A stretch of DNA of 64,000 nt from Vibrio astriarenae (GTDB lineage Bacteria; Pseudomonadota; Gammaproteobacteria; Enterobacterales; Vibrionaceae). Shown here one piece after another: positions 1-64,000 of the stretch. The stretch covers positions 1,860,001-1,924,000 of the forward strand of contig NZ_CP047475.1 in NCBI RefSeq assembly GCF_010587385.1. Reading direction: 5' to 3'. A program made the translations under genes and the position numbers. Below the pieces are notes generated by a model that saw only the letters and a program-made list of their open reading frames with translations, was not told the DNA's origin and did no database searches. Position 1 is the stretch's first letter, and the number at the start of each line of letters is the position of its first letter.

Positions 1-846
1 GGCCTTATTGCAGGCTCAATTACACTATCCGGCGGTCATGGTACTGGTGCAGCTTGGTCTACGACTTTCCAAGAAGTCTATGGCTTCGACAACGTGCTAG
101 AGATCGCTATGGCGTCTGCGACCTTCGGATTGATTATCGGTGGTATCATCGGTAGCCCGGTGGCTCAACGACTCATCCAGAAAAACAACATCGAGTCCGA
201 GTATGGTGTTGGTACTCATACTCATGACAAGTTCCCTGAGCTTGTCACCTACAACGAGTATGAAGAGGACAAAGTGACGGCCAAGAAGGTTGTCGAAAAG
301 CTGTTCTTCTTATTGCTCTGTGTGACTGGCGCAAAATACGCAGAGCAGTGGGTCTCAACGTTTGAGATTAGCTGGCTCATGATCCCTGACTTTGTATATG
401 CACTGTTTATTGGTGTCATCATCACTAACTTCCTTGAAGTCACAAAGATCCGCAAACTCGATGCCGAAACTATTGATATGTTAGGCACGGTTTCGTTGTC
501 TCTATTCCTCGCGATGGCACTTATGAGCCTGCGCCTGTGGAACATTTTTGACCTTGCTATTCCGTTCCTCATCATTCTGGCGGTGCAGTCTGTTGTGTTG
601 GCCGTATTCTCTTACTACGTGACTTTCAAAGCGATGGGTAGTAACTACGACTCAGCTGTTATCGCCGGCGGCCACTGTGGCTTTGGCCTTGGCGCGACAC
701 CTACGGCCGTCATGAACATGGGCACCATCGTCAACCGATTTGGTCCATCGCCACAAGCGTTCATGGTCGTTCCGATTGTTGGTGCTTTCTTTATCGATAT
801 CGTTAACCTAATCATCCTCCAAGGATATATCTCGTTCTTAGGTTAA
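1..846 (+). CDS. gltS: Sodium/glutamate symporter GltS, 3' part only
   Basis: The reading frame is open from base 1, so the gene starts before the window; about 281 C-terminal residues are present against roughly 400 in the family. GltS is an inner-membrane carrier that imports glutamate with sodium. The frame opens with the glycine-rich GGHGTGAAW stretch found in the first inverted repeat, and a second glycine-rich segment (GGHCGFGLGATPTAVMN) lies about 190 residues later, as expected for the two symmetric halves. Several hydrophobic segments alternate with short loops. The gene ends at a TAA followed by a clear hairpin terminator. Family assignment is secure; the N-terminus cannot be seen. 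Confidence 0.93.
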   Translation, partial: GLIAGSITLSGGHGTGAAWSTTFQEVYGFDNVLEIAMASATFGLIIGGIIGSPVAQRLIQKNNIESEYGVGTHTHDKFPELVTYNEYEEDKVTAKKVVEKLFFLLLCVTGAKYAEQWVSTFEISWLMIPDFVYALFIGVIITNFLEVTKIRKLDAETIDMLGTVSLSLFLAMALMSLRLWNIFDLAIPFLIILAVQSVVLAVFSYYVTFKAMGSNYDSAVIAGGHCGFGLGATPTAVMNMGTIVNRFGPSPQAFMVVPIVGAFFIDIVNLIILQGYISFLG

Positions 847-857
847 CCACCCATTAG

Positions 858-894
858 GTAAATAGGCGGCTATGTAAGTCGCCTATTTACTTTT
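858..894 (+). terminator. Rho-independent terminator of gltS
   Basis: The arms GTAAATAGGCG (858-868) and CGCCTATTTAC (880-890) form an 11-bp stem followed by TTTT. It lies 12 bases after the gltS stop. Confidence 0.85.
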
Positions 895-1078
895 CAGTTC
901 CGCATACCAGCCTTATATGATCTTCCGTTCTAAGCTAAATCATCCTTCCTCAAGACCCTCTACTGACCTATTTAGTTCTAACGACATATAGGGACGGAAT
1001 CCTAAATTTCATGAAAGAGCAAAATCTACGATTGAGCTCTCTTCACTTTTTGAGTGCGTGGGGGCGTGACAGCATAGG

Positions 1079-1330
1079 TCAGCCACGAATAAAACGGTTA
1101 TAAACAAACAACAGTAAAAACGCTCCTAACGTCGCTGTGACGATGCTGCCAATATTAATCCCATCAGCACCTCCAAAACCTAGAAAGCCGCCTATAAAGC
1201 CTCCGACAAACGCACCAGCAATGCCCAATAGCATGGTCATTATCCAGCCACCACCATCTTTGCCTGGCATCAACCATTTAGCCAGTGCACCAGCAATAAG
1301 ACCTAAAATAATCCAAGAAAAAATACCCAT
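1079..1330 (-). CDS. GlsB/YeaQ/YmgE-family small membrane protein
   Basis: This 83-residue protein is almost wholly hydrophobic and very glycine-rich, with the family's opening MGIFSWIILGLIAGALAKW and two or three predicted membrane segments. Members are stress-associated inner-membrane proteins of unknown biochemical role (Transgly_assoc family). A good ribosome site (AGGAGAG) precedes the ATG. It stands alone between gltS and an outer-membrane protein gene. The family call is firm; the function is not known. Confidence 0.85.
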   Translation of the reverse strand: MGIFSWIILGLIAGALAKWLMPGKDGGGWIMTMLLGIAGAFVGGFIGGFLGFGGADGINIGSIVTATLGAFLLLFVYNRFIRG

Positions 1331-1482
1331 ATACTCTCTCCTACTTACGCTGCAAAATTATTAATTTTGCTCGAGTGACGCCTAGATCCTAGGCGAATCG
1401 AAGCAAATCGCTAGTAACCGCTGTCGCTTCTTATATCCGAACGGTCAGTAATTTGAGAAGTGTATCGATTGTTAGAAAAAGA

Positions 1483-1514
1483 AAAGCCTGATTCAGACCA
1501 CTGAATCAGGCTTT
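1483..1514 (-). terminator. Terminator of the outer-membrane protein gene
   Basis: A 14-bp perfect stem (AAAGCCTGATTCAG / CTGAATCAGGCTTT) with a four-base loop. Read on the minus strand it is followed by a T-rich run, so it serves the gene ending at 1542. Confidence 0.9.
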
Positions 1515-1541
1515 GTAGAAAACCGTTTATAACGCGTTAGC

Positions 1542-2015
1542 TTATAAGAAGTTTAGAGACGCTGTTACCGCAAATGTACCGATGTCGCCTTTGTTGATTT
1601 GGTAAACCATGTACTCTGCGCCAACAGAAAGTGGACCAAATACTTGGTAGTCAGCACCAACACCGTACATAAAGTCGTAGCTGTCTTTGTCGTAGTCGCC
1701 GCTTGCAGACCAAGAGTGCGCGCCTGCTTTACCGTACACTTGAAGTGGACCAAAGTTGATGCTCGGTTTTGCAGCAAAGTAGATAGACTCAACGTCGAAC
1801 TTCTGTGCATCAGCTTCTAGTGAACCGTGGTTAGTGTAACCTAGCTCAAGACCAATGAATGGCAAGATACCTGTACCTGCGTGGATGCTAAATGCAGTAT
1901 CGTTGCTGCTTTTAAGGTCTGACTGACCTACAGAAGCACCAGCGTAAATCCAAGAATCTGCTGCCGCAGTGGCAGACATACCCATTAATGCAACAGCTAA
2001 AAGCGTCTTTTTCAT
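1542..2015 (-). CDS. Small outer-membrane beta-barrel protein
   Basis: The frame extends to 2054, but the start at 2015 is preferred: it gives a standard signal peptide (MKKTLLAVALMGMSATAAA, then DSW) and has AAGG seven bases upstream. The mature protein of about 138 residues is made of alternating short amphipathic strands (WIYAGASVGQSD, IGLELGYTNHG, LQVYGKAGAHSW, LSVGAEYMVYQ) and ends in a hydrophobic residue run ASLNFL, typical of OmpA/OmpW-like eight-stranded barrels. No periplasmic OmpA domain is present. The exact role (adhesion, structural barrel) cannot be read from the sequence. Confidence 0.8.
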   Translation of the reverse strand: MKKTLLAVALMGMSATAAADSWIYAGASVGQSDLKSSNDTAFSIHAGTGILPFIGLELGYTNHGSLEADAQKFDVESIYFAAKPSINFGPLQVYGKAGAHSWSASGDYDKDSYDFMYGVGADYQVFGPLSVGAEYMVYQINKGDIGTFAVTASLNFL

Positions 2016-2170
2016 ATTTACCTTCTTTATCTCCATGTTTTGCCCAAGCGGCAAAAAATGTCTGTCCTATTGATTGTTGGGGATTTTAAAGCATACAACG
2101 TGCCAATTACCATAATTAATTCAGCACATTGATGCTTTTTGTTAGTTTGATGCAAAATAATTGAATAAAA

Positions 2171-5100
2171 TCAGATCGCTTCTATTGCATTTTTTACACG
2201 TTTGTCCGACACAGGGTATGGTGTGCCCAGTTGCTGCGCAAAATAGCTTACGCGCAGCTCTTCTAGCATCCAGCGAATCTCTTTGACTTCTTGTGGCACC
2301 ATGACACCTTTCGGGATTTTATTCAGTAACTCTTCGTAATCATTCGCCACTGACTCAATCTTCAACATGTGCAAGCGATCTTTGTTCGGATCAATCGGCA
2401 ACTTTTCCATGCGACGCTCAATCGCCCGCATATAACGTAGGATATCTGGCAGACGTTTCCAACCACATTCTGTTGCAAAGCCCTTGAAGATAAGCCCTTC
2501 AATTTGTGCCTTGATATCTGACAGCGCAAACGCCATCGTGAAGTCGATCTTACCCTTGAGCTTTTTGTTGATATTGAATGCAGTAGTCAAGATTGTCTCT
2601 ACCTGTTTAGCAATTTCAACCACAGTGTCGCCCAGCTCAGCACGGATATGCTCCTTGAGAGCGTCGAACTGCTCAGGCTCCCAAACAATACCGCCCTTCT
2701 CTTCAATCAACTTGTCGATACCACAGGCGATACAGTCGTCAATCAGATCAAGCACTTTGCCATAAGGGTTAAAGTAGAGCCCTAACTTAGACTTATTCGG
2801 TAAGTTGCTGTGCAGATACTTAATTGGCGACGGCACGTTAAGTAGCACTAAGCGGCGCTGACCAGCCTGCATTGCAAGGTGCTGCTCTTGCTCCGTTTCA
2901 TACAGCTTGATTTCAACACTGTCTTTATTATCAACCAGTGCAGGATAGGCTTTTACATCATAGCCGCCACGTTTTTGCTGGTAGACTTTCGGCAGTTCAC
3001 CAAAGCTCCAAGTATGAAGACCCTGCTGTTCAATATCGTCATCCGCTACTTTAGACAGCGTTTGCTGAACCTTCTCTTTTAAGCTCTCTTTGAGCTCATG
3101 AAGGTCGGCATTCTCTTTAAGCTTGCGGTTACGATGGTCAACAGCGCGATAGGTGACTTTCAGGTGTTCTGGTACTTGGTCCAGTTTCCAATCATCACGC
3201 AAAATCTCCGCACCTGTCATTCTGCGCAGCTCTTTTTCTAATGCATCTAGCAGTGGCATTTCCATCGGTGTCACACGCGACAAAAAGGCATCAGCATAGT
3301 TAGGCGCTGGCACGAAATTCTTACGCAGTGTCTTAGGCAGGGACTTAATTAAACTCACAACGAGCTCATGGCGCAGCCCTGGAATTTGCCAATCAAAGCC
3401 CGCTGGCTCAATCTGGTTTAGAATCGGTAGCGGAATATGAACGGTAACACCATCATTGTCATCGCCTGGCTCAAATTGATAGCTCAGTTTCAGCTTTAGG
3501 CCATTTTGATGCCAGAAATTTGGATAGTCCAAATCAGTTACATGGCTGGCATCCCCTTTGAACAGCATCTCTTTTTCAAAGTTCAGCAGCTCACTATTGC
3601 CTTTTGACGCCTTCTTCCACCAGGTATCGAAATGACGACCAGAAACAACCTCGGTATCCACTCGCTGATCATAGAAATCAAACAGCTCATCATCATCCAC
3701 CAAAATGTCACGGCGACGAGATTTATTCTCCAGCTCTTCAACTTCTTGCAGCAACTTGCGATTTTGCTTGAAGAAGGCGTGTTTAGTGTCCCACTCGCCT
3801 TCCACTAAAGCACTGCGAATAAATATTTCGCGACTTACTGGTGTATCAATGCTCCCGTAGTTAACCAGACGTTTCGGCACGATTGGAATGCCATACATCA
3901 TGACTTTTTCATGCGCCATAACGGCAGCACGTTTTTTCGACCAATGCGGCTCGCTGTAGCTACGTTTAATGATGTGCTTGGCTAATGGCTCAATCCATTC
4001 TGGTTGGATCTTAGCAATGATGCGCCCCCAGAGTTTTGAGGTCTCCACCAGCTCTGCAGACATAATCCATTTCGGCTGTTTCTTAAATAGACCTGACGCC
4101 GGGAAGATATGAAAGCGCGCATTACGAGCGCCTTGATATTCATTCTTCTCCTGATCTTTCATACCCACATGCGAAAGCAAGCCCACCAGTAGTGAGCTGT
4201 GTACACCCTGATAGGAAGCAGGTTCATCATTGAGTTTAAAGTCCATTTCACGCATGGCTTGATGGATCTGGAAGTAAACATCTTGCCACTCACGAATTCG
4301 CAAGTAGTTGAGGTAGTCTTGCTTACACTGCTTGCGGAACTGATTGCCTGATAGAGCTTTCTGCTGCTTTTGAATGTAATCCCACAGATTCACAAACGTT
4401 AGGAAATCTGATTCTTCATGGAAGAAACGGCGATGCTTATCATCAGATGATTGTTGTTTGTCACTTGGTCGCTCACGCGGGTCTTGAATAGACAATGCAG
4501 AAGCAATCACTATCACTTCTTTCAGTGCGCCCATTTTCGGTGCCTCTAACACCATACGAGCCAAACGCGGATCGATAGGCAAGCGTGCCAGTTGACGGCC
4601 TGTTGACGTTAAACGTTTCTTCGCATCTTTGGCCTTATCATTGATAGCACCGAGCTCTTCCAATAGGCGAACACCATCTTGGATATTGCGTTTATCGGGA
4701 GCCTCTACAAATGGGAATGCTTGAATATCACCAAGACCCAGTGCGGTCATTTGCAAGATAACAGACGCAAGGTTAGTACGCAGAATCTCTGGATCGGTAA
4801 ACTCTGGACGTGACTCAAAATCTTCTTCTGAGTAAAGTCGAATACAGATACCTTCCGCAACACGACCACAACGACCTTTACGCTGGTTTGCACTTGCCTG
4901 AGAAACAGGCTCAATAGGCAAGCGCTGAACTTTGGTTCGATAACTGTATCGACTAATACGCGCCGTACCTGGGTCAATCACGTACTTGATGCCCGGAACC
5001 GTCAGAGATGTTTCCGCTACGTTCGTCGCGAGAACAATACGTCGTCCAGCATGAGGCTGGAATATCTTGTTCTGCTCACCCGCAGACAAACGCGCGTACA

Positions 5101-6106
5101 GCGGCACTATCTCAGTATCACGAAGCTTGCGCTTGGTCAGAGCATCGGCAGTATCGCGAATTTCACGCTCACCATTCATGAAGATGAGGATGTCCCCTAA
5201 CCCCTCATCACAAAGTTCATCTACCGCATCGAAGATGCCTTCCATCTGATCGCGATCAGCTTCATCTTCACCACCGAGAGGTCGATAACGCACATCCACC
5301 GGATAAGTACGGCCAGAAACTTCAATAATTGGCGCATCATTAAAATGCTTTGAGAATCGCTCTGGGTCAATGGTCGCTGAGGTGATGATCACTTTCAGGT
5401 CGGGACGACGTGGCAACAACTCTTTCAAGTAACCAAGAATAAAGTCGATGTTTAGACTGCGCTCATGCGCCTCATCGATAATGATGGTGTCGTACTGATT
5501 CAAAAATCGGTCGTGCTGAATCTCAGCAAGCAATATACCGTCGGTCATCAACTTGATTTGAGTATTCTCGGAAATCTGATCGTTAAATCGGACCTTATAA
5601 CCGACAAACTCACCGAGTTTGGTCTCCATCTCTTCAGCAATACGTGTGGCTACTGAACGTGCTGCAAGACGGCGAGGCTGAGTGTGACCAATCAAGCCAA
5701 ACTTGCCACGACCAAGTTCAGCACAAATTTTTGGTAGCTGAGTGGTTTTACCTGAACCCGTTTCGCCGGCAACAATCACCACTTGGTTGTTCTGAATCGC
5801 CTCAGCAATATCATCACGTTTTTGGCTAACAGGTAGGATTTCAGGGTAATCAATGGTCACGGCAGCGCTTGCTCGCTGCTCAGCTTCCATCATGGATTTC
5901 GCTATATCTAAGGCAATTTCGTCAAACACCGCGTTACGCGAGGCGTCTTTTTTAATTTTGTTCGCCCCTGAGATACGCTTACTTAAACGGAAGCGGTCAC
6001 GCATCATACACTGGCTTAGTGCTTTGCGAAGGGACTGTGCGCTATTGGCTTGCGCTTGCTCAGTCTGTGGTTTCTGAGCGTTGTTTTCTGGCTGAGACGA
6101 GGTCAA
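2171..6106 (-). CDS. hrpA: ATP-dependent RNA helicase HrpA
   Basis: A 1311-residue DEAH-box helicase, the size usual for HrpA. Walker A GETGSGKTTQ lies near residue 115, followed by DEAHERS and SAT; the C-terminal half carries the HA2/OB-fold regions and the long HrpA-specific extension. HrpA unwinds RNA and has been linked to rescue of stalled ribosomes and mRNA processing in enterics. The predicted start is TTG at 6106 with AGGA five to six bases upstream. A start at the later MMRDRFRLSKR would remove residues that align with the N-terminal region of the E. coli protein, so TTG is favoured. It is transcribed alone, divergent from the metal ATPase gene. Confidence 0.96.
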   Translation of the reverse strand: MTSSQPENNAQKPQTEQAQANSAQSLRKALSQCMMRDRFRLSKRISGANKIKKDASRNAVFDEIALDIAKSMMEAEQRASAAVTIDYPEILPVSQKRDDIAEAIQNNQVVIVAGETGSGKTTQLPKICAELGRGKFGLIGHTQPRRLAARSVATRIAEEMETKLGEFVGYKVRFNDQISENTQIKLMTDGILLAEIQHDRFLNQYDTIIIDEAHERSLNIDFILGYLKELLPRRPDLKVIITSATIDPERFSKHFNDAPIIEVSGRTYPVDVRYRPLGGEDEADRDQMEGIFDAVDELCDEGLGDILIFMNGEREIRDTADALTKRKLRDTEIVPLYARLSAGEQNKIFQPHAGRRIVLATNVAETSLTVPGIKYVIDPGTARISRYSYRTKVQRLPIEPVSQASANQRKGRCGRVAEGICIRLYSEEDFESRPEFTDPEILRTNLASVILQMTALGLGDIQAFPFVEAPDKRNIQDGVRLLEELGAINDKAKDAKKRLTSTGRQLARLPIDPRLARMVLEAPKMGALKEVIVIASALSIQDPRERPSDKQQSSDDKHRRFFHEESDFLTFVNLWDYIQKQQKALSGNQFRKQCKQDYLNYLRIREWQDVYFQIHQAMREMDFKLNDEPASYQGVHSSLLVGLLSHVGMKDQEKNEYQGARNARFHIFPASGLFKKQPKWIMSAELVETSKLWGRIIAKIQPEWIEPLAKHIIKRSYSEPHWSKKRAAVMAHEKVMMYGIPIVPKRLVNYGSIDTPVSREIFIRSALVEGEWDTKHAFFKQNRKLLQEVEELENKSRRRDILVDDDELFDFYDQRVDTEVVSGRHFDTWWKKASKGNSELLNFEKEMLFKGDASHVTDLDYPNFWHQNGLKLKLSYQFEPGDDNDGVTVHIPLPILNQIEPAGFDWQIPGLRHELVVSLIKSLPKTLRKNFVPAPNYADAFLSRVTPMEMPLLDALEKELRRMTGAEILRDDWKLDQVPEHLKVTYRAVDHRNRKLKENADLHELKESLKEKVQQTLSKVADDDIEQQGLHTWSFGELPKVYQQKRGGYDVKAYPALVDNKDSVEIKLYETEQEQHLAMQAGQRRLVLLNVPSPIKYLHSNLPNKSKLGLYFNPYGKVLDLIDDCIACGIDKLIEEKGGIVWEPEQFDALKEHIRAELGDTVVEIAKQVETILTTAFNINKKLKGKIDFTMAFALSDIKAQIEGLIFKGFATECGWKRLPDILRYMRAIERRMEKLPIDPNKDRLHMLKIESVANDYEELLNKIPKGVMVPQEVKEIRWMLEELRVSYFAQQLGTPYPVSDKRVKNAIEAI

Positions 6107-6246
6107 AGCGTTTCCTATTGTTCTTACTCTTAAAACTGGCCGAATTGTAGCACAAGTTGCATCACTTTCTTCACTCCTAGCCAGTGCTTTATTGGAATTG
6201 TATGTTCTCGTCCTTCAAATCGTTGCCCGACAGATTCACGGTTTAG

Positions 6247-6261
6247 TTATATCCGATATAA
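6247..6261. promoter_or_regulatory. 15-bp palindrome overlapping a TATAAT, upstream of the metal ATPase
   Basis: TTATATCCGATATAA is a perfect 7-1-7 palindrome that contains a TATAAT-like element. It lies 82 bases before the ATPase ATG in the divergent hrpA/ATPase intergenic region; a second TATAAT is at 6306-6311. It may be a metal-regulator operator, but it does not look like the long ZntR dyad. Function is a guess. Confidence 0.3.
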
Positions 6262-6342
6262 TTTTTTCGCAACATATTTGTACTATGTTCAACGCCCATT
6301 TTTTATATAATGCAAGATCACAAAGTAAATTAAGGTATTACA

Positions 6343-8481
6343 ATGAGTCAGTCCCAAAGCTGCAGCCATTCAAGTTGCTGCTCTTCAAAGAAAAAACCAG
6401 CAACACTGGAGGCTTCGGGAAAAAGGTACAGCTGGCAATTAGAGGGTATGGATTGCCCTAGCTGTGCGGCAAAAGTCGAGAAAGCCGTAGAGAACTTACA
6501 AGGTGTAAACGCTGCGCGAGTTGCTTTTTCCACTGAAAGATTAATTATCTCCGCCACTTCTGAGCTCGATGTGAGCGAGGTCATCGCGGCGATTCACGCA
6601 ACCGGCTTTTCCGTTGTTGATGAATCAAAACCAAAGTTGTCGAAGCCCGTCAATCGCCTAAAGCCCTACGCACACATTGTGTTAGTCGCTTGCCTGTTCG
6701 CTATTGCAATGATAACTGGTGCATTCGACTCAACGCTTAAGCAGGCAATGCTGTATGGTGTCACTGTGATTGCACTGATACCAATCGCGAAAAAAGCGGT
6801 CGCATTGATGCGCAATGGCACCCCATTCTCGATTGAAACCTTGATGTCTGTTGCGGTCATTGGCGCTCTGTTCCTGGGTGAGACCGTCGAAGCGGCAATG
6901 GTGCTCATCCTATTTATGTTAGGGGAGCAACTCGAGGGTTTTGCAGCGAATAAGGCGCGTAGTGGCGTGCAAAAACTGATTGCATTAACTCCAGATGAAG
7001 TTCGTCATGTTAAAGCCGATGGAGAGGTTGAGGCTGTACCTGTTGGGTCTATTTTAGTCGGTGACACAATTGAGGTTCTACCCGGTGAACGACTGTCTGT
7101 AGATGGTGAGCTACTGAGCTGTCACGGACACTTTGACCAGAGTGCATTGACCGGAGAGTCGCTACCAGTCAAATTGAAGTCTAAAGCCAGCGTCATGGCA
7201 GGTAGTCTGGTGGTTGAAAAAACGGTTCGGCTCAAAGTTACTTCAGAGCAAGGCGACAGTGCCGTAGACCGTATTATTCGATTGATTGAAGAAGCTGAAG
7301 AGAAAAAAGCCCCAGTAGAGCGCTTTATTGACAAGTTCAGCCGCTGGTACACACCGCTAATGATGTTCATCGCCCTGCTTGTCGCCGTCATTCCACCAAT
7401 CGCTTTTGCAGGCGAATGGCAAGAGTGGATATACAAAGCACTCGCCTTGCTTCTCATCGCTTGCCCATGCGCGCTCGTTATTTCTACACCTGCAGCTATC
7501 ACCTCAGCACTTGCTAACGCGACTCGACGTGGCGCACTAATTAAAGGCGGATTAGCGTTAGAACAGCTAGGTCGTATTGATAATATCGCATTCGACAAAA
7601 CAGGCACACTGACACTAGGTCAGCCTCAGGTTGTCAACTATGTCGGTGATGACTCTGCCCTTGCGCTTGCAGCGGCGATTGAGAGAAAATCGACTCACCC
7701 ATTGGCGGTCGCTATTGTGAATGAAGCAAAGCGTCGCGATTTGGATATTCCACAAGCAGAAAGTACCACTTCAATTTCTGGTGTTGGCGCATCGGGTGTG
7801 ATCAATCACCAATCAGTTCAAGTACTCGCGCCTCGTCACATCAGTAACCTTGAGTCTGCTCTACTTGATGACATTCATCAGTTTGAAGCACAAGGTCAAA
7901 CGGTCGTGGTTGTAACGGTTGATGAACAACCTGTCGCTACTATTGCGCTGCAAGACACCCTGCGAGACGATGCGAAAAACACCATTCAAAGCCTTAAGTC
8001 TTTGGGCATCAACAGCACAATGTTAACCGGTGACAATCAGCGTACCGCTAAGTCAATCGCAGACCAGCTAGATATCAGCTACAAAGCTGAGTTAATGCCA
8101 GAAGATAAACTTGACGCAATACGCTCAATCTCAGACTCCGTGGCAATGATTGGTGATGGTATTAACGATGCTCCGGCGTTAAAAGCGGCTTCTGTTGGTA
8201 TCGCTATGGGAAATGGTACCGATGTTGCTTTAGAAACGGCAGATTGCGCATTGACTCACAATCGCCTGCAATCCATCGCCGGACTGATCAAGCTTTCTCG
8301 TAAAACGATGTCGATTATCCGTCAGAACGTCGCCCTAGCGGTGGGCAGTAAGGTACTGTTCTTAATCACTACCTTACTCGGTGTCACTGGCCTTTGGGCA
8401 GCCGTACTTGCCGACACGGGCGCAACCGCTTTAGTTACTCTAAATGCGCTAAGGCTACTAACAGAGAAGATTGATTCTTAA
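6343..8481 (+). CDS. zntA: Heavy-metal P-type ATPase, ZntA type (Zn/Cd/Pb export)
   Basis: 712 residues, close to the E. coli ZntA length. A Cys/Ser-rich N-terminus (CSHSSCCSSKKK) precedes one heavy-metal-associated domain with MDCPSCAAKVEKAV. The P1B signature C374-P-C376 sits in a membrane helix. The phosphorylation motif DKTGTLT has Asp418, and TGES (actuator) and GDGINDAP (hinge) are intact. These place it in the P1B-2 group that exports Zn2+, Cd2+ and Pb2+ from the cytoplasm at ATP cost. AAGGT lies seven bases before the ATG. It is monocistronic with a strong terminator. Metal choice is inferred from family motifs. Confidence 0.92.
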   Translation: MSQSQSCSHSSCCSSKKKPATLEASGKRYSWQLEGMDCPSCAAKVEKAVENLQGVNAARVAFSTERLIISATSELDVSEVIAAIHATGFSVVDESKPKLSKPVNRLKPYAHIVLVACLFAIAMITGAFDSTLKQAMLYGVTVIALIPIAKKAVALMRNGTPFSIETLMSVAVIGALFLGETVEAAMVLILFMLGEQLEGFAANKARSGVQKLIALTPDEVRHVKADGEVEAVPVGSILVGDTIEVLPGERLSVDGELLSCHGHFDQSALTGESLPVKLKSKASVMAGSLVVEKTVRLKVTSEQGDSAVDRIIRLIEEAEEKKAPVERFIDKFSRWYTPLMMFIALLVAVIPPIAFAGEWQEWIYKALALLLIACPCALVISTPAAITSALANATRRGALIKGGLALEQLGRIDNIAFDKTGTLTLGQPQVVNYVGDDSALALAAAIERKSTHPLAVAIVNEAKRRDLDIPQAESTTSISGVGASGVINHQSVQVLAPRHISNLESALLDDIHQFEAQGQTVVVVTVDEQPVATIALQDTLRDDAKNTIQSLKSLGINSTMLTGDNQRTAKSIADQLDISYKAELMPEDKLDAIRSISDSVAMIGDGINDAPALKAASVGIAMGNGTDVALETADCALTHNRLQSIAGLIKLSRKTMSIIRQNVALAVGSKVLFLITTLLGVTGLWAAVLADTGATALVTLNALRLLTEKIDS

Positions 8482-8505
8482 CAGGTTCTTCCCTTCTTGT
8501 GCGAT

Positions 8506-8543
8506 AAAAAATGCAGTGATGGTTCCCCATCACTGCATTTTTT
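8506..8543. terminator. Bidirectional terminator between zntA and the ABC operon
   Basis: A 17-bp stem (AAAAAATGCAGTGATGG and its complement) with loop TTCC, flanked by A- and T-runs, so it works on both strands. It separates zntA from the convergent transporter operon. Confidence 0.9.
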
Positions 8544-8555
8544 ATTCCAAGCTGT

Positions 8556-10292
8556 TTAGTCATCAAACAACAAATTGATGGCGACACCAATCATCACTAG
8601 CCCCATTATTGGTATCAGGACCGCTTGTGGAGAGCGCTCAATATACGGCAAGTTTTCCGCAATCAATAGACCCCACTCCGGTGAAGGTGGTTTCGCGCCC
8701 AGTCCGATGAAGCTCAATGACGTGAGACTTAACGTAATGACTGGCAACCTCAACAAGGCGTGACGCACGAGTGGCGGCAAAACATAAGGAAGTAAGTAGT
8801 ACCTTAGTATGCGCCATTGCTGCGTGCCCCAAATCGGCGCTAAGTGAGTATAGGGCTGCGCTTTTGCTTCAACCAGCAAACTCGAACAGTGAGCGGCAAG
8901 CGGTGCCCACGATACAAGCACGATCGCGATCATCGCGCTGTTTGGGTTCATGCCTGTAAGACCTGCAACGAGCAAACCCGCAACGATGTATGGCACACCC
9001 TTAGTGATCTCGATAAAGCCTTGACTAAAGCGAGTACAAAAGCCTAGCAATATGCCCACAACCAGGCTCAAGAAAGTCGCAATCACACCCCCTTGTAGGG
9101 TTTCAATCATACCTTGGCCAACACGAGCGAGCATATCTCGCCCTAGACTATCTGCCCCCATAGGTGCATCAAAGCTTGGTTGTGCCAATCTCGCGAACTG
9201 GCTCAGTGTGGCATCACGTTGTGAACCCCACAGAACGACAACCGCTAGCGAAGCAAATATAGCCACACTTAATGCGCGCTTTAGTTTTGAGCTTGTAAAA
9301 CTAAACGTCGAGTGACTACTAATCAGCTTGCCACTTTGCAGACTATGCCCCAAAACCAGCTTCTGCAGCATGATACCTAAGCTACTCACACATATCGAAA
9401 AAACCAGTAGGACAAGAAGCCCACCTTGAAGAAGCGGTAAATCCTGCGCTTTCGCAGCGCCAAGAATATAACGGCCTATCCCTGGTATTGAGAAGATTTG
9501 CTCAACCGCAACTGCCCCCCCCGTTAAGCCAATAATGGTCATCGCAATTTGCGGGAACAAATTGCTTATTGCGCGCCACACAGCAAAGCGAGCGATTTTT
9601 CTGTTTTTAACATTAGCGCTTAGCCAAGTAATAACCCAAGGCTCATTGAGCACTCTTTTCAAGCTATCATTCAGTAGACGGCTAAAAAGGCCACTGGCTG
9701 GCAAAGCCAATGCGAAAGCTGGCAGCCATAAGTTATCTATACTCCTCCATCCATAGGGAGGGAACCACCCTAACCAAACGGAAAAGATAAGAATCAGTAG
9801 TGCGGCAATGACGTACTCTGGAAGCGCAACCAAAACCGAACTAATGGCGTTGTGCTCTACACCTAATTGATTGCGACTCCAACGATACAAGGTATAACAC
9901 ACGCTGATTCCACATAGGATGATGGTGAGTCCAAAAGCGGAAGCAGTTAAGGTTAAAGAAGTAACGACGTTTTTCTTTACGCTCTCAGTCACTGATGAGT
10001 TATCAATCCAAGAGTTACCAAGATCACCCTGCATAGCGGAGCTTGCCCAACTCCACAAACGTTCGCCAGCACTTCGATCGAGTTGCAAGTCAGCTCTCAC
10101 TGCAGCAAGGGCTTCTGGGGTCAGTAACTGTTGTTGGCCTGCTCGAGCTCGTAAAATCGTCTGGCTGGGATCAATACCGGAAATTTCCGGCATTAACCCC
10201 ACTAAAACCACCACAATCAAAACCGCAATTGCCCTTGAAATCCAGGGCAAGGCTGCGTCAAGCTGAGAGTTGCGGGAAACAGCAGACAACAT
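8556..10292 (-). CDS. Fused DppB-DppC-type ABC permease
   Basis: A single 578-residue frame contains both membrane subunits of a peptide/nickel-type importer. Residues 1-310 look like a DppB/NikB permease (N-terminal helix, long periplasmic loop, WLGWFPPYGWRS, IFSIPGIGRYILGAA). Residues from about 340 to the end look like DppC/NikC, including the typical APMGADSLGRDMLARVG segment and the SLSFIGLGAKPPSPEWG motif. The two are normally separate genes of 300-340 residues each. It is the last gene of a four-gene operon, five bases after the binding protein stop. I see no frame break; the fusion appears genuine. Confidence 0.88.
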   Translation of the reverse strand: MLSAVSRNSQLDAALPWISRAIAVLIVVVLVGLMPEISGIDPSQTILRARAGQQQLLTPEALAAVRADLQLDRSAGERLWSWASSAMQGDLGNSWIDNSSVTESVKKNVVTSLTLTASAFGLTIILCGISVCYTLYRWSRNQLGVEHNAISSVLVALPEYVIAALLILIFSVWLGWFPPYGWRSIDNLWLPAFALALPASGLFSRLLNDSLKRVLNEPWVITWLSANVKNRKIARFAVWRAISNLFPQIAMTIIGLTGGAVAVEQIFSIPGIGRYILGAAKAQDLPLLQGGLLVLLVFSICVSSLGIMLQKLVLGHSLQSGKLISSHSTFSFTSSKLKRALSVAIFASLAVVVLWGSQRDATLSQFARLAQPSFDAPMGADSLGRDMLARVGQGMIETLQGGVIATFLSLVVGILLGFCTRFSQGFIEITKGVPYIVAGLLVAGLTGMNPNSAMIAIVLVSWAPLAAHCSSLLVEAKAQPYTHLAPIWGTQQWRILRYYLLPYVLPPLVRHALLRLPVITLSLTSLSFIGLGAKPPSPEWGLLIAENLPYIERSPQAVLIPIMGLVMIGVAINLLFDD

Positions 10293-10297
10293 TGTGC

Positions 10298-11794
10298 CTA
10301 TTTAACCTCTGTTGTTTGGTCTATCAGGCGACGTTCTGCTGGATCGCGTTTAGCATTAGACACTCGCGCACTTTCACCTTGTACCACACGCTCGTGTAGT
10401 AGAGGAATCGCTGCATAATGGTCTAAGATCGCACGCTCCGCAGCAATAATGGCTTTTTGGCGTGGCTCTCCGAGCTCTTGTAGATCAGCATGATCAAGTG
10501 CTTGGTCTACATCTTCAGCACAGAACTGGCCAAGGTTGAATGAACCGTTACAGCCAAAATCACTTTGCATGTAAGCCACTGGGTCACCTGAATCTAGAAC
10601 CGTTGCGCGAGACAGAATAAATGCATCGAAACGTCCAGCAAGTGCATCATTCTCGATTTGCGCATATTCACGAATATCTAATTCAACGTCAAAGCCAACG
10701 GCTTCTAGTTGCTGCTTGAGAAGTGCTGCAACCTCAGGGAGTTCCGCTCGGTCTGTAAATGTACCGATAACAATTTTTTCACCCGACGCACGGCGCTCAA
10801 TCGCTTGCTCTAGGCGTGGAGTACGGTATGAATCTGCCCACGGTAGTGCTGGACCTAATAGGCCTTTTGCGAGGTCCGCGTGGTTTTCATACACCGTTTC
10901 AATAATTTGGTTGCGATCAATTGCAGAAGCAGCTGTCTTTCTCATTTCTAGCTGACTAAACACTTCAGATTGATTGTTCAAGTAAAGTGTATTAGTGCGT
11001 GGCATTGAAACTTCATGCAGCAATTCGCTATCAATCATCGCAATTTGAGAAATTGGCACCGCTTCTACAACATCAGCCTCACCTGTTCTTAGCGCGGCCG
11101 CGCGAGCGAAACCATCAGGGACATAATCGGCAATGATGGTGTCAACTTTTGCCTTTTCACCCCAGTAAGCATCGTAGCGTTCAAGCTTTGCGCTCGATTG
11201 ACCATTGATTTCGGTCAAAATGAAAGGCCCTGTACCTGTCTCAATTGGGGACACGCGACCATTTTCTTGATAAGCGTCTGCCGCCAAAATAGCAAGCTGT
11301 GGGCTAGAGAGTCGGCTAGGTAACAGTGGATCATTAAATTCAGTTTTAATTTCTACCGTATTGTCATCCAGAGCACGGACTTGCCACTCGATACCATCAA
11401 GAATGCGTGGCTTTGGTGCTGCTTCAAACGCTTTTTGGAAGCTCAGTACAACAGCATGTGCATCTAGATCTGCGCCGTTATGGAATTTTACCCCCTGACG
11501 AATGGTAAATGTCCAAGTAAGATCGTCAACTTGCTGCCATTCTGTTGCCAACATAGGCTCTGTATTGCCCTCGTCGTTCAAGTTCACTAGCGTTTCAGCC
11601 GTGCTCCAACGAGACAGCTTAAATGCGTCGTCCGATAGTGGAGATAAACCTGTGCGCGGTGGCTGCATCATCGCTAAACGAATCTCTGTTTTTTCTACGG
11701 CTGTCGTCTCTTGTTTTGAGTCTGAGCCAAAACAGCCTGCGAGTGGTACAGCGAGTGCTAGCGCGATGGCCAACTTAAGCTTGTTAGTTTTCAT
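10298..11794 (-). CDS. Peptide/nickel-type ABC substrate-binding lipoprotein
   Basis: A 498-residue solute-binding protein of family 5 (SBP_bac_5). The frame runs to 11845, but the start at 11794 gives a lipoprotein signal MKTNKLKLAIALALAVPLAGC with the lipobox LAGC, and has GGA upstream. The family core is clear: WTFTIRQGVKFHNGADLDA, TGTGPF, and the AVLKQQL-like C-terminal lobe. It would be tethered in the periplasm and deliver substrate to the fused permease. The substrate cannot be read from sequence; dipeptides, nickel or metallophores are all possible for this family. Confidence 0.87.
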   Translation of the reverse strand: MKTNKLKLAIALALAVPLAGCFGSDSKQETTAVEKTEIRLAMMQPPRTGLSPLSDDAFKLSRWSTAETLVNLNDEGNTEPMLATEWQQVDDLTWTFTIRQGVKFHNGADLDAHAVVLSFQKAFEAAPKPRILDGIEWQVRALDDNTVEIKTEFNDPLLPSRLSSPQLAILAADAYQENGRVSPIETGTGPFILTEINGQSSAKLERYDAYWGEKAKVDTIIADYVPDGFARAAALRTGEADVVEAVPISQIAMIDSELLHEVSMPRTNTLYLNNQSEVFSQLEMRKTAASAIDRNQIIETVYENHADLAKGLLGPALPWADSYRTPRLEQAIERRASGEKIVIGTFTDRAELPEVAALLKQQLEAVGFDVELDIREYAQIENDALAGRFDAFILSRATVLDSGDPVAYMQSDFGCNGSFNLGQFCAEDVDQALDHADLQELGEPRQKAIIAAERAILDHYAAIPLLHERVVQGESARVSNAKRDPAERRLIDQTTEVK

Positions 11795-11841
11795 TTTTAT
11801 ATATTCCATTGGGTAAATAGCGTGCGTGAACCGAATCCGAA

Positions 11842-12639
11842 TCACACACTCATCATATTTTGTGCATTGACCAGCGCTTGGCTAGTTGGATGCTGAGGAT
11901 CTTGCATAACATCTTGAGTGGCACTATTTTCCACAGCCTGTCCCTTATCGAGAACTAACACCTCATCACAAAGTGCTTTCGCAGCGCCTAGATCATGAGT
12001 CACCAGAATCAGTAACATGCCACGCTCGCGCTGGAGCTTTGAAATTAGATCCAAAATATTGCGTCTGTTAATCGGATCCAAACTACTTGTTGGCTCATCA
12101 GCCACCAGCACACACGGCTCTACCACCAGTGCTCTTGCGATCGCGATTCGCTGAGCCTGACCCACTGACAACTGCCTAGGATAAAGGTCGAGTACACCGT
12201 CATGTAAACCCACATCAGCTACGGTACTGATTAATTTTGGCTCATAGTCTCCGCCAAAACCAAGGTTAATGAGGGGCTCGGAGAGGATATCTCTGACGGT
12301 CAGGTATGGGTTCAAACTCGTATGCGGCTCTTGAGGAACCAACTGAATGTGCTTACACAACTTGAGACGCTGCTGTTTGGTCAACGTTGACAATGGGTAG
12401 CCACACACTATCACTTCACCGTGTGTGGGCTTTCTTAAACCAAACAACAACTCTATTAATGTTGATTTACCTGCCCCCGACGGTCCGACGACGGCTAGGT
12501 TTTTGCTGTCTACCTTTAAACTGAGTTTGTCGAGTGCTTTAAATACCTCACCACCCAACCAAGATGGTCGAGACTGATAGTGCACACTGACATTGTCAAA
12601 GTGTACTTCAGCGGAAACGGAATGATTATGTAATTTCAT
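11842..12639 (-). CDS. ABC transporter ATPase, DppF/OppF type
   Basis: 265 residues with Walker A GPSGAGKST, signature LSVGQAQRIAIARAL, Walker B VLVADEPTSSLD and a switch histidine (LVTHDLGAAK). The signature's second glycine reads SVGQ rather than SGGQ, a tolerated variant. It powers import from the cytoplasmic side with the ATPase encoded just upstream (7-bp gap) and the fused permease. No good ribosome site is visible, so translation may be coupled to the upstream gene. Confidence 0.88.
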   Translation of the reverse strand: MKLHNHSVSAEVHFDNVSVHYQSRPSWLGGEVFKALDKLSLKVDSKNLAVVGPSGAGKSTLIELLFGLRKPTHGEVIVCGYPLSTLTKQQRLKLCKHIQLVPQEPHTSLNPYLTVRDILSEPLINLGFGGDYEPKLISTVADVGLHDGVLDLYPRQLSVGQAQRIAIARALVVEPCVLVADEPTSSLDPINRRNILDLISKLQRERGMLLILVTHDLGAAKALCDEVLVLDKGQAVENSATQDVMQDPQHPTSQALVNAQNMMSV

Positions 12640-12646
12640 AGGGAGA

Positions 12647-13402
12647 TTATTCCACCAACTCTTTCATTTGCTGACAGAATGCATGTTCATGAGAGATGAC
12701 ATCATGCGGCGTCCCGAAGGCCACCATTTGACCATCACAGATAACCAGCAACTTGTCACAGGTGAGTGCTGAGGCCAAATCATGAGTGATCAGCACACCT
12801 GCAAGGTTGTCTTGCTTCACACTGCCTTTAAATAACTTCAAGATCTCTCTTTCAGTGATTGGGTCAAGTGCACTTGTTGGCTCATCGGCGATAATCAAAT
12901 GTGTACTATTCAATAACGCAATGGCGATACAGATACGTTGCCTCTGCCCACCCGACAACTGACTTGGGTGCGACTTTAAAGTTTTTTCTGGCTCACTGAA
13001 CCCCAAACGCTCTAGAAGAGCGATGACTTGGCTTTTATCACTCGCCTTAAGCTTAGTTTTGCTCGAAGTCAAAGCAAGGGCCAACTGAGCTTCCACACTC
13101 GCCAACGGGTTCAGCGCTTGAAGTGCATCTTGAAAAACAACCCCTGGTCTCTGTTCCTTTGAGCGTAATATCAACGGCAAATGACCGACTTCTGTTCCGG
13201 AAATACGTACACTACCCTGCATATGAATTTCATCAGGCAGGAAGCCCGCTATCGCTTTCGAGAGCATCGACTTTCCGGTTCCAGAGGGCCCCATAATCGC
13301 CAATACCTCACCAGCATAAAGCTCTAAGTTAAGAGATTGAACAATAGTTCGTGATGAACTGGTTAATGTCAGATCATTAATTTGAAGTAAAGGAGAGGTC
13401 AT
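12647..13402 (-). CDS. ABC transporter ATPase, DppD/OppD type
   Basis: 251 residues with Walker A GPSGTGKS, signature LSGGQRQRI, Walker B LIIADEPTSALD and LITHDLA. First gene of the operon 13402 to 8556, which runs ATPase, ATPase, binding lipoprotein, fused permease. This order, with ATPases first, is the reverse of the common dpp order. It lacks the C-terminal oligopeptide-transporter extension that longer OppD/DppD proteins (about 320-330 residues) carry. A promoter must lie in 13403-13558, but I see no convincing boxes. Confidence 0.88.
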   Translation of the reverse strand: MTSPLLQINDLTLTSSSRTIVQSLNLELYAGEVLAIMGPSGTGKSMLSKAIAGFLPDEIHMQGSVRISGTEVGHLPLILRSKEQRPGVVFQDALQALNPLASVEAQLALALTSSKTKLKASDKSQVIALLERLGFSEPEKTLKSHPSQLSGGQRQRICIAIALLNSTHLIIADEPTSALDPITEREILKLFKGSVKQDNLAGVLITHDLASALTCDKLLVICDGQMVAFGTPHDVISHEHAFCQQMKELVE

Positions 13403-13558
13403 CTTTGAAACGGCGCTGAAATGTTATAACATCACAACTATGCCACGAAACGCCCTCGACTTAAAGGGGCTTCGGGCTTTGTCACAGAATTATTATCTAG
13501 AAGACATAATGGTAGGGTAAAAAATAGCCCAAGCGAACTTGAGCTATATAGTCGTTGC

Positions 13559-14908
13559 TTAGAAATCGAACTGAAGGTAAACCATATTGTAGTTACTACC
13601 CCCTTTCATTCGACCATATTGCGCAGCCGTTTCAAAAATAGCTGAACGATGGTGTAGTGTGTAACCCAGCCAGATGTCATTCCAATTACTATTATTGAAG
13701 GCATCACCCAGATTAAAATCAAATGAGAAATCGAGATAGTTAAGCAGGCGACTTGCCGTCGTGTAATCATCCTTATTAACGATCATGTCTTGATACTCAA
13801 GGTAAGTCGTTCGATCAACCCAAGATAGACCTTGTGCTAGACCAAAACGCCACTGAAATGGCCACTGAAATGTATAGTAGGCTTTTACGGCAGCAATATA
13901 CTCTGTGCTATGCCCCTGTACCTCTGATGACCAGTGGTGACCGATACCCGGTGTAAAGTAAAGTTCTAAAGGTAAACCAAAAAGTGTATCGCTGAGCGGG
14001 TGACCATAGAACACCGATGTCATCTGGTTATTGTATTCATCTTTCTCGACATCCCATCGAAGAAGAATATCGCCCATGTTAGAAATCGTTCCCCAACCAT
14101 GAGCAATACGTACATAAGGTTTCGCCTTAACGTCAGAGCGCTTGGTTTTCTTAGGCTCGTTAAAGAAACCGAAACCAAGGTAGACTTCTCCTTGAGTATT
14201 GCTATCAACCGCCCTACTGGAGTATGCGTTGTCGTCTAATACCGTAAGACTGGTAGAACCTAACAGGTATAGGTTTGAAACCAAATGATAGCGCCCCTCG
14301 ACCCCAACAGTCGCATCAATACCCGCTCCAATGCGTTCTCCCGTGAGATCTTCAACAGCATAGTATTGTGAGTTAAACTCCGCAGACTTATAGCGTAGTG
14401 TCACACTGGGCTTAACCCACCAATCTTCACCTGTGTATTCGGTTGATATACGCCAATTACCGTGCAGAGCACCATCACTGTCGCTCAAAAGCTCTAGCTC
14501 GGCTATGGTCGCATCTGTTAGCTGATAGCCCAGAGCACCACCAAGATCCATTCGAGCACTGCCATACTCATGTTGTAAATCCTCAGGTAAATCGATAAAC
14601 CTTAGGCGTGAAATTGCGTTAAATGTCCACTGCCCTTGCTCATAAGCTTTGTAACCAGCATCCAGTCCATCCACAAAAAAGTAGTCATTTTCAAAATGAA
14701 GAAGTGGAATAAAGCTTGTTGTCGAGCTGCCACTCTGGTCCAGGTCATAAGGCGTAGAAGCAACACGAAACTGCGCTGATACACCCCAAGTTTGATGTTC
14801 ATTTTCTCGGTCAAGAGAGAAAGGCGAAGATACGTCCGATTCAGCAACAGCCCCGAAAGAAAGTAGGCTGCTTGCCAATGTCCAATTTAGTAAAGTTGAG
14901 CTTCTCAT
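13559..14908 (-). CDS. MipA/OmpV-family outer-membrane protein
   Basis: 449 residues from the preferred ATG at 14908, which has AGAGG four bases upstream; the frame is open to 14947. A signal peptide (MRSSTLLNWTLASSLLSFGAVA) is followed by many amphipathic strands. The N-terminal part (FIPLLHFENDYFFVDGLDAGYKAY) fits the MipA/OmpV barrel family, whose members scaffold murein enzymes or act as porin-like proteins. The protein is longer than a typical MipA (about 250-280 residues), so an extra C-terminal barrel region is present. It ends in the aromatic MVYLQFDF, as outer-membrane barrels do. Function is unproven. Confidence 0.7.
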   Translation of the reverse strand: MRSSTLLNWTLASSLLSFGAVAESDVSSPFSLDRENEHQTWGVSAQFRVASTPYDLDQSGSSTTSFIPLLHFENDYFFVDGLDAGYKAYEQGQWTFNAISRLRFIDLPEDLQHEYGSARMDLGGALGYQLTDATIAELELLSDSDGALHGNWRISTEYTGEDWWVKPSVTLRYKSAEFNSQYYAVEDLTGERIGAGIDATVGVEGRYHLVSNLYLLGSTSLTVLDDNAYSSRAVDSNTQGEVYLGFGFFNEPKKTKRSDVKAKPYVRIAHGWGTISNMGDILLRWDVEKDEYNNQMTSVFYGHPLSDTLFGLPLELYFTPGIGHHWSSEVQGHSTEYIAAVKAYYTFQWPFQWRFGLAQGLSWVDRTTYLEYQDMIVNKDDYTTASRLLNYLDFSFDFNLGDAFNNSNWNDIWLGYTLHHRSAIFETAAQYGRMKGGSNYNMVYLQFDF

Positions 14909-15161
14909 TGAGCCTCTAATCATTGTCCAATAGTTTTTGTTAGCCATTCACTAACGGGACAGTATAATAATCCCACATGAAAATTACGTAAATTCCTTGT
15001 AAAACAACATTCTGACATCCCTGCAAGTATAGTCACGTCCATTAATCCCCCCCACAAAGTGAGTAGTTCTCGTGACATAGCGCACATTATGTCATTGTCG
15101 TTAAAGATTTGCGACAATGGGCCGATAGATATTTGTTTTCATAATAACCGAGTTACAAAGA

Positions 15162-15515
15162 GTGAAAGTCTCTGATTTAAAGATCATTTTAGATACGCTT
15201 CCTGAAGGCTCTGATCCAGAGATTGTTACAGGAGAAGTCTGGCTACCTGAGAGGCTCATTGATACCCAGCTAGATAACGAGCTACTGCACTTGCAATTTG
15301 ATAGCGCACCGGATGATTTCATCAGAGAAGAAGAAGGTCGCGGCTTTGTTGAACATGAAATTAATCTATTGCATAGCAAGGTAATGAAAATCCTTCATGA
15401 GCCAGCCGCGGTTGCGGACAAAGCACAGGCTCTGCTCGGTCTAATTTTGATGGCCCACGAGCAATCAAGTTCTCAAGTCATTGAGGCTATAGAAGACCTT
15501 GAAGACAACCATTAA
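15162..15515 (+). CDS. Hypothetical acidic protein, 117 residues
   Basis: I do not recognise this protein. It is acidic, soluble and rich in Leu/Glu, with a helical C-terminal half (FVEHEINLLHSKVMKIL, AQALLGLILMAHEQSSSQVIEAIEDLE). The start is GTG with only a weak AAAG upstream. Its stop overlaps by four bases the stop of the small lipoprotein on the other strand. No signal peptide or membrane segment is visible. The frame looks coding because base usage and residue composition match neighbours. Confidence 0.65.
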   Translation: MKVSDLKIILDTLPEGSDPEIVTGEVWLPERLIDTQLDNELLHLQFDSAPDDFIREEEGRGFVEHEINLLHSKVMKILHEPAAVADKAQALLGLILMAHEQSSSQVIEAIEDLEDNH

Positions 15516-15682
15516 CACCATCCTTTTTTCGCGTGACCCGGCGGACAGAACTCTCCGTCGGAACGATTGCCGTCTTTTGTACTGACTTTTACGTCTACGT
15601 CCTTCACTTTGCCTTCAACACGAGTTAGCTGACAGCCACCCAATACACTTACAATAAACATCGTCAAAATCACTTCTCGCAT
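15512..15682 (-). CDS. Small lipoprotein, 56 residues
   Basis: The frame is open to 15841, but the start at 15682 is right on two grounds: AGGGG lies five bases upstream, and it begins a short lipoprotein signal MREVILTMFIVSVLGGC with lipobox LGGC. The mature part is only about 40 residues, highly charged, ending in EFCPPGHAKKGWC with two cysteines that could pair. The role is unknown. It converges on and overlaps the preceding gene by four bases. Confidence 0.7.
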   Translation of the reverse strand: MREVILTMFIVSVLGGCQLTRVEGKVKDVDVKVSTKDGNRSDGEFCPPGHAKKGWC

Positions 15683-15868
15683 ACTTACCCCTATCTGAAC
15701 AACTTTGATTACGGTTAAGTCTAGCTTGCTTCCTGACAACCCTCTATTTATCAGTGCTAATCTTCTCGCCAATCCATGTGACATAACTGTCATCACACAC
15801 TTGCTACTTGAGTACACTTTTTCAACATTTTTTATCTTCACTCTTGATCAATTGTGAAAACAGCAATA

Positions 15869-15884
15869 CTGTATACGCATACAG
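15869..15884 (+). promoter_or_regulatory. LexA (SOS) box of sulA
   Basis: CTGTATACGCATACAG matches the LexA consensus CTGT-N8-ACAG and is nearly a perfect dyad. It is 22 bases before the sulA ATG, where LexA would block transcription. Confidence 0.93.
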
Positions 15885-15906
15885 TATGTATATGGAGACA
15901 GTAAAT

Positions 15907-16311
15907 ATGTATCACATTGAATCACACATGCCCGCTTCCCCTGCGTCTTTCAATTCATCGAGTGCTATGAGTATTCCTCAAAGCGTATTTGCTCAACTGT
16001 CCCAAGCATCAGAGTCACGTCAGTGGATTTTCTTTACGGCTGAATGCCCTCGTCCAACTTATGGTGAATGTCTTCACTACGCTGTCGATGTCGATAAAGT
16101 CATGCAACTTAAAGCTTCTCACCAATTCAGTGAACTTGAAGTCGTCACTCGTGCACTTCAAGCTCGTAGCGCTAGTGCAATTGTTACTTCTGGTCGTTTC
16201 TCTACGATTGAACGACACTGCTTACAATCACTTGCCGAAGACCAAGGCTGTCAACTTGTGTTCCTAAATGATTTGCAATTACACACTCCACACATGGATC
16301 GTATTCATTAA
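15907..16311 (+). CDS. sulA: SOS cell division inhibitor SulA
   Basis: 134 residues from the ATG at 15907, which has GGAG nine bases upstream; longer frames back to 15808 would read through the operator. SulA binds FtsZ and stops septation while DNA is repaired. The match to SulA rests on the central block DKVMQLKAS...ELEVVTRALQARSASAIV, which corresponds to the E. coli segment around its VMQIS and SMVRALRTG, and on the LexA box. Sequence similarity is low outside this block, as is usual for Vibrio SulA. The N-terminal 25 residues look disordered. Confidence 0.82.
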   Translation: MYHIESHMPASPASFNSSSAMSIPQSVFAQLSQASESRQWIFFTAECPRPTYGECLHYAVDVDKVMQLKASHQFSELEVVTRALQARSASAIVTSGRFSTIERHCLQSLAEDQGCQLVFLNDLQLHTPHMDRIH

Positions 16312-16385
16312 GCACGAAATTGACTTTGGCTGAGTTGTTCGATTAGCCTCATTAAAGTTGTTTAAAGATGACTTTGAACAACAAT

Positions 16386-16403
16386 AAAGCAAACGTTTGC
16401 TTT
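16386..16403. promoter_or_regulatory. PurR operator of purC
   Basis: AAAGCAAACGTTTGCTTT is an 18-bp perfect palindrome containing the PurR core GCAAACGTTTGC. It is 129 bases before the purC ATG, so purine repression is expected. Confidence 0.92.
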
Positions 16404-16531
16404 TTAGGTGGAACATCAATTTTGTTCTGGTATCATTCGTGTTGTTGTACCTATCCTCAGCAAATTTCGAGGATATTTTATTAACCGACTATTCAGTACT
16501 AACTGAATGAAAACACGATAGGAATGCCTAG

Positions 16532-17638
16532 ATGAGCCTCGCTGATCAAGTTCTAGCCGTAAATGATGATCTTCCAATCCGCACTGATAAACCTGTTCAC
16601 AGTGGCAAAGTTCGCTCTGTTTACTGGTTAACTGAAGAAGATAGCCGTCGCCTGATTAAAGAAAAGGGCTACGATGTGGCTGAAGACGCCCCTCTTGCCA
16701 TCATGGTGATCAGTGATCGTATCTCAGCGTTTGATTGTATCTGGCGTGGTGAAGGCGGCCTGAAAGGTGTTCCGGGTAAAGGCGCGGCTCTAAATGCTAT
16801 TTCTAATCATTGGTTCAAGCTGTTTAAAGACAATGGTCTAGCCGATAGCCATATCCTAGACATCCCTCACCCATTCGTATGGATCGTTCAAAAAGCAAAA
16901 CCTGTCATGATTGAGGCAATTTGCCGTCAGTACATCACCGGCTCTATGTGGCGTGCCTACGAGAAAGGTGAGCGTGAGTTTTGTGGTATTGAGCTTCCTG
17001 AAGGTCTAGAAAAAGACAAAAAGCTGCCTGAGCTGCTTATGACCCCATCAACTAAAGGTATTCTTAAAGGCATCCCAGGCGTACCAGAAGCTGATGACGT
17101 GAATATCACACGCAATAACATTGTCGAAAACTTCTCAGCATTCAACTTTTCAAAAGCGGAAGATATTGCCCTTTACGAAAAGCTATTAAAAGAAGGCTTT
17201 GGCGTTATCAGTGACGCGCTTGAAAAAGTCAACCAAACCTTTGTCGATACCAAATTTGAATTCGGCTACGTCACAGATTCAAAGGGAGTTGAAAAACTGA
17301 TCTACATGGATGAAGTAGGTACGCCTGACTCGTCACGTATTTGGGACACTAAAGAATACTTGGCCGGCAACATCGTGGAGAACTCAAAAGAGGGCTTCCG
17401 CCAATTCCTACTTAACCACTTCCCAGATCCAGATATTCTGCTTAACAAAGAGCGTATGCCTGAGCGCGATGCACTCGCTCGTGATAATGAGTTGCCAGTC
17501 GAAGCATTGATGGATATCTCTCGCACTTATACTGGAGTTGCAGAGAAGATCACTGGCCAGCCAATCAAATTGAGTGCAAATCCTAAGCAAGAGATTATTG
17601 ACGTACTTGATAAAGAGTATGGTCTTATCGCTAAGTAA
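16532..17638 (+). CDS. purC: SAICAR synthase PurC
   Basis: 368 residues. PurC ligates aspartate to CAIR with ATP to form SAICAR, step eight of purine synthesis. Family motifs are present: SGKVRSVYW near the N-terminus (nucleotide-binding loop), [26 protein letters not shown], and [13 protein letters not shown] in the substrate-binding part. It is longer than the 237-residue E. coli enzyme and resembles the longer form common in Vibrio. The gene stands alone with its own PurR box and terminator. Confidence 0.95.
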
Positions 17639-17657
17639 ACCGCTTGGTTATTCTCAT

Positions 17658-17687
17658 AATGAAGCCAGCAGTTATGCTGGCTTCATT
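17658..17687 (+). terminator. Terminator of purC
   Basis: A 13-bp stem (AATGAAGCCAGCA; loop GTTA; TGCTGGCTTCATT) with a T-rich tail, 20 bases after the purC stop. Confidence 0.88.
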
Positions 17688-17806
17688 TATTTTGTCTCTC
17701 TACGCTGATTCATTTGCATATTCCCTCAACTCTCTTCACAATACGCACCCTTTGATTTCTTAGAGTATGCTTACTTACTCTCCCTACCCCAATACGAGCG
17801 CTTTCT

Positions 17807-19180
17807 ATGAGTTTTTCCTCCCTAGGTTTATCTGTTCCACTATTAAAAGCGGTTGACGAGCAAGGCTATACCGAGCCATCGCCAATCCAAGCGCAAGCGA
17901 TTCCTGCTGTGATTACTGGTAAAGATGTCATGGCTGCAGCGCAAACAGGTACAGGTAAAACTGCTGGATTTGTTCTCCCAATTTTACAGCGCTTGTCTGA
18001 TGGGCAGCGGGTGCGCGCGAATCATGTTCGCGCTTTGATTTTAACGCCGACTCGTGAACTGGCTGCACAGGTTCAAGAAAATGCCTTCAAATACAGCCGT
18101 TATACCGACCTTAAATCGACCGTGGTTTTTGGTGGTGTAAAAATCAACCCACAAATGATGTCTTTACGTAAAGGAGTTGACGTATTGGTGGCGACGCCAG
18201 GGCGATTGCTCGATCTCTATCAGCAAAACGCCGTCAGATTTGATCAGCTTGAAGTGCTAGTATTGGACGAAGCAGATCGCATGCTGGACATGGGCTTTAT
18301 TCGAGATATCAAAAAGATTCTTGAACTGCTGCCTGAAAAGCGCCAAAACCTGCTTTTTTCAGCCACCTTTTCTGAAGAAATTCGTGATCTTGCCAAAGGC
18401 TTGGTTAACGACCCTGTTGAAATTTCTGTGAGCCCGAAAAACTCTACTGCAGAAACTGTTGAACAGTGTATTTATACGACAGACAAGCGTAAGAAAGCCC
18501 CACTACTGGTAAGCTTGATTAAAGAGAATGACTGGAATCAAGTGCTTATCTTTGCCAGAACCAAACACGGTGCTAACCGATTAAGCTTCCATCTTGATAA
18601 GCAAGGCATTACCTCTGCTGCAATCCACGGCAACAAGAGTCAGGGTGCGCGTACTCGAGCGCTGGAAGGCTTCAAGAATGGTGAGATTAACGCGTTGGTT
18701 GCAACAGACATCGCTGCGCGTGGTATCGATATTTCCCATCTGCCGTATGTAGTCAACTTCGATCTACCCCACGTTGCTGCAGACTATGTACACCGAATTG
18801 GGCGTACTGGCCGCGCTGGCGCGGTCGGTGAGGCGGTCTCTCTGGTTTGTAATGATGAAGTCGCTGAGCTGTTCGCGATCGAACGCCTGATTCAGAAACT
18901 GCTGCCGCGTAAAGAGCACCCAGAGTATAAAGCGGTCAATGTGGTGCAAGAGTCCGTGCTTGATACCCGTCCAATTAAAGCAAAGAAACCTAAAAAGCCG
19001 AAAAAACCAAAGGCGCAGCAACCAAGCAAAGATAAGCCTGAACATGCTGATGGTCAACGCTCTTCAAGTAAGCGCCGTGGTAATAAGCCTGTGAGCAAAA
19101 ACCCGCGTCACAAACAGGTAGACAAAGTAAAAGCCAACAAAAACAAGACTAGGAAGCCAACAAAAGCGAAAGCTGAGTAA
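17807..19180 (+). CDS. rhlE: DEAD-box RNA helicase, RhlE type
   Basis: 457 residues. The DEAD-box set is complete: Q-motif region ([14 protein letters not shown]), [25 protein letters not shown] ([13 protein letters not shown]), SAT, ARGIDI and [10 protein letters not shown]. After about residue 385 comes a lysine/proline-rich tail ([19 protein letters not shown]) of low complexity, typical of RhlE-like proteins that bind RNA non-specifically. Likely roles are ribosome assembly and RNA turnover in the cytoplasm. Subfamily assignment (RhlE rather than SrmB or DbpA) rests on overall pattern. Confidence 0.9.
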
Positions 19181-19193
19181 TCCCAAAAAAATA

Positions 19194-19227
19194 AAGACTG
19201 AGGTTGTTTTCTCTCAACCTCAGTCTT
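19194..19227. terminator. Bidirectional terminator
   Basis: A 13-bp stem, AAGACTGAGGTTG with CAACCTCAGTCTT, preceded by an A-run and placed between the convergent helicase gene and the gene ending at 19265. Confidence 0.85.
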
Positions 19228-19264
19228 CTCCGTTAGCAATAAGCTTAATCAGCTAGGCTTCCCG

Positions 19265-19648
19265 TTAGACTCTTGAAAAGTCATACCCAGCAGCGATCAA
19301 TAATCCTCGCTCATGTTTAATGAGCTGCGCTCTATCATCAATCAACTCTTGCAAAGCCTGCTGTGGTGGACGAGCCGTTGTTTTGTAAGCATCAAAAGAC
19401 TCAACGTTTTGAATCTCTGCAAACATTCGACTGATATGATTACGAGCTTCAATTGAGTTCGTTTCAGTTTTGAAGTACTCCACAGCCTGAGCAGCTTCAC
19501 GCATTTCTGCCAAAAGTTCTTTTGGGCTGGTCTCTTTGGCAATAGCGATATAGTTATCCAAAACACGCTTGGCGAACAGCAGTTCGTTAAGTGGAATATC
19601 TCGACCACTTTTTATCAATTCAGCACTTAAAATCTTGCTTGACGACAT
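19265..19648 (-). CDS. Hypothetical helical protein, 127 residues
   Basis: I do not recognise this protein. It is predicted soluble and mostly alpha-helical, with long charged helices (KELLAEMREAAQAVEYFKTETNSIEARNHI is part of one) and no signal peptide. It is monocistronic and divergent from the cNMP/CBS gene. The composition looks genuinely coding. Confidence 0.65.
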   Translation of the reverse strand: MSSSKILSAELIKSGRDIPLNELLFAKRVLDNYIAIAKETSPKELLAEMREAAQAVEYFKTETNSIEARNHISRMFAEIQNVESFDAYKTTARPPQQALQELIDDRAQLIKHERGLLIAAGYDFSRV

Positions 19649-19850
19649 ATTCTGTCCTTGTTTGTCTTTTTGTTCATTAGCCCGAGTCTAGAGGAACAAA
19701 GATGCAAAAGGAAGAGGGATTTATACTTGGTTTCAATTACTTACTCAAGCATGTGCGTTTTGCCTCTCACAACTACTCTATTGTCAGGTTCAATTGTGTA
19801 TACTGTTCAGTGTAAGTTTATGATTAACATCCGCTAAAGAAGGAAAGTAG

Positions 19851-21740
19851 ATGGAAGTTGAGCTGCTCGAAATTCAAAGTTTTTTATCCAGTCATCCCCC
19901 TTTCGATGAACTCCCAGAAGAAGTGATGCAGCATGTCACCAAGCATGTTGAAATCTCTTACTTTCGAGCTGACACTCCTATTATTCACTTTGGTGACCCG
20001 ATTCATGACCTCTATGTCGTAAGAAGTGGTGTTGTTGAGGTATACCGCCGCAAGGGTGAGCTATACAACCGACTCGATGAAGGCGATACCTTTGGCCAGA
20101 TGGGGCTTCTCACTAATAACAAGGTTCGCTTTCCTGCAAAAGCGATTGAAGACACCCTGGTCTACTGCATTCCTGAAGCTATCTTCCAAGAACTGTACGA
20201 CGAGTTTGATGGCTTTGCTGACTTTGTTGAAATCGACGACAAAACCCGTCTTCGAAATGCGATATCGACCTCGAATGAAGGCAATGATTTGACGACTGCA
20301 AAAGTCCGTTCACTGCTCACGGGCGATGTGCACCATATTATGCGTGATGAAACCATCCAAGCGGCAGCAGTATTGATGGCTGAGCAATCTGTATCTTCAC
20401 TGTTAATCATGGACCCGAATATCCCTGAGGATGACGAAGAAGATCGTTCACCATTAATTGGTATTATCACTGACCGTGATTTGTGTACACGCGTTCTCGC
20501 CGCGGGTTTAGACCCACAAGCGCCATTGGATACAGTCATGACTACCGAGCTGATCTCGCTTGATCACAATGCATACGTATACGAAGCCATGCTGACCATG
20601 CTTCGCTACAACGTGAATCACTTACCAGTATTGAAAGATCGAAAACCCATTGGAGTCATTGAGACCACCGACCTCATTCGTTACGAATCCCAGAATTCCT
20701 TGCTCCTAGTGAGTAGTATATTCCAGCAGCAGTCTGTCGACGACCTAGCTGCGCTGTTGGAGCAAGTGAAAGATAGCTTTGTCCGTATGGTCAACGAAGA
20801 TGCAAACTCCCACATGGTGGGTAGCGCTATGTCAGTAATTGGGCGCTCATTCAAGCAGCGTATCATTGAGTTAGCGGAAGAAGAGTTTGGTAACGCGCCT
20901 ATCCCATATTGCTTCCTAGCATTGGGCTCAATGGGGCGCGATGAGCAACTCATCGTCACAGACCAAGACAATGCGATCATTTTGGATGATGACTATAACG
21001 AAGAGAAGCACGGCGCTTACTTTGAAAAGTTTGCCAAATTCATCTGTGATGCGCTCGATAAATGTGGTTACACCTATTGTACTGGTGACATCATGGCAAC
21101 CAATCCAGATTGGCGCATGACTCGCCGCGAGTGGGAGGAGTGTTTTGCCAACTGGATTGATGATCCCAATCCGAAAGCACTGCTCAATGCTTCTATCTTC
21201 TTTGACTTAGATGGTGTTTATGGACGCTTAAAATGGGCTGAGCAACTTAATGGCTTTATTGTCCGCCGAGCACGTAAAAACAATCGTTTCTTAGCTTGTT
21301 TGGCAAGAAACGCACTTAACCGCACTCCACCTCTTGGCTTCTTCAAGAGTTTCGTAATGGAAAAGGATGGCCAACACAAGAACTCTATCAACCTGAAGCG
21401 CCGCGGCACGGCGCCACTGGCTGATCTCATTCGCGTGCATGCTTTAGCTGTCGGTTCTAGAGCTAAAAACTCCTTTGAACGTTTAGATGATATTATCGAC
21501 GCGAACATCCTGCCGAAAGGCCGAGCGAAAGATCTTCGGGACGCGATGGAATTCATCTGTATGGTACGTATTCGTCACCAAGCACTGGATGTTGAAAACG
21601 GTATAGAGGCAGACAACAATGTTGAACCCGATAATCTTTCCGACTTTGAACGTCGAAACCTCAAGGACGCTTTCCAAATTTTAAGTAATGCGCAGAATTT
21701 CCTAAAATTCCGTTATCAAGCCAGCAACAATTTTAGGTAG
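19851..21740 (+). CDS. cNMP-binding / CBS / DUF294 nucleotidyltransferase-like protein
   Basis: 629 residues in four parts. A cyclic-nucleotide-binding fold (about 15-125; FGDPIHDLYVVRSGVVEVY, EGDTFGQMGLL) is followed by two CBS repeats (about 155-280; IMRDETIQAAAVLMAEQSVSSLLI and TDRDLCTRVLAAGLDP). A DUF294 putative nucleotidyltransferase follows (LGSMGRDEQLIVTDQDNAII, with the GS and D-x-D pattern), then a C-terminal helical domain. It probably senses nucleotides and modifies an unknown target. The next gene starts within a few bases, and this pair with a DnaQ-like exonuclease recurs in related bacteria, as far as I recall. Confidence 0.85.
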   Translation: MEVELLEIQSFLSSHPPFDELPEEVMQHVTKHVEISYFRADTPIIHFGDPIHDLYVVRSGVVEVYRRKGELYNRLDEGDTFGQMGLLTNNKVRFPAKAIEDTLVYCIPEAIFQELYDEFDGFADFVEIDDKTRLRNAISTSNEGNDLTTAKVRSLLTGDVHHIMRDETIQAAAVLMAEQSVSSLLIMDPNIPEDDEEDRSPLIGIITDRDLCTRVLAAGLDPQAPLDTVMTTELISLDHNAYVYEAMLTMLRYNVNHLPVLKDRKPIGVIETTDLIRYESQNSLLLVSSIFQQQSVDDLAALLEQVKDSFVRMVNEDANSHMVGSAMSVIGRSFKQRIIELAEEEFGNAPIPYCFLALGSMGRDEQLIVTDQDNAIILDDDYNEEKHGAYFEKFAKFICDALDKCGYTYCTGDIMATNPDWRMTRREWEECFANWIDDPNPKALLNASIFFDLDGVYGRLKWAEQLNGFIVRRARKNNRFLACLARNALNRTPPLGFFKSFVMEKDGQHKNSINLKRRGTAPLADLIRVHALAVGSRAKNSFERLDDIIDANILPKGRAKDLRDAMEFICMVRIRHQALDVENGIEADNNVEPDNLSDFERRNLKDAFQILSNAQNFLKFRYQASNNFR

Positions 21741-21745
21741 TGTCC

Positions 21746-22465
21746 ATGATTAAACGTTTACTCGAAAAACCGACTGTCGACTGGGCTGGCAAGTTTGCAA
21801 AACGCGCTTCTTTAAGTGCGCACCCTGCATTGAAGGATTTTTATCAATCCGGGCTACCCGATGGTGATACGCCTTTAAAGGACGTTCGATTTCTTGCAAT
21901 GGATTTTGAAACCACTGGCCTTGACTATAAAGAGGACAGCATTATATCCATCGGTGTGGTTCCCTTCGACCTCAACCGCATCTATTTGCGTGAAGCGCTA
22001 GAGTGGAGAATTAGACCAAGAAAGCAACTCAGTGAGGACTCGGTTGTCATTCACGGCATCACCCACTCTGATCTCGTCGACGCGCCTGATTTTGAGGATG
22101 TGATCGCAGAAGTATTACAATCTATGCAAGGCGTGGTCACCGTAGTTCACTACCATCATATTGAGCGTCGGTTCCTCGATCATGAGTTTCGCAGTCGTTA
22201 TGGAGACAGGGTTGAGTTCCCCTTAGTCGATACCATGGCGATAGAATCAGCAATACAGCAAAAAATGAATGGCGGCCTTTTAAATAGATTGAAAGGCAAA
22301 ACCACCGAATCGGTTAGACTGGCCAAATCTCGCGAGAGATATGGCTTGCCAACTTACTCACCTCACCATGCCCTCACCGATGCCATTGCGACAGCCGAGC
22401 TTCTTCAAGCTCAAATCCACTACAGCCAATGGCAGGAAAGTCGAATAAAAGAAATATGGATATGA
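21746..22465 (+). CDS. DnaQ-like 3'-5' exonuclease
   Basis: 239 residues from the ATG at 21746, which has AGG eight bases upstream; a GTG at 21740 overlapping the upstream stop is an alternative. The DEDDh exonuclease motifs are all present: DFETTGLD (ExoI), VVHYHHIERRFLDHEF (ExoII), and HHALTDAIATAELL (ExoIII with its His). It resembles the epsilon subunit of DNA polymerase III but has an extra N-terminal region and is encoded beside a CBS/DUF294 protein. It is therefore more likely an accessory nuclease than the replicative proofreader. Confidence 0.85.
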   Translation: MIKRLLEKPTVDWAGKFAKRASLSAHPALKDFYQSGLPDGDTPLKDVRFLAMDFETTGLDYKEDSIISIGVVPFDLNRIYLREALEWRIRPRKQLSEDSVVIHGITHSDLVDAPDFEDVIAEVLQSMQGVVTVVHYHHIERRFLDHEFRSRYGDRVEFPLVDTMAIESAIQQKMNGGLLNRLKGKTTESVRLAKSRERYGLPTYSPHHALTDAIATAELLQAQIHYSQWQESRIKEIWI

Positions 22466-22486
22466 GGGTCAGTTAAAGTTTCTTGA

Positions 22487-22501
22487 TTCTCAATTTGAGA
22501 T
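22487..22501 (+). promoter_or_regulatory. SypG-type enhancer dyad upstream of hnoX
   Basis: TTCTCAATTTGAGAT contains the 13-bp perfect palindrome TCTCAATTTGAGA and fits TTCTCA-N3-TG. It lies 79 bases before the hnoX ATG. No GG-N10-GC sigma-54 promoter follows it. Confidence 0.65.
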
Positions 22502-22579
22502 TTGATGGTTTACTAACTATATGTACTGTATAGGTTAGTCTTTGTAACTGCTCAAGTTTTCATCACAGGTGGAGAAATA

Positions 22580-23119
22580 ATGAAAGGAATCATTTTTACC
22601 GAGTTTTTGGAGCTCGTCGAGCAAGAGTTTGGTTTAGAGGTACTTGATAAGGTACTTGACCTGTCTGATGATGAGGGGATATACACCTCTGTGGGCAGTT
22701 ACGACCACAAAGATCTGGTTAAACTTATTGTCAACTTGAGCAAAACAACGGACGTGCCACCAGATCAACTACAAGAAGTCTTCGGTGAAACCGTCTTCAA
22801 AAACTTGCTCGCTACGCTGCCATCTAATGCAACGCTAAAGGACTGTGCCCATTGCTTCGAATTTGTCCGTCACGTTGAAGAGTATATCCACGTAGAAGTG
22901 AAAAAACTCTACCCAGATGCCAATCCGCCAAAGTTTGAGTTTATTTCAGAGTCAGAAACTGAACTCGTTTTCGATTACAAAAGCGCACGCTGCATGGCTC
23001 ATGTCTGCGTTGGCCTACTAAAAGGATGCGCTAAACACTTCAATCAAACCATAGACATGACAATGTCGCCGCTCAATGAGCAAGGCAGTGAAGTTCGCTT
23101 CACGGTGACTGCGACCTAA
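22580..23119 (+). CDS. hnoX: H-NOX nitric oxide-sensing haem protein
   Basis: 179 residues, full length for a bacterial stand-alone H-NOX. The start MKGIIFTEFLELVEQEFG is the family signature. The proximal haem ligand is His104 (YIHVEVKKLYPDANPP), and the YxSxR haem-propionate motif is Tyr133-Ser135-Arg137. H-NOX proteins bind NO at ferrous haem and inhibit a partner histidine kinase encoded next door. Here the partner gene starts 38 bases later. The strong site AGGTGGAG precedes the ATG. In Vibrio fischeri the homologous HnoX is reported to restrain syp biofilm formation. Confidence 0.93.
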   Translation: MKGIIFTEFLELVEQEFGLEVLDKVLDLSDDEGIYTSVGSYDHKDLVKLIVNLSKTTDVPPDQLQEVFGETVFKNLLATLPSNATLKDCAHCFEFVRHVEEYIHVEVKKLYPDANPPKFEFISESETELVFDYKSARCMAHVCVGLLKGCAKHFNQTIDMTMSPLNEQGSEVRFTVTAT

Positions 23120-23157
23120 TTGACGTTTAAATTAGATAAATCATGTGAGGCGTAGGT

Positions 23158-24885
23158 TTGAGCACAGAAAACAACGACCAAATAGCCAGTAGAGCTATGA
23201 TGAGAAAGCTTGCTAGGGAGATTGCATCTCGCAAGCAAGCGGAGCAACTGCTTGAACAAAAAAGCCTCGAACTGTTCCAAGCTAACCAAAGGCTAGAAGT
23301 TGCGATCGCTCAACTCGAGAAAACCTCTGCCGACAATATTGTTAAACTAGAGTTTCAGCAACAGATCGACTCCTTACTGATCTATTTTGGCCAAGCCTTT
23401 CTCAACCATCACCTAGATGACGTGTTAATTGGTAATCTCGTCAAGCGCATAGTCGAAACACCTCTTGTTCAATCTTGTTATATTCAGCTTAATCGAGACC
23501 TGCTTCTGAACCTGCAAAAGAGTGGTTATGGAAACAGTGAACTAGAAAAGAGTGTCGATGATACACATTGGAATGAGCAGACTCTCTACTTGGTACTGAC
23601 TGCCAACAGAACTAGAATTGGCGTATTGAGCGTCGAGGTCTTGAATGAAAACTACGAGCTCGAATTTTTCCAACGTTCATTTCAGCTTGTCGCGGACCTA
23701 CTCTGCGGCGCGGTAAACCGTCAGATCATCATCGATACCAATATTGAATCTCGTAAAAAAGCAGAAAAATCTGAGCAAGCTACTCGTGACTTTGTCGCCA
23801 TGATTAATCACGAATTACGCACACCACTGAACGGGTTACTCGGCAGTTCCGAGCTTTTACAGCAAACCAGCCTCGATAACCACCAGCTCGAGCTTGTCAA
23901 TAACCTTTCTCAATCTGGCGAATTTCTTCGTGTTATTATTAACGACCTACTCGATTTCAGTAAGATCAATGCAGGCATGTTCGAACTGATACCGAGTAAC
24001 TTTGCTTTTTCTCACCTACTCTCTTCTTTAACCAGCATTTTTGAACCGAAAGCGACGGAAAAATCCCTTAAGTTTTCTATTCTCTGCTCTCAATCACTAC
24101 CCAAAGCCTTTGAGGGTGATTTAGAGCGAATAACTCAAATCTTGGTTAACCTGATCGGTAATGCTATCAAGTTCACGGATTCTGGGTCCGTAACTGTTCG
24201 TTTTGATTGGTCTAAAGGTACCCTCAATTTTGAAGTGGAAGATACAGGTATTGGCATTAGTCAAAAAGCTCAAGAGAAGCTTTTCCAGCCTTTCACTCAA
24301 GAAGACCGTTCAAGTAAGCGAAATTTCGAAGGGACTGGTCTTGGTTTGGCTATCTGTCACCAACTGGTTGAACTGATGGGAGGCACTCTCTCACTCAACA
24401 GTGTCATCGACAAAGGTACTCGCTTTTTCGGACACATTCCTTTGAGAGCTCTTACTGAAAGTGAAGCGAAGCCTGCAGTCACTAAAAATGCAAAAGCGCA
24501 AGCTCTCCCAGATAACCTTTCCATTTTAGTTGTCGAAGATATCAAGATGAATCAGTTGATAATTAACCAGATGCTCGGCAAACTGGGGATAGAGCCAGAT
24601 ATAAAAGAGAATGGTGTTGAAGCCTTAGAGGCGATAGAGACCAAGCAGTATGACCTTGTCTTTATGGACTGTCGCATGCCTGTCATGGATGGATTTGAAG
24701 CCACTGCCAAAATGAGAGCGGCCGGTTTCACCCAACCCATACTCGCATTGACCGCCAGTACAACACTTGCTGAACGTGAGTTATGTATTGAATCTGGAAT
24801 GAATGATATTTTGACTAAACCTTATCGTGCGGAAGAGATATCAAACGCTCTAGCAAAATGGTTACTAGATACATTCTCAAATTGA
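23158..24885 (+). CDS. hahK: H-NOX-associated hybrid histidine kinase (HahK/HnoK type)
   Basis: 575 residues from TTG at 23158, with AGG just upstream. An N-terminal coiled coil (about 10-60) leads to a possible sensory domain (65-200). HisKA follows with His218 in MINHELRTPLNG, then HATPase_c (NLIGNAIKF, DTGIGIS, GTGLGLAI), and a receiver with Asp504 (VFMDCRMPVMDG). There is no membrane segment, so it is cytosolic, and no Hpt domain, so it needs a separate phosphotransfer partner. It overlaps an operator dyad at its 3' end. Its partner Hpt protein and SypG are encoded 5-7 kb downstream. Confidence 0.92.
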   Translation: MSTENNDQIASRAMMRKLAREIASRKQAEQLLEQKSLELFQANQRLEVAIAQLEKTSADNIVKLEFQQQIDSLLIYFGQAFLNHHLDDVLIGNLVKRIVETPLVQSCYIQLNRDLLLNLQKSGYGNSELEKSVDDTHWNEQTLYLVLTANRTRIGVLSVEVLNENYELEFFQRSFQLVADLLCGAVNRQIIIDTNIESRKKAEKSEQATRDFVAMINHELRTPLNGLLGSSELLQQTSLDNHQLELVNNLSQSGEFLRVIINDLLDFSKINAGMFELIPSNFAFSHLLSSLTSIFEPKATEKSLKFSILCSQSLPKAFEGDLERITQILVNLIGNAIKFTDSGSVTVRFDWSKGTLNFEVEDTGIGISQKAQEKLFQPFTQEDRSSKRNFEGTGLGLAICHQLVELMGGTLSLNSVIDKGTRFFGHIPLRALTESEAKPAVTKNAKAQALPDNLSILVVEDIKMNQLIINQMLGKLGIEPDIKENGVEALEAIETKQYDLVFMDCRMPVMDGFEATAKMRAAGFTQPILALTASTTLAERELCIESGMNDILTKPYRAEEISNALAKWLLDTFSN

Positions 24886-24888
24886 GAA
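24874..24888. promoter_or_regulatory. SypG-type enhancer dyad 1 of sypA
   Basis: TTCTCAAATTGAGAA is a 15-bp perfect palindrome matching the SypG enhancer pattern. It covers the hahK stop codon, so operator and coding end are shared. Confidence 0.8.
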
Positions 24889-24906
24889 ATAGTTAGTATC
24901 TCCGTT

Positions 24907-24921
24907 TTCTCTTTTTGAGAA
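24907..24921. promoter_or_regulatory. SypG-type enhancer dyad 2 of sypA
   Basis: TTCTCTTTTTGAGAA keeps the two half-sites with one change. Its centre is 33 bp (about three helical turns) from dyad 1, so both would face the same side of the DNA. Confidence 0.65.
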
Positions 24922-24969
24922 TCGTGACTAGACTGTAGTTAAGGCATTGAAATAAAAGGATAGTTAAAT

Positions 24970-24986
24970 TTGGCACAGATAGTGCT
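24970..24986 (+). promoter_or_regulatory. Sigma-54 promoter of sypA
   Basis: TTGGCACAGATAGTGCT has the -24 GG (24972-24973) and -12 GC (24984-24985) ten bases apart. It lies 50-100 bases downstream of two enhancer dyads and 43 bases before the sypA ATG. Confidence 0.85.
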
Positions 24987-25028
24987 TTGTAGGGTTATCA
25001 GACAAAAAAGTCATTTGGAGATAACATT

Positions 25029-25385
25029 ATGGAACTACAAACTCACGCTATCAACGAACAACTACTTTCTCTAGCAATCATCGGTGACTTTGACGCATCA
25101 GGAAGTAAGCAAGCACAAATCTGTATCGATTCTCTACTACAAGCCGATGATCACAAAGAGATCGAAATAGACCTGGCTCAAGTCGAGTTTCTAGACTCAT
25201 CGGGCATCGGCGCCATCGTTTACTTTTACAAACGACTAGTCGAGGCGGAAAGACAAATGCGCATCGAGAACGCACATGGTCAGCCGCTAAAAATGATGGA
25301 GTTATTGCGCATTGGTCAGGCAATTCCTCTAAACAAACATAATTCAGTGACGGTAGCAAACCAGGAACTTGCCACTACTCACTAA
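25029..25385 (+). CDS. sypA: STAS-domain regulator SypA
   Basis: 118 residues forming one STAS (anti-sigma-factor antagonist) domain. The conserved phosphorylation loop is VEFLDSSGIGAI, with Ser57/Ser58. In Vibrio fischeri, SypA is a post-transcriptional control point for syp biofilms, switched off when phosphorylated by SypE. No sypE is present at this locus, so its kinase must be elsewhere or absent. It is the first gene of the sigma-54 unit, with GGAG seven bases before the ATG. Confidence 0.88.
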   Translation: MELQTHAINEQLLSLAIIGDFDASGSKQAQICIDSLLQADDHKEIEIDLAQVEFLDSSGIGAIVYFYKRLVEAERQMRIENAHGQPLKMMELLRIGQAIPLNKHNSVTVANQELATTH

Positions 25386-25458
25386 AAGTCCGAACGTGAC
25401 AACATGATCGTGAGGACCAATAAATAAAACAAAAAGGTCGTCAAAAGGAGTAGACGTC

Positions 25459-26292
25459 ATGGCGCTAGGGAAAACAAAAATACTATTGGCAACAACGGCT
25501 GCGTTATCTTTGATAGCAGGTTGTTCCAACTACCCAGACCATGGTGATGGTGGTATGGCAGAGTATACGGCGCTTCCGGAATACTCTCCCGTACTACCAG
25601 ATGAACCTCTTGGCCCTGAGCACGGCCTGCGCTTCGACTTTCACCTTACGCAACTTCATCTCGACCAACTCATTCTTCAAGGCGCTGAATGGTGCTTCCC
25701 AGCGTCGGTCGTTCAAGCAAAAACCAAAGAGAAACGTATCGCACGAGAGCTTGAGGGTGATTTGCTACTAGACGCAGCTAACGACATTATTATTCAGCGC
25801 AAGAATCTCGCGCTGCTAGAGCGAAGACTCGATTACGTAACGAACGAAGCCGAGTGCGTGCCTCCAGAGCACAACTTAGCCTTTCAGAGCGAAGTTACTG
25901 TTATCAATCATCTTGTTGATATCTTAAACGTTGATAACCAGTTTGCCGTCGACTCGGTAGAGGTGAATCCGAAATATATGGGGAATCTTGCCGAAGCGGC
26001 TAATATCCTCAAAGAACACCCTCACTTGAACTTGAATGTGACAGGCCATACTGATGCAACGGGGACAGAGCGATATAATGACTCGCTTGCCATGGGTAGA
26101 GCAAAACAGGTGGAACGTTATTTAGTGATTTTTGGTTTAACACCAGCTCGAATCAAAACACTCTCTGTCGGCGAATCCCTCCCGCTCTTCGAGGGAGAAA
26201 CGCCGGGAGTTAGATTAACCAATCGCCGTGTGAGTATTGATATCATCTCAACTCGCAAACAAGGCGGGGGAGGCTCTAATGCAGGTTATTAG
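25459..26292 (+). CDS. sypB: OmpA-domain lipoprotein SypB
   Basis: 277 residues. A lipoprotein signal (MALGKTKILLATTAALSLIAGC, lipobox IAGC) precedes a middle region of unknown fold. The C-terminal OmpA peptidoglycan-binding domain follows (LNVTGHTDATGTERYND, GRAKQVERYL, LTNRRVSIDI). It probably anchors the polysaccharide export apparatus at the outer membrane and cell wall. It is the second gene of the syp locus in standard order; its last 14 bases overlap the sypC start. Confidence 0.88.
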   Translation: MALGKTKILLATTAALSLIAGCSNYPDHGDGGMAEYTALPEYSPVLPDEPLGPEHGLRFDFHLTQLHLDQLILQGAEWCFPASVVQAKTKEKRIARELEGDLLLDAANDIIIQRKNLALLERRLDYVTNEAECVPPEHNLAFQSEVTVINHLVDILNVDNQFAVDSVEVNPKYMGNLAEAANILKEHPHLNLNVTGHTDATGTERYNDSLAMGRAKQVERYLVIFGLTPARIKTLSVGESLPLFEGETPGVRLTNRRVSIDIISTRKQGGGGSNAGY

Positions 26293-29194
26293 ATTTCTTC
26301 TTCTGATTTTTGTCGGATGTTTTTCCGTTTTTTCTGCTCAAGCAAACCCGGTACAAATCGGTGATTTAGTTCAGGTAAACCTCCCTGGTGAAGAGTCCCT
26401 CAATCGCGGCTTCCAAGTTGACAAAAACGGTCGAATCAATCTTCCAGAAGTCGGGCCAACCTACGTTGCTGGTTACAATGAAGAGCAGTTGGCGTCAGTC
26501 GTAAGTAAAGCCATGGCTAACGTGCTTAGAGATGTGAATAATCTTCGTGTCTTCGTTGCAAAAAAACAGGTCATCATTTCAGTTCAGGGCTATGTTCGCT
26601 CTCCAGGTGAATATACGCTCACCGATAGCTCCACAGTGCAAATGGCGCTCTTTGCCGCAGGAGGGCTTCGACCTGGAGCTCAACTCGACCAATTACAATT
26701 AAAACGCGGCCCAAAAACCATCGTCTTCAACTATAAGCATTTTCTCGACACCGGCGATGGCAAAGTCCTCCCACCGCTTCAATCGCTCGATTCCATCTTT
26801 GTCCCTGCTTCACCTCTTGTGGGTAATATTGAACAAGAGTTCGACCCTGCTAAATTAGCTAACTCCGGAGATAGCGCAGACAGCCGTTCCGCCATCAAAG
26901 TATTCGGTGAAGTAAATGCTCCTGGATCATTTAGCTTTAAAGAGGGCACAGACCTTGTTGACATCATCATGCGCTCTGGCGGTGTGACGCGTTTTGCTAG
27001 CGTGGAGCAAATCCGCGTTATCTCAAACGAGAAGCCTACGCTGTTCAACTTAAAACGCTACCTCGATACCGGTGACTCATCTTTGATGCCAAAACTAACG
27101 GCGGGCTCCACTGTCTTTGTTCCAAAAATGGAGGAAGAGATAAAGGCCGGAGCAAATACCGTGTATGTGATGGGTGAAGTGGCCCAGCCCGGCGCGTTTG
27201 AAGGCAATAAAGGCGCCACTTTTATGGACATTCTGGCTAATGCCGGTGGCCCAACTCGCTTTGCTGAGTCTCGTCAAATTCGAGTATTAAGAGCCAACGG
27301 TGACGTGATCCGCTTCGACCTTACTGCTTATACAGAAGGCATAGGAGCCTCTACGCCACCAGAAATTAAACCGGGTGACGCGATTTTTGTTCCAGAGAAA
27401 ACGGACATGAATGAAGCATCGTGGCTAAAAGTCTCTCCTGATAGAGCCGTCAATATTCTCGGTGAAGTGACGCGCCCAGGGCGAGTTGAATGGTCTGACG
27501 AAATGGACCTAATCGACCTTCTCGCTCACGTTGGCGGCCCTACATTGCTTGCTGATACGACAAAAATTGAGATTGCTACAGGTGATGGCATAGCAACCGT
27601 CTTTGACTTAGATGCCTTCATTCGAAGCGGCGCACCTCGAAACGAACTCCCTCAAATCAAATCAGGGGCAGTGATACGCCTCTCCAATACCGGTAGTGCG
27701 GGAGATACACGCACCTCAATCAAGATCTTCGGAGAGGTGAATGAACCGGGTTCATTTCGATTCAAAGAAAACACAAGCTTAGTTGACGTGATCATGCGCT
27801 CAGGTGGCGTCACTCGATACGCAAGTGTTGAGCAAATTCGTATTATCTCCAACAATACTCCTACTCTTTTTAACCTGAAACGTTACCTCGACTCTGGTGA
27901 CGCCTCTTTGCTCCCAGAACTCACCCCTGGCTCCACTATTTTTGTTCCAAAAATGGAAGAGGAGATAAAAGCGGGGTCTAACACGGTTTACGTAATGGGT
28001 GAAGTGGCTAAACCCGGTGCTTTCGAGCAAAACAGAGGCGCCACTTTCATGGATATTTTGGCAAATGCCGGCGGTCCAACGCGTTTTGCAGAAGCAAGAA
28101 ATATTCGGGTACTCAAGTCCGACGGAAAAGTCGTTCGCTTTAACTTATCGGCCTACACTGAAGGGTTAAGTAACCTTCCTCCTCCAATTATCGAACCCGG
28201 TGATGCGATCTTTATTCCCGAAAAGACAGATATCAACGAAAAGTCATGGCTGAAAATTCCACCCAATCAAGTCGTACATGTTATCGGGGAAGTGGTACGC
28301 CCCGGTCGAATTGAGTGGTCAGACGAAATGGATTTAATGGATCTCCTCGCGCATGTTGGTGGCCCTACTTTACGAGCAGACACCACAAAGCTTGAAATCG
28401 CCAATGGACGTGGTCCTCTTCAAGTCTTTGACCTCGATGCATTCATTAAAAATGGCGCACCTCAGGGAGATTTACCTCTCATTAACGCTGGCACTATCGT
28501 CCGCGTCCATGATTTGCCTCAAGACCCTTCTGATAACAAATCTCAATGGGTGAGACAAAGCTCTGACGCATCAATTTACGTGTTTGGTCAAGTGAATGCC
28601 CCCGGCCGTTACCGCTTTACTACTGAGATGCACTTCTTGGATATTCTATCTGCAGCCGATGGTCCGACTAAAGACGCTGACATACACAACATCCGCGTGA
28701 CACATCGTGATAAGCCCTACGCTAAAGTAAGTAAGCTCAACCTTTCACTTTACTTTGAGACAGGGGATGAATCTATCCTGCCCGTTGTTCTTCCAGGCGA
28801 TACGATCTATATCCCAGAGAAAGACAAAAATTGGCTAGATAGATCAAAAGAGACAACCGTTCGTGTGCTAGGGGCTGTACGCAACCCAGGACGCTATGTC
28901 TTTGATGATAATATGACGATCTTAGATCTACTGGCTGAAGCCGGCGGCCCTACCGAGTTTGCTTATCTAGAGAAGATTAGCGTAGTGAACCTTTCATGCT
29001 GCCAAAACCAAGCGAGAACCTTCGACCTTATTGAGTTTAGTAAGACGGCAGAGTATAGAGATCTACCCGTCATTCGCACTGGTGATACCGTCTACATCCC
29101 CCACCGCCGCGACAGCTTTATGGAAAAAGCTCGAAATAGCTTAGACGATGTTTTACGCATCGCTACAGCCATCGCGCTGATAGGAGCATTGTAA
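26279..29194 (+). CDS. sypC: Polysaccharide export protein SypC with duplicated SLBB block
   Basis: 971 residues from the ATG at 26279, chosen because a GGGGGAGG ribosome site and a signal peptide (IRFLLLIFVGCFSVFSAQA) follow it. A poly-export domain (about 25-100) is followed by about nine SLBB-type repeats (each with GEV..PG.....). Two consecutive 275-residue blocks of three repeats are near copies. Wza-like exporters are usually 350-600 residues, so this protein has an unusually long periplasmic part. It would form the outer-membrane exit channel for the syp polysaccharide. Confidence 0.88.
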   Translation: MQVIRFLLLIFVGCFSVFSAQANPVQIGDLVQVNLPGEESLNRGFQVDKNGRINLPEVGPTYVAGYNEEQLASVVSKAMANVLRDVNNLRVFVAKKQVIISVQGYVRSPGEYTLTDSSTVQMALFAAGGLRPGAQLDQLQLKRGPKTIVFNYKHFLDTGDGKVLPPLQSLDSIFVPASPLVGNIEQEFDPAKLANSGDSADSRSAIKVFGEVNAPGSFSFKEGTDLVDIIMRSGGVTRFASVEQIRVISNEKPTLFNLKRYLDTGDSSLMPKLTAGSTVFVPKMEEEIKAGANTVYVMGEVAQPGAFEGNKGATFMDILANAGGPTRFAESRQIRVLRANGDVIRFDLTAYTEGIGASTPPEIKPGDAIFVPEKTDMNEASWLKVSPDRAVNILGEVTRPGRVEWSDEMDLIDLLAHVGGPTLLADTTKIEIATGDGIATVFDLDAFIRSGAPRNELPQIKSGAVIRLSNTGSAGDTRTSIKIFGEVNEPGSFRFKENTSLVDVIMRSGGVTRYASVEQIRIISNNTPTLFNLKRYLDSGDASLLPELTPGSTIFVPKMEEEIKAGSNTVYVMGEVAKPGAFEQNRGATFMDILANAGGPTRFAEARNIRVLKSDGKVVRFNLSAYTEGLSNLPPPIIEPGDAIFIPEKTDINEKSWLKIPPNQVVHVIGEVVRPGRIEWSDEMDLMDLLAHVGGPTLRADTTKLEIANGRGPLQVFDLDAFIKNGAPQGDLPLINAGTIVRVHDLPQDPSDNKSQWVRQSSDASIYVFGQVNAPGRYRFTTEMHFLDILSAADGPTKDADIHNIRVTHRDKPYAKVSKLNLSLYFETGDESILPVVLPGDTIYIPEKDKNWLDRSKETTVRVLGAVRNPGRYVFDDNMTILDLLAEAGGPTEFAYLEKISVVNLSCCQNQARTFDLIEFSKTAEYRDLPVIRTGDTVYIPHRRDSFMEKARNSLDDVLRIATAIALIGAL
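26894..27718 (+). repeat. sypC internal tandem repeat, copy 1
   Basis: 825 bases (275 codons) coding three SLBB units. Three anchor points (FGEV..., MEEEIKAG..., WSDEMDL...) recur exactly 825 bases later. Confidence 0.9.
27719..28543 (+). repeat. sypC internal tandem repeat, copy 2
   Basis: Second 825-base copy. The proteins are very similar, but third codon positions have diverged, so the duplication is old or kept apart at the DNA level. Confidence 0.9.
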
Positions 29195-29883
29195 TGACAG
29201 TTTCAAGTACTCACGCCGAACTGGAGCAGGTGTTTATCAAGCTAGAACTCGCCGAAGCGAAAACGATCTGTATTACGTCTGATAAGCCTCGCTCTGGCTC
29301 AACGAGTCTTGCCTCGGCACTGACAGAGCGTTACATGCTCGCTGGCTATAAAACGCTGCTTGTGGATTTTAATCTCTTTAACCCGTCATTTAGCGATATG
29401 ACCCTAAACCACACAAACAAGAACGAACCTTTGGTTTTGCGAGATGATACGCAACAAGTCTTTAGTGGTATCGCAGCGCCTAGAGTACTCTCCGATCAAC
29501 TCTCCTATCGCGATCCAACAAACCTTCGCAAAAATATCCAACAATGGAAAGAGCATTTTGACAGAGTTGTCTTCGACACGTGTGCACTCTCGCAAACCAA
29601 CCAGTCCAATATTCCGACAGCGGTGGTGGCCCATGTTACTGATGCCTCGGTTTTAGTCATTGCAGGCGGGCACACCAAGGGTGAAGAACTCAACAGTGCT
29701 GTTGCCCAACTTAAAGCGACAGATGCTAATCTTGTAGGAATCGTACTCAATCAATTTGATCAAAATACCCTTTCAGAAGAGCTTGTACGCGTCGCAGATA
29801 AAGGACGCTTTTTGCCAGAGAAGTGGAAAGTGTACATCAAAGCTTGGCTCAATCGCAGCGCCCTATTTAGGCAGTCTGTATAG
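29194..29883 (+). CDS. sypD: SypD, BY-kinase-like ATPase with altered Walker A
   Basis: 229 residues of the Wzc/CapB cytoplasmic-domain family, which drives polymerisation and export with a Wzz-like partner (here SypO). The P-loop reads SDKPRSGSTSLA instead of the usual EGKST form: the catalytic lysine is replaced. The A' motif is LLVDFNLFNPS and the B motif VVFDT. The C-terminus (WLNRSALFRQSV) has no tyrosine cluster. Either it is a non-catalytic relic or it uses another residue. The start overlaps the sypC stop by one base (TAATG). Confidence 0.82.
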   Translation: MTVSSTHAELEQVFIKLELAEAKTICITSDKPRSGSTSLASALTERYMLAGYKTLLVDFNLFNPSFSDMTLNHTNKNEPLVLRDDTQQVFSGIAAPRVLSDQLSYRDPTNLRKNIQQWKEHFDRVVFDTCALSQTNQSNIPTAVVAHVTDASVLVIAGGHTKGEELNSAVAQLKATDANLVGIVLNQFDQNTLSEELVRVADKGRFLPEKWKVYIKAWLNRSALFRQSV

Positions 29884-29912
29884 CACTAAAGACGACAAAA
29901 GGAGTTTTGCAC

Positions 29913-30272
29913 ATGTCTAACACCGAATTTCCTATCCTTGATCAAAATGTAGTCGATCAAGTGGTCAGTGACACTGGCATAGAGATCTTGCCACTTTTGA
30001 TAGATAGTTACCTAGATGAATCTAAAATTCGACTCGGGAACATTGCTCAAGCGGTAGAAAGCAAAGATGGAGAAACCTTAGAGTTTGAAGTTCACACTTT
30101 AGGCAGCACTTCTCTAGCCATTGGGGTAGAAGCCTTGGGGCGTTTATCACGACAGATAGAGCATTTATGCCTTGAAGGGAAGCATGATGAAGCTTTCGCG
30201 CTATACCCTCAGGTCTCTGAGCTCGCAGAACGATCACACAGTGCTTTGCAAACATTGAAGCAAGGTCTATAA
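29913..30272 (+). CDS. Stand-alone Hpt phosphotransfer protein
   Basis: 119 residues from the ATG at 29913, which lies nine bases after AAAGGAG; a TTG at 29907 is a poorer choice. The whole protein is one Hpt four-helix domain with phospho-accepting His61 in EVHTLGSTSLAIGVEAL. It occupies the position where sypE and sypF lie in Vibrio fischeri, between sypD and sypG. In that species the Hpt domain of SypF passes phosphate to SypG. Here this protein is the obvious link from the hybrid kinase to SypG. Confidence 0.88.
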   Translation: MSNTEFPILDQNVVDQVVSDTGIEILPLLIDSYLDESKIRLGNIAQAVESKDGETLEFEVHTLGSTSLAIGVEALGRLSRQIEHLCLEGKHDEAFALYPQVSELAERSHSALQTLKQGL

Positions 30273-30349
30273 CTATAAATACTGACCTATTTACTAACTA
30301 ATTGAACTAATAATAAAAATCAGCGTACTTAGCTGAACAAGGATGTTTT

Positions 30350-31849
30350 ATGAGACCCAAAGTTCTCTTGGTGGAAGACTCAACTTCACTGGCTATTCTC
30401 TACCAACAGTACGTCAAAGACGAACCCTACGATATGTTTCACGTTGAAACTGGACGCGAAGCAAAGGCTTTCATCGAGAAGCAACTGCCGCAACTTGTGA
30501 TACTTGATCTCAAATTGCCCGATACGTCAGGTGAAGAAATCTTAGAGTGGATCGTCGAGAATGAATTTCCCATCTCCGTGGTAATAGCGACAGCTCACGG
30601 CTCGGTTGATATCGCCGTGAATCTCATCCAAATCGGCGCTGATGATTTCCTTGAAAAGCCCATTCAAGCTGACAGACTAAAAACCTCGGTTCGGCTTCAT
30701 CTCAAGCGCGCTAAACTCGAAACTCTCGTCAACAAGATGGAGACGGAGTTCGACCGAACTAACTTCCATGGATTTATCGGTTCGAGTTTACAGATGCAAG
30801 CCGTCTACAAAACCATTGAGTCTGCAGCCCCAACGTCTGCCAGTGTATTCGTACATGGTGAAAGTGGTACAGGTAAAGAAGTGTGCGCCGAGGCCATCCA
30901 CCAGCAAAGTAGCCGTGCTAACAAGCCTTTTGTCGCCATCAACTGTGGTGCTATTCCTAAAGACCTGATGGAAAGCGAGATCTTCGGACATGTAAAGGGC
31001 GCTTTCACTGGTGCAACAACAGACCGTAAAGGCGCAGCAATGCAGGCCAATGGGGGGACTCTTTTCCTCGATGAGCTTTGTGAAATGGAATTGGAGATGC
31101 AGAAAAAGCTGCTGCGTTTTTTACAACTCGGTACATTCACACCGTTGGGGGGTAGCAGAGAGATCAAAGTTGATTGCCGAATCATCTGTGCAACGAACCG
31201 AGACGCACTAAAAGAAGTTACTGAGGGGCGTTTTAGAGAAGACTTGTATTACCGTGTTCACGTTATTCCAATCGATATGCCGCCTTTAAGAGAGCGCGGT
31301 AATGATATTGTGACTCTGGCTAATCATTTCGTTAAGTTGTATGCCAAACAAGATAAGAAGAAATTCAAAGGCCTAAGTAAAGACGTTGAGAAATACTTCT
31401 TAAGTTACGAATGGCCAGGAAATGTTCGCCAACTGCAAAATATAATGCGCAATATTGTCGTGCTCAATGACGGTGACTACGTAGAGATGTCGATGTTGCC
31501 TCCTCCTCTAAATACACCTATGGCTGCTACCAAAACCGTGTCTGAGACGACAGCTCATCAACCAGCGGCCATAGTACCACAACCTGTGTATGTTGAGCCT
31601 GAGCCGCACGCGCCAGTGTATGTCGACGAAGCGCCACAAGCGAGTCCAGTGGAACCAGTGGCAGTCAGCTCACCGACGCAACCACAAGAGATACGCCCGA
31701 TGTGGCAAGTGGAAAGAGAAGCGATTCAAAATGCGATTGAGTATTGTGACGGTAACGTTCTCAACGCAGCGGTTTTACTCGACTTGAGCCCATCAACAGT
31801 GTATCGAAAGAAACAGCAATGGGAACAAGAAGAACAAAGCGAGAGTTAA
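30350..31849 (+). CDS. sypG: Sigma-54-dependent response regulator SypG
   Basis: 499 residues. A receiver with Asp53 (VILDLKLPDTSG) is followed by an AAA+ domain with Walker A GESGTGKE near residue 170 and the sigma-54 contact loop GAFTGA at 217-222. A proline/glutamate-rich linker (about 385-450) precedes a Fis-type helix-turn-helix (NVLNAAVLLDLSPSTVYRKK). SypG activates syp promoters from upstream dyads. Such dyads and GG-N10-GC promoters are present in the window. The neighbouring Hpt gene supplies a likely phosphodonor. Confidence 0.94.
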   Translation: MRPKVLLVEDSTSLAILYQQYVKDEPYDMFHVETGREAKAFIEKQLPQLVILDLKLPDTSGEEILEWIVENEFPISVVIATAHGSVDIAVNLIQIGADDFLEKPIQADRLKTSVRLHLKRAKLETLVNKMETEFDRTNFHGFIGSSLQMQAVYKTIESAAPTSASVFVHGESGTGKEVCAEAIHQQSSRANKPFVAINCGAIPKDLMESEIFGHVKGAFTGATTDRKGAAMQANGGTLFLDELCEMELEMQKKLLRFLQLGTFTPLGGSREIKVDCRIICATNRDALKEVTEGRFREDLYYRVHVIPIDMPPLRERGNDIVTLANHFVKLYAKQDKKKFKGLSKDVEKYFLSYEWPGNVRQLQNIMRNIVVLNDGDYVEMSMLPPPLNTPMAATKTVSETTAHQPAAIVPQPVYVEPEPHAPVYVDEAPQASPVEPVAVSSPTQPQEIRPMWQVEREAIQNAIEYCDGNVLNAAVLLDLSPSTVYRKKQQWEQEEQSES

Positions 31850-31874
31850 AAGCAAGACTGAGCTAGGGGGATGC

Positions 31875-32933
31875 GTGAGCCAATCGAATCAACGCGATTT
31901 TGTCGAACCAGACATCGGGGAGATATGGCTACTATTGGATAGCCTTACTTTTGGTGGGATTGAAACGCATGTCGTCGAGTTGGCGCTCGGCTTAAAGACC
32001 TTTGAGCAACCTGTGCGTGTTGTGCTGTTAACTGAGTTCGACCGCCCTTCGGCTATCGTTGGAAAATTAGCAGCGCTCGAACTCAACTACTGTTATCTAC
32101 ATCAACTCTCAGATGTACCCTCTTCTACAGGCTTTATGAGCCTATTAAAACAGTGCAGGCAAGCCTGTCTGCGCTATCAACCCAAAGTCATCCATGCACA
32201 TGGCTACAAAGCTAATCTTGTGAGTAAACTGAGTTCAGGCACGACTAGGCAAGTGTCTACATTCCATTCCGGTGAAACACCAAAAGGACTTGTTCGACTG
32301 TATGATCTTTTTGACCGATTTAGCGCTTTTTTATCGGCTCATAACTTCACTGTAAGCCAAGCTATCTCTGATAAAATCCCAACACAAACCCATGTGCTTA
32401 ATAACTTTATCAGTGTGGATGGGCTCACGTCGTCTCAGGGTAAACAAGTCGCTTTTGTCGGCAGACTTAGCCACGAAAAAGGCCCCGACCTCTTTATCTC
32501 AGTAGCAGAGCAGCTTCCGCAAATCACCTTTCACCTCTATGGCGATGGTCCAATGATGCAATCACTAGGTCATGATTCCCCGAGTAACATTGTGTTCCAT
32601 GGTTTTCAATCTGACATGCGCAAAGTCTGGCCAGAGATAGGGCTACTCTTAATCACATCACGTTACGAAGGGCTGCCGATGACCGCTCTAGAGGCGATGG
32701 CAAGAGGCATTCCAGTCATTAGCACCAGAGTTGGTGCGATTGAGTCACTGATCAGCGATAAGCAAAACGGTTGGATTGCTAACAGTATTGATGATTTCCC
32801 TAGTCTTATTCAGCAATGGCTTGAATTAGACAACCAACTTCGACAAAAAATAGTGCACAGTGCAGAAAATACCATCACTTCTCACTACTCCACTCAGGCC
32901 GTCATTCCACAAATTATTGATTCATATCGATAG
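31875..32933 (+). CDS. sypH: GT4 glycosyltransferase SypH
   Basis: 352 residues, GT-B fold, family GT4. The N-terminal lobe has the SLTFGGIETHVVELA start typical of these enzymes. The C-terminal lobe has VGRLSHEKGPDLFISVAEQL and the E-x7-E catalytic region SRYEGLPMTALEAMARGIPVI. It adds one sugar to the undecaprenyl-linked syp repeat unit. The start is GTG at 31875 with AGGGGG upstream. It is the last gene of the first syp block. Confidence 0.85.
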   Translation: MSQSNQRDFVEPDIGEIWLLLDSLTFGGIETHVVELALGLKTFEQPVRVVLLTEFDRPSAIVGKLAALELNYCYLHQLSDVPSSTGFMSLLKQCRQACLRYQPKVIHAHGYKANLVSKLSSGTTRQVSTFHSGETPKGLVRLYDLFDRFSAFLSAHNFTVSQAISDKIPTQTHVLNNFISVDGLTSSQGKQVAFVGRLSHEKGPDLFISVAEQLPQITFHLYGDGPMMQSLGHDSPSNIVFHGFQSDMRKVWPEIGLLLITSRYEGLPMTALEAMARGIPVISTRVGAIESLISDKQNGWIANSIDDFPSLIQQWLELDNQLRQKIVHSAENTITSHYSTQAVIPQIIDSYR

Positions 32934-32943
32934 TCTTATGCAA

Positions 32944-32975
32944 CGTCAATTTTTTTTCTTGACGACAAATTTTTA
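32944..32975 (+). terminator. Possible terminator after sypH
   Basis: A short CGTCAA/TTGACG stem with a T-rich loop and a following ATTTTTAT, just after the sypH stop. The stem is only six pairs. Confidence 0.4.
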
Positions 32976-33135
32976 TCGTTAGACTCACCTGCCATTTTAT
33001 CCGTTAATGCGCACTCCGAAATGAGCCTCTTATGTTTCGGTGAACGGGTTGCTCCCAACCCCATTTTACTTCTGTCCCTACACCTATAAATAATCGTTAG
33101 GGGTTGTTTTCTCTGATTGTTTTGTGAGATTCGCA

Positions 33136-35049
33136 ATGAAAAACTCTGCATCTCAACTCGACCAAATCCGAGCTGATTACAATGTTCATTACTGGAGCCA
33201 AGGCTTCTACGGCATCAACGACAATGGCGAAATGTATGCGTCACCAACAACAAACCGTGACCACCAAATCCCATTTAGCGCCATCGTTAAAGAGCTAGAG
33301 TCTAAACAGATAAACCTGCCTGTATTGGTTCGTTTTCCACAGATTCTACATCAACGTGTGAACAGTATTTGCCTGGCATTTAATCAAGCAATTGAAGACT
33401 ATCAATACCCGAATAAATACTTACTCGTTTACCCAATTAAGGTAAACCAACAGAAAGAAGTGGTGGATGAGATCCTTGCAAGTCAGGCATCTCTAGAGCA
33501 TAAGCAACTCGGCTTAGAGGCTGGTAGCAAACCAGAACTGCTTGCTGTACTTGCGTTAGCGCAACAAGCGAGTTCGGTGATTGTATGTAACGGCTACAAA
33601 GACCGTGAATATATTCGTTTAGCTCTAACCGGAGAGAAACTTGGGCATAAAGTATTTATCGTACTTGAGAAGCTGTCAGAGCTCGATATTGTTCTGCAAG
33701 AAGCGAAAAATCTTGGGGTACAGCCTCGTTTGGGGATTCGCATTCGCCTTGCCTCTCAGGGAGCAGGTAAGTGGCAAGCAAGTGGTGGTGAGAAGTCAAA
33801 ATTTGGCTTATCAGCATCACAGGTTCTCACTGTTATAGAACGATTAAAAACGCAGGACTTGCTAGACAGATTACAACTCGTGCATTTTCACCTTGGTTCT
33901 CAAATGGCGAATATTCGTGACGTGAGAAACGGTGTCAATGAATCTGCACGTTTTTACTGTGAACTGCGCAAGCTTGGTGCTCAAATCGACTACTTCGATG
34001 TCGGTGGTGGCCTAGCAGTTGACTACGATGGAACACGCAGCCAGTCATCGAACTCGATGAACTACGGTCTTGCGGAATACGCGAGAAACGTAGTCAGCAG
34101 CGTGGGTGATGTGTGTGTTGAGTATGGTGAGCCGATGCCAGTGATCATCTCTGAGTCTGGTCGCTCATTGACTGCGCATCACGCGGTTTTGATTTCAAAC
34201 GTCATTGGTACCGAGTCATACCAGCCAGAAACAATTGAAGAGCTGGCTGCAGATGCCCCGACGTTACTACAGAACATGTGGCGCAACTGGCTCAATTTAC
34301 AAGATGGGACTGATGCTCGTGCATTGATTGAGATTTACAACGATACGCAAAGTGACTTATCTGAAGTTCATTCTCAATTTGCAATGGGTCTATTGAACCT
34401 TGAGCAAAGAGCCTGGGCAGAGAAACTTTCACTGCGTATCTACTTTGAATTGAATCGCAACATGAGCGCTAAAAACCGCTTTCATCGCCCGATTATTGAT
34501 GAACTGAGTGAGCGTTTGGCGGATAAGTTTTTCGTGAACTTTTCGCTGTTCCAATCGCTACCAGATGCTTGGGGTATCGATCAAGTTTTCCCTGTCATGC
34601 CGCTTTCTGGCTTAGGGCAAGGAGAGGAACGTCGCGCTGTGATGCTGGACATTACTTGCGACTCCGATGGTGCGATTGACCATTATGTCGATGGACAAGG
34701 CATCGAAAAAACACTGCCTGTCCCGGCATGGAGTGAAGATAAACCCTATCTAATGGGCTTCTTCTTAGTTGGCGCATACCAAGAGATCTTGGGTGATATG
34801 CACAATCTGTTTGGTGATACACACAGTGCCGTAGTGAATGTCGATGACAATGGTCAGTTTGAGATTAGCAACATCAATCCGGGTGATTCCGTCGAAGATA
34901 TGATGCGTTATGTGCACATTGATGTAGATAGCATTCGCGATAATTATCGCACCTTGGTTAGCCAGCGCGTACCAGCGAGCGAACAGCAGCAAGTACTTGC
35001 TGAACTTGAACAAGGTTTGGTGGGTTATACCTATTTAGAGGATTTCTAA
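33136..35049 (+). CDS. speA: Biosynthetic arginine decarboxylase SpeA
   Basis: 637 residues from the ATG at 33136, preferred over a GTG at 33124. SpeA is PLP-dependent and converts arginine to agmatine, the first step to putrescine and spermidine. Visible motifs include [15 protein letters not shown] with the PLP lysine, [16 protein letters not shown] and [15 protein letters not shown]. It sits in an operon with speB, one base after which that gene begins. The pair splits the syp locus exactly between sypH and sypI. Confidence 0.95.
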
Positions 35050-35050
35050 A

Positions 35051-35968
35051 ATGAATGATTTGTTCTCAAAAACTGATTATTCACTGTACTCAAACTCCAT
35101 GTCATTCGTGCGTCGACCAATGGTTCAAAATCCAGTCGACGCTAACGCGGATGTCGTTGTGCTAGGTCTACCGTTAGACCTAGCAACATCGGGACGTCCC
35201 GGTGCTCGCCTAGGCCCAGATGCCATTCGTCGAGCGTCGGTGAACTTAGCATGGGAAGGGAATAAGTACCCGTGGAATTTCAATCTCTTTGATAAAGTCA
35301 AAGTTGTTGATGCCGGTGATTTAGTCTTTAATGCTGGAGATGCTGAAGATTTTACCTATCGCTTGGAAAACGCAGCCAGTGAGATTCTGCGCAGCGGAAA
35401 AACCTTATTAGGACTCGGTGGTGATCATTTCGTTACTCTACCGATCTTGCGTGCTCATGCTAAACAGTATGGTGAAATGGCATTGATTCACTTCGATGCC
35501 CATACCGATACTTATGCTAACGGTAGCAGCTACGATCACGGTACCATGTTTTATCATGCGCCAAAAGAAGGGTTGATCTCGGCAAGTCACTCAATGCAGA
35601 TTGGTATTCGAACCGAGTATGACAAATCGGAACATGCGCTCAATGTTATCGATGCGATGGAAGCAAACGATCTCAGTGTCGATGAAATCGTTGCTCGCAT
35701 TAAACAAACGGTTGGCGATAGGCCTGTTTACGTCACGTTTGACATCGACTGCTTAGACCCAGCATTTGCTCCTGGCACCGGCACACCCGTTATTGGTGGG
35801 CTGAACTCTGACAAAGTAATGAAGATCATTCGTAAACTGGTCGGACTCAACATCGTTGGTATGGATGTGGTTGAAGTCTCTCCAGCTTATGACCAAAGCG
35901 ACATTACAGCGCTAGCAGGAGCAACGATTGCATTGGAGTTACTTTATGTTTGGGCAGCTAGTCGCTAG
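35051..35968 (+). CDS. speB: Agmatinase SpeB
   Basis: 305 residues of the ureohydrolase family. It hydrolyses agmatine to putrescine and urea with two Mn2+ ions. The ligand motifs are complete: GGDH, DAHTDT and DIDCLDP. Together with speA it forms the two-step arginine-to-putrescine route. GAGGA lies before the ATG. A terminator follows 51 bases after the stop. Confidence 0.95.
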
Positions 35969-36019
35969 AACGGTTAATCGCTCAAAAGAGAAATCGCTAA
36001 AACAAGGTCTTTAGCCATC

Positions 36020-36059
36020 AAAGCCGCTCTATTTCAAATTGCGAATAGGGCGGCTTTTT
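36020..36059 (+). terminator. Terminator of speAB
   Basis: A 14-bp stem (AAAGCCGC with GCGGCTTT, extended by TCTATT/AATAGG including one T-G pair) with a TTTTT tail. Confidence 0.88.
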
Positions 36060-36094
36060 CATTCTGACACCGCTCCTTTCCCTGATTACTTGTC

Positions 36095-36109
36095 GTTTCA
36101 AAATGAGAA
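36095..36109 (-). promoter_or_regulatory. SypG-type enhancer dyad 1 of sypI
   Basis: Read on the minus strand: TTCTCATTTTGAAAC, matching TTCTCA-N3-TGA. Centre 43 bp from dyad 2, about four helical turns. Confidence 0.65.
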
Positions 36110-36137
36110 TCACCACTTCGATACTCAACTCAATCTA

Positions 36138-36152
36138 GTCTCAATTTGAGAA
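36138..36152. promoter_or_regulatory. SypG-type enhancer dyad 2 of sypI
   Basis: GTCTCAATTTGAGAA contains the 13-bp perfect palindrome TCTCAATTTGAGA (36139-36151). Confidence 0.75.
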
Positions 36153-36201
36153 ACACTAGAGTTGAACACAGTAAATCACTGAATAAATTGAACAATTTAG
36201 A

Positions 36202-36218
36202 TTGGCATCCTCTTTGCT
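36202..36218 (+). promoter_or_regulatory. Sigma-54 promoter of sypI
   Basis: TTGGCATCCTCTTTGCT, with -24 GG and -12 GC ten bases apart, 50-100 bases downstream of two dyads and 69 before the ATG. Confidence 0.85.
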
Positions 36219-36286
36219 CTATCTGTTTAGACTTTGAATACACGAATAGAACGCAATGTGCTTAAGCACAGTCAAGAGAGGCTAGG

Positions 36287-37540
36287 ATGACTAAAAAAAT
36301 TCCACTACTTATTGTGCACTACGGTGATAACTGGATTCGCGGCAGTGAAGTGTGTCTCATGAATATGATTGATTCACTCGATAATCGTTATGTCCCGATT
36401 GTGTGGACAAACAATCCCGCTTTCGCTGACTATGCCGAAGCAAACCATATCATAGTTGAGCAAAGCGAGTTCCCGGAACTGGTGTGCCTTCACTCAGGTC
36501 AACGCAAAATTGACTGGAATAATTGGTGTCTTCTATTCAACAAAGCGCGGTACCTAATCCGCAAGCACCACATCAAACTGATACACGTTAACAGTGGTGC
36601 TCCATGTCAGTGGATGGCTTCCGCTGCTCGTGCGACTCATACTCCCATTGTCGCTCAACTGCATTGCGAATATAACCTGCACGACCGCTTCACACTTGGC
36701 CTGCATACAGTGCCAAACATTATCACGGTTAGTCATGCCATCAGCCAATCTCTACTTGAAGAGGGATATGAACAGCATCGCCTTCATGTCGTACACAACG
36801 GCGTTCCAGTGACAAGCAAAGAAGATATTGAGCCTGTCAACATTCGAGAAGAGCTAGGAATCAACGAAGACGCTAAAATCATACTGAGTGTTGGCTCTCT
36901 TATAGAACGTAAGGGCGTGGATAGATTAATCTCCACTATCTATCGTCTACGTGAAGAAGGCATCAACGCCCATCTAGTAGTAATAGGCGATGGTGAATGC
37001 AAAACTTTGCTGGAACAGTTTGCACAAGCGATTAATGTAGAAGATTACGTTCATCTAATTGGTGAACAAAATAACGTAAATGCATGGCTGCACGGTGGGG
37101 CAAACCTGTTTATTAGCGGCGCTCGCAGCGAAGCATTTGGACTCGTTCTTGTTGAGGCAGCGCTAGCAGGTATTCCAGTCATTGCTCCTGCTACAGGCGG
37201 CATTGTCGAAGTGATCAAGGATAGAAAAACTGGCCTACTTTACCCAAACAATAAAGACGCGGTTGAGCATATCACTCAACGTGCAACTTCAATCCTTTAT
37301 GACCAAGAATATGGCCAAGAGCTTGCGGCTGCTGGTTTGACTCATGCTCAACAACACTTCTCGGTTGAAAACAATGTCTCGCATATTGAGGCGGTATATG
37401 AACATGTTCTACTCCAGCCAGGACAGCACAAATCAGTTTTCTCTGTGTTCCGCTGCGCTTTGCGCCCCTTAAAAACCGTGTGGAAAAAACACATTATTAA
37501 TCGCTTCTTTGTGAGAGGAGCTCGCTATGAAAACTGCTAA
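36287..37540 (+). CDS. sypI: GT4 glycosyltransferase SypI
   Basis: 417 residues, GT4. The donor-binding lobe shows LSVGSLIERKGVDRLISTI and the E-x7-E region SEAFGLVLVEAALAGIPVI. The C-terminal 40 residues are basic and may contact the membrane. First gene of the second syp unit, with AGAGAGGC before the ATG. It overlaps sypJ by 14 bases. Confidence 0.85.
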   Translation: MTKKIPLLIVHYGDNWIRGSEVCLMNMIDSLDNRYVPIVWTNNPAFADYAEANHIIVEQSEFPELVCLHSGQRKIDWNNWCLLFNKARYLIRKHHIKLIHVNSGAPCQWMASAARATHTPIVAQLHCEYNLHDRFTLGLHTVPNIITVSHAISQSLLEEGYEQHRLHVVHNGVPVTSKEDIEPVNIREELGINEDAKIILSVGSLIERKGVDRLISTIYRLREEGINAHLVVIGDGECKTLLEQFAQAINVEDYVHLIGEQNNVNAWLHGGANLFISGARSEAFGLVLVEAALAGIPVIAPATGGIVEVIKDRKTGLLYPNNKDAVEHITQRATSILYDQEYGQELAAAGLTHAQQHFSVENNVSHIEAVYEHVLLQPGQHKSVFSVFRCALRPLKTVWKKHIINRFFVRGARYENC

Positions 37541-38687
37541 CCTACGACATGTTATTGTCTATGACCCTATCCCGTTTCATGGCGGCTCAAAAGTTGCGAC
37601 GCTGCATGCGCTTGAACAAACCAATGAGAGTGTACTATTCCATGTGCTGTCAGCTCATCCTCAAAGTTGGCAAAGTGCGAACCTCGCTGACGCCAATGAA
37701 CCTATGATTCATGTATCGACGCTACCAATACCCAACTTGCTAGCGACTCAAACACAGGGCCTAGCCTACTGGCTAAAACAGGGTTATCTCGTCATGATGT
37801 TGTTGATGTACACCCTTGCGCTTTTTACACGCTACCTACAATGCCCTAGTAAAATTGTTCTAGCTTCAGGGCCGGGTGTCGATTTTGCTGGTTACGTGTT
37901 AGCTCATCTTACTCGATTACCTGCGGTACAGCTGGTTCACGGGCCTGTAGGCAAGAGTCGTGTAGCGAAGTGGTGTCTAACTCAAGCGCATCAGACTTTT
38001 TATCTAGAATCTGCGAAACCTTCTTTGTTGGCTGCGCTGGAAACGCCATTTGCGGAGCTACCTAAACACTTCCATGCATTCGTCAATGGGCTACCCCAAA
38101 GACTTTGGCCAACCAACAGTCTCGTGCAAAGACAGTGGCACCATCCGACGGTTTTTTGGGCTGCGTCTCTATTAAAATGGAAGGGGCTTGATTTACTGGT
38201 TGATTCGTTACAGCGTCACAGACTAAGCCAACATTTACACAGCAACATCTGTTACATCCAACCAGAAAAAACATCAGCAGAAGTCAGTCAGGCCAATATT
38301 CCTGTACAAAATTGTCAATGGCATCGTTCGCCTCGTGACCTTGATGAACTGCGAGCAAATTCTGATATTTACGTCTCGACGAGCCAGTTCGAACCTTTTG
38401 GGCTATCGACACTAGAAGCATTGGCTGCCGGCCTCATTGTCGTTATTCCTGCTGACGGTGCCTACTGGGACCACCAACTTCAACACGGCTACAACTGCTA
38501 CAAATACCGTATGAACGATCCGGAAAGCCTAAATCAAATCTTGGAGCACATTTGCCGAAATATGAAAAGTTGTCGAAGAGTGGCAATAAATGGTCAGAAA
38601 ATTGCAAACCTCTATAAAGCACGCGAAACCTATCGTGATATTGCGGACGCTATCCAAGCCAGTGTCACTGATAAGGTAACGACTTAA
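37527..38687 (+). CDS. sypJ: GT4-like glycosyltransferase SypJ
   Basis: 386 residues. The N-terminal lobe contains a hydrophobic stretch (GYLVMMLLMYTLALFTRY) that may sit on the membrane. The C-terminal lobe has FWAASLLKWKGLDLLVDSL and SQFEPFGLSTLEALAAGLIVVIP, the GT4 catalytic region. Good ribosome site (GAGAGGAG). Its position after sypI is the syp order. Confidence 0.83.
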   Translation: MKTANLRHVIVYDPIPFHGGSKVATLHALEQTNESVLFHVLSAHPQSWQSANLADANEPMIHVSTLPIPNLLATQTQGLAYWLKQGYLVMMLLMYTLALFTRYLQCPSKIVLASGPGVDFAGYVLAHLTRLPAVQLVHGPVGKSRVAKWCLTQAHQTFYLESAKPSLLAALETPFAELPKHFHAFVNGLPQRLWPTNSLVQRQWHHPTVFWAASLLKWKGLDLLVDSLQRHRLSQHLHSNICYIQPEKTSAEVSQANIPVQNCQWHRSPRDLDELRANSDIYVSTSQFEPFGLSTLEALAAGLIVVIPADGAYWDHQLQHGYNCYKYRMNDPESLNQILEHICRNMKSCRRVAINGQKIANLYKARETYRDIADAIQASVTDKVTT

Positions 38688-38702
38688 AACGAGGATAAAG
38701 CT

Positions 38703-40151
38703 ATGTCAGTCAGCTATGGAATACGTCAACGCATTAAAAAGATATCAAGTTCACAAGCCGGTGATATGGCGAGCTATGCCATTGCGTTGTTTTTCATGAA
38801 AGGGTTGTCACTGATCATGCTCCCAATCATTACCCGCTACCTTGCTCCTGCCGAGATGGGACAGCTTGAAATTCTTGCTGTGACCGGAGCGTTACTTGGC
38901 ATTTTGTTCTCTGTCGCTCTCCATGAGGCTCTGTACCGCTTTGCAGGACAAGCGAAAGGCGAAGAGCAAGCAAAAATAGCCAACTCTCTGTTTACAATGA
39001 CTTTACTGTTCTCTTTTTGCGCCGGATGCACTGGTATCGCATTCCTCGCTCACATAGAGTGGCCAACAGATTGGGAGCTAGAAAAAACGCCCGTACTCAT
39101 ATTATTCGGCTCTCTGACTATTGAAGGCGCGTTGGCAATGTCGCTAGCATGGTTACGAATGCTAGAGCGATCAAAAATATTCACTTTGATTTGCATTGTG
39201 ACAAGCAGTTTGCAAGTCACTCTAGTGCTACTAGGCCTAGAGATAGGTTTCAGCATTAACGGTGTGCTGATTGCTGGTTTCATTGCCCACTTAATCCAGC
39301 TAGGTTGGGTCGTCAGAACAACTCAGTTGAAACTCCACATTCCAACCTCACGATTTGTCAAACAATCGCTCAAATACACCGCACCGATTATGCTTTCTGG
39401 GATCTGTGCCTTCGGCCTGAATGGTGCTGAGCGCTGGTTTATTTTAGAGGGGGAGTCATTCGCGACACTTGGCCAGTATGCGATTGCTGCAAAATTTGCC
39501 CTCGCTATGTGTATCTTGGTTCAACCATTTGGTATGTGGTGGATGCCCAAACGTTTCGCCATGCTGGATTCAAATGTTGAGAAAGCGACTAGAATTACAG
39601 AAAAAGGTATCGCTTACATCTGCTTACTGGCTCTTACCATTAGCTTATGTGGTCAATGGGCGCTCGAATTTTTACTGACTGATACCTACACCCCAGCGTC
39701 ACAGTTGTTAACAGGAGCCATTTTCATGGTGTTAGGGAAAGAGTATTGCGAGTTGCTTAACCTTGGACTTTTGAAGCAAAAGAAAACAACTACGCTGTTT
39801 TACATTAATCTGGTCTCTGCCATTTTTGCTATCACCGCTATGATGGTGACATATCAATACGGCATCTGGAGCATCATTCTCACTGTTGGTATCACTCAGT
39901 TGCTGCGGGCCATAGCCATCTTTGCCTTCAGCCAACGTAGTTTCCGTCTACCCTACAACACTTACAAGCTCGGCATAATTTTGGTCATTACCCTAGTAGG
40001 AATGGCGACTCTGAACTCCAATGCGTCCATAGTTACTATGCTATTCACATGGGTGGTTACGTGCTTTGGTATCATCATATCGGTGATCCCCAATAAGATC
40101 AGAATATTTGGTTCACTATCCAAGCTAACCTCTGACAGTAAAGCGTTATGA
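38703..40151 (+). CDS. sypK: Wzx-type polysaccharide flippase SypK
   Basis: 482 residues with about 12-14 hydrophobic segments, no signal peptide, and the typical start of a MOP-superfamily lipid-linked oligosaccharide flippase (FFMKGLSLIMLPIITRYLAPAEMGQLEI). It would move the undecaprenyl-linked repeat unit across the inner membrane. AGGATAAAGCT precedes the ATG. Its stop overlaps the sypL start by four bases. Confidence 0.88.
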   Translation: MSVSYGIRQRIKKISSSQAGDMASYAIALFFMKGLSLIMLPIITRYLAPAEMGQLEILAVTGALLGILFSVALHEALYRFAGQAKGEEQAKIANSLFTMTLLFSFCAGCTGIAFLAHIEWPTDWELEKTPVLILFGSLTIEGALAMSLAWLRMLERSKIFTLICIVTSSLQVTLVLLGLEIGFSINGVLIAGFIAHLIQLGWVVRTTQLKLHIPTSRFVKQSLKYTAPIMLSGICAFGLNGAERWFILEGESFATLGQYAIAAKFALAMCILVQPFGMWWMPKRFAMLDSNVEKATRITEKGIAYICLLALTISLCGQWALEFLLTDTYTPASQLLTGAIFMVLGKEYCELLNLGLLKQKKTTTLFYINLVSAIFAITAMMVTYQYGIWSIILTVGITQLLRAIAIFAFSQRSFRLPYNTYKLGIILVITLVGMATLNSNASIVTMLFTWVVTCFGIIISVIPNKIRIFGSLSKLTSDSKAL

Positions 40152-41518
40152 ATCACTCGTTGTTCACGCCAGCCCCACTCATTACCCTACTTTGCATTGG
40201 TATAATTGGTGCTGCATGGATGCTTGTACCACATCCCGCACTAGTCATTGCAATCTGTGCCCTGCCTATTGCAATCCTCGTTGTCATACGCCACCTGTTT
40301 TGGTTTGTGATTTTATTCGTTGTTTTCTCTTTCTTCCGCATTCACGAAGTGATTCCGCAACTGATGCCGTTTAAACTCCCCCTGCTCTTATCGTTAGGTG
40401 CATTGGCATCATTATGCTGGCATGCTTTCATCAGCCGTACATTACCGCTCTACTGGCACCCTTCAATGAAATGGCTGGCGATTTTCTGGGCTTTGGTCTT
40501 TGTCGGACTCATCTTTGCTTCAAATCGGGGAATTGCGATTACCTCGTTTAAGTCGGTGTATTGGAAGATCATCATCATGACGTTAGCGATAATCTGGATC
40601 GTCAACAACAAAGAGCAACTATCGCAAACGTGCTGGCTGATTGTTTGGGCAGGTCTGCTCGTGGCAGGTGTTGCGATTTATAACGCTCAAATGGGGATTG
40701 GGTTGGTTGAAGGGTCAAGGGTCACCATTGGTCGAAATATTGGCTCTATGCTCGGCGACCCGAATGATTTAGCTCTCGTGCTTCTCTTCCCCTTGGCCTT
40801 TTCAGTCAGCTTTCTGTTTAATACTAAGCTTGGGTTTGCACCCAGAGCTTTCGGTTTCTTAGTTGCAGCCTCCCTATCACTTGCGATTATCGAGACACAA
40901 AGCCGAGGTGGCTTGCTGGGCATGCTCACTGTTTACGGTGTCTTCATGCAACAATCGATCAAGTCAAAGACTCTGTTAACGTTTATCGCCGTTGCTGGTA
41001 TCGCGTTTTTATACGTCGCTGCAGGTATTTCCGACCGTGCTTCTGGTGGCGCTGCTGAGGAAGGGATCGACGCCTCGGCAATGGGACGTATCTATGCATG
41101 GGAAGCGGCAGCTAGAATGGCACTTGTTAACCCTCTTACCGGTGTTGGTCTAAATAACTTCTACTTTAACTACTACTTCTATAGCTCACATTGGGACGGC
41201 CTCAACCATGCCGTACACAGTACTTGGTTCGGTGTGCTTGCAGAAACTGGCATTTTGGGATTATGCATCTTCATTGCCCTCATCGTCTCTCTTGCGAGAA
41301 CCGCTAAGCGGTCGCTCGATATTCTTAAACAACAAACCTCTCCATCCCCTTATCTTGTCTCCGCCGCTAAAGCGGTATTCGCTGGTTTGATGGGGACGAT
41401 TGTCTCAGGCACCTTCCTTACTCAGGGTTTTGTTTGGCCCATTTACATTCTTGCTGCGCTCATTATTTCAATATCCACTATCGTTCAAAACGATTCTCAA
41501 AATGAGAACCTAAAATAG
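40148..41518 (+). CDS. sypL: Wzy/O-antigen-ligase-type polymerase SypL
   Basis: 456 residues with about 11 membrane segments and a periplasmic loop. The O-antigen ligase/polymerase (Wzy_C) signature region is seen in NPLTGVGLNNFYFNYYFYSSHW...HSTWFGVLAETGILGL. It would polymerise the flipped repeat units. Its last codons (DSQNEN) lie on a SypG-type operator dyad. Confidence 0.85.
   Translation: MNHSLFTPAPLITLLCIGIIGAAWMLVPHPALVIAICALPIAILVVIRHLFWFVILFVVFSFFRIHEVIPQLMPFKLPLLLSLGALASLCWHAFISRTLPLYWHPSMKWLAIFWALVFVGLIFASNRGIAITSFKSVYWKIIIMTLAIIWIVNNKEQLSQTCWLIVWAGLLVAGVAIYNAQMGIGLVEGSRVTIGRNIGSMLGDPNDLALVLLFPLAFSVSFLFNTKLGFAPRAFGFLVAASLSLAIIETQSRGGLLGMLTVYGVFMQQSIKSKTLLTFIAVAGIAFLYVAAGISDRASGGAAEEGIDASAMGRIYAWEAAARMALVNPLTGVGLNNFYFNYYFYSSHWDGLNHAVHSTWFGVLAETGILGLCIFIALIVSLARTAKRSLDILKQQTSPSPYLVSAAKAVFAGLMGTIVSGTFLTQGFVWPIYILAALIISISTIVQNDSQNENLK
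41494..41508. promoter_or_regulatory. SypG-type enhancer dyad of sypM (inside sypL 3' end)
   Basis: TTCTCAAAATGAGAA, two perfect half-sites around AAA. It is encoded within the last codons of sypL. Confidence 0.75.
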
Positions 41519-41555
41519 CAACGACCTAAACCACTGATTATAATCATAATATTTT

Positions 41556-41572
41556 TTGGCACGTAATGTGAA
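41556..41572 (+). promoter_or_regulatory. Weak sigma-54 promoter of sypM
   Basis: TTGGCACGTAATGTGAA has a perfect -24 element, but the -12 dinucleotide is GA instead of GC. Position and spacing from the dyad at 41494 fit the other syp promoters. Confidence 0.55.
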
Positions 41573-41600
41573 ACGTCTTTAGTAACCCGGACGCTTTTGC

Positions 41601-41635
41601 TTCTTAAATTGAGAAACACTTTCTCAAACTTAGAT
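41601..41635. promoter_or_regulatory. Two degenerate SypG-type dyads in the sypM leader
   Basis: TTCTTAAATTGAGAA (41601-41615) and TTCTCAAACTTAGAT (41621-41635) each keep one good half-site. They lie downstream of the promoter above, which is odd for enhancers. Confidence 0.4.
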
Positions 41636-41672
41636 TCAAAGGCGGATTGAAAACTAAAGCGAGGACGTGACC

Positions 41673-42416
41673 ATGAATTATGCCCCGGTACTTCAACTAA
41701 AACGTTGGCTAAAAGAGAGTGAAAGCCCAACGGCAAAAACACTCTTTCAATTCGCGAAAACGGTGCGTGTCTGTGATGTCAGGTACCCAAGCTTCATCAA
41801 CTCTGCACTCTATGCAACCTACACATTTGCAAGAGACTCGTGGAGCAACCTGGTTCGCATATTAATTCAAACTCCAGCGTTTCGCGGCCGTTGTACCCGA
41901 TGCGGTGACAAGCTATACCTATATGCAGGTATGCCGTTTATCTCTGGGCCTATGACTATCAACGTAGGCGACGACTGTCGCATCTCGGGTCAAACGACCT
42001 TCTCTGCAAGCAGCCATTGCCATACCCCAACCCTTGAAATCGGCAACAACGTGGGTATTGGTTGGCAGACCACCATCGCGGTTGGCACGAAAGTGATTAT
42101 CGAAGACAACGTTCGAATTGCTGGCCGAGCAAACCTATTTGGTTATTCAGGACACCCGTTAGATGCAAAGCGCAGAGCGGCAAGTGAGCCAGACGACATC
42201 GAGCAAATTGGCGACATTATTCTAAAAAAAGACTGCTGGTTGGCCACCAATGTCATCGTGAAATCTGGTGTCACGATTGGTGAAGGCGCAATTATTGCGG
42301 CAGGTAGTGTTGTTACTCAAGACATTCCACCCTACGTTATTGCTGGTGGTAGCCCAGCGAAAGTGATTAAAGCTATTGAACCATCCTCACACACAGAGGA
42401 GACGAATCATGCGTGA
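41673..42416 (+). CDS. sypM: Hexapeptide-repeat acetyltransferase SypM
   Basis: 247 residues from the ATG at 41673, with GAGGA seven bases upstream; a GTG at 41667 is too close. The C-terminal 150 residues are a left-handed beta-helix of hexapeptide repeats (VGDDCRISGQTTFS, IGNNVGIGWQTTIAVG, VKSGVTIGEGAIIAAGSVV) ending in the acetyltransferase tail YVIAGGSPAKVIK. It probably O-acetylates the polysaccharide using acetyl-CoA. First gene of the third unit; eight bases overlap sypN. Confidence 0.85.
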   Translation: MNYAPVLQLKRWLKESESPTAKTLFQFAKTVRVCDVRYPSFINSALYATYTFARDSWSNLVRILIQTPAFRGRCTRCGDKLYLYAGMPFISGPMTINVGDDCRISGQTTFSASSHCHTPTLEIGNNVGIGWQTTIAVGTKVIIEDNVRIAGRANLFGYSGHPLDAKRRAASEPDDIEQIGDIILKKDCWLATNVIVKSGVTIGEGAIIAAGSVVTQDIPPYVIAGGSPAKVIKAIEPSSHTEETNHA

Positions 42417-43527
42417 TCTTATCGTATTCGGTGAAGACTTCGGCGGTCTTCCATCAAGCACTCAACACCTTATCACTAACTTGAGTAAAGAGAGAAAAAT
42501 CCTTTGGGTAAATTCCATTGGTCTGCGTAAACCTCGCTTAAGTGCCAATGATGCAAAACGAGTATTTGAAAAAGTGATGGGGCGAGGCAAGCAAGATTTT
42601 GCAGATAATCAAACTCGAAACGACATCCCTGACAACATCAAAGTGGTTAACTTAAGAACCATTCCAGCCCCTAAACACGATTGGGAGCGAGATCTGGCAA
42701 AAAAAGCAATGCTGAAGCAGCTACAACCGATTTTAGAAAAATATCGCTTTAACAAACCGATACTTTGGTCCTCGCTACCAACAGCCGCTGACTTGTGTGG
42801 GACACTAGACGAATCTGCCGTAGTCTACTACTGTGGCGACGACTTCAATGCACTTGCCGGCGTCGATCACGACACCATCAGTCAACATGAAACCAATATG
42901 GCTGATCACGCGGACATCATCTTGGCGGCTAGCCAAAATATCAGTAGTAAGTTCCCTGACAGTAAAACGCATATCTTACGACATGGCGTTGACTTCCAGC
43001 GATTCTCTCAACCCGCTGAGCGCGCACTTGACCTCCCAGAAGGAAAACCTATCGCTGGTTTTTATGGTAGCCTATCGGAGTGGCTAGACTATGACATGAT
43101 CAATGCGGCAGCAAAAGCATTACCCGGTTGGAACTTTGTTTTTATTGGTAAAAACGAACTTCGCTACCAACCTCTTGCTGATTTACCCAACATTCATGTG
43201 TTAGGTCCCAAACCGCACCACGAGTTACCAAAATATAGTCAGCATTGGGACGTAAGCCTACTACCCTTTAAGGATAACGAACAGATTCGTGCATGTAGCC
43301 CTTTGAAGCTACTAGAATATATTGCAGCGGGTAAGCCAGTAATCAATACTCCTTTTCCTGCCGCAAAAGCGTATGAAAATCAATTGAATCAGGTGGCTGA
43401 TACGGAAGAGTTCATTGCTGCTCTTAGTCAATATCCACGCCTTGTTCAAACTCAACCAAGGACGGTTGAATCAGAAAGCTGGGCAACACGTGCCTTATTT
43501 GTTGATTGGTTATTGGAGCTGCTATGA
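42409..43527 (+). CDS. sypN: Glycosyltransferase SypN
   Basis: 372 residues from the ATG at 42409, preceded by AGAGGAGA. The protein resembles GT4-like transferases with an altered N-lobe (MRDLIVFGEDFGGLPSSTQHLI). The donor-lobe motif is GFYGSLSEWLDYDMI, and SPLKLLEYIAAGKPVINTP forms the C-terminal catalytic region. It adds a sugar in the third unit of syp genes. Four-base ATGA overlap with sypO. Confidence 0.82.
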   Translation: MRDLIVFGEDFGGLPSSTQHLITNLSKERKILWVNSIGLRKPRLSANDAKRVFEKVMGRGKQDFADNQTRNDIPDNIKVVNLRTIPAPKHDWERDLAKKAMLKQLQPILEKYRFNKPILWSSLPTAADLCGTLDESAVVYYCGDDFNALAGVDHDTISQHETNMADHADIILAASQNISSKFPDSKTHILRHGVDFQRFSQPAERALDLPEGKPIAGFYGSLSEWLDYDMINAAAKALPGWNFVFIGKNELRYQPLADLPNIHVLGPKPHHELPKYSQHWDVSLLPFKDNEQIRACSPLKLLEYIAAGKPVINTPFPAAKAYENQLNQVADTEEFIAALSQYPRLVQTQPRTVESESWATRALFVDWLLELL

Positions 43528-44984
43528 CGCAACTGAAGTTAAGAATTAGCCACATCATATTGGCAGGCTGGCGACGTCGTTGGGTGATCGTTTTGCCTAT
43601 GCTTATCCTGCCAATCATTGCGCTAGGTGTATCTAAACTTGCTCCGCTGAAATACACATCACACACTAGCATGTTGATTCAAGAAACCGCTAAGATGAAC
43701 CCTTTCTTGGAAGATCTTGCTGTTTCAACGATGCTCAATGACCGCTTGAATGCGATCAAAACTCTGCTAAAAAGTCGACATGTACTTACTATGGTGGCAG
43801 AAGAACGTGGTCTTATTATCCCAGAGTCCTCTCCTGCAGAAAAAGACAGAGTCATCGCAACCATCGCGAGTAATTTAAGTGTGAGTCAAATGGGTAAGGA
43901 TCTCCTAAAGATTCAATACACTGCCGATTCGCCAGAGGGAATGAAAGAACTGCTAGAGACCATCAGCAAGCATTTTGTAGAACAAGTATTAGCGCCAGAG
44001 CGTTCTTCAATTCGAGATTCAAGTACCTTCCTCTCGCAACATATCGACAAACGCTTTACTGAGCTACAACAAGCCGAGCAGCGCTTGGCAGACTATACCA
44101 ACCAAAACCCAGGCATCACTCCAGAACTGCAAAATCAAAGCTACGCGCGCATAGAGTCTCTAAAGCAGACGCTTGCAGAGAAAGAGGCACAGCTTTCTGG
44201 GTTAGAAAAAGGCCTTGGGTCTCTCGACCAACAACTTTCTCAGACCAACCCCGTGGTGGGTCGAATAGAAGAACAAATTATCGAAATTCGTAGTGAGCTT
44301 ACTCTATTGCAAGCCAAATACACAGATAATCACAGTGCGGTACAAGCAAAGAAACGCGAGCTTGAGCGCTTGGAACTTGAACGAGAGACGCTTCTTCAAT
44401 CTCAGCAGCCAAACCTAAACACTGACCAATTGTGGGATATGGCCAGTAGTCAAAACCTTCAATCGTCGAGCTCTATCCAACCACTGTTAATGACGCAACT
44501 GCAGAGCTTGCAAGAGGCTCGTGGTCAATACGAGGCGTTAAAAGAAGAAACGGCAAGTATGCGGACTATGATTACCGATCTTGAAGAACGCACTCGCAGC
44601 TTTGGTGATGAAGTTAAAGAGGTCTATCGCCTTCAGCGAGACGTAGAGCTAAAGCGTGGGCTCTATGAAGAGTTGCTTCAGCGCTACGAAATGGCGGAAT
44701 TGACGGGCTCACTCGGTGAGTTTGAAGAAGATAAGCGTATTAAAGTCATCGACCTACCTTACACGCCGAGTACACCATCGAATCTACCTGCCATCGTCTT
44801 CGTAATCGCCGGCCTGTTTGGTGGGATTGCACTGGGTATTGGTATTTCAATTATGATCGAGCTGTTCGATTCTACCATTCGCAACGCTTCAGATATCGAA
44901 CAACTTACAGATATTCCGGTAATTACTTCACTACCAAAGTTTGCAAATACGACTCGTCAAATTCATTCTCAAAATGAGATTTAA
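43524..44984 (+). CDS. sypO: Wzz-type chain-length determinant SypO
   Basis: 486 residues from the ATG at 43524 with GGAG upstream. It has an N-terminal membrane helix (about 18-38), a long periplasmic region that is largely coiled coil (about 170-400), and a C-terminal membrane helix (AIVFVIAGLFGGIALGIGIS). This is the co-polymerase architecture without its own kinase domain; the ATPase part would be SypD. Its last codons (HSQNEI) lie on the sypP operator. Confidence 0.87.
   Translation: MTQLKLRISHIILAGWRRRWVIVLPMLILPIIALGVSKLAPLKYTSHTSMLIQETAKMNPFLEDLAVSTMLNDRLNAIKTLLKSRHVLTMVAEERGLIIPESSPAEKDRVIATIASNLSVSQMGKDLLKIQYTADSPEGMKELLETISKHFVEQVLAPERSSIRDSSTFLSQHIDKRFTELQQAEQRLADYTNQNPGITPELQNQSYARIESLKQTLAEKEAQLSGLEKGLGSLDQQLSQTNPVVGRIEEQIIEIRSELTLLQAKYTDNHSAVQAKKRELERLELERETLLQSQQPNLNTDQLWDMASSQNLQSSSSIQPLLMTQLQSLQEARGQYEALKEETASMRTMITDLEERTRSFGDEVKEVYRLQRDVELKRGLYEELLQRYEMAELTGSLGEFEEDKRIKVIDLPYTPSTPSNLPAIVFVIAGLFGGIALGIGISIMIELFDSTIRNASDIEQLTDIPVITSLPKFANTTRQIHSQNEI
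44966..44980. promoter_or_regulatory. SypG-type enhancer dyad of sypP (inside sypO 3' end)
   Basis: TTCTCAAAATGAGAT, two good half-sites around AAA, in the last codons of sypO. Confidence 0.75.
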
Positions 44985-45028
44985 TCTTCATTAACACAAA
45001 ATATATCATTAAATCAGACCCTTAAGTG

Positions 45029-45045
45029 TTGGCATAAACCGTGCA
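45029..45045 (+). promoter_or_regulatory. Sigma-54 promoter of sypP
   Basis: TTGGCATAAACCGTGCA with GG-N10-GC. Transcription would begin near 45056, so the possible GTG at 45060 would have almost no leader. Confidence 0.85.
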
Positions 45046-45110
45046 GTATCAAGAGAGGAGTGGTTAATCACTTCAAGATTGCACAACAACAACGTCTTAA
45101 GGGTCTCGAC

Positions 45111-46205
45111 ATGAATACAAATAAAACCACCGTATTTCACATCGTACAGCATCTAGCACCAGGAGGTTTAGAGAGCTTAGTATTGGATTTTGTCACTTTT
45201 GCAGACCCAAATACGGATGTCTATGTGGTAAGCCTTGAAGGCACAAAGGAACGAGCCATCTCTCACTGGCCTAAGCTTGCTAAATACGAACAGAAGTTGG
45301 TATTCCTAAATAAAGAGCCAGGCTTCCAAACTGAAGTTTTTGAATCTTTGAAGACCTTGTTCATAACTTGCGAAGCAGATGTTGTCCATACCCATCATAT
45401 TGGGCCACTCCTCTACGGCGGTATCTCAGCCAAAAGAGCCGGGGTTCCTGTTCGAGTCCACACTGAGCATGATGTCTGGCACTTATCAAACACAAAAAAT
45501 CGTTTCATGGAGTCTCTGCTACTAAAATATGTACAACCTAAACTCGTTGCAGATGCTAACCGCGTAGGACAGAGCCTATCAGACATGTTCAATTATTCAG
45601 ACCTATCAACTATTCACAATGGCATTGACGTTGTTCGTTTCAATCAAGGTCCAAAATATCAAGCAAGAAAAAAGCTCAATATTAAACAGAACATAAAAAC
45701 CATCGGCAGTGCGGGTCGCCTAGAGATCGTCAAAGGGCACGATGTGTTGATCAAGGCAATGCGATATGTACCAAGCCACGTACACCTTGTTATCGCCGGG
45801 GACGGCAGTCAAAAGGAACATCTACAAAAGCTTATTGATGCGATGCAACTAAACGACCGTGTCACCTTACTTGGACGCATTGATGACATGACAACATTTT
45901 ATCAGGCGCTAGACCTATTTTGTTTGCCATCGCGCCATGAAGGTTTCCCGCTTACAGCATTAGAGGCTCAAGCTTGTGGCGTTCCAACGGCCGTAACCGA
46001 CGTCGGTTCCTCAAGCGAAACACTGTGCCCAGAAAGCGGTACGTTAATTAAGCCAAATCGAGTCATCGAAATGGCTAGAACACTCAGCACGGCTGCAAAA
46101 AAGGTCGTTGCAACATCACCGCGCCAATTTATCGTTGAAAACAACGATATTCGCAAAATGATTGCCAAATATGAAATGCTTGCTATCAAGGGAGAGACAG
46201 CATGA
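45111..46205 (+). CDS. sypP: GT4 glycosyltransferase SypP
   Basis: 364 residues from the ATG at 45111. A GTG at 45060 is rejected because the sigma-54 start site would fall only a few bases before it; AAGGG precedes the ATG. Motifs are HLAPGGLESLVLDF at the N-terminus, AGRLEIVKGHDVLIKAM and SRHEGFPLTALEAQACGVPTA. It is a GT-B enzyme on the cytoplasmic face. Four-base ATGA overlap with sypQ. Confidence 0.86.
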   Translation: MNTNKTTVFHIVQHLAPGGLESLVLDFVTFADPNTDVYVVSLEGTKERAISHWPKLAKYEQKLVFLNKEPGFQTEVFESLKTLFITCEADVVHTHHIGPLLYGGISAKRAGVPVRVHTEHDVWHLSNTKNRFMESLLLKYVQPKLVADANRVGQSLSDMFNYSDLSTIHNGIDVVRFNQGPKYQARKKLNIKQNIKTIGSAGRLEIVKGHDVLIKAMRYVPSHVHLVIAGDGSQKEHLQKLIDAMQLNDRVTLLGRIDDMTTFYQALDLFCLPSRHEGFPLTALEAQACGVPTAVTDVGSSSETLCPESGTLIKPNRVIEMARTLSTAAKKVVATSPRQFIVENNDIRKMIAKYEMLAIKGETA

Positions 46206-47374
46206 GTACATCAGACTGGGTTTGGACGACAATCTTCACTTTGAGCTGCCTACTGATCATCTACCATCACGTAGGCTACCCTCTACTGCTTAAACTTTAC
46301 CTTAAGTATCGTACGCGAAAAATTAAGAAAGGTAATGAGCGTAAGTTTGGCTTTAATCACTCTGATTATTTTCGCCCTTCCATTACTGTCATTGTCCCTG
46401 CATATAATGAAGAGCAGTGGATTGCTCAGAAGATCAGAAACTTAGCCATGATCGATTACCCTAGGGACAAGCTTCGTGTTGAGATCTACTGTGATGGCTG
46501 TACCGATGAAACAGTCAATATTGCTCAGCAAACGATTCAAGAAGCAACCTGTGCGGACACGCTTTTTATCATTCATGATTGCAAGCAAAATCGTGGCAAA
46601 GTCGCGGTTATCAATGACGCAATGAAATCTGTCGAAACCGACCTAACTACCTTTAGTGATGTCTCCGCAATCACATCTATCGATGCGTTATTGATTGCAG
46701 AACGTCATTTTGAGAATCCTGACGTTGGTGTGGTCAACGGTCAGTACGTTTTATACGAATCTGGCTCTGCTGGTGAGAAAAAATACTGGGAATATCAATG
46801 TGACATGAAATTTGCGGAAGCAAAAATGGCGACCGCGATTGGCGCACATGGTGCTTTTTATATCTTCCGCACAGCCCTATTCACACCACTTGGAACCAGC
46901 ATGATTAACGATGATTTTATCATCCCCATGGAGATTGTGAGCCGAGGTTACGACGCTGTGTACGACAACAATGTCATCGCCACAGAGATGGAACCAACTG
47001 ATTTATCAGATGATTTCTCTAGAAGACTGAGAATATCAGCAGGTAACATGCAACAAGCACTGTTCCTTGGTAAGCTATTCCACCCACGCTTTCGTCGTGT
47101 CGCCTTCGCCTTCTTTTCTGGTAAAGGGCTACGCCTTCTGACGCCATATCTTATGCTTGCAGCATTCATTAGCAGCTTAATGATGATTCACAATCCGCTA
47201 TTTTTTGGCATGGTGCTTGCTCAAGTACTTGTGTATGGAGTTGGAGTGTGTTGCTGGCTGATTCCAGCCACAAACAAGATAAAAACTTTCCAGCTCATTC
47301 ATTATGTTCTCATGGGACATTTCGCCAACTTAATCGGTGGCCTCAAATATCTAGTTAACCGCTGCCGAGCTTGA
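46202..47374 (+). CDS. sypQ: GT2 glycosyltransferase SypQ
   Basis: 390 residues, processive-type GT2 with an N-terminal membrane helix, a cytosolic GT-A domain and two or three C-terminal helices. Motifs are TVIVPAYNEEQWIAQKI, IYCDGCTDET, FSDVSAI and NDDFIIPMEI, followed by RRLRISAGNMQQAL in place of the usual QxxRW. It may extend or polymerise the polysaccharide backbone. Syp order is kept. Confidence 0.85.
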   Translation: MSTSDWVWTTIFTLSCLLIIYHHVGYPLLLKLYLKYRTRKIKKGNERKFGFNHSDYFRPSITVIVPAYNEEQWIAQKIRNLAMIDYPRDKLRVEIYCDGCTDETVNIAQQTIQEATCADTLFIIHDCKQNRGKVAVINDAMKSVETDLTTFSDVSAITSIDALLIAERHFENPDVGVVNGQYVLYESGSAGEKKYWEYQCDMKFAEAKMATAIGAHGAFYIFRTALFTPLGTSMINDDFIIPMEIVSRGYDAVYDNNVIATEMEPTDLSDDFSRRLRISAGNMQQALFLGKLFHPRFRRVAFAFFSGKGLRLLTPYLMLAAFISSLMMIHNPLFFGMVLAQVLVYGVGVCCWLIPATNKIKTFQLIHYVLMGHFANLIGGLKYLVNRCRA

Positions 47375-47405
47375 ACGTCAGCTTTGGTAAAGAAAGGAAT
47401 TTACT

Positions 47406-48047
47406 ATGTACACACTAACAAATAACAAAACTGCAGTAGGGTTTGGAAAGCGCTGTTTCGATTTAGTCGGCGCGATAGTCGGCCTCGCTCTTTTTCTACC
47501 TATTTTTCCGATCATTGCACTTGCGATTGTTTCAACGTCGAAAGGGCCCGTTTTTTACCAGCAGACCCGAGTAGGCAAGAGCACACCCGAGCATATGGCA
47601 CTGTTTGAAATCATCAAGTTCAGAACTATGTATCAAGACGCCGAAGCGAAAAGCGGTGCTGCTTGGGCAACAGATAACGACCCACGAATCACGCCTGTTG
47701 GAAGATTCCTGCGTAAAACAAGACTGGACGAGCTGCCACAACTATTCAATGTGCTGAAAGGTGAGATGTCGCTTATTGGTCCACGACCAGAGCGCCCGGT
47801 CTTCTATACCACTCTAGAGCGCGAAATCCCCTTCTTCGCTGACCGTACTTATGGTGTTCTTCCTGGTATTACCGGCCTAGCTCAAGTAAACCAAGGCTAT
47901 GACACTAGCATCGAGGACGTTCGTTCAAAAGTTGGTTACGACCACAGCTACGCCTTGTCACAAGGTAATTTAATCAATTGGTTCAAAACGGATATGTCTA
48001 TTGTCTTCCGCACTATTGTGGTCATGGTGGACGGACGAGGAAAATAA
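47406..48047 (+). CDS. sypR: Undecaprenyl-phosphate sugar transferase SypR
   Basis: 213 residues of the small polyprenyl-phosphate phosphosugar transferase family (WcaJ/PssY type). It has one N-terminal re-entrant membrane helix ([21 protein letters not shown]), followed by [28 protein letters not shown] and [11 protein letters not shown]. It puts the first sugar on undecaprenyl phosphate, starting repeat-unit synthesis. Last gene of the syp series; a strong terminator follows. Confidence 0.93.
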
Positions 48048-48122
48048 ATTTGGATTAGACACATCTCTGTCCTAGCTTATCAATATTGGTATTCATGATT
48101 GTTCCTGAGCATTTTTAGTTTC

Positions 48123-48149
48123 GCCCGAGCCTAGCTTGGGCTTTTTTTT
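48123..48149 (+). terminator. Terminator of the syp locus
   Basis: GCCCGAGC / GCTTGGGC stem with a three-base loop and eight T's, 76 bases after the sypR stop. Confidence 0.92.
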
Positions 48150-48230
48150 GTCCCGCCGAACACACCCTACGATGATCTCGCCATCCCATTTACATTTTCT
48201 CTCCACTTTCAGCCATGATTAACGCCTAAT

Positions 48231-48245
48231 TTCTCAATTTGAGAA
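48231..48245. promoter_or_regulatory. SypG-type enhancer dyad 1 of the LruC gene
   Basis: TTCTCAATTTGAGAA, a 15-bp perfect palindrome. A lone half-site TTCTCA lies at 48252-48257. Confidence 0.82.
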
Positions 48246-48284
48246 TACCCCTTCTCATATCGACGTAACTATCCGCCTGTTGAA

Positions 48285-48299
48285 TTATCATATTGAGAA
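48285..48299 (-). promoter_or_regulatory. SypG-type enhancer dyad 2 of the LruC gene
   Basis: On the minus strand TTCTCAATATGATAA, which fits TTCTCA-N3-TGA. Centre 54 bp from dyad 1, about five helical turns. Confidence 0.65.
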
Positions 48300-48336
48300 A
48301 ATTAGATAATTTTCAATAAAATCATTGAGATAAAAG

Positions 48337-48353
48337 TTGGCACGTTCCTCGCT
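48337..48353 (+). promoter_or_regulatory. Sigma-54 promoter of the LruC gene
   Basis: TTGGCACGTTCCTCGCT, a strong GG-N10-GC promoter 47 bases before the ATG. Confidence 0.88.
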
Positions 48354-48399
48354 ATATCTACTGTAACCAGATAAAACGTCAGTGATAAGGAACATTGTT

Positions 48400-50535
48400 A
48401 TGAGCAACACACCTAAATTCTCAATCAACAAAACCAGCTTTTTAATCGGTCTTGCAATGATGGGCCAAGCTGCTTACTCATATGCAGCACCTTTCGATTC
48501 TTGCCCAAGCCAAGCCTACTTATTCCAATCTAAACCTGTACAAGTTTATGGCGTGAACTTGGTCACAGGTGAATCTACGTTACTGCAAGGTGACACAGGC
48601 ACTACAGCAAACGTAAATGGTGTGGGCTTTGATTTCGACAGCCGTTACATCTTTGGCTATGACACTACAAACAAGAAAATCGTTCGTCTGGGTAAAGATT
48701 TCCAAGTTGAAGACATCAATACAAATGGCTTACCAACGGATTACACATTTTATGTTGGTGATGTATTCAATAAACACTATTTCCTTTACCGCAAAGGAAA
48801 AGGCCTATTCATGATAGATTTGTCACCCCTCGATTCTGATCCTAATGCTGTCCTAGATGTCGTTCAGGTATCAAGCAATGCAAAAATCAGCCTAACCGAT
48901 ATGGCTTTTCATCCAAATGATGAACAACTTTACGGGGTGGATAATGGCTCAGGTATCCTTTACCGCTTCGATACCACAACCGGAGACACTACGTTAATCG
49001 GCGATATTGGTGTTACGGGTACTTTCGGTGCGGGCTATTTCGATGTGAATGGTTACTACTACTTATCACGCAACCAAGATGGCCATATTTTCCGAATTGA
49101 CCTTTCAAGCCAGTCAAACATCGATAATGGCAACGTAACCGCGGTCAAATTTGCAGATGGCCCAGCTTCAGGCCAAAATGACGGTGCGCGCTGTGCCTTT
49201 GCGCCAGTGATTGATGAATCTTCGACTATCGATTTTGGTGATGCGCCTGATACCTACCTGACTACGCTTGCCAGCAATGGTCCTCGCCACCAACTTGATG
49301 GCACGACTTACTTGGGTTCGCAACATCCTGATGGCGACACTGATGCTCAAATCGCGCCTCTAAGCGATGATACTACGGGCATTGACGATGAAGACGGTAT
49401 CAACTTCGTTACAGCGATTGAGCCGGGTCTTGACTCTGTCATCCAAGTTAACGCTTCAACACAAGGCTATTTGACCGCATGGTTCGACTGGAACCAAGAT
49501 GGCGACTTTGATGATGAGGGCGAGCACGTCATTCAGGATCAGCTCATCGATGAGGGCCTACAAAATATTGTCTTCAACGTAGATTTCAACGCTATATCCG
49601 GCGTGACATGGGCTCGCTTCCGTTTTAGTCAACAAGAAGGCTTGAACTACTTTGGCGGTGCAACGTCAGGAGAGGTGGAAGACCATCAAGTAACCGTAAC
49701 GGGTGAAGGCATCACCGTTCGACACTTCCCTAGTGAATCGGGTTACGCAACATTAGCCTACGAAGACAACTGGCCATACACCGCAGACTACGACATGAAT
49801 GACGTTGTCATGCACTACCGCGTTACTGAAATTCTACGTGATGGGAATGTTGAAAAATCTTATATCCGAGGTCGCTTAGCAGCGGTGGGTGCTGACTACC
49901 ACAACGGATTTGCAGTTCGCCTGAAAGGTATTCAAAGATCCGATATTGACCAAACTAAAACGCGCCAATACCACAATGATGTGCTTCTGCTGGACAGCGG
50001 ACTAGAGCATGACAGCAATGAAGCTATCTTCATCGTCTCTCCAGATGTGACTGCTATGAAGCCCGGCTGTGCTTACCACAGAACTCAGATGGACTGTAAA
50101 GAAGATGAGCAGTTTATGTTTGAGCTTCACGTTTCAATCAATCAAGACACTGACACTAGCGCGATGCTCGGTATGCCTTATGACCCGTTCATCTTTGCAA
50201 CTCCTGGCTATTACCACGGTGAAGGGTTACCGCTACACCCAGGGCGTCAGTGGGAAGTGCACCTAGCCGATTACGCACCAACTGAAAAATTCAACGGTGA
50301 CGCAATGTGGAATATGGGTGTGGATGCAAGCTCTCCATCTGAGGGTATCTACTTCAAGACAGCAGAAAACCTACCATGGGCACTACTAATGACAGAAGAG
50401 TGGCGCTGGCCAACAGAGCGTACGGACCTAGTACAAGCTTACCCTCAGTTTGCTGAATACGCTGAAAGTGCTGGCTCTCAAGCCCACACATGGCACGAAC
50501 GTGAAAACGCAGTAGACGCAAAAATTTACGAATAA
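48400..50535 (+). CDS. Secreted LruC-domain protein, probable biofilm matrix component
   Basis: 711 residues from the ATG at 48400, which has AAGGA eight bases upstream. A signal peptide ends near YSYAA. An N-terminal region (about 40-270) of short repeats with YGVDNGSGILYRFDTTTGDTT resembles a DUF6923-type propeller. A GEVED-like middle domain follows (about 285-435) with calcium-loop-like DWNQDGDFDDEGEH and GEVEDHQVTV. A C-terminal LruC domain follows (DYDMNDVVMHYR). The sigma-54 promoter and SypG-type dyads place it in the syp regulon, so a matrix or surface role is likely. The function itself is not established. Confidence 0.82.
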   Translation: MSNTPKFSINKTSFLIGLAMMGQAAYSYAAPFDSCPSQAYLFQSKPVQVYGVNLVTGESTLLQGDTGTTANVNGVGFDFDSRYIFGYDTTNKKIVRLGKDFQVEDINTNGLPTDYTFYVGDVFNKHYFLYRKGKGLFMIDLSPLDSDPNAVLDVVQVSSNAKISLTDMAFHPNDEQLYGVDNGSGILYRFDTTTGDTTLIGDIGVTGTFGAGYFDVNGYYYLSRNQDGHIFRIDLSSQSNIDNGNVTAVKFADGPASGQNDGARCAFAPVIDESSTIDFGDAPDTYLTTLASNGPRHQLDGTTYLGSQHPDGDTDAQIAPLSDDTTGIDDEDGINFVTAIEPGLDSVIQVNASTQGYLTAWFDWNQDGDFDDEGEHVIQDQLIDEGLQNIVFNVDFNAISGVTWARFRFSQQEGLNYFGGATSGEVEDHQVTVTGEGITVRHFPSESGYATLAYEDNWPYTADYDMNDVVMHYRVTEILRDGNVEKSYIRGRLAAVGADYHNGFAVRLKGIQRSDIDQTKTRQYHNDVLLLDSGLEHDSNEAIFIVSPDVTAMKPGCAYHRTQMDCKEDEQFMFELHVSINQDTDTSAMLGMPYDPFIFATPGYYHGEGLPLHPGRQWEVHLADYAPTEKFNGDAMWNMGVDASSPSEGIYFKTAENLPWALLMTEEWRWPTERTDLVQAYPQFAEYAESAGSQAHTWHERENAVDAKIYE

Positions 50536-50581
50536 CCGATAGCAAAACGCACAGAAATAAATATCGAAAAGGAATACGACT

Positions 50582-51112
50582 ATGAACATCACAAACAACA
50601 ACCTATACCTATCCCTAGTAATGAGTTTTGCATTAATCGGCTGTGGCGGTGGAGGCGGCGGAGGCTCGGCACCAGCCCAAACCTCATCTGCACCTGAAGA
50701 AGAGGCGGTTACAGAGGTCGTGGAAGCAGCGGTAGAGGAAGTTGCAGAGGAGGTAGAAGCAGTAGTGGAGCCTATCACATCAACAGCACAAACAGTGCAA
50801 GATCTGATTGTTCCAGATGGCTTTAGCTTTGACCCTATAACTGAAATGAATATCGATATCGACATCAGTAGCTTATCGACTCAACGTGCTTACGTCTCAA
50901 TTTACAGTGAATACGAAATGTCTGATACAGGTATGCTAGTACCAAGTGGTGATCACAAGCTCGCAGGCCAAGCGCTGGAAGCAGGAACGGGTAACATCGA
51001 CATTATTTACGCAGACGGCATTGATAAAGTACTCGCTGAAGTTTGGTTTTACGATGGTAGCGACCCTATTCAAAAAGAACTAACAGCGGATGACAACACC
51101 TTTTATTACTAG
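50582..51112 (+). CDS. Poly-Gly lipoprotein following the LruC gene
   Basis: 176 residues. A lipoprotein signal (MNITNNNLYLSLVMSFALIGC, lipobox LIGC) is followed by seven glycines. A Glu/Val-rich stretch of about 40 residues (EEEAVTEVVEAAVEEVAEE) follows, probably an extended spacer, and then a 100-residue globular domain of unknown family. It lies 46 bases after the LruC gene with no promoter visible, so the two are probably co-transcribed from the sigma-54 promoter. It may anchor the LruC protein at the cell surface. Confidence 0.75.
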   Translation: MNITNNNLYLSLVMSFALIGCGGGGGGGSAPAQTSSAPEEEAVTEVVEAAVEEVAEEVEAVVEPITSTAQTVQDLIVPDGFSFDPITEMNIDIDISSLSTQRAYVSIYSEYEMSDTGMLVPSGDHKLAGQALEAGTGNIDIIYADGIDKVLAEVWFYDGSDPIQKELTADDNTFYY

Positions 51113-51134
51113 TCCACATCACATTTCCACCAAT

Positions 51135-51161
51135 AAAGCAGCGAGCCTTTCGCTGCTTTTT
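51135..51161 (+). terminator. Terminator of the LruC-lipoprotein operon
   Basis: AAAGCAGCGA and TCGCTGCTTT form a 10-bp stem with a five-base loop and T tail. Confidence 0.88.
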
Positions 51162-51201
51162 CATTGAGTTACAACACGCCCCTCGGTTAAGTGGAGTTAT
51201 A

Positions 51202-51215
51202 TTGATCTCTATCAA
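51202..51215 (+). promoter_or_regulatory. FNR box upstream of the 61-residue gene
   Basis: TTGATCTCTATCAA matches the FNR consensus TTGAT-N4-ATCAA exactly. With TATGTT at 51239-51244 as a -10 element, its centre is at about -42, the class II activator position. Confidence 0.85.
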
Positions 51216-51279
51216 TAGCGAGCAGGCCAAAGAGCACGTATGTTTAAAATGTTAATCAAGTGTGAAGAGGAGATTTTCT

Positions 51280-51465
51280 ATGGACTTGAAACAAGACACT
51301 CGATGCTACACTGACGTGTGTGTGAATGGGCTTTGGTACCACTACGATCACTGCACGACGCACGCATACATTTTAAAGGGAGGGGCTTCACCTTCCGTAC
51401 AACTCAAGTCGGAACCTAAAACCGAAGAAGAACTCATCCACCTTCTGCAAAGCCTCAACTGTTAA
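51280..51465 (+). CDS. Hypothetical 61-residue protein, FNR-controlled
   Basis: I do not recognise this protein. The ATG at 51280 has GAGGAG eight bases upstream; the longer frame back to 51262 is less likely. It is small, cytosolic and contains four cysteines (CYTDVCVNGLWYHYDHC, LQSLNC) plus histidines, a possible metal site. A perfect FNR box indicates induction under low oxygen. The hairpin at 51500-51524 is its likely terminator. Confidence 0.7.
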   Translation: MDLKQDTRCYTDVCVNGLWYHYDHCTTHAYILKGGASPSVQLKSEPKTEEELIHLLQSLNC

Positions 51466-51499
51466 ACTGTTGTGAAATAGCCACTTTCTTAGTTCGATG

Positions 51500-51524
51500 T
51501 AGAGATCACACTCTGTGATCTCTA
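51500..51524 (+). terminator. Hairpin after the 61-residue gene
   Basis: TAGAGATCACA / TGTGATCTCTA stem of 11 bp with loop CTC. The following run has few T's, so termination may be partial. Confidence 0.55.
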
Positions 51525-51600
51525 TTCCACAAATATTTTGATCCATGCCACATTCATATTAATATGTCACTTTCATTTAACAGGATAAGAAACAGAGCGC

Positions 51601-52641
51601 ATGGATTCATTCTTTCTCAACTACGCAGAACAGTCCAGAAACAAACTGCTTGCGCTCTCTAGCTTGTGCTTTAGCTTTCTTCTTCCAATTCTCGCTACGA
51701 TTAATCTATTTATTGACCGCGAATACGCCTTGGCCGCTATTCAAATGTTCTGTGGTCTATATTGCGGTTATGTTTACTGCAGCACGAAAAAAAAAGCAGC
51801 ATCGACATATGTTGTTTTGATTTATGCGTACTTCACGATTCTATTAGGTTGTGCAACCTCACTTCTTTCTCCTTTAGAAACTGGTGCGGTAGTGTGGATG
51901 TTATTATCGCCTGTTTTGCTTTACGCATTATTAGGGGAAAAACACGGTTTTACGGCAAGCTTTGTTTCACTCGCAACTCACGGCGCGATATTGGTGGACA
52001 AAACGTACCCCGAACACGTGGCTGCATCTTCGATCATTTCAAATATTGGTCTTTGCTACATTGCGATTTGGCTACTCACTCACGCCTATGAGCATAATCG
52101 CGCGTGCGCGGAGGCCACCCTGCACAACCTAGCAACTAAAGATACACTTACAGGGTGTCTTAATCGGCTCGCACTTATTCACCAATACGAACAACTGACT
52201 CAACAAACCTCTTCCCAACCAGTCTCTATGCTTATCTTAGATATCGACCATTTTAAGTCGATCAACGATGAATATGGCCATTCATGTGGGGATAAAGTGC
52301 TGCAAGAGATTGGTCAGGTACTCAGTACATTAATCAATACGGATGTCTATCGAATTGGTGGCGAAGAGTTTTGTGTATTACTTCCAAGAGAGTCCGTTAC
52401 GCAAGCAGCTAGGCTTGCTGAAGCGATACGCAGCGAAATATACCAACACCGATTCTTGGCGGAAACAAAAAATCTCCATCTTACACTCAGTATCGGCGTT
52501 TGCGCGTGTGAAGAGCACGACTTAAGCAAGGTTCTCATGTTGGCGGATACTGAGCTCTATCGGGCTAAACAAAGCGGGCGTAATCAGGTAAAAGTTTGCG
52601 CCCAAGAAGAGATGGAATTGACACCAGCCAGCTCCTACTAG
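51601..52641 (+). CDS. Membrane diguanylate cyclase (GGDEF)
   Basis: 346 residues. Five or six N-terminal membrane helices (about 15-165) form a sensor with no known ligand. The GGDEF domain (about 180-335) has the active site GGEEF at 253-257 and the start ATKDTLTGCLNRLAL. The inhibitory I-site (RxxD) is absent: the position reads INTD. It would make c-di-GMP without product inhibition. It lies between two FNR-controlled small genes and downstream of the syp regulon, so a biofilm role is plausible but unproven. Confidence 0.9.
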   Translation: MDSFFLNYAEQSRNKLLALSSLCFSFLLPILATINLFIDREYALAAIQMFCGLYCGYVYCSTKKKAASTYVVLIYAYFTILLGCATSLLSPLETGAVVWMLLSPVLLYALLGEKHGFTASFVSLATHGAILVDKTYPEHVAASSIISNIGLCYIAIWLLTHAYEHNRACAEATLHNLATKDTLTGCLNRLALIHQYEQLTQQTSSQPVSMLILDIDHFKSINDEYGHSCGDKVLQEIGQVLSTLINTDVYRIGGEEFCVLLPRESVTQAARLAEAIRSEIYQHRFLAETKNLHLTLSIGVCACEEHDLSKVLMLADTELYRAKQSGRNQVKVCAQEEMELTPASSY

Positions 52642-52642
52642 G

Positions 52643-53299
52643 CTACTCCTGACTCTCAAACACGACGTTGTAGTTTTCAGTGTAGTTGCAGTGAGGGGCT
52701 CGGCTACAGATAAAGAATCGACGCCCCTTGTAGTCACCCTGACTTGCGACTTTTATCACCATTGGACTATGACATTTTTTACAGAAACGAACTTCCTGAT
52801 CTGGCTCGATTAAGTCGATATGTGCTGCTAGTAAACGACGCAGGCGCCCAACTTGATAACTATGCTTGTGAGATGTACCTATCAGTGGGAGACCAGAGGA
52901 TTTGCACACATGGATAAGCAGCTTTTGTCTTTCCGCTTTACCCTTGTCTAACTCACGACCATCATCAAGCTCAATCACCACCCTCGCTTCCATGGTACGC
53001 GGGTCACAAATGACGTAATCAAAATAACTCTTGGCGATACGTGTATTGGAGACAAACCATTGCTTCTTATTAGCCGCAATTGGGGCGATCACTTTCGTCA
53101 TTGCAATTTTGGGCATAATGATACCGTGCTTTCCTACCGCTTCCTGCAACGCCTGTAAAAATGCGATCTCTTGGTTATTTAAAACCGCAGCCTTCTTTTT
53201 ATAACGGCTATCTTTCAACTCATCTGGTTTTATCACTCGCTTTTGGACAATAACAAAGAAAACCACCAAAACGATCAAAATGATAAAAATGCTCTGCAT
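52643..53299 (-). CDS. DUF2726 protein with C-terminal zinc finger
   Basis: 218 residues. One N-terminal membrane helix (FIILIVLVVFFVIVQK) is followed by a DUF2726 domain (about 40-160), which has the restriction-endonuclease-like look of FDYVICDPRTMEARVVIELDD. A C-terminal topoisomerase-type zinc ribbon (FCKKCHSPM...FFICSRAPHCNY, four Cys) follows. It may be a membrane-tethered nucleic-acid-binding protein. It converges on the cyclase gene with one base between the two stops. Confidence 0.8.
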   Translation of the reverse strand: MQSIFIILIVLVVFFVIVQKRVIKPDELKDSRYKKKAAVLNNQEIAFLQALQEAVGKHGIIMPKIAMTKVIAPIAANKKQWFVSNTRIAKSYFDYVICDPRTMEARVVIELDDGRELDKGKAERQKLLIHVCKSSGLPLIGTSHKHSYQVGRLRRLLAAHIDLIEPDQEVRFCKKCHSPMVIKVASQGDYKGRRFFICSRAPHCNYTENYNVVFESQE

Positions 53300-53607
53300 G
53301 CCTGATTCAACCCAACTTGACTAGTTCATAGGATTGTAACCAAAACTGCCCTCAAATCCCCTACATTTTTTATTCTGGGCCAGCTGTTTTAGAAAAACTT
53401 TGTCCATATATTGAGCCCTTGTGGGCTCTACATGGGTAACGTTTACACAATTAAATAGGCCTTAAAGCGCATGAAATCGACGCCCAAAGATTGCACGCAT
53501 TAGGAAATATATTTGATCCAAATCAAATCTACGAGCAAGTAAACTGGCTAAAGTTTGGTCAGGAATGCTTTAATTTTTATTAAAAAGTAACCGTGAAAGG
53601 AGGAACT
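53300..53607. other. 308-base intergenic stretch
   Basis: It holds the promoter region of the divergent DUF2726 gene, a weak GAGCCC/GGGCTC hairpin (53413-53428) and the FNR promoter described next. Nothing else is visible. Confidence 0.6.
53513..53526 (+). promoter_or_regulatory. FNR box upstream of the 72-residue gene
   Basis: TTGATCCAAATCAA is an exact FNR consensus. With TAAAGT at 53549-53554 as -10, the box is centred at about -41.5, class II. Confidence 0.87.
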
Positions 53608-53826
53608 ATGAACAAAGATTGTTTAGGGATCTGTTTGTCACAAGGAGTACTGAAAGAACATCTAAGCACCACTTTTACCCATGTGCGAGCATATTCCCCC
53701 CAGCGTGAACTTGAATCTTCAGACGTGGTATTAGCATACCCGCAAATGTCTGGTCAACAGGTTCTTGATTCTATGCAGGGCTCAAGCCGCTTAATATGGA
53801 GAGCTGAATACTCCTGCGAGGCATAA
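53608..53826 (+). CDS. Hypothetical 72-residue protein, FNR-controlled
   Basis: I do not recognise this protein. The ATG at 53608 has a near-perfect AAAGGAGGA ribosome site, so it should be well translated. It is small, cytosolic, with three cysteines and no membrane segment. An exact FNR box in class II position suggests strong anaerobic induction. It is followed by the hairpin before the next gene. Confidence 0.7.
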   Translation: MNKDCLGICLSQGVLKEHLSTTFTHVRAYSPQRELESSDVVLAYPQMSGQQVLDSMQGSSRLIWRAEYSCEA

Positions 53827-53863
53827 ACCGAATGTATCAGAGCCAGATCGAATTCAAGCAAAC

Positions 53864-53917
53864 AACACCGAACTATTGACTATACTAATAATCAAATCAA
53901 TTCGTTCGGTGTTTTTT
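53864..53917 (+). terminator. Long-loop hairpin ending at the next start codon
   Basis: AACACCGAAC (53864-53873) and GTTCGGTGTT (53904-53913) pair perfectly with a 30-base loop, followed by T's that touch the ATG at 53918. It may end the upstream gene or fold in the leader of the next. Confidence 0.55.
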
Positions 53918-54268
53918 ATGCAAAAAATCCTTCTCGCCAGCACTGCACTTTTAGCCTTTTCTATCTCCTTCTCAACACAATCAGCAATGAGCTACTCTCT
54001 GAGCTGTACACTAAAAGCGTCTAATGACCGTTTCGTCTACTTTCCCGAACAGCTCATCTACCAAAGCGATCAATTTGCAGTGTTTCACAACTTCAAAGGA
54101 CGTGTTGTCACACAAGTCGACCTAAAGACTGACCAGATGATCCGTACCACCTATATTGGTGAACCTTTTGATCCTGAATACCAAATTTTGTTTGGTTCTT
54201 GTGCTAATGCAAACACGACCCTTTCTCTATGGTTAACGGAACAACAGCTTGATAATCCAACGCTTTAG
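53918..54268 (+). CDS. Hypothetical secreted protein, 116 residues
   Basis: I do not recognise this protein. The ATG at 53918 gives a clear signal peptide (MQKILLASTALLAFSISFS, then TQSAMSYS); the frame is open to 53876. The mature 90 residues have two cysteines and a beta-rich look. No canonical ribosome site is present: the start follows a T-run and a large hairpin. A TATACT at 53881-53886 may be its -10, which would leave only one arm of the hairpin in its own leader. Confidence 0.6.
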   Translation: MQKILLASTALLAFSISFSTQSAMSYSLSCTLKASNDRFVYFPEQLIYQSDQFAVFHNFKGRVVTQVDLKTDQMIRTTYIGEPFDPEYQILFGSCANANTTLSLWLTEQQLDNPTL

Positions 54269-54361
54269 CTCGCAAAGTTAAGATAAAAACGATTAAACTA
54301 GTTGGTATATAATTCGGTCTTGAGGTAAAAGAGACAAGTTTCCTCAATCTATTCAATTACC

Positions 54362-55390
54362 ATGACTGAACATCAAAAAATTGCCAGTGTAGAGCTAGGA
54401 CGTGTGATCGCCATCATTGCGGTCATCGCTATTCATAGCCAATTAATGACAGGGTACCCGCTTCTCAACAATGAACCTTGGCTAGGCAACATCATCAATC
54501 AGCTTTCCCGCTTTGCTGTGCCATTTTTCTTCATCACCTCTGGCTATTTTCTCCAACCTAAACTTGAAAAAACACCACTAGAAACCGGATGGCGTTACTG
54601 CAAGCCTCTGATCTTTATGTGGGTTATATGGAGCTTTATTTATTTAATCGCACCATTCAACCTACACACTCTCTCACAAGACGGGTGGTTAGCAGAGCGC
54701 AGCGGTTATTGGAGCTACCTAGCACAAGCTCCACTCAACTCTTTTCTTGAAGGGGGGATGGTGCACCTTTGGTTTTTACCTTCTCTCATCATGGCCGTTG
54801 GCATCATTGCAGTGTTAGTCCACCTAAAGCGTGCAGCTTGGCTCCTGCCATTATCAGTGTCACTTTATCTCTACGGTGTGCTAGCTGGAAGCTACCAACC
54901 ATTAACCGACTTGCAACCGCTGTTTTTTACTCGCAATGGTCCTTTCTTTAGCTTACTCATGGTGAGCGCTGGATTCTTGATTCGACAACACCGCTTGCGT
55001 CTGTCATCTCTGCAAGCAACGATGATTATGCTGATAGGTTTCATTGGCCACTTTAGTGAAGCATTCGCGCTCACGCAATTTGATATCGACTTCAGAATCC
55101 ATGATTTCTTGTTCAGTACATCATTGTGGGCTGTCGGGCTTTTTTTACTTCTTTTAGCAAATCCTAGTTGGGGTAACCACCCTTGGATATATGCCATAGC
55201 AAACATGACATTGGGTATTTACCTACTTCATCTTTTGTTGATTATCTATATGAGTAATCTCGCTGCGGTCCTTAAAACTCAGAGCCTAGCAAGAGATGGT
55301 CTTGTTTTTTTTGGTGCACTGATTAGCTCGGTTATTTTGACCTTTGTTATTAGTCGTTCACCCAGCATCAACAAGCTGTTCTTCAAGTAA
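54362..55390 (+). CDS. Membrane O-acyltransferase (acyltransferase 3 family)
   Basis: 342 residues with about ten membrane helices. The family start is present (ASVELGRVIAIIAVIAIHSQ, containing the conserved His) and AVPFFFITSGYFL, the usual second motif. Members transfer acetyl or other acyl groups to cell-surface sugars. The target is unknown; possible ones include LPS or the syp polysaccharide. The gene stands alone and ends at a bidirectional terminator. Confidence 0.87.
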   Translation: MTEHQKIASVELGRVIAIIAVIAIHSQLMTGYPLLNNEPWLGNIINQLSRFAVPFFFITSGYFLQPKLEKTPLETGWRYCKPLIFMWVIWSFIYLIAPFNLHTLSQDGWLAERSGYWSYLAQAPLNSFLEGGMVHLWFLPSLIMAVGIIAVLVHLKRAAWLLPLSVSLYLYGVLAGSYQPLTDLQPLFFTRNGPFFSLLMVSAGFLIRQHRLRLSSLQATMIMLIGFIGHFSEAFALTQFDIDFRIHDFLFSTSLWAVGLFLLLLANPSWGNHPWIYAIANMTLGIYLLHLLLIIYMSNLAAVLKTQSLARDGLVFFGALISSVILTFVISRSPSINKLFFK

Positions 55391-55403
55391 AAAGTTGTAA
55401 TGT

Positions 55404-55437
55404 AAAAGAGCTCTGGGGATTACCCGGAGCTCTTTAG
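55404..55437. terminator. Bidirectional terminator
   Basis: AAAGAGCTC / GAGCTCTTT stem extended by GGG/CCC, between convergent genes. Confidence 0.85.
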
Positions 55438-55464
55438 TTATACGCTCAAAGACACAAGGAATAA

Positions 55465-56895
55465 TTATCCCTGAGTTCCCGTGGCTAGGGTGTTGACTTC
55501 ATCTGCAAACGAAGAGTTAGCCACTTTTTTTGCCATTAAATGCTTATCCAGTGGTGCTGCAACAATCTTCTTATTGATTAGATGCTTAGGGCCAACATTT
55601 TCAGAAATTGAGTTGCCTCCCCATGTACCACACCCTAGCGTCAATGAAGGTGGAATAATCGTATTGTAGATTCCACCAATTGCACCTTGTGATGTTGGTG
55701 TATTAACCAATATGCGTACCGTTTTCATTTTCTGACCAAAGTAACGAACGCGATCTGGGTGCAGAGTTTGATTAGTATACATTCCAGATGTATGCCCGAT
55801 ACCACCCAGCTCAACCATCGTAACGGCTTGTTCCACTGCATCTTCAAAGCTATCAGCTTTGAATAGTCCTAGTGTTGGCGATAGTTTTTCATGTGCAAAA
55901 GCATCAGAAACATTTACTTTTCCTAGCCCCTCACCGACCAACACTTTTGTCCCTACCGGCACGTTGATGCCTGCCATCAACGAGATTTCATACGCAGACT
56001 GCCCGACAATGTTAGGATTCAAACATCCATCTTTACGCAATACTGAACGCACTTTCTCTGCTTCGTTTTCGCTCAAGATATAACAGTGATTTCCCTCCAG
56101 AGCGCGCTTAACAGACTCGTAAGCCCCTTCAACAACAATAGCAGCTTGCTCGGAGGCACATACCACGCCATTATCAAATGTCTTGGATTTAATTATTGAC
56201 TCAACCGCGTACTCAATATCCGCTGACTCATCGATCACGACGGGTACGTTACCAGCCCCAACACCAAGCGCTGGTTTACCCGAAGAGTATGCGGCTTTCA
56301 CCATACCTGGACCACCTGTCGCCAAAATTAGACTAATATCCTGATGCGTCATCAAGGCATTCGATAGTTCCACTGAGGGCTTATCTACCCAACCAATAAT
56401 CCCTTCTGGCGCACCTGCAGCAACCGCCGCTTCAAGAACGACGCTTGCAGCACGGTTAGTCGACTCTTTGGCACGCGGGTGCGGAGAAAAGATAATTCCG
56501 TTGCGTGTTTTCAGTGAAATTAGAGACTTAAAAATGGCTGTTGAGGTAGGGTTTGTGGTCGGGATAACACCGCAAATCACACCGACAGGATCAGCAATTG
56601 TCATTGAGTTATGCAATGAGTTCTCTTCGATAATGTCGCACGTTTTCTCGTCTTTGTACTGCTCATACACATATTCAGAAGCAAACTGGTTCTTGATGAT
56701 CTTGTCCTGAATGATGCCCATTTCAGACTCTTCAACGGCTTGCTCAGCAAGCGACTGACTAGCTTGATAAGCCGCTAAAGCCGCCGCACGAAAAATGTCG
56801 TCAACTTGCTGCTGTGTATAATTTGCGAACTCTTCTTGGGCTTTTTTTACTCGAGCCACGAGTGCGTCAAGCTCTGCAAAAGAACTTGTAGTCAT
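55465..56895 (-). CDS. Stand-alone acetylating acetaldehyde dehydrogenase (AdhE N-domain type)
   Basis: 476 residues from the ATG at 56895, which has AAAGGTG upstream; the longer frame to 57054 is not supported. It matches the aldehyde-dehydrogenase half of Adh[28 protein letters not shown] with the catalytic Cys, GHTSGMYT, and the AdhE-like end [12 protein letters not shown]. It then stops where AdhE would continue into the alcohol dehydrogenase half. It should convert acetaldehyde and CoA to acetyl-CoA, or the reverse. There is no partner enzyme gene nearby. Confidence 0.87.
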
Positions 56896-57241
56896 GATAT
56901 CACCTTTATTACTTACCAAAATAGTCATCAAATAAGACGACCAAATACATAAGCAACTGAAACTAAGGCATGTATGTGACAGTAAACCTCCGACCACTCT
57001 CAATATTTTACGCTTTGACTGATTGTTAGACTTTCGTTCAAAAATCAGCAACAAAAATCAATATTTACAATAAGTTAAATATAGCAGTCACATTATTGTG
57101 CATATTATCAATATATCATCTGGTATCTTTAGTGATCACTTCCTTGTCTCCCCAGACTCTTTTGTTAAACAATTGTTTACAGAATTATCTCTGCACGGTT
57201 TAATGGAGCTACTCTGGCAACGTTAGCAAGGATGTATCGCT
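56896..57241. other. 346-base divergent promoter region
   Basis: It separates the aldehyde dehydrogenase and lipocalin genes. AT-rich; contains AGTGATCACT (57131-57140) and the palindrome listed next. No small ORF or RNA is evident. Confidence 0.5.
57166..57179. promoter_or_regulatory. 14-bp palindrome upstream of blc
   Basis: TAAACAATTGTTTA is a perfect palindrome 62 bases before the lipocalin ATG. It could be an operator; I cannot name the regulator. Confidence 0.35.
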
Positions 57242-57763
57242 ATGAATCAAATCAAAGTATTTTGTCTAATACTCGGTTCTCTCTTAGTCTCCGGTTGCAC
57301 TGGAAAGCCGTCAAATGTCGAGCCAGTCTCGCCTTTTGCACTCGACCAGTACCTGGGAACTTGGTATGAGATCGCACGACTCGATCACAGTTTTGAGCGC
57401 GGTCTCAACAAAATTACGGCAACCTACGCACTTAATGATGATGGCAGTGTTAACGTGCTTAACCGTGGATGGAATGAGAAAGAGCAGCAATGGAGTGAAG
57501 CGGTCGGTAAAGCGAAGTTTGTAGACAGCAGTGACCAGGGTTATCTCAAAGTTTCATTTTTTGGCCCTTTTTATGGCAGCTACATCGTTTTTCACCTAGA
57601 ACCAGATTACTCCACTGCACTCATCAGTGGACCGAATCTGGACTATTTCTGGATTCTATCTAGAACACCTACGCTAGAGGCCGAACAGCTGAATCGATAT
57701 AAAGAAATTGCTCAGCAAGCTGGGTTCGATACTGAGCAGCTCATCTACCCGACACACGATTAG
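57242..57763 (+). CDS. blc: Bacterial lipocalin (Blc)
   Basis: 173 residues. A lipoprotein signal (MNQIKVFCLILGSLLVSGC, lipobox VSGC) is followed by the lipocalin signature YLGTWYEIARLDHSFERGL and the eight-stranded barrel, with the second motif YFWILSRTPTL. Blc is an outer-membrane lipoprotein that binds lysophospholipids or fatty acids, usually in stationary phase or stress. Monocistronic. Confidence 0.93.
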   Translation: MNQIKVFCLILGSLLVSGCTGKPSNVEPVSPFALDQYLGTWYEIARLDHSFERGLNKITATYALNDDGSVNVLNRGWNEKEQQWSEAVGKAKFVDSSDQGYLKVSFFGPFYGSYIVFHLEPDYSTALISGPNLDYFWILSRTPTLEAEQLNRYKEIAQQAGFDTEQLIYPTHD

Positions 57764-57946
57764 CTCGCCACCTTAAAGAGAAGCGCATTCAATGCCACTG
57801 ATTGCACTTCTCTTTCGTCAATTTGTCATATTAAATGTTAATTTTCGTTGCAGAACCTATCATTCACACCACTTTTTTGATTCAGCGCAGTCTTTTTTTC
57901 TAACAATCAGTCTAGATTGACTGTTCCGTTCCAAAAGAGAAGAATT

Positions 57947-59053
57947 ATGACTCAGATTAACCAACAACGCCTTGTCGATCACTTCATTGAACTTGTAAAG
58001 ATTGATAGTGAATCAGGCAACGAGAAACAGATCGCGGAGACACTGACAGAGCAACTAGGCAACCTAGGCTTTACAGTCCACAAACTTGAAATGCCTGAGG
58101 GTTACACTAACGGCTTCAACGTCTACGCGCGTCTTGAGGGTGAACTTGACGACAGCATTCTTCTTAGCTGCCACATGGACACGGTTGCACCGGGTAACGG
58201 TGTTGAACCTGTTATTGAAGACGGAATTATCCGCTCTGCTGGTGACACCATCCTAGGTGGTGACGACAAATCGGGTATTGCTGCCATTATGGAAGCGGTT
58301 CGCGTGATCAAAGAGCAGAACGCTCAGCACAAAACGATCGAACTTGCCTTTACCGTTTACGAAGAGGGTGGCCTTTTCGGTTCTAAGTTCTTCGATATGT
58401 CGAACGTGACTTCAAACAAGGCGATCGTTCTTGATTCAGGCGGTCCTATCGGCACTATCATCAACGTTGCGCCTGGTCAGCAAAGCCTGAAAGTGACGAT
58501 CAAAGGTCGCCCAGCTCACGCGGGTCTTGCTCCAGAGACTGGTATCAGCGCTATCGGTGTTGCTGCAGATGCAATCGCTAACATGAAGCTACTGCGTATC
58601 GATGAAGAGACAACGGCTAACATTGGTACCGTTAACGGTGGTCAAGCGACAAACATCGTAATGCCTGAGCTAAAAATCGCTGCCGAAGCTCGTTCTCTGT
58701 GTGACAAGAAACTAGAAGCACAAGTGGCTCACATGGTTGAAACTTTCCAAGCGGCTGCAGACAAGCATGGCGCAGAGCTAGAAATCGAATCTAACCGTGC
58801 ATACAACGCTTTCCGTATCGAAGAAACTGACGCACATATTGTTGACGTTAAGAGCGCGTTTGAGGCTATCGGTATTGAGCCACAGTGCCAACCGACTGGT
58901 GGCGGCAGTGACGCAAACAACTTCTTCGCGAAAGGCATTAATACGCTAAACCTATCAACAGGTATGGCCAAAGTGCACACAACTGAAGAGTACATTGCAA
59001 TCGACGACATGGTGAAGATCTCTGATTTCATCCGTCAATACGTAACACGATAA
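57947..59053 (+). CDS. M20-family metallopeptidase (PepT-like)
   Basis: 368 residues from the ATG at 57947 (AGAGAAGA upstream; the frame is open to 57917). The zinc-site motifs of M20 peptidases are present: SCHMDTVAPG, GGDDKSGIAAI and YEEGGLFGSK, and the dimerisation domain (GRPAHAGLAPETG) lies in the middle. It resembles PepT-like tripeptidases. Cytosolic, monocistronic, with a terminator. Confidence 0.88.
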   Translation: MTQINQQRLVDHFIELVKIDSESGNEKQIAETLTEQLGNLGFTVHKLEMPEGYTNGFNVYARLEGELDDSILLSCHMDTVAPGNGVEPVIEDGIIRSAGDTILGGDDKSGIAAIMEAVRVIKEQNAQHKTIELAFTVYEEGGLFGSKFFDMSNVTSNKAIVLDSGGPIGTIINVAPGQQSLKVTIKGRPAHAGLAPETGISAIGVAADAIANMKLLRIDEETTANIGTVNGGQATNIVMPELKIAAEARSLCDKKLEAQVAHMVETFQAAADKHGAELEIESNRAYNAFRIEETDAHIVDVKSAFEAIGIEPQCQPTGGGSDANNFFAKGINTLNLSTGMAKVHTTEEYIAIDDMVKISDFIRQYVTR

Positions 59054-59090
59054 TCCATCTTCACGATTATCTAGCGTAAGCTATTCTTTC

Positions 59091-59121
59091 AAGGGCGCTA
59101 TCATGCGCCCTTTCTATTTTT
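59091..59121 (+). terminator. Terminator of the M20 peptidase gene
   Basis: AAGGGCGC / GCGCCCTT stem with a six-base loop and T-rich tail. Confidence 0.88.
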
Positions 59122-59193
59122 GACCGACAACGCTCACTCTCCCATTCTCTATCCACTTTCTTCTTGAGTCTCAGCCCACTTACCACTAAATTA

Positions 59194-59216
59194 AACATAC
59201 ATTTCATTTAAATGTT
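59194..59216 (+). promoter_or_regulatory. NsrR-like site of the ygbA-type gene
   Basis: A partial 11-1-11 dyad: left half AACATACATTT (one mismatch to the NsrR half-site) and right half ATTTAAATGTT (weaker). It ends eight bases before the ATG at 59224. Confidence 0.5.
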
Positions 59217-59223
59217 TATCGCC

Positions 59224-59619
59224 ATGAGTAAACCCCACCAAAGTGAGCTACTGAAAGATAGCTTAGGTACCGAGTTCAAAACCGTCTCTCACATGGTTTA
59301 CTTGTACTGCCAAAAACACCATCAAGGCTCACCGATTTGTGAGCAGTGCCAGGAGCTCATTGATTATGCAGAGGTAAGGCTTGATCGATGCCCGTACGGT
59401 CACGCTAAACCGGCTTGTAACCGGTGCCCTATTCACTGCTACAAACCAGAGCCAAAGCAAGCAATGAAAGCAGTAATGCGATATGCTGGCCCAAGAATGC
59501 TCATACACCACCCTATTCTGGCCATTCGTCACTTAATCAAGGAGCGTAAAGCTTTTCCAGATAAGCCACCAGCAGGGCTCTCCAATCGAGCCCTGCGTAA
59601 AGAGAAAGCTAGGGGTTAA
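59224..59619 (+). CDS. ygbA: Nitrous-oxide-stimulated promoter family protein (YgbA type)
   Basis: 131 residues. The cysteine pattern CQKHH, ICEQCQELIDYA, RCPYG, CNRCPIHCYKP is the YgbA/PF11756 signature, probably a metal or redox site. The E. coli homologue is in the NsrR nitric-oxide regulon and aids growth under NO. The start at 59224 is preferred over the ATG at 59212, which lies on the operator; neither has a clear ribosome site. The stop overlaps the convergent deacetylase by 11 bases. Confidence 0.85.
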   Translation: MSKPHQSELLKDSLGTEFKTVSHMVYLYCQKHHQGSPICEQCQELIDYAEVRLDRCPYGHAKPACNRCPIHCYKPEPKQAMKAVMRYAGPRMLIHHPILAIRHLIKERKAFPDKPPAGLSNRALRKEKARG

Positions 59620-60628
59620 CCACCAACCACTGCTGCGATAGCCAATAAAACGGGGAACCATTTCGATGTGGTGCGGTACAGTTTATGCGGTGACGACCAT
59701 TCACTAGCTCTTTTGGCGGTAATACAGTGAAGCTTGTCTTGTCATGCCAATCGACATCAACCGTTTGTCCATTAAAGTAACATTGCAAGTGTGGATAATG
59801 AGCCTCTGTCGATGGTTCGAGCTCCACTCTGAGTGCAGGCAAAGACTCTGCTACAACTGGGTCTGGTAACAGCGTGAAATTGGTAGGCAACGCCCTTGCA
59901 TTTATTTTAAAGCGCAACGATTCAACACTCGCATAATAACCAGCGGCGTTAAACCTTGGTAAGGCTTGCCAATCACTATTAAATTCTACCGAACCAGATT
60001 GCTGACCAAAAGCAACGTAACCTTGCTCTTTTAACCAATCACGCAGTGGGTAATTATACTCCCCATAAGGATAAGCAAAGAGCATCGGCGCAGTCCCAAT
60101 TTCCTCTTCTATACGTTGTTGCGCCATCTCAATGTTAGATGTTGCACGCTCGAACCATTCTTCAGTTTGTAGGGACTCTCGTACTAAAAAGGCATGGTCT
60201 AAAGTGTGATTGGCAATGGTAGCACCATGTTGTGACATATCACGTAGCTGATCCCAAGAGCAGTAGCCTTGGAAGTTCGCATCGATAGGGTCTGTCGTAA
60301 CAAATACAGTAAAGGGTAATTGTCTTTGTTTAAGAATTGGATACGCCGTATCACACACAGACCTGAATCCATCATCAAACGTTAGAGCGAGCTTTTTCCC
60401 TTCAACCTTTTCGCCACTTTGGATCTGCTTGAGGGTGCTTTCTAGATCTACGATCTCATAGCCCTGCTCTTCAAAGGCATCGAGCTGTGCAATAAAATCA
60501 TCAACTTTCGTCGATGTAGAGTGCGGTGTATTGTCATCGACATGGTGATAAATAAGAACATTAAGCGCTTGCGCATAAGTAAGTGTGCTTGTAAGTAGAA
60601 GCGACAGTGCAAAAATTGGGCGTTTCAT
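59609..60628 (-). CDS. Secreted polysaccharide deacetylase
   Basis: 339 residues from the ATG at 60628, chosen for the signal peptide MKRPIFALSLLLTSTLTYA; the frame is open to 60745 but that part has no coding features. A NodB domain (about 20-230) has LTFDDG with the metal Asp, NHTLDH with the His pair, and AYPYGEY. A beta-rich C-terminal domain of about 90 residues follows. It probably removes N-acetyl groups from a surface or periplasmic sugar. No ribosome site is obvious. Confidence 0.85.
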   Translation of the reverse strand: MKRPIFALSLLLTSTLTYAQALNVLIYHHVDDNTPHSTSTKVDDFIAQLDAFEEQGYEIVDLESTLKQIQSGEKVEGKKLALTFDDGFRSVCDTAYPILKQRQLPFTVFVTTDPIDANFQGYCSWDQLRDMSQHGATIANHTLDHAFLVRESLQTEEWFERATSNIEMAQQRIEEEIGTAPMLFAYPYGEYNYPLRDWLKEQGYVAFGQQSGSVEFNSDWQALPRFNAAGYYASVESLRFKINARALPTNFTLLPDPVVAESLPALRVELEPSTEAHYPHLQCYFNGQTVDVDWHDKTSFTVLPPKELVNGRHRINCTAPHRNGSPFYWLSQQWLVVNP

Positions 60629-60801
60629 CAGGAGAATTGTTCGCTTAAATAAATGAAATTCCGTATATTTTAGCAGACTCGGTTTGAAACCATACGTCAG
60701 TTTCACGTTAAGTTTCACTGTCGGTGAAATCCCGAAATCTGGCATGCCCTTTACCCCACTCTCTGATAGAATCTTATTTTTAAATCAAAGCAGTATCCCA
60801 A

Positions 60802-61341
60802 ATGGCTCTAAAACCAACGATTTACAAGTTTCGCATTTCACTGAGCGATATGAACCGTGATCTCTACACTTCAAGCAACATTACCGTTGCACAACACCCA
60901 TCAGAGAATGAACGCCGCCTATGCGCGCGTATCTTGGCTTACTGTCATGGTTATACTGAAGATCTTGAGTTCACAAAAGGTTTGAGCACAACAGATGAGC
61001 CAGACCTATGGGAAAAAGAGTTACACGGTGATATTCGCCGTTGGGTAGAATTAGGTGAACCTGATCTGGATCGCGTCAAGAAAGCCTCTCGTGTCGCTAG
61101 CCGCGTATCCATTTACGGTTACAACACATCGGTTGACCAATGGTGGCAACAAAACCAAACAAAAATCACTGGCTTTTGTGACGGTATTTATAAGATTGAT
61201 AGCGAAGCGCTTGACCAATTTGGCGAAACTCTGACTCGCACCATGGACATATCGGTAATGCTGACAGGCAATGATATCTATGTTGATACGGGTAGCGACT
61301 CAATTACTATCTCTATCGAAACGCTTCACGCTGAAGACTAA
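60802..61341 (+). CDS. yaeQ: YaeQ family protein
   Basis: 179 residues, full length. It opens with the family's MALKPTIYKFRISLSDMNR and includes RLCARILAYCHGY and RRWVELGEPDLDRVKKAS. YaeQ has a restriction-nuclease-like PD-(D/E)xK fold; its cellular role is not settled. The next gene follows three bases after the stop. Confidence 0.92.
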   Translation: MALKPTIYKFRISLSDMNRDLYTSSNITVAQHPSENERRLCARILAYCHGYTEDLEFTKGLSTTDEPDLWEKELHGDIRRWVELGEPDLDRVKKASRVASRVSIYGYNTSVDQWWQQNQTKITGFCDGIYKIDSEALDQFGETLTRTMDISVMLTGNDIYVDTGSDSITISIETLHAED

Positions 61342-61344
61342 GCC

Positions 61345-61902
61345 ATGAACCAGGAAAACAGCTTTTACCCTCAACTGTTACAGTTGGGGCTTAATCTACC
61401 TAATCAGAATTCTCTTGTTAGCTGCTCACAATCCGATCTGGTCATGATTGAGAAGTCATTGTGGCCTCTATACCAAAAGAGCCTATCTAAGAAGCCAGAC
61501 ATGACTGAACTTGAGAGATTTCTCGGGCTGTTTTCCTATCATCACCAAGATTTAATGGGACAATTTTTGTCACAGAAAGCTTCTCTGTCCGAAATGCAAA
61601 GGGTGTTTGAAACGCATTTGGAAACGGAGCATCAAGAGAAATTTTCTGCGCCGATTATCAAACAACTGTGGCTTTCTAGTTACATTTGGTTGTTTCTGCA
61701 AGGTCGTATGAACCTAGACTTTAGCTTAGCCAACGATCACGCGACTGAAGTATCAAAGGCGCTATCCGGAGTGTTAAATACAGAGGTTGAAGTAATGAGG
61801 TGCGAGTTAAACAAAGCTTATTATCAAGGCATTAGTGCTTTTCAAAGCTCAGAAACAAACAAACCACTTTGGAAAAAGTGGTTTGAGAAATGGCTTAATT
61901 AA
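61345..61902 (+). CDS. Hypothetical protein in operon with yaeQ
   Basis: 185 residues, not recognised. Mainly helical, no signal peptide, one hydrophobic stretch (LWLSSYIWLFLQG). It begins three bases after yaeQ, so the two share an operon. An 11-bp hairpin lies inside its last codons (about 61859-61883) and may be a partial terminator. Confidence 0.65.
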   Translation: MNQENSFYPQLLQLGLNLPNQNSLVSCSQSDLVMIEKSLWPLYQKSLSKKPDMTELERFLGLFSYHHQDLMGQFLSQKASLSEMQRVFETHLETEHQEKFSAPIIKQLWLSSYIWLFLQGRMNLDFSLANDHATEVSKALSGVLNTEVEVMRCELNKAYYQGISAFQSSETNKPLWKKWFEKWLN

Positions 61903-61939
61903 CCTTGTAAAAAAGAGCATCCTCATATCGCAGAAAAAC

Positions 61940-61960
61940 AAAACCCACCTATTGGTGGGC
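61940..61960 (-). terminator. Terminator of the 31-residue ORF
   Basis: CCCACC TATT GGTGGG; on the minus strand it is followed by TTTTGTTTTT, so it ends minus-strand transcripts. The stop codon of the small ORF lies in the stem. Confidence 0.75.
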
Positions 61961-62044
61961 TTCAGAATCTACCTGTCTTTCCTTGTACTTCTTGTAGAGA
62001 TACATCCCTGTGAGCATGATGATTTTACTCGATAACCAGATCAT
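61949..62044 (-). CDS. 31-residue putative small membrane protein
   Basis: A short frame (ATG 62044 to stop 61949) coding MIWLSSKIIMLTGMYLYKKY then KERQVDSEAHQ: one N-terminal membrane helix with a positive, cytosolic tail. AGG lies about seven bases upstream, and an excellent terminator overlaps the stop. I do not recognise it. Features of a real transcript support it more than length does. Confidence 0.55.
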   Translation of the reverse strand: MIWLSSKIIMLTGMYLYKKYKERQVDSEAHQ

Positions 62045-62168
62045 TAGTACCTATTAAAAGTCCCGGGTAAGATATCAATACTTGTACGGAAAATCACCTA
62101 CCCAAAGATGTTACATTCTGTAATCCTTTTCTCATTCTAATGATTTTTAAATATAAAGCGGAAATTTT

Positions 62169-62333
62169 GTGACTGTCCTGGGCGATTATTGTTACCCATC
62201 ATTAGTTAGTCAAGATGCCATTGCAGTGCCCCAAATCTCCTTTGAAAGTCTGAATTCCTTTAACGTTAAAGTGGAACAATTCCTTGCAGATCGTGTTGCA
62301 CTTCACATTCTATGCAAGTGGTATTATCCATAG
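62169..62333 (+). CDS. 54-residue putative small protein upstream of uraA
   Basis: An open frame from GTG 62169 with GCGGAA upstream, ending at TAG 62331-62333, coding 54 residues with a protein-like composition (three Cys, YYP end, VEQFLADRVALHIL). It ends 97 bases before uraA. The perfect palindrome CTTTAACGTTAAAG (62258-62271) lies inside it. It could be a small protein, a leader peptide, or a chance frame. Confidence 0.4.
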   Translation: MTVLGDYCYPSLVSQDAIAVPQISFESLNSFNVKVEQFLADRVALHILCKWYYP

Positions 62334-62430
62334 GTAAAATAAATTGATTTGATCAACTCCAACTGCATGCCGAACATGCTAGTCTCCTGCCGTTTTGATC
62401 TTTTTCTTCGATAAATAGGGATATTTAACC

Positions 62431-63681
62431 ATGATGAATGTGATTCAGGGTGCACAGATGTTGTTTGTCGCCTTTGGTGCTTTGGTACTGGTACCTCTGC
62501 TAACCGGACTTGACCCAAGTGTGGCTCTATTCGGAGCTGGTGTCGGCACACTGCTCTTTCAGTTTATTACCCGTCGTACTGTTCCCATTTTCCTCGCCTC
62601 TTCATTTGCTTTCATCGCTCCAATTATGTTCGGGGTACAAACTTGGGGTATACCTGCCACGATGGGCGGCTTGATGGCAGCGGGTGTTGTTTATGTAGCA
62701 ATGGGAGGCTTAATTAAAGCCAAGGGTGTCGAAATCGTTCATCGCTTACTCCCACCTGTCGTGGTAGGCCCTGTCATTATGGTGATCGGTTTGGGTTTAG
62801 CGCCTGTTGCGGTCAACATGGCACTGGGTAAAACGGGAGATGGAGCAGTTCAATTAATTGATGGCAATGCCGCGCTTTGGGTTTCAGCAGCATCATTGAT
62901 TACAACGATCGCAATCAGTGTTTTTGCTAAAGGCTTTTTAAAACTACTCCCCATCTTTGGCGGTATCTCCGTTGGTTATGCACTAAGTCTTGGCTTTGGT
63001 ATTGTTGACTTTACTCCAGTTGCTCAAGCCGCTTGGTTATCACTGCCTAACTTCACTATGCCGGAATTTAACATTAACGCTATTCTGTTCATGATTCCTG
63101 TCGCAATAGCCCCTGCTGTTGAGCACGTTGGTGATATGCTTGCTATCTCGAACGTAACAGGTAAGGACTACCTGAAGAAACCAGGACTTCATCGCACCAT
63201 CACTGGTGACGGGGTCGCAACCATCGCAGCATCGATGGTGGGCGCTCCACCAAATACCACCTATAGTGAAGTGACTGGTGCGGTCATGCTCACCAAAGCT
63301 TTTAACCCTATCATCATGACATGGGCTGCTGTTACGGCTATTGCATTAGCGTTGATTGGTAAACTCGGTGCACTGCTTCAAACCATCCCAGTCCCGGTAA
63401 TGGGTGGCATCATGATCCTTCTGTTTGGCTCTATTGCGACGGTTGGTTTGAACACTTTAATTAAGAACAAAGTCGATCTACATGACTCGCGAAACCTGGT
63501 GATTGTCGCAGTGACACTGGTCTTTGGTATCGGTGGCATGGCATTTGGTGTGGGTGATTTCAGCCTTCAGGGTGTGAGCTTGTGCGGTATTGTCGCTATC
63601 TTGCTCAACCAAATTCTGCCTCGTCAACTCGGTGAGAATCACGTTGTTGATAATGCGCAAATGGAAGAAGACAAAGCGTAA
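62431..63681 (+). CDS. uraA: Uracil:proton symporter UraA
   Basis: 416 residues of the NCS2 family with 14 expected membrane spans. Core signatures are GALVLVPLLTGLDPSVALFGAG, VAIAPAVEHVGDMLAISNVTG (the Glu essential for uracil binding in UraA) and GAPPNTTYSEVTGAVMLTK. It imports uracil with protons across the inner membrane. Neither upp nor another pyrimidine gene is adjacent. Confidence 0.94.
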   Translation: MMNVIQGAQMLFVAFGALVLVPLLTGLDPSVALFGAGVGTLLFQFITRRTVPIFLASSFAFIAPIMFGVQTWGIPATMGGLMAAGVVYVAMGGLIKAKGVEIVHRLLPPVVVGPVIMVIGLGLAPVAVNMALGKTGDGAVQLIDGNAALWVSAASLITTIAISVFAKGFLKLLPIFGGISVGYALSLGFGIVDFTPVAQAAWLSLPNFTMPEFNINAILFMIPVAIAPAVEHVGDMLAISNVTGKDYLKKPGLHRTITGDGVATIAASMVGAPPNTTYSEVTGAVMLTKAFNPIIMTWAAVTAIALALIGKLGALLQTIPVPVMGGIMILLFGSIATVGLNTLIKNKVDLHDSRNLVIVAVTLVFGIGGMAFGVGDFSLQGVSLCGIVAILLNQILPRQLGENHVVDNAQMEEDKA

Positions 63682-63708
63682 AACCATTTAGCCCAAATGA
63701 TAGCTTTC

Positions 63709-63741
63709 AACGCCCAAGAGATCTCTTGGGCGTTTTCTTTT
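63709..63741 (+). terminator. Terminator of uraA
   Basis: AACGCCCAAGAG / CTTGGGCGTT stem, within a longer palindrome, followed by a T-rich tail. Confidence 0.9.
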
Positions 63742-63826
63742 CTCACAACATCACAAAGCCTCTCTATGGTCTATAACTTTATTAAAGCCCCCTCTAACAA
63801 AAATAAAGACTTAAGAGAGAACAACG

Positions 63827-64000
63827 ATGCATAGGCTGCTGACATTATTCACAGGTTTACTACTTCCCTTCTCAACATTCGCTAACTACGATGTAGAAAG
63901 AGTTGCCCAAGGCTTGTCTATCCCATGGGCGATTGAATTTGTGACAGAACATCAACTCATCATCAATGAGAAAGACGGTAAGATTTCTCTACTCGATCTT
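63827..64000 (+). CDS. PQQ-dependent sugar dehydrogenase family protein, 5' part only
   Basis: 58 codons are present; the gene runs past the window. A signal peptide (MHRLLTLFTGLLLPFSTFA) is followed by VAQGLSIPWAIEFVTEHQL and INEKDGKISLLDL. This is the first blade of the soluble glucose/sorbosone dehydrogenase (YliI/Asd) propeller, a periplasmic PQQ enzyme. Only the N-terminus is available. Confidence 0.75.
   Translation, partial: MHRLLTLFTGLLLPFSTFANYDVERVAQGLSIPWAIEFVTEHQLIINEKDGKISLLDL

Follow-up and report, generated by a model that had tools for sequence, protein, structure and literature searches.

A putative nitric oxide-responsive phosphorelay encoded beside the syp locus of Vibrio astriarenae

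We found in Vibrio astriarenae that the genes for an H-NOX sensor, a hybrid histidine kinase, a stand-alone Hpt protein and the regulator SypG lie together with a syp polysaccharide cluster, and we consider it probable that they encode a relay joined to syp, in which an NO-inhibited kinase signals via the stand-alone Hpt to SypG. The parts, their residues, the promoter elements and the linkage come from our analysis of one stretch of 64 000 nt, positions 1860001-1924000 of its contig (the window), and related genomes; NO inhibition and the transfer from HahK to the SypF Hpt are known from published orthologues. The joining of the H-NOX/kinase pair to syp is a variant of an already known NO-to-syp pathway, and the literature titles and abstract openings that we searched, which did not extend to subscription papers, contained no report of H-NOX beside syp. 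The features of the region are as follows.

22580..23119, + strand: H-NOX (HnoX), 179 aa (Pfam HNOB; His104; YxSxR at 133-137; H-NOX relatives in the PDB)
23158..24885, + strand: soluble hybrid histidine kinase, HahK/HqsK orthologue (Pfam; identity to post-H-NOX kinases; hydropathy)
24874..24888, + strand: palindrome TTCTCAAATTGAGAA resembling a SypG upstream activating site (0 mismatches), overlapping the kinase stop codon
24907..24921, + strand: second SypG-type site (1 mismatch)
24971..24986, + strand: sigma-54 promoter-like element TGGCACAGATAGTGCT of sypA (1 mismatch)
25029..25385, + strand: sypA (STAS; Pfam; 51-84% identity to SypA of relatives)
25459..26292, + strand: sypB (OmpA family; Pfam)
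26282..29194, + strand: sypC (polysaccharide export, SLBB repeats; start uncertain, longest ORF from 26237)
29194..29883, + strand: sypD (tyrosine-autokinase-like; NCBIfam eps_fam 72 bits, below the cut-off of 108)
29913..30272, + strand: stand-alone Hpt in the sypF slot, 119 aa (Pfam Hpt, 41 bits; His61)
30350..31849, + strand: sypG, sigma-54-dependent response regulator (Pfam receiver, sigma-54 domain and Fis HTH; Asp53; GAFTGA)
31875..32933, + strand: sypH, glycosyltransferase (Pfam)
36287..48047, + strand: remaining syp I-R-like genes (Pfam; ordered match to syp genes of other Vibrio loci)

An earlier sequence-only reading had named an H-NOX sensor with His104 and a YxSxR motif as well as a soluble hybrid kinase with HisKA and receiver domains and no Hpt, and both descriptions were borne out, the first by gene calls, Pfam and a residue check, the second by Pfam, residues and hydropathy. 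The H-NOX scores 131.6 bits against HNOB (cut-off 25.5) and carries His104 and Y133-x-S135-x-R137; His104, Ser135 and Arg137 are kept in all 84 aligned H-NOX sequences. By analogy with the V. parahaemolyticus H-NOX (PMC6759604), the protein would be expected to bind NO. Directly after hnoX follows the kinase, with the Pfam domains HisKA, HATPase_c and Response_reg but without Hpt and without a membrane segment, as is typical of HahK/HqsK. It looks soluble because the Kyte-Doolittle maximum over any 19-residue stretch is 1.31, and it is 49-66% identical to kinases following H-NOX in named Vibrio loci. Numbered from the TTG at 23158 given by the ORF finder, its candidate phosphorelay residues are His218 in HisKA and Asp504 in the receiver. 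Of the 86 loci with an H-NOX above 140 bits, five (L068, L069, L071, L073 and L100) failed the length or score filter for the kinase alignment; His218 was present in all 81 remaining kinases and Asp504 in 80, the exception being the damaged kinase L083, which was left out of the receiver/core distance analysis and later steps.

The position of the sensor pair directly upstream of sypA, likewise pointed out before, stands, with a putative SypG/sigma-54 promoter intervening. We analyzed 227 Vibrio genomes, one per species, and observed the order H-NOX-kinase-sypABCD-Hpt-G-H in at least 13 of them (flanks of all 13 inspected), a recurrence beyond chance; 11 of the 13 retain every motif tested. 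Linkage counts are lower bounds, both genes being on one contig in 81 of the 141 genomes in which both were placed, and 11 genomes with an unlisted H-NOX position were scored as present but not placed. Named linked species, from among the best 80 of 262 relatives, are V. breoganii, V. comitans, V. superstes, V. halioticoli, V. maerlii, V. ulleungensis and Vibrio sp. qd031. The 12 linked relatives have one common neighbourhood, and 10 linked kinases form one clade with a support of 98 in a tree without G200, G176 and G232. Furthermore, an H-NOX and a hybrid kinase were found immediately after sypR, on the same strand in two genomes (G098 and G248) and convergent in a third (G240), so that, with these two further arrangements, capture of the H-NOX pair beside syp has apparently been repeated. 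With presence defined as E <= 1e-10 for H-NOX and E <= 1e-170 for SypG, 142 of the 227 genomes have both, 8 SypG only, 19 H-NOX only and 58 neither; thus 142 of 150 SypG-positive genomes have H-NOX (Fisher p 1.7e-28, uncorrected for kinship).

Sites similar to the perfect palindrome at the kinase stop codon are present upstream of sypA in relatives, and a sigma-54-like element precedes sypA in 13 of 13 linked and in 13 of 13 unlinked loci scanned. In the whole window 16 SypG-type sites with at most 2 mismatches were counted compared to 4.34 expected. By sequence match, sypA is therefore preceded by SypG sites and a sigma-54 promoter of the V. fischeri type, and because this putative promoter lies between kinase and sypA, the H-NOX and kinase genes need not share the syp transcript. 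Scans for sigma-70 promoters and terminators between 22300 and 25100 yielded no more than shuffles. A further SypG-type site upstream of hnoX (22487-22501, 1 mismatch) was considered as feedback on the sensor and rejected because it is absent at the same place in relatives: in the other 12 linked loci the 300 bases preceding hnoX contain no site with at most 2 mismatches, in 75 unlinked loci none with at most 1 mismatch precedes hnoX, and the scan found no sigma-54 element alongside it. Within the cluster sypC is enlarged through internal duplication, and sypD, for which a Pfam search gave no match, is 36-88% identical to the gene in the same position in relatives. The genes at 36287..48047 encode glycosyltransferases, a flippase, a polymerase, a hexapeptide transferase, Wzz and a priming transferase.

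The stand-alone Hpt was correctly recognized from the sequence, its predicted phosphorylation site being His61 for a start at ATG 29913 and His63 for one at TTG 29907, where the ORF opens. It matches best the Hpt portion of SypF and other syp Hpts that stand alone; it is 39-52% identical to the C-terminal Hpt of SypF, and the histidine is invariant in an alignment of 16 sequences. Instead of the SypF architecture, with sensor kinase, receiver and Hpt in one protein, the Hpt domain alone is present, and we therefore regard the gene as the Hpt-only form and not as a SypF kinase. Nor is it a LuxU, a stand-alone Hpt beside luxO: the match to the LuxU model is weak at 26.6 bits (cut-off 140), and the genome's own LuxU sits elsewhere, beside LuxO. 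In a sequence search of the PDB with the Hpt, one Hpt-type chain was matched at E 0.002 and LuxU only at 0.023, both ranking below repeat proteins whose stronger matches are presumed artefacts. A stand-alone Hpt is also encoded in 69 unlinked H-NOX-positive Vibrio genomes, and among unlinked vibrios sypF more often has this form than the hybrid one, although this was scored by open-frame length, so that a broken hybrid may count as Hpt-only, as in L091. For SypG, the predicted Asp53 and GAFTGA were confirmed by Pfam and a residue check; the protein has an Asp53 receiver, a sigma-54 domain with GAFTGA and a Fis HTH, is placed inside syp and is 64-89% identical in 149 other Vibrio genomes with a match (some matches partial).

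In the proposed relay, the kinase would autophosphorylate at His218 without NO, and the phosphoryl group would pass to Asp504 of the same kinase, to His61 of the stand-alone Hpt and to Asp53 of SypG. Phosphorylated SypG would then bind the pair of palindromes that lies between kinase gene and sypA, and would fire the sigma-54 promoter of sypA as well as further syp promoters. NO-bound H-NOX would stop the kinase, maybe converting it to a phosphatase, and syp transcription would fall. This order, put forward before, fits V. fischeri, where HnoX inhibits HahK and HahK works via SypF and SypG, and where the SypF Hpt alone in a sypF deletion gives full HahK-driven pellicles (PMC12369376). The argument from uniqueness, however, is weakened by LuxU, VP1472 and the Hpts of unlinked genomes. 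One candidate per step was correct within the window, which has one Hpt, one HisKA and two receiver domains, but not for the genome, which has 10 Hpt domains, 31 HisKA matches and 61 receiver matches (one HisKA and one receiver match being under the Pfam cut-off).

The kinase could instead be an HqsK acting mainly via LuxU/LuxO, with NO affecting syp indirectly and the Hpt serving other kinases. LuxU and LuxO are both encoded in the genome, V. fischeri HahK signals through LuxU too (PMC12369376), and V. parahaemolyticus HqsK phosphorylated only LuxU and not VP1472 or VP2127 (PMC6759604). From gene order and locus numbering, VP1472 would be the V. parahaemolyticus syp Hpt (PMC4517449 and PMC9604176); it lies within syp VP1476-1458 (PMC9604176), although a table of PMC7859628 numbers the syp genes differently, and syp-type stand-alone Hpts are present in this species. 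At least 11 other hybrid kinases of the genome lack an Hpt and need a partner, which may be the Hpt of the sypF slot. We nevertheless judge a main output to LuxU unlikely, as it would predict neither the three arrangements in which H-NOX and kinase adjoin syp nor the partial SypF dependence in V. fischeri. That a V. fischeri hahK deletion alone forms pellicles in static culture without defect (PMC11841056) also counts against the relay to SypG. We favour this relay because of the conserved linkage, the pairs on the sypR side, the co-occurrence of H-NOX and SypG, the complementation by the SypF Hpt and the promoter elements, and infer that the kinase prefers the sypF-slot Hpt over LuxU, its output possibly being shared with LuxU.

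Equal feeding of both Hpts, as a branch point of quorum sensing and syp, would follow V. fischeri, in which HahK acts via SypF and LuxU (PMC12369376), and both Hpts are encoded in the genome; we hold it to be quite improbable, since faster receiver evolution weakly suggests that a constraint was lost or relaxed. The receivers of linked kinases change faster than the kinase core would predict, with a slope of 1.63 compared to 0.99, as expected after a change of partner, and switching is thus hinted at; the random sets of this analysis are not clades. Against the relay counts the fairer clade-wise control, in which the receiver/core ratio is 1.21 for the linked clade, 0.90 for a five-member subclade of it and 1.53 and 1.36 for two shallow unlinked clades. 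Also against it, receiver and Hpt distances showed no residual co-variation (partial r -0.37, a value reached or exceeded in 1861 of 2000 permutations). Only three alignment columns, one of them in the receiver, are fixed differently in linked and unlinked kinases when 80% is required of each group. Likeness to 26 SypF receivers is only slightly higher for linked than for unlinked receivers in contact-like segments (delimited by general features of receiver-Hpt complexes rather than taken from a structure), at 0.386 compared to 0.357, 0.388 compared to 0.354 in helix 1, 0.388 compared to 0.393 in the rest and 0.388 compared to 0.382 overall. It is conceivable, if rather doubtful, that the kinase of this clade left quorum sensing, its receiver moving from LuxU to the syp Hpt, and that the sensor was captured beside syp three times. 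If so, this would be a dedicated, co-inherited NO-to-polysaccharide relay and a natural exchange of one Hpt partner for another, of which sister species retain the ancestral state. Neutral linkage, in which the H-NOX pair moved once by chance and its adjacency has no regulatory meaning, would agree with the single clade and neighbourhood, with the chromosome 2 location of the syp region in V. breoganii and V. comitans, and with reported insertion sequences or integrases around syp in V. breoganii FF50 (PMC8941931), but is hardly credible given the adjacencies beside sypR, a linkage retained across kinase divergence down to 58-60% identity and the co-occurrence of H-NOX with SypG.

Compared to known systems, the NO-inhibited relay to SypG proposed here is closest in its parts to the HnoX-HahK-SypF-SypG pathway of V. 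fischeri, with which it has in common the H-NOX, the adjacent hybrid kinase, the SypF Hpt, SypG and the sigma-54 promoter of sypA, and in which NO is a biofilm inhibitor, as we propose for V. astriarenae (PMC12369376). As the first reading had stated, hnoX-hahK of V. fischeri acts from a locus apart from syp (same source), whereas the V. astriarenae pair abuts sypA; two loci of presumed Aliivibrio (L092 and L100) have the V. fischeri-type layout. Moreover, V. fischeri SypF is a full hybrid kinase that acts on SypE too, while in V. astriarenae SypF is Hpt only and, unlike in V. fischeri, sypE is missing between sypD and sypG; at this locus no gene lies between sypD and the Hpt gene in the window or in L081. 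The H-NOX/HqsK/LuxU/LuxO circuit of V. parahaemolyticus and V. harveyi has an orthologous sensor and kinase (51% identity for the V. harveyi kinase, L008), but its published output is LuxU/LuxO (PMC6759604 and PMC3759921), and no syp genes lie within 10 kb of this V. harveyi H-NOX. The stand-alone sypF of the syp/eps/scv clusters of V. harveyi, V. diabolicus and V. parahaemolyticus is the same Hpt-only form; in another locus (L085), assigned to V. harveyi because contig positions of G172 agree with L008, it stands between sypD and sypG as in V. astriarenae, with no H-NOX pair in that syp neighbourhood. The choice of Hpt is at stake among orthologous kinases, which use LuxU alone in the V. parahaemolyticus assays and SypF as well as LuxU in V. 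fischeri. The linked clade, a small group of marine species, offers a third state: all partners are encoded within about 9 kb, the parts are small and soluble, and unlinked species closely related to it allow comparison, so that partner choice and any direct NO gating of polysaccharide become measurable, and its linkage makes the switching off of biofilm by NO via a four-protein chain easy to test.

We observed that an H-NOX/HahK input is positionally joined to an Hpt-only syp cluster and that this arrangement is conserved in one Vibrio clade. Considering the best 80 of 262 relatives, 7 of the 80 named H-NOX loci (V. ulleungensis, Vibrio sp. qd031, V. breoganii, V. comitans, V. superstes, V. 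maerlii and V. halioticoli) carry sypA, B, C, D, Hpt, G and H in this order after the kinase, and 73 do not. Among 227 Vibrio genomes, H-NOX is present in 161, SypG in 150 and a SypF-type Hpt in 139. The distance between H-NOX and SypG is 6.9–8.2 kb in 13 genomes including the window's, and the flanks of all 13 linked loci (pair directly before sypA) were inspected. The nearest relative, G198 (locus L081), shows 94% identity in H-NOX and 89% in SypG. We tested YxSxR, the proximal His, kinase NHE[LI]RTP, receiver MDCRMP, the Hpt His, the SypG Asp and GAFTGA, and found every motif intact in 11 of the 13 linked genomes (window, L081, L001–L007, L113 and L114). In G233 (L082) GAYTGA replaces GAFTGA; in G200 (L083, 7347–9176) sypA–H is retained, just a portion of H-NOX stays in frame and no receiver motif occurs in the frame of the kinase, defects which could be either decay or sequencing error.

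Gene calls, Pfam and a residue check placed H-NOX, kinase, Hpt and SypG where the sequence-only reading had put them, with the residues it had named; the numbering of Hpt His61 runs from ATG 29913; the start set by the ORF finder is TTG 29907. The same reading had noted one candidate per relay step. This holds within the 64 kb window, which has a single HisKA kinase, a single Hpt and two receivers, one in the kinase and one in SypG, but not genome-wide, where we counted 10 Hpt domains: the window's, LuxU beside LuxO, and eight in frames of 420–1633 aa. By intersecting the genome domain searches we obtained 11 hybrid kinases with a receiver and no detected Hpt besides the window's. The surrounding features are:

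24874–24986: two palindromes of SypG type, plus a sigma-54 element, between kinase and sypA
26282–29194: sypC
33124–35968: arginine decarboxylase and agmatinase genes (polyamine synthesis), interrupting syp between sypH and sypI
up to 48047: syp I–R-like genes, extending the cluster (Pfam and order match to other Vibrio loci)
48231–50535: gene just past the syp cluster, together with the two palindromes of SypG type and the sigma-54-like element that precede it
51601–52641: MASE6-GGDEF diguanylate cyclase gene, shortly behind the cluster

SypC comprises 970–985 aa, compared to 634–719 in the relatives examined (711 aa in L081). Its SLBB repeats look duplicated, since two internal stretches of about 750 bases in sypC are 72% identical to each other. 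The arginine decarboxylase/agmatinase insert is present in L081, but the remaining 11 linked loci examined gave no match to it; two of these, L001 and L002, extend about 0.9 kb past sypH.

In all 13 linked loci sypA is preceded by a sigma-54 element together with palindromes of at most two mismatches, two in each locus except L007, which has one. Scanning 13 unlinked loci (pair elsewhere) showed the combination in every one, five of them having one palindrome. The window contains 16 such palindromes compared to 4.34 expected, a number reached in 0 of 100 shuffles. Sigma-54-like matches are not enriched per se in the window (45 versus 40.7 expected); the evidence for the sypA promoter is the element's position beside the palindromes, not its count. 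These conserved elements suggest that SypG probably drives syp output from a promoter belonging to syp and that the kinase pair has another; scanning 22300–25100 revealed no convincing promoter for the pair. The product of the gene behind syp has 717 aa, contains DUF4842 and GEVED domains and may be a matrix protein under SypG control; in locus L092 a 58% relative lies divergently upstream of sypA.

We consider it most likely, with moderate confidence, that the kinase signals in four steps from His218 through Asp504 and Hpt His61 to SypG Asp53. A rival is that the kinase mainly uses LuxU. Among biochemical tests of orthologues the best is the transfer assay in V. parahaemolyticus, where the kinase phosphorylated LuxU and neither VP1472 nor VP2127 (PMC6759604). 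By locus number VP1472 is four away from sypA (VP1476) within a cluster spanning VP1476–1458, which fits the A-B-C-D-Hpt-G order observed in L085, and V. parahaemolyticus encodes relatives of that Hpt (69–71% identity). Because LuxU but not VP1472 was phosphorylated and VP1472 would by its number occupy the sypF position, this unlinked kinase seems to ignore its own syp Hpt in vitro. In V. fischeri, HahK works through SypF in vivo (PMC12369376), though deleting hahK alone left static pellicles unaltered (PMC11841056). The linked clade could follow either species, and a kinase shared equally between LuxU and the syp Hpt is a further rival.

The receivers give a hint, but no proof, of a switch from LuxU to the syp Hpt in linked kinases. 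The slope of receiver versus kinase-core distance was 1.63 in 10 linked and 0.99 in 64 unlinked kinases, and that versus the N-terminal part 0.78 and 0.45; when ten unlinked kinases were drawn at random 4000 times, no draw reached either linked value. Hpt distances relative to SypG distances gave a ratio of 3.70 for 10 linked loci, compared to 2.84 for 12 unlinked ones. With the tree fixed, the receiver/core ratio was 1.21 in the linked clade (0.90 in a five-member subclade) and 0.41–0.81 in unlinked clades with at least five members and core length above 0.5, with 1.03, 1.36 and 1.53 in three shallower ones. Any acceleration may predate the move to syp, since the receiver is likewise fast in the closest sequence that does not belong to the linked clade (about 1.0, by difference). 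Similarity to SypF receivers in contact-like segments rose only slightly (0.386 linked versus 0.357 unlinked), and receiver and Hpt distances showed no co-variation beyond that of the remainder.

Further H-NOX pairs adjoin syp outside the linked clade: in three more of the 227 genomes H-NOX lies less than 17 kb from SypG, at the distal end of syp. In G098 and G248 (L111 and L110) a divergent H-NOX (43–44% identical to the window's) follows sypR by 143 bases on the same strand, and the hybrid kinase comes next (568 and 573 codons, both phospho-site motifs present); no SypG-type site with at most two mismatches precedes H-NOX in L110. In G240, whose SypF is a full hybrid, H-NOX and kinase converge on sypR across 58 bases. 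Comparing flanking genes of 87 loci, we found 66 in one common Vibrio context, presumably ancestral, 12 in the sypA-side form (the window being the thirteenth), two in the sypR-side form, V. tapetis (L020) alone, and two more groups of three loci each, one from Photobacterium and one from Shewanella. From the differing sides, strands and H-NOX lineages, rather than from a tree, we infer three independent events. As an insertion at a random site would fall within 1 kb of one or the other syp end in an estimated 4 or so of 10,000 cases for a 4.8 Mb genome, chance is an unlikely source of all three arrangements. The last rival reading is that the linkage is neutral.

The sypF slot is Hpt-only in 13 of 13 linked genomes. 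This short form is common and not a product of the linkage, because it is widespread in unlinked H-NOX-positive genomes (69 Hpt-only, 44 hybrid, 4 both); H-NOX-negative genomes comprise 2 Hpt-only and 7 hybrid. According to published surveys, many vibrios lack sypF or have it truncated (PMC8941931, PMC5801674). G171 (L088), G092, G100 and G108 encode, about 4.5 kb apart, a full hybrid SypF and an additional stand-alone Hpt, with three extra genes between them in L088, the one locus of the four inspected; in G057 (L091, L100) the SypF and H-NOX-associated kinase frames are both split. Taken together, the components and the kind of pathway are known, while the arrangement is new and very testable. 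HahK-driven pellicles of V. fischeri are fully restored by the Hpt domain of SypF on its own (PMC12369376), and the Hpt-only sypF of the window looks like a natural counterpart of that complementation.
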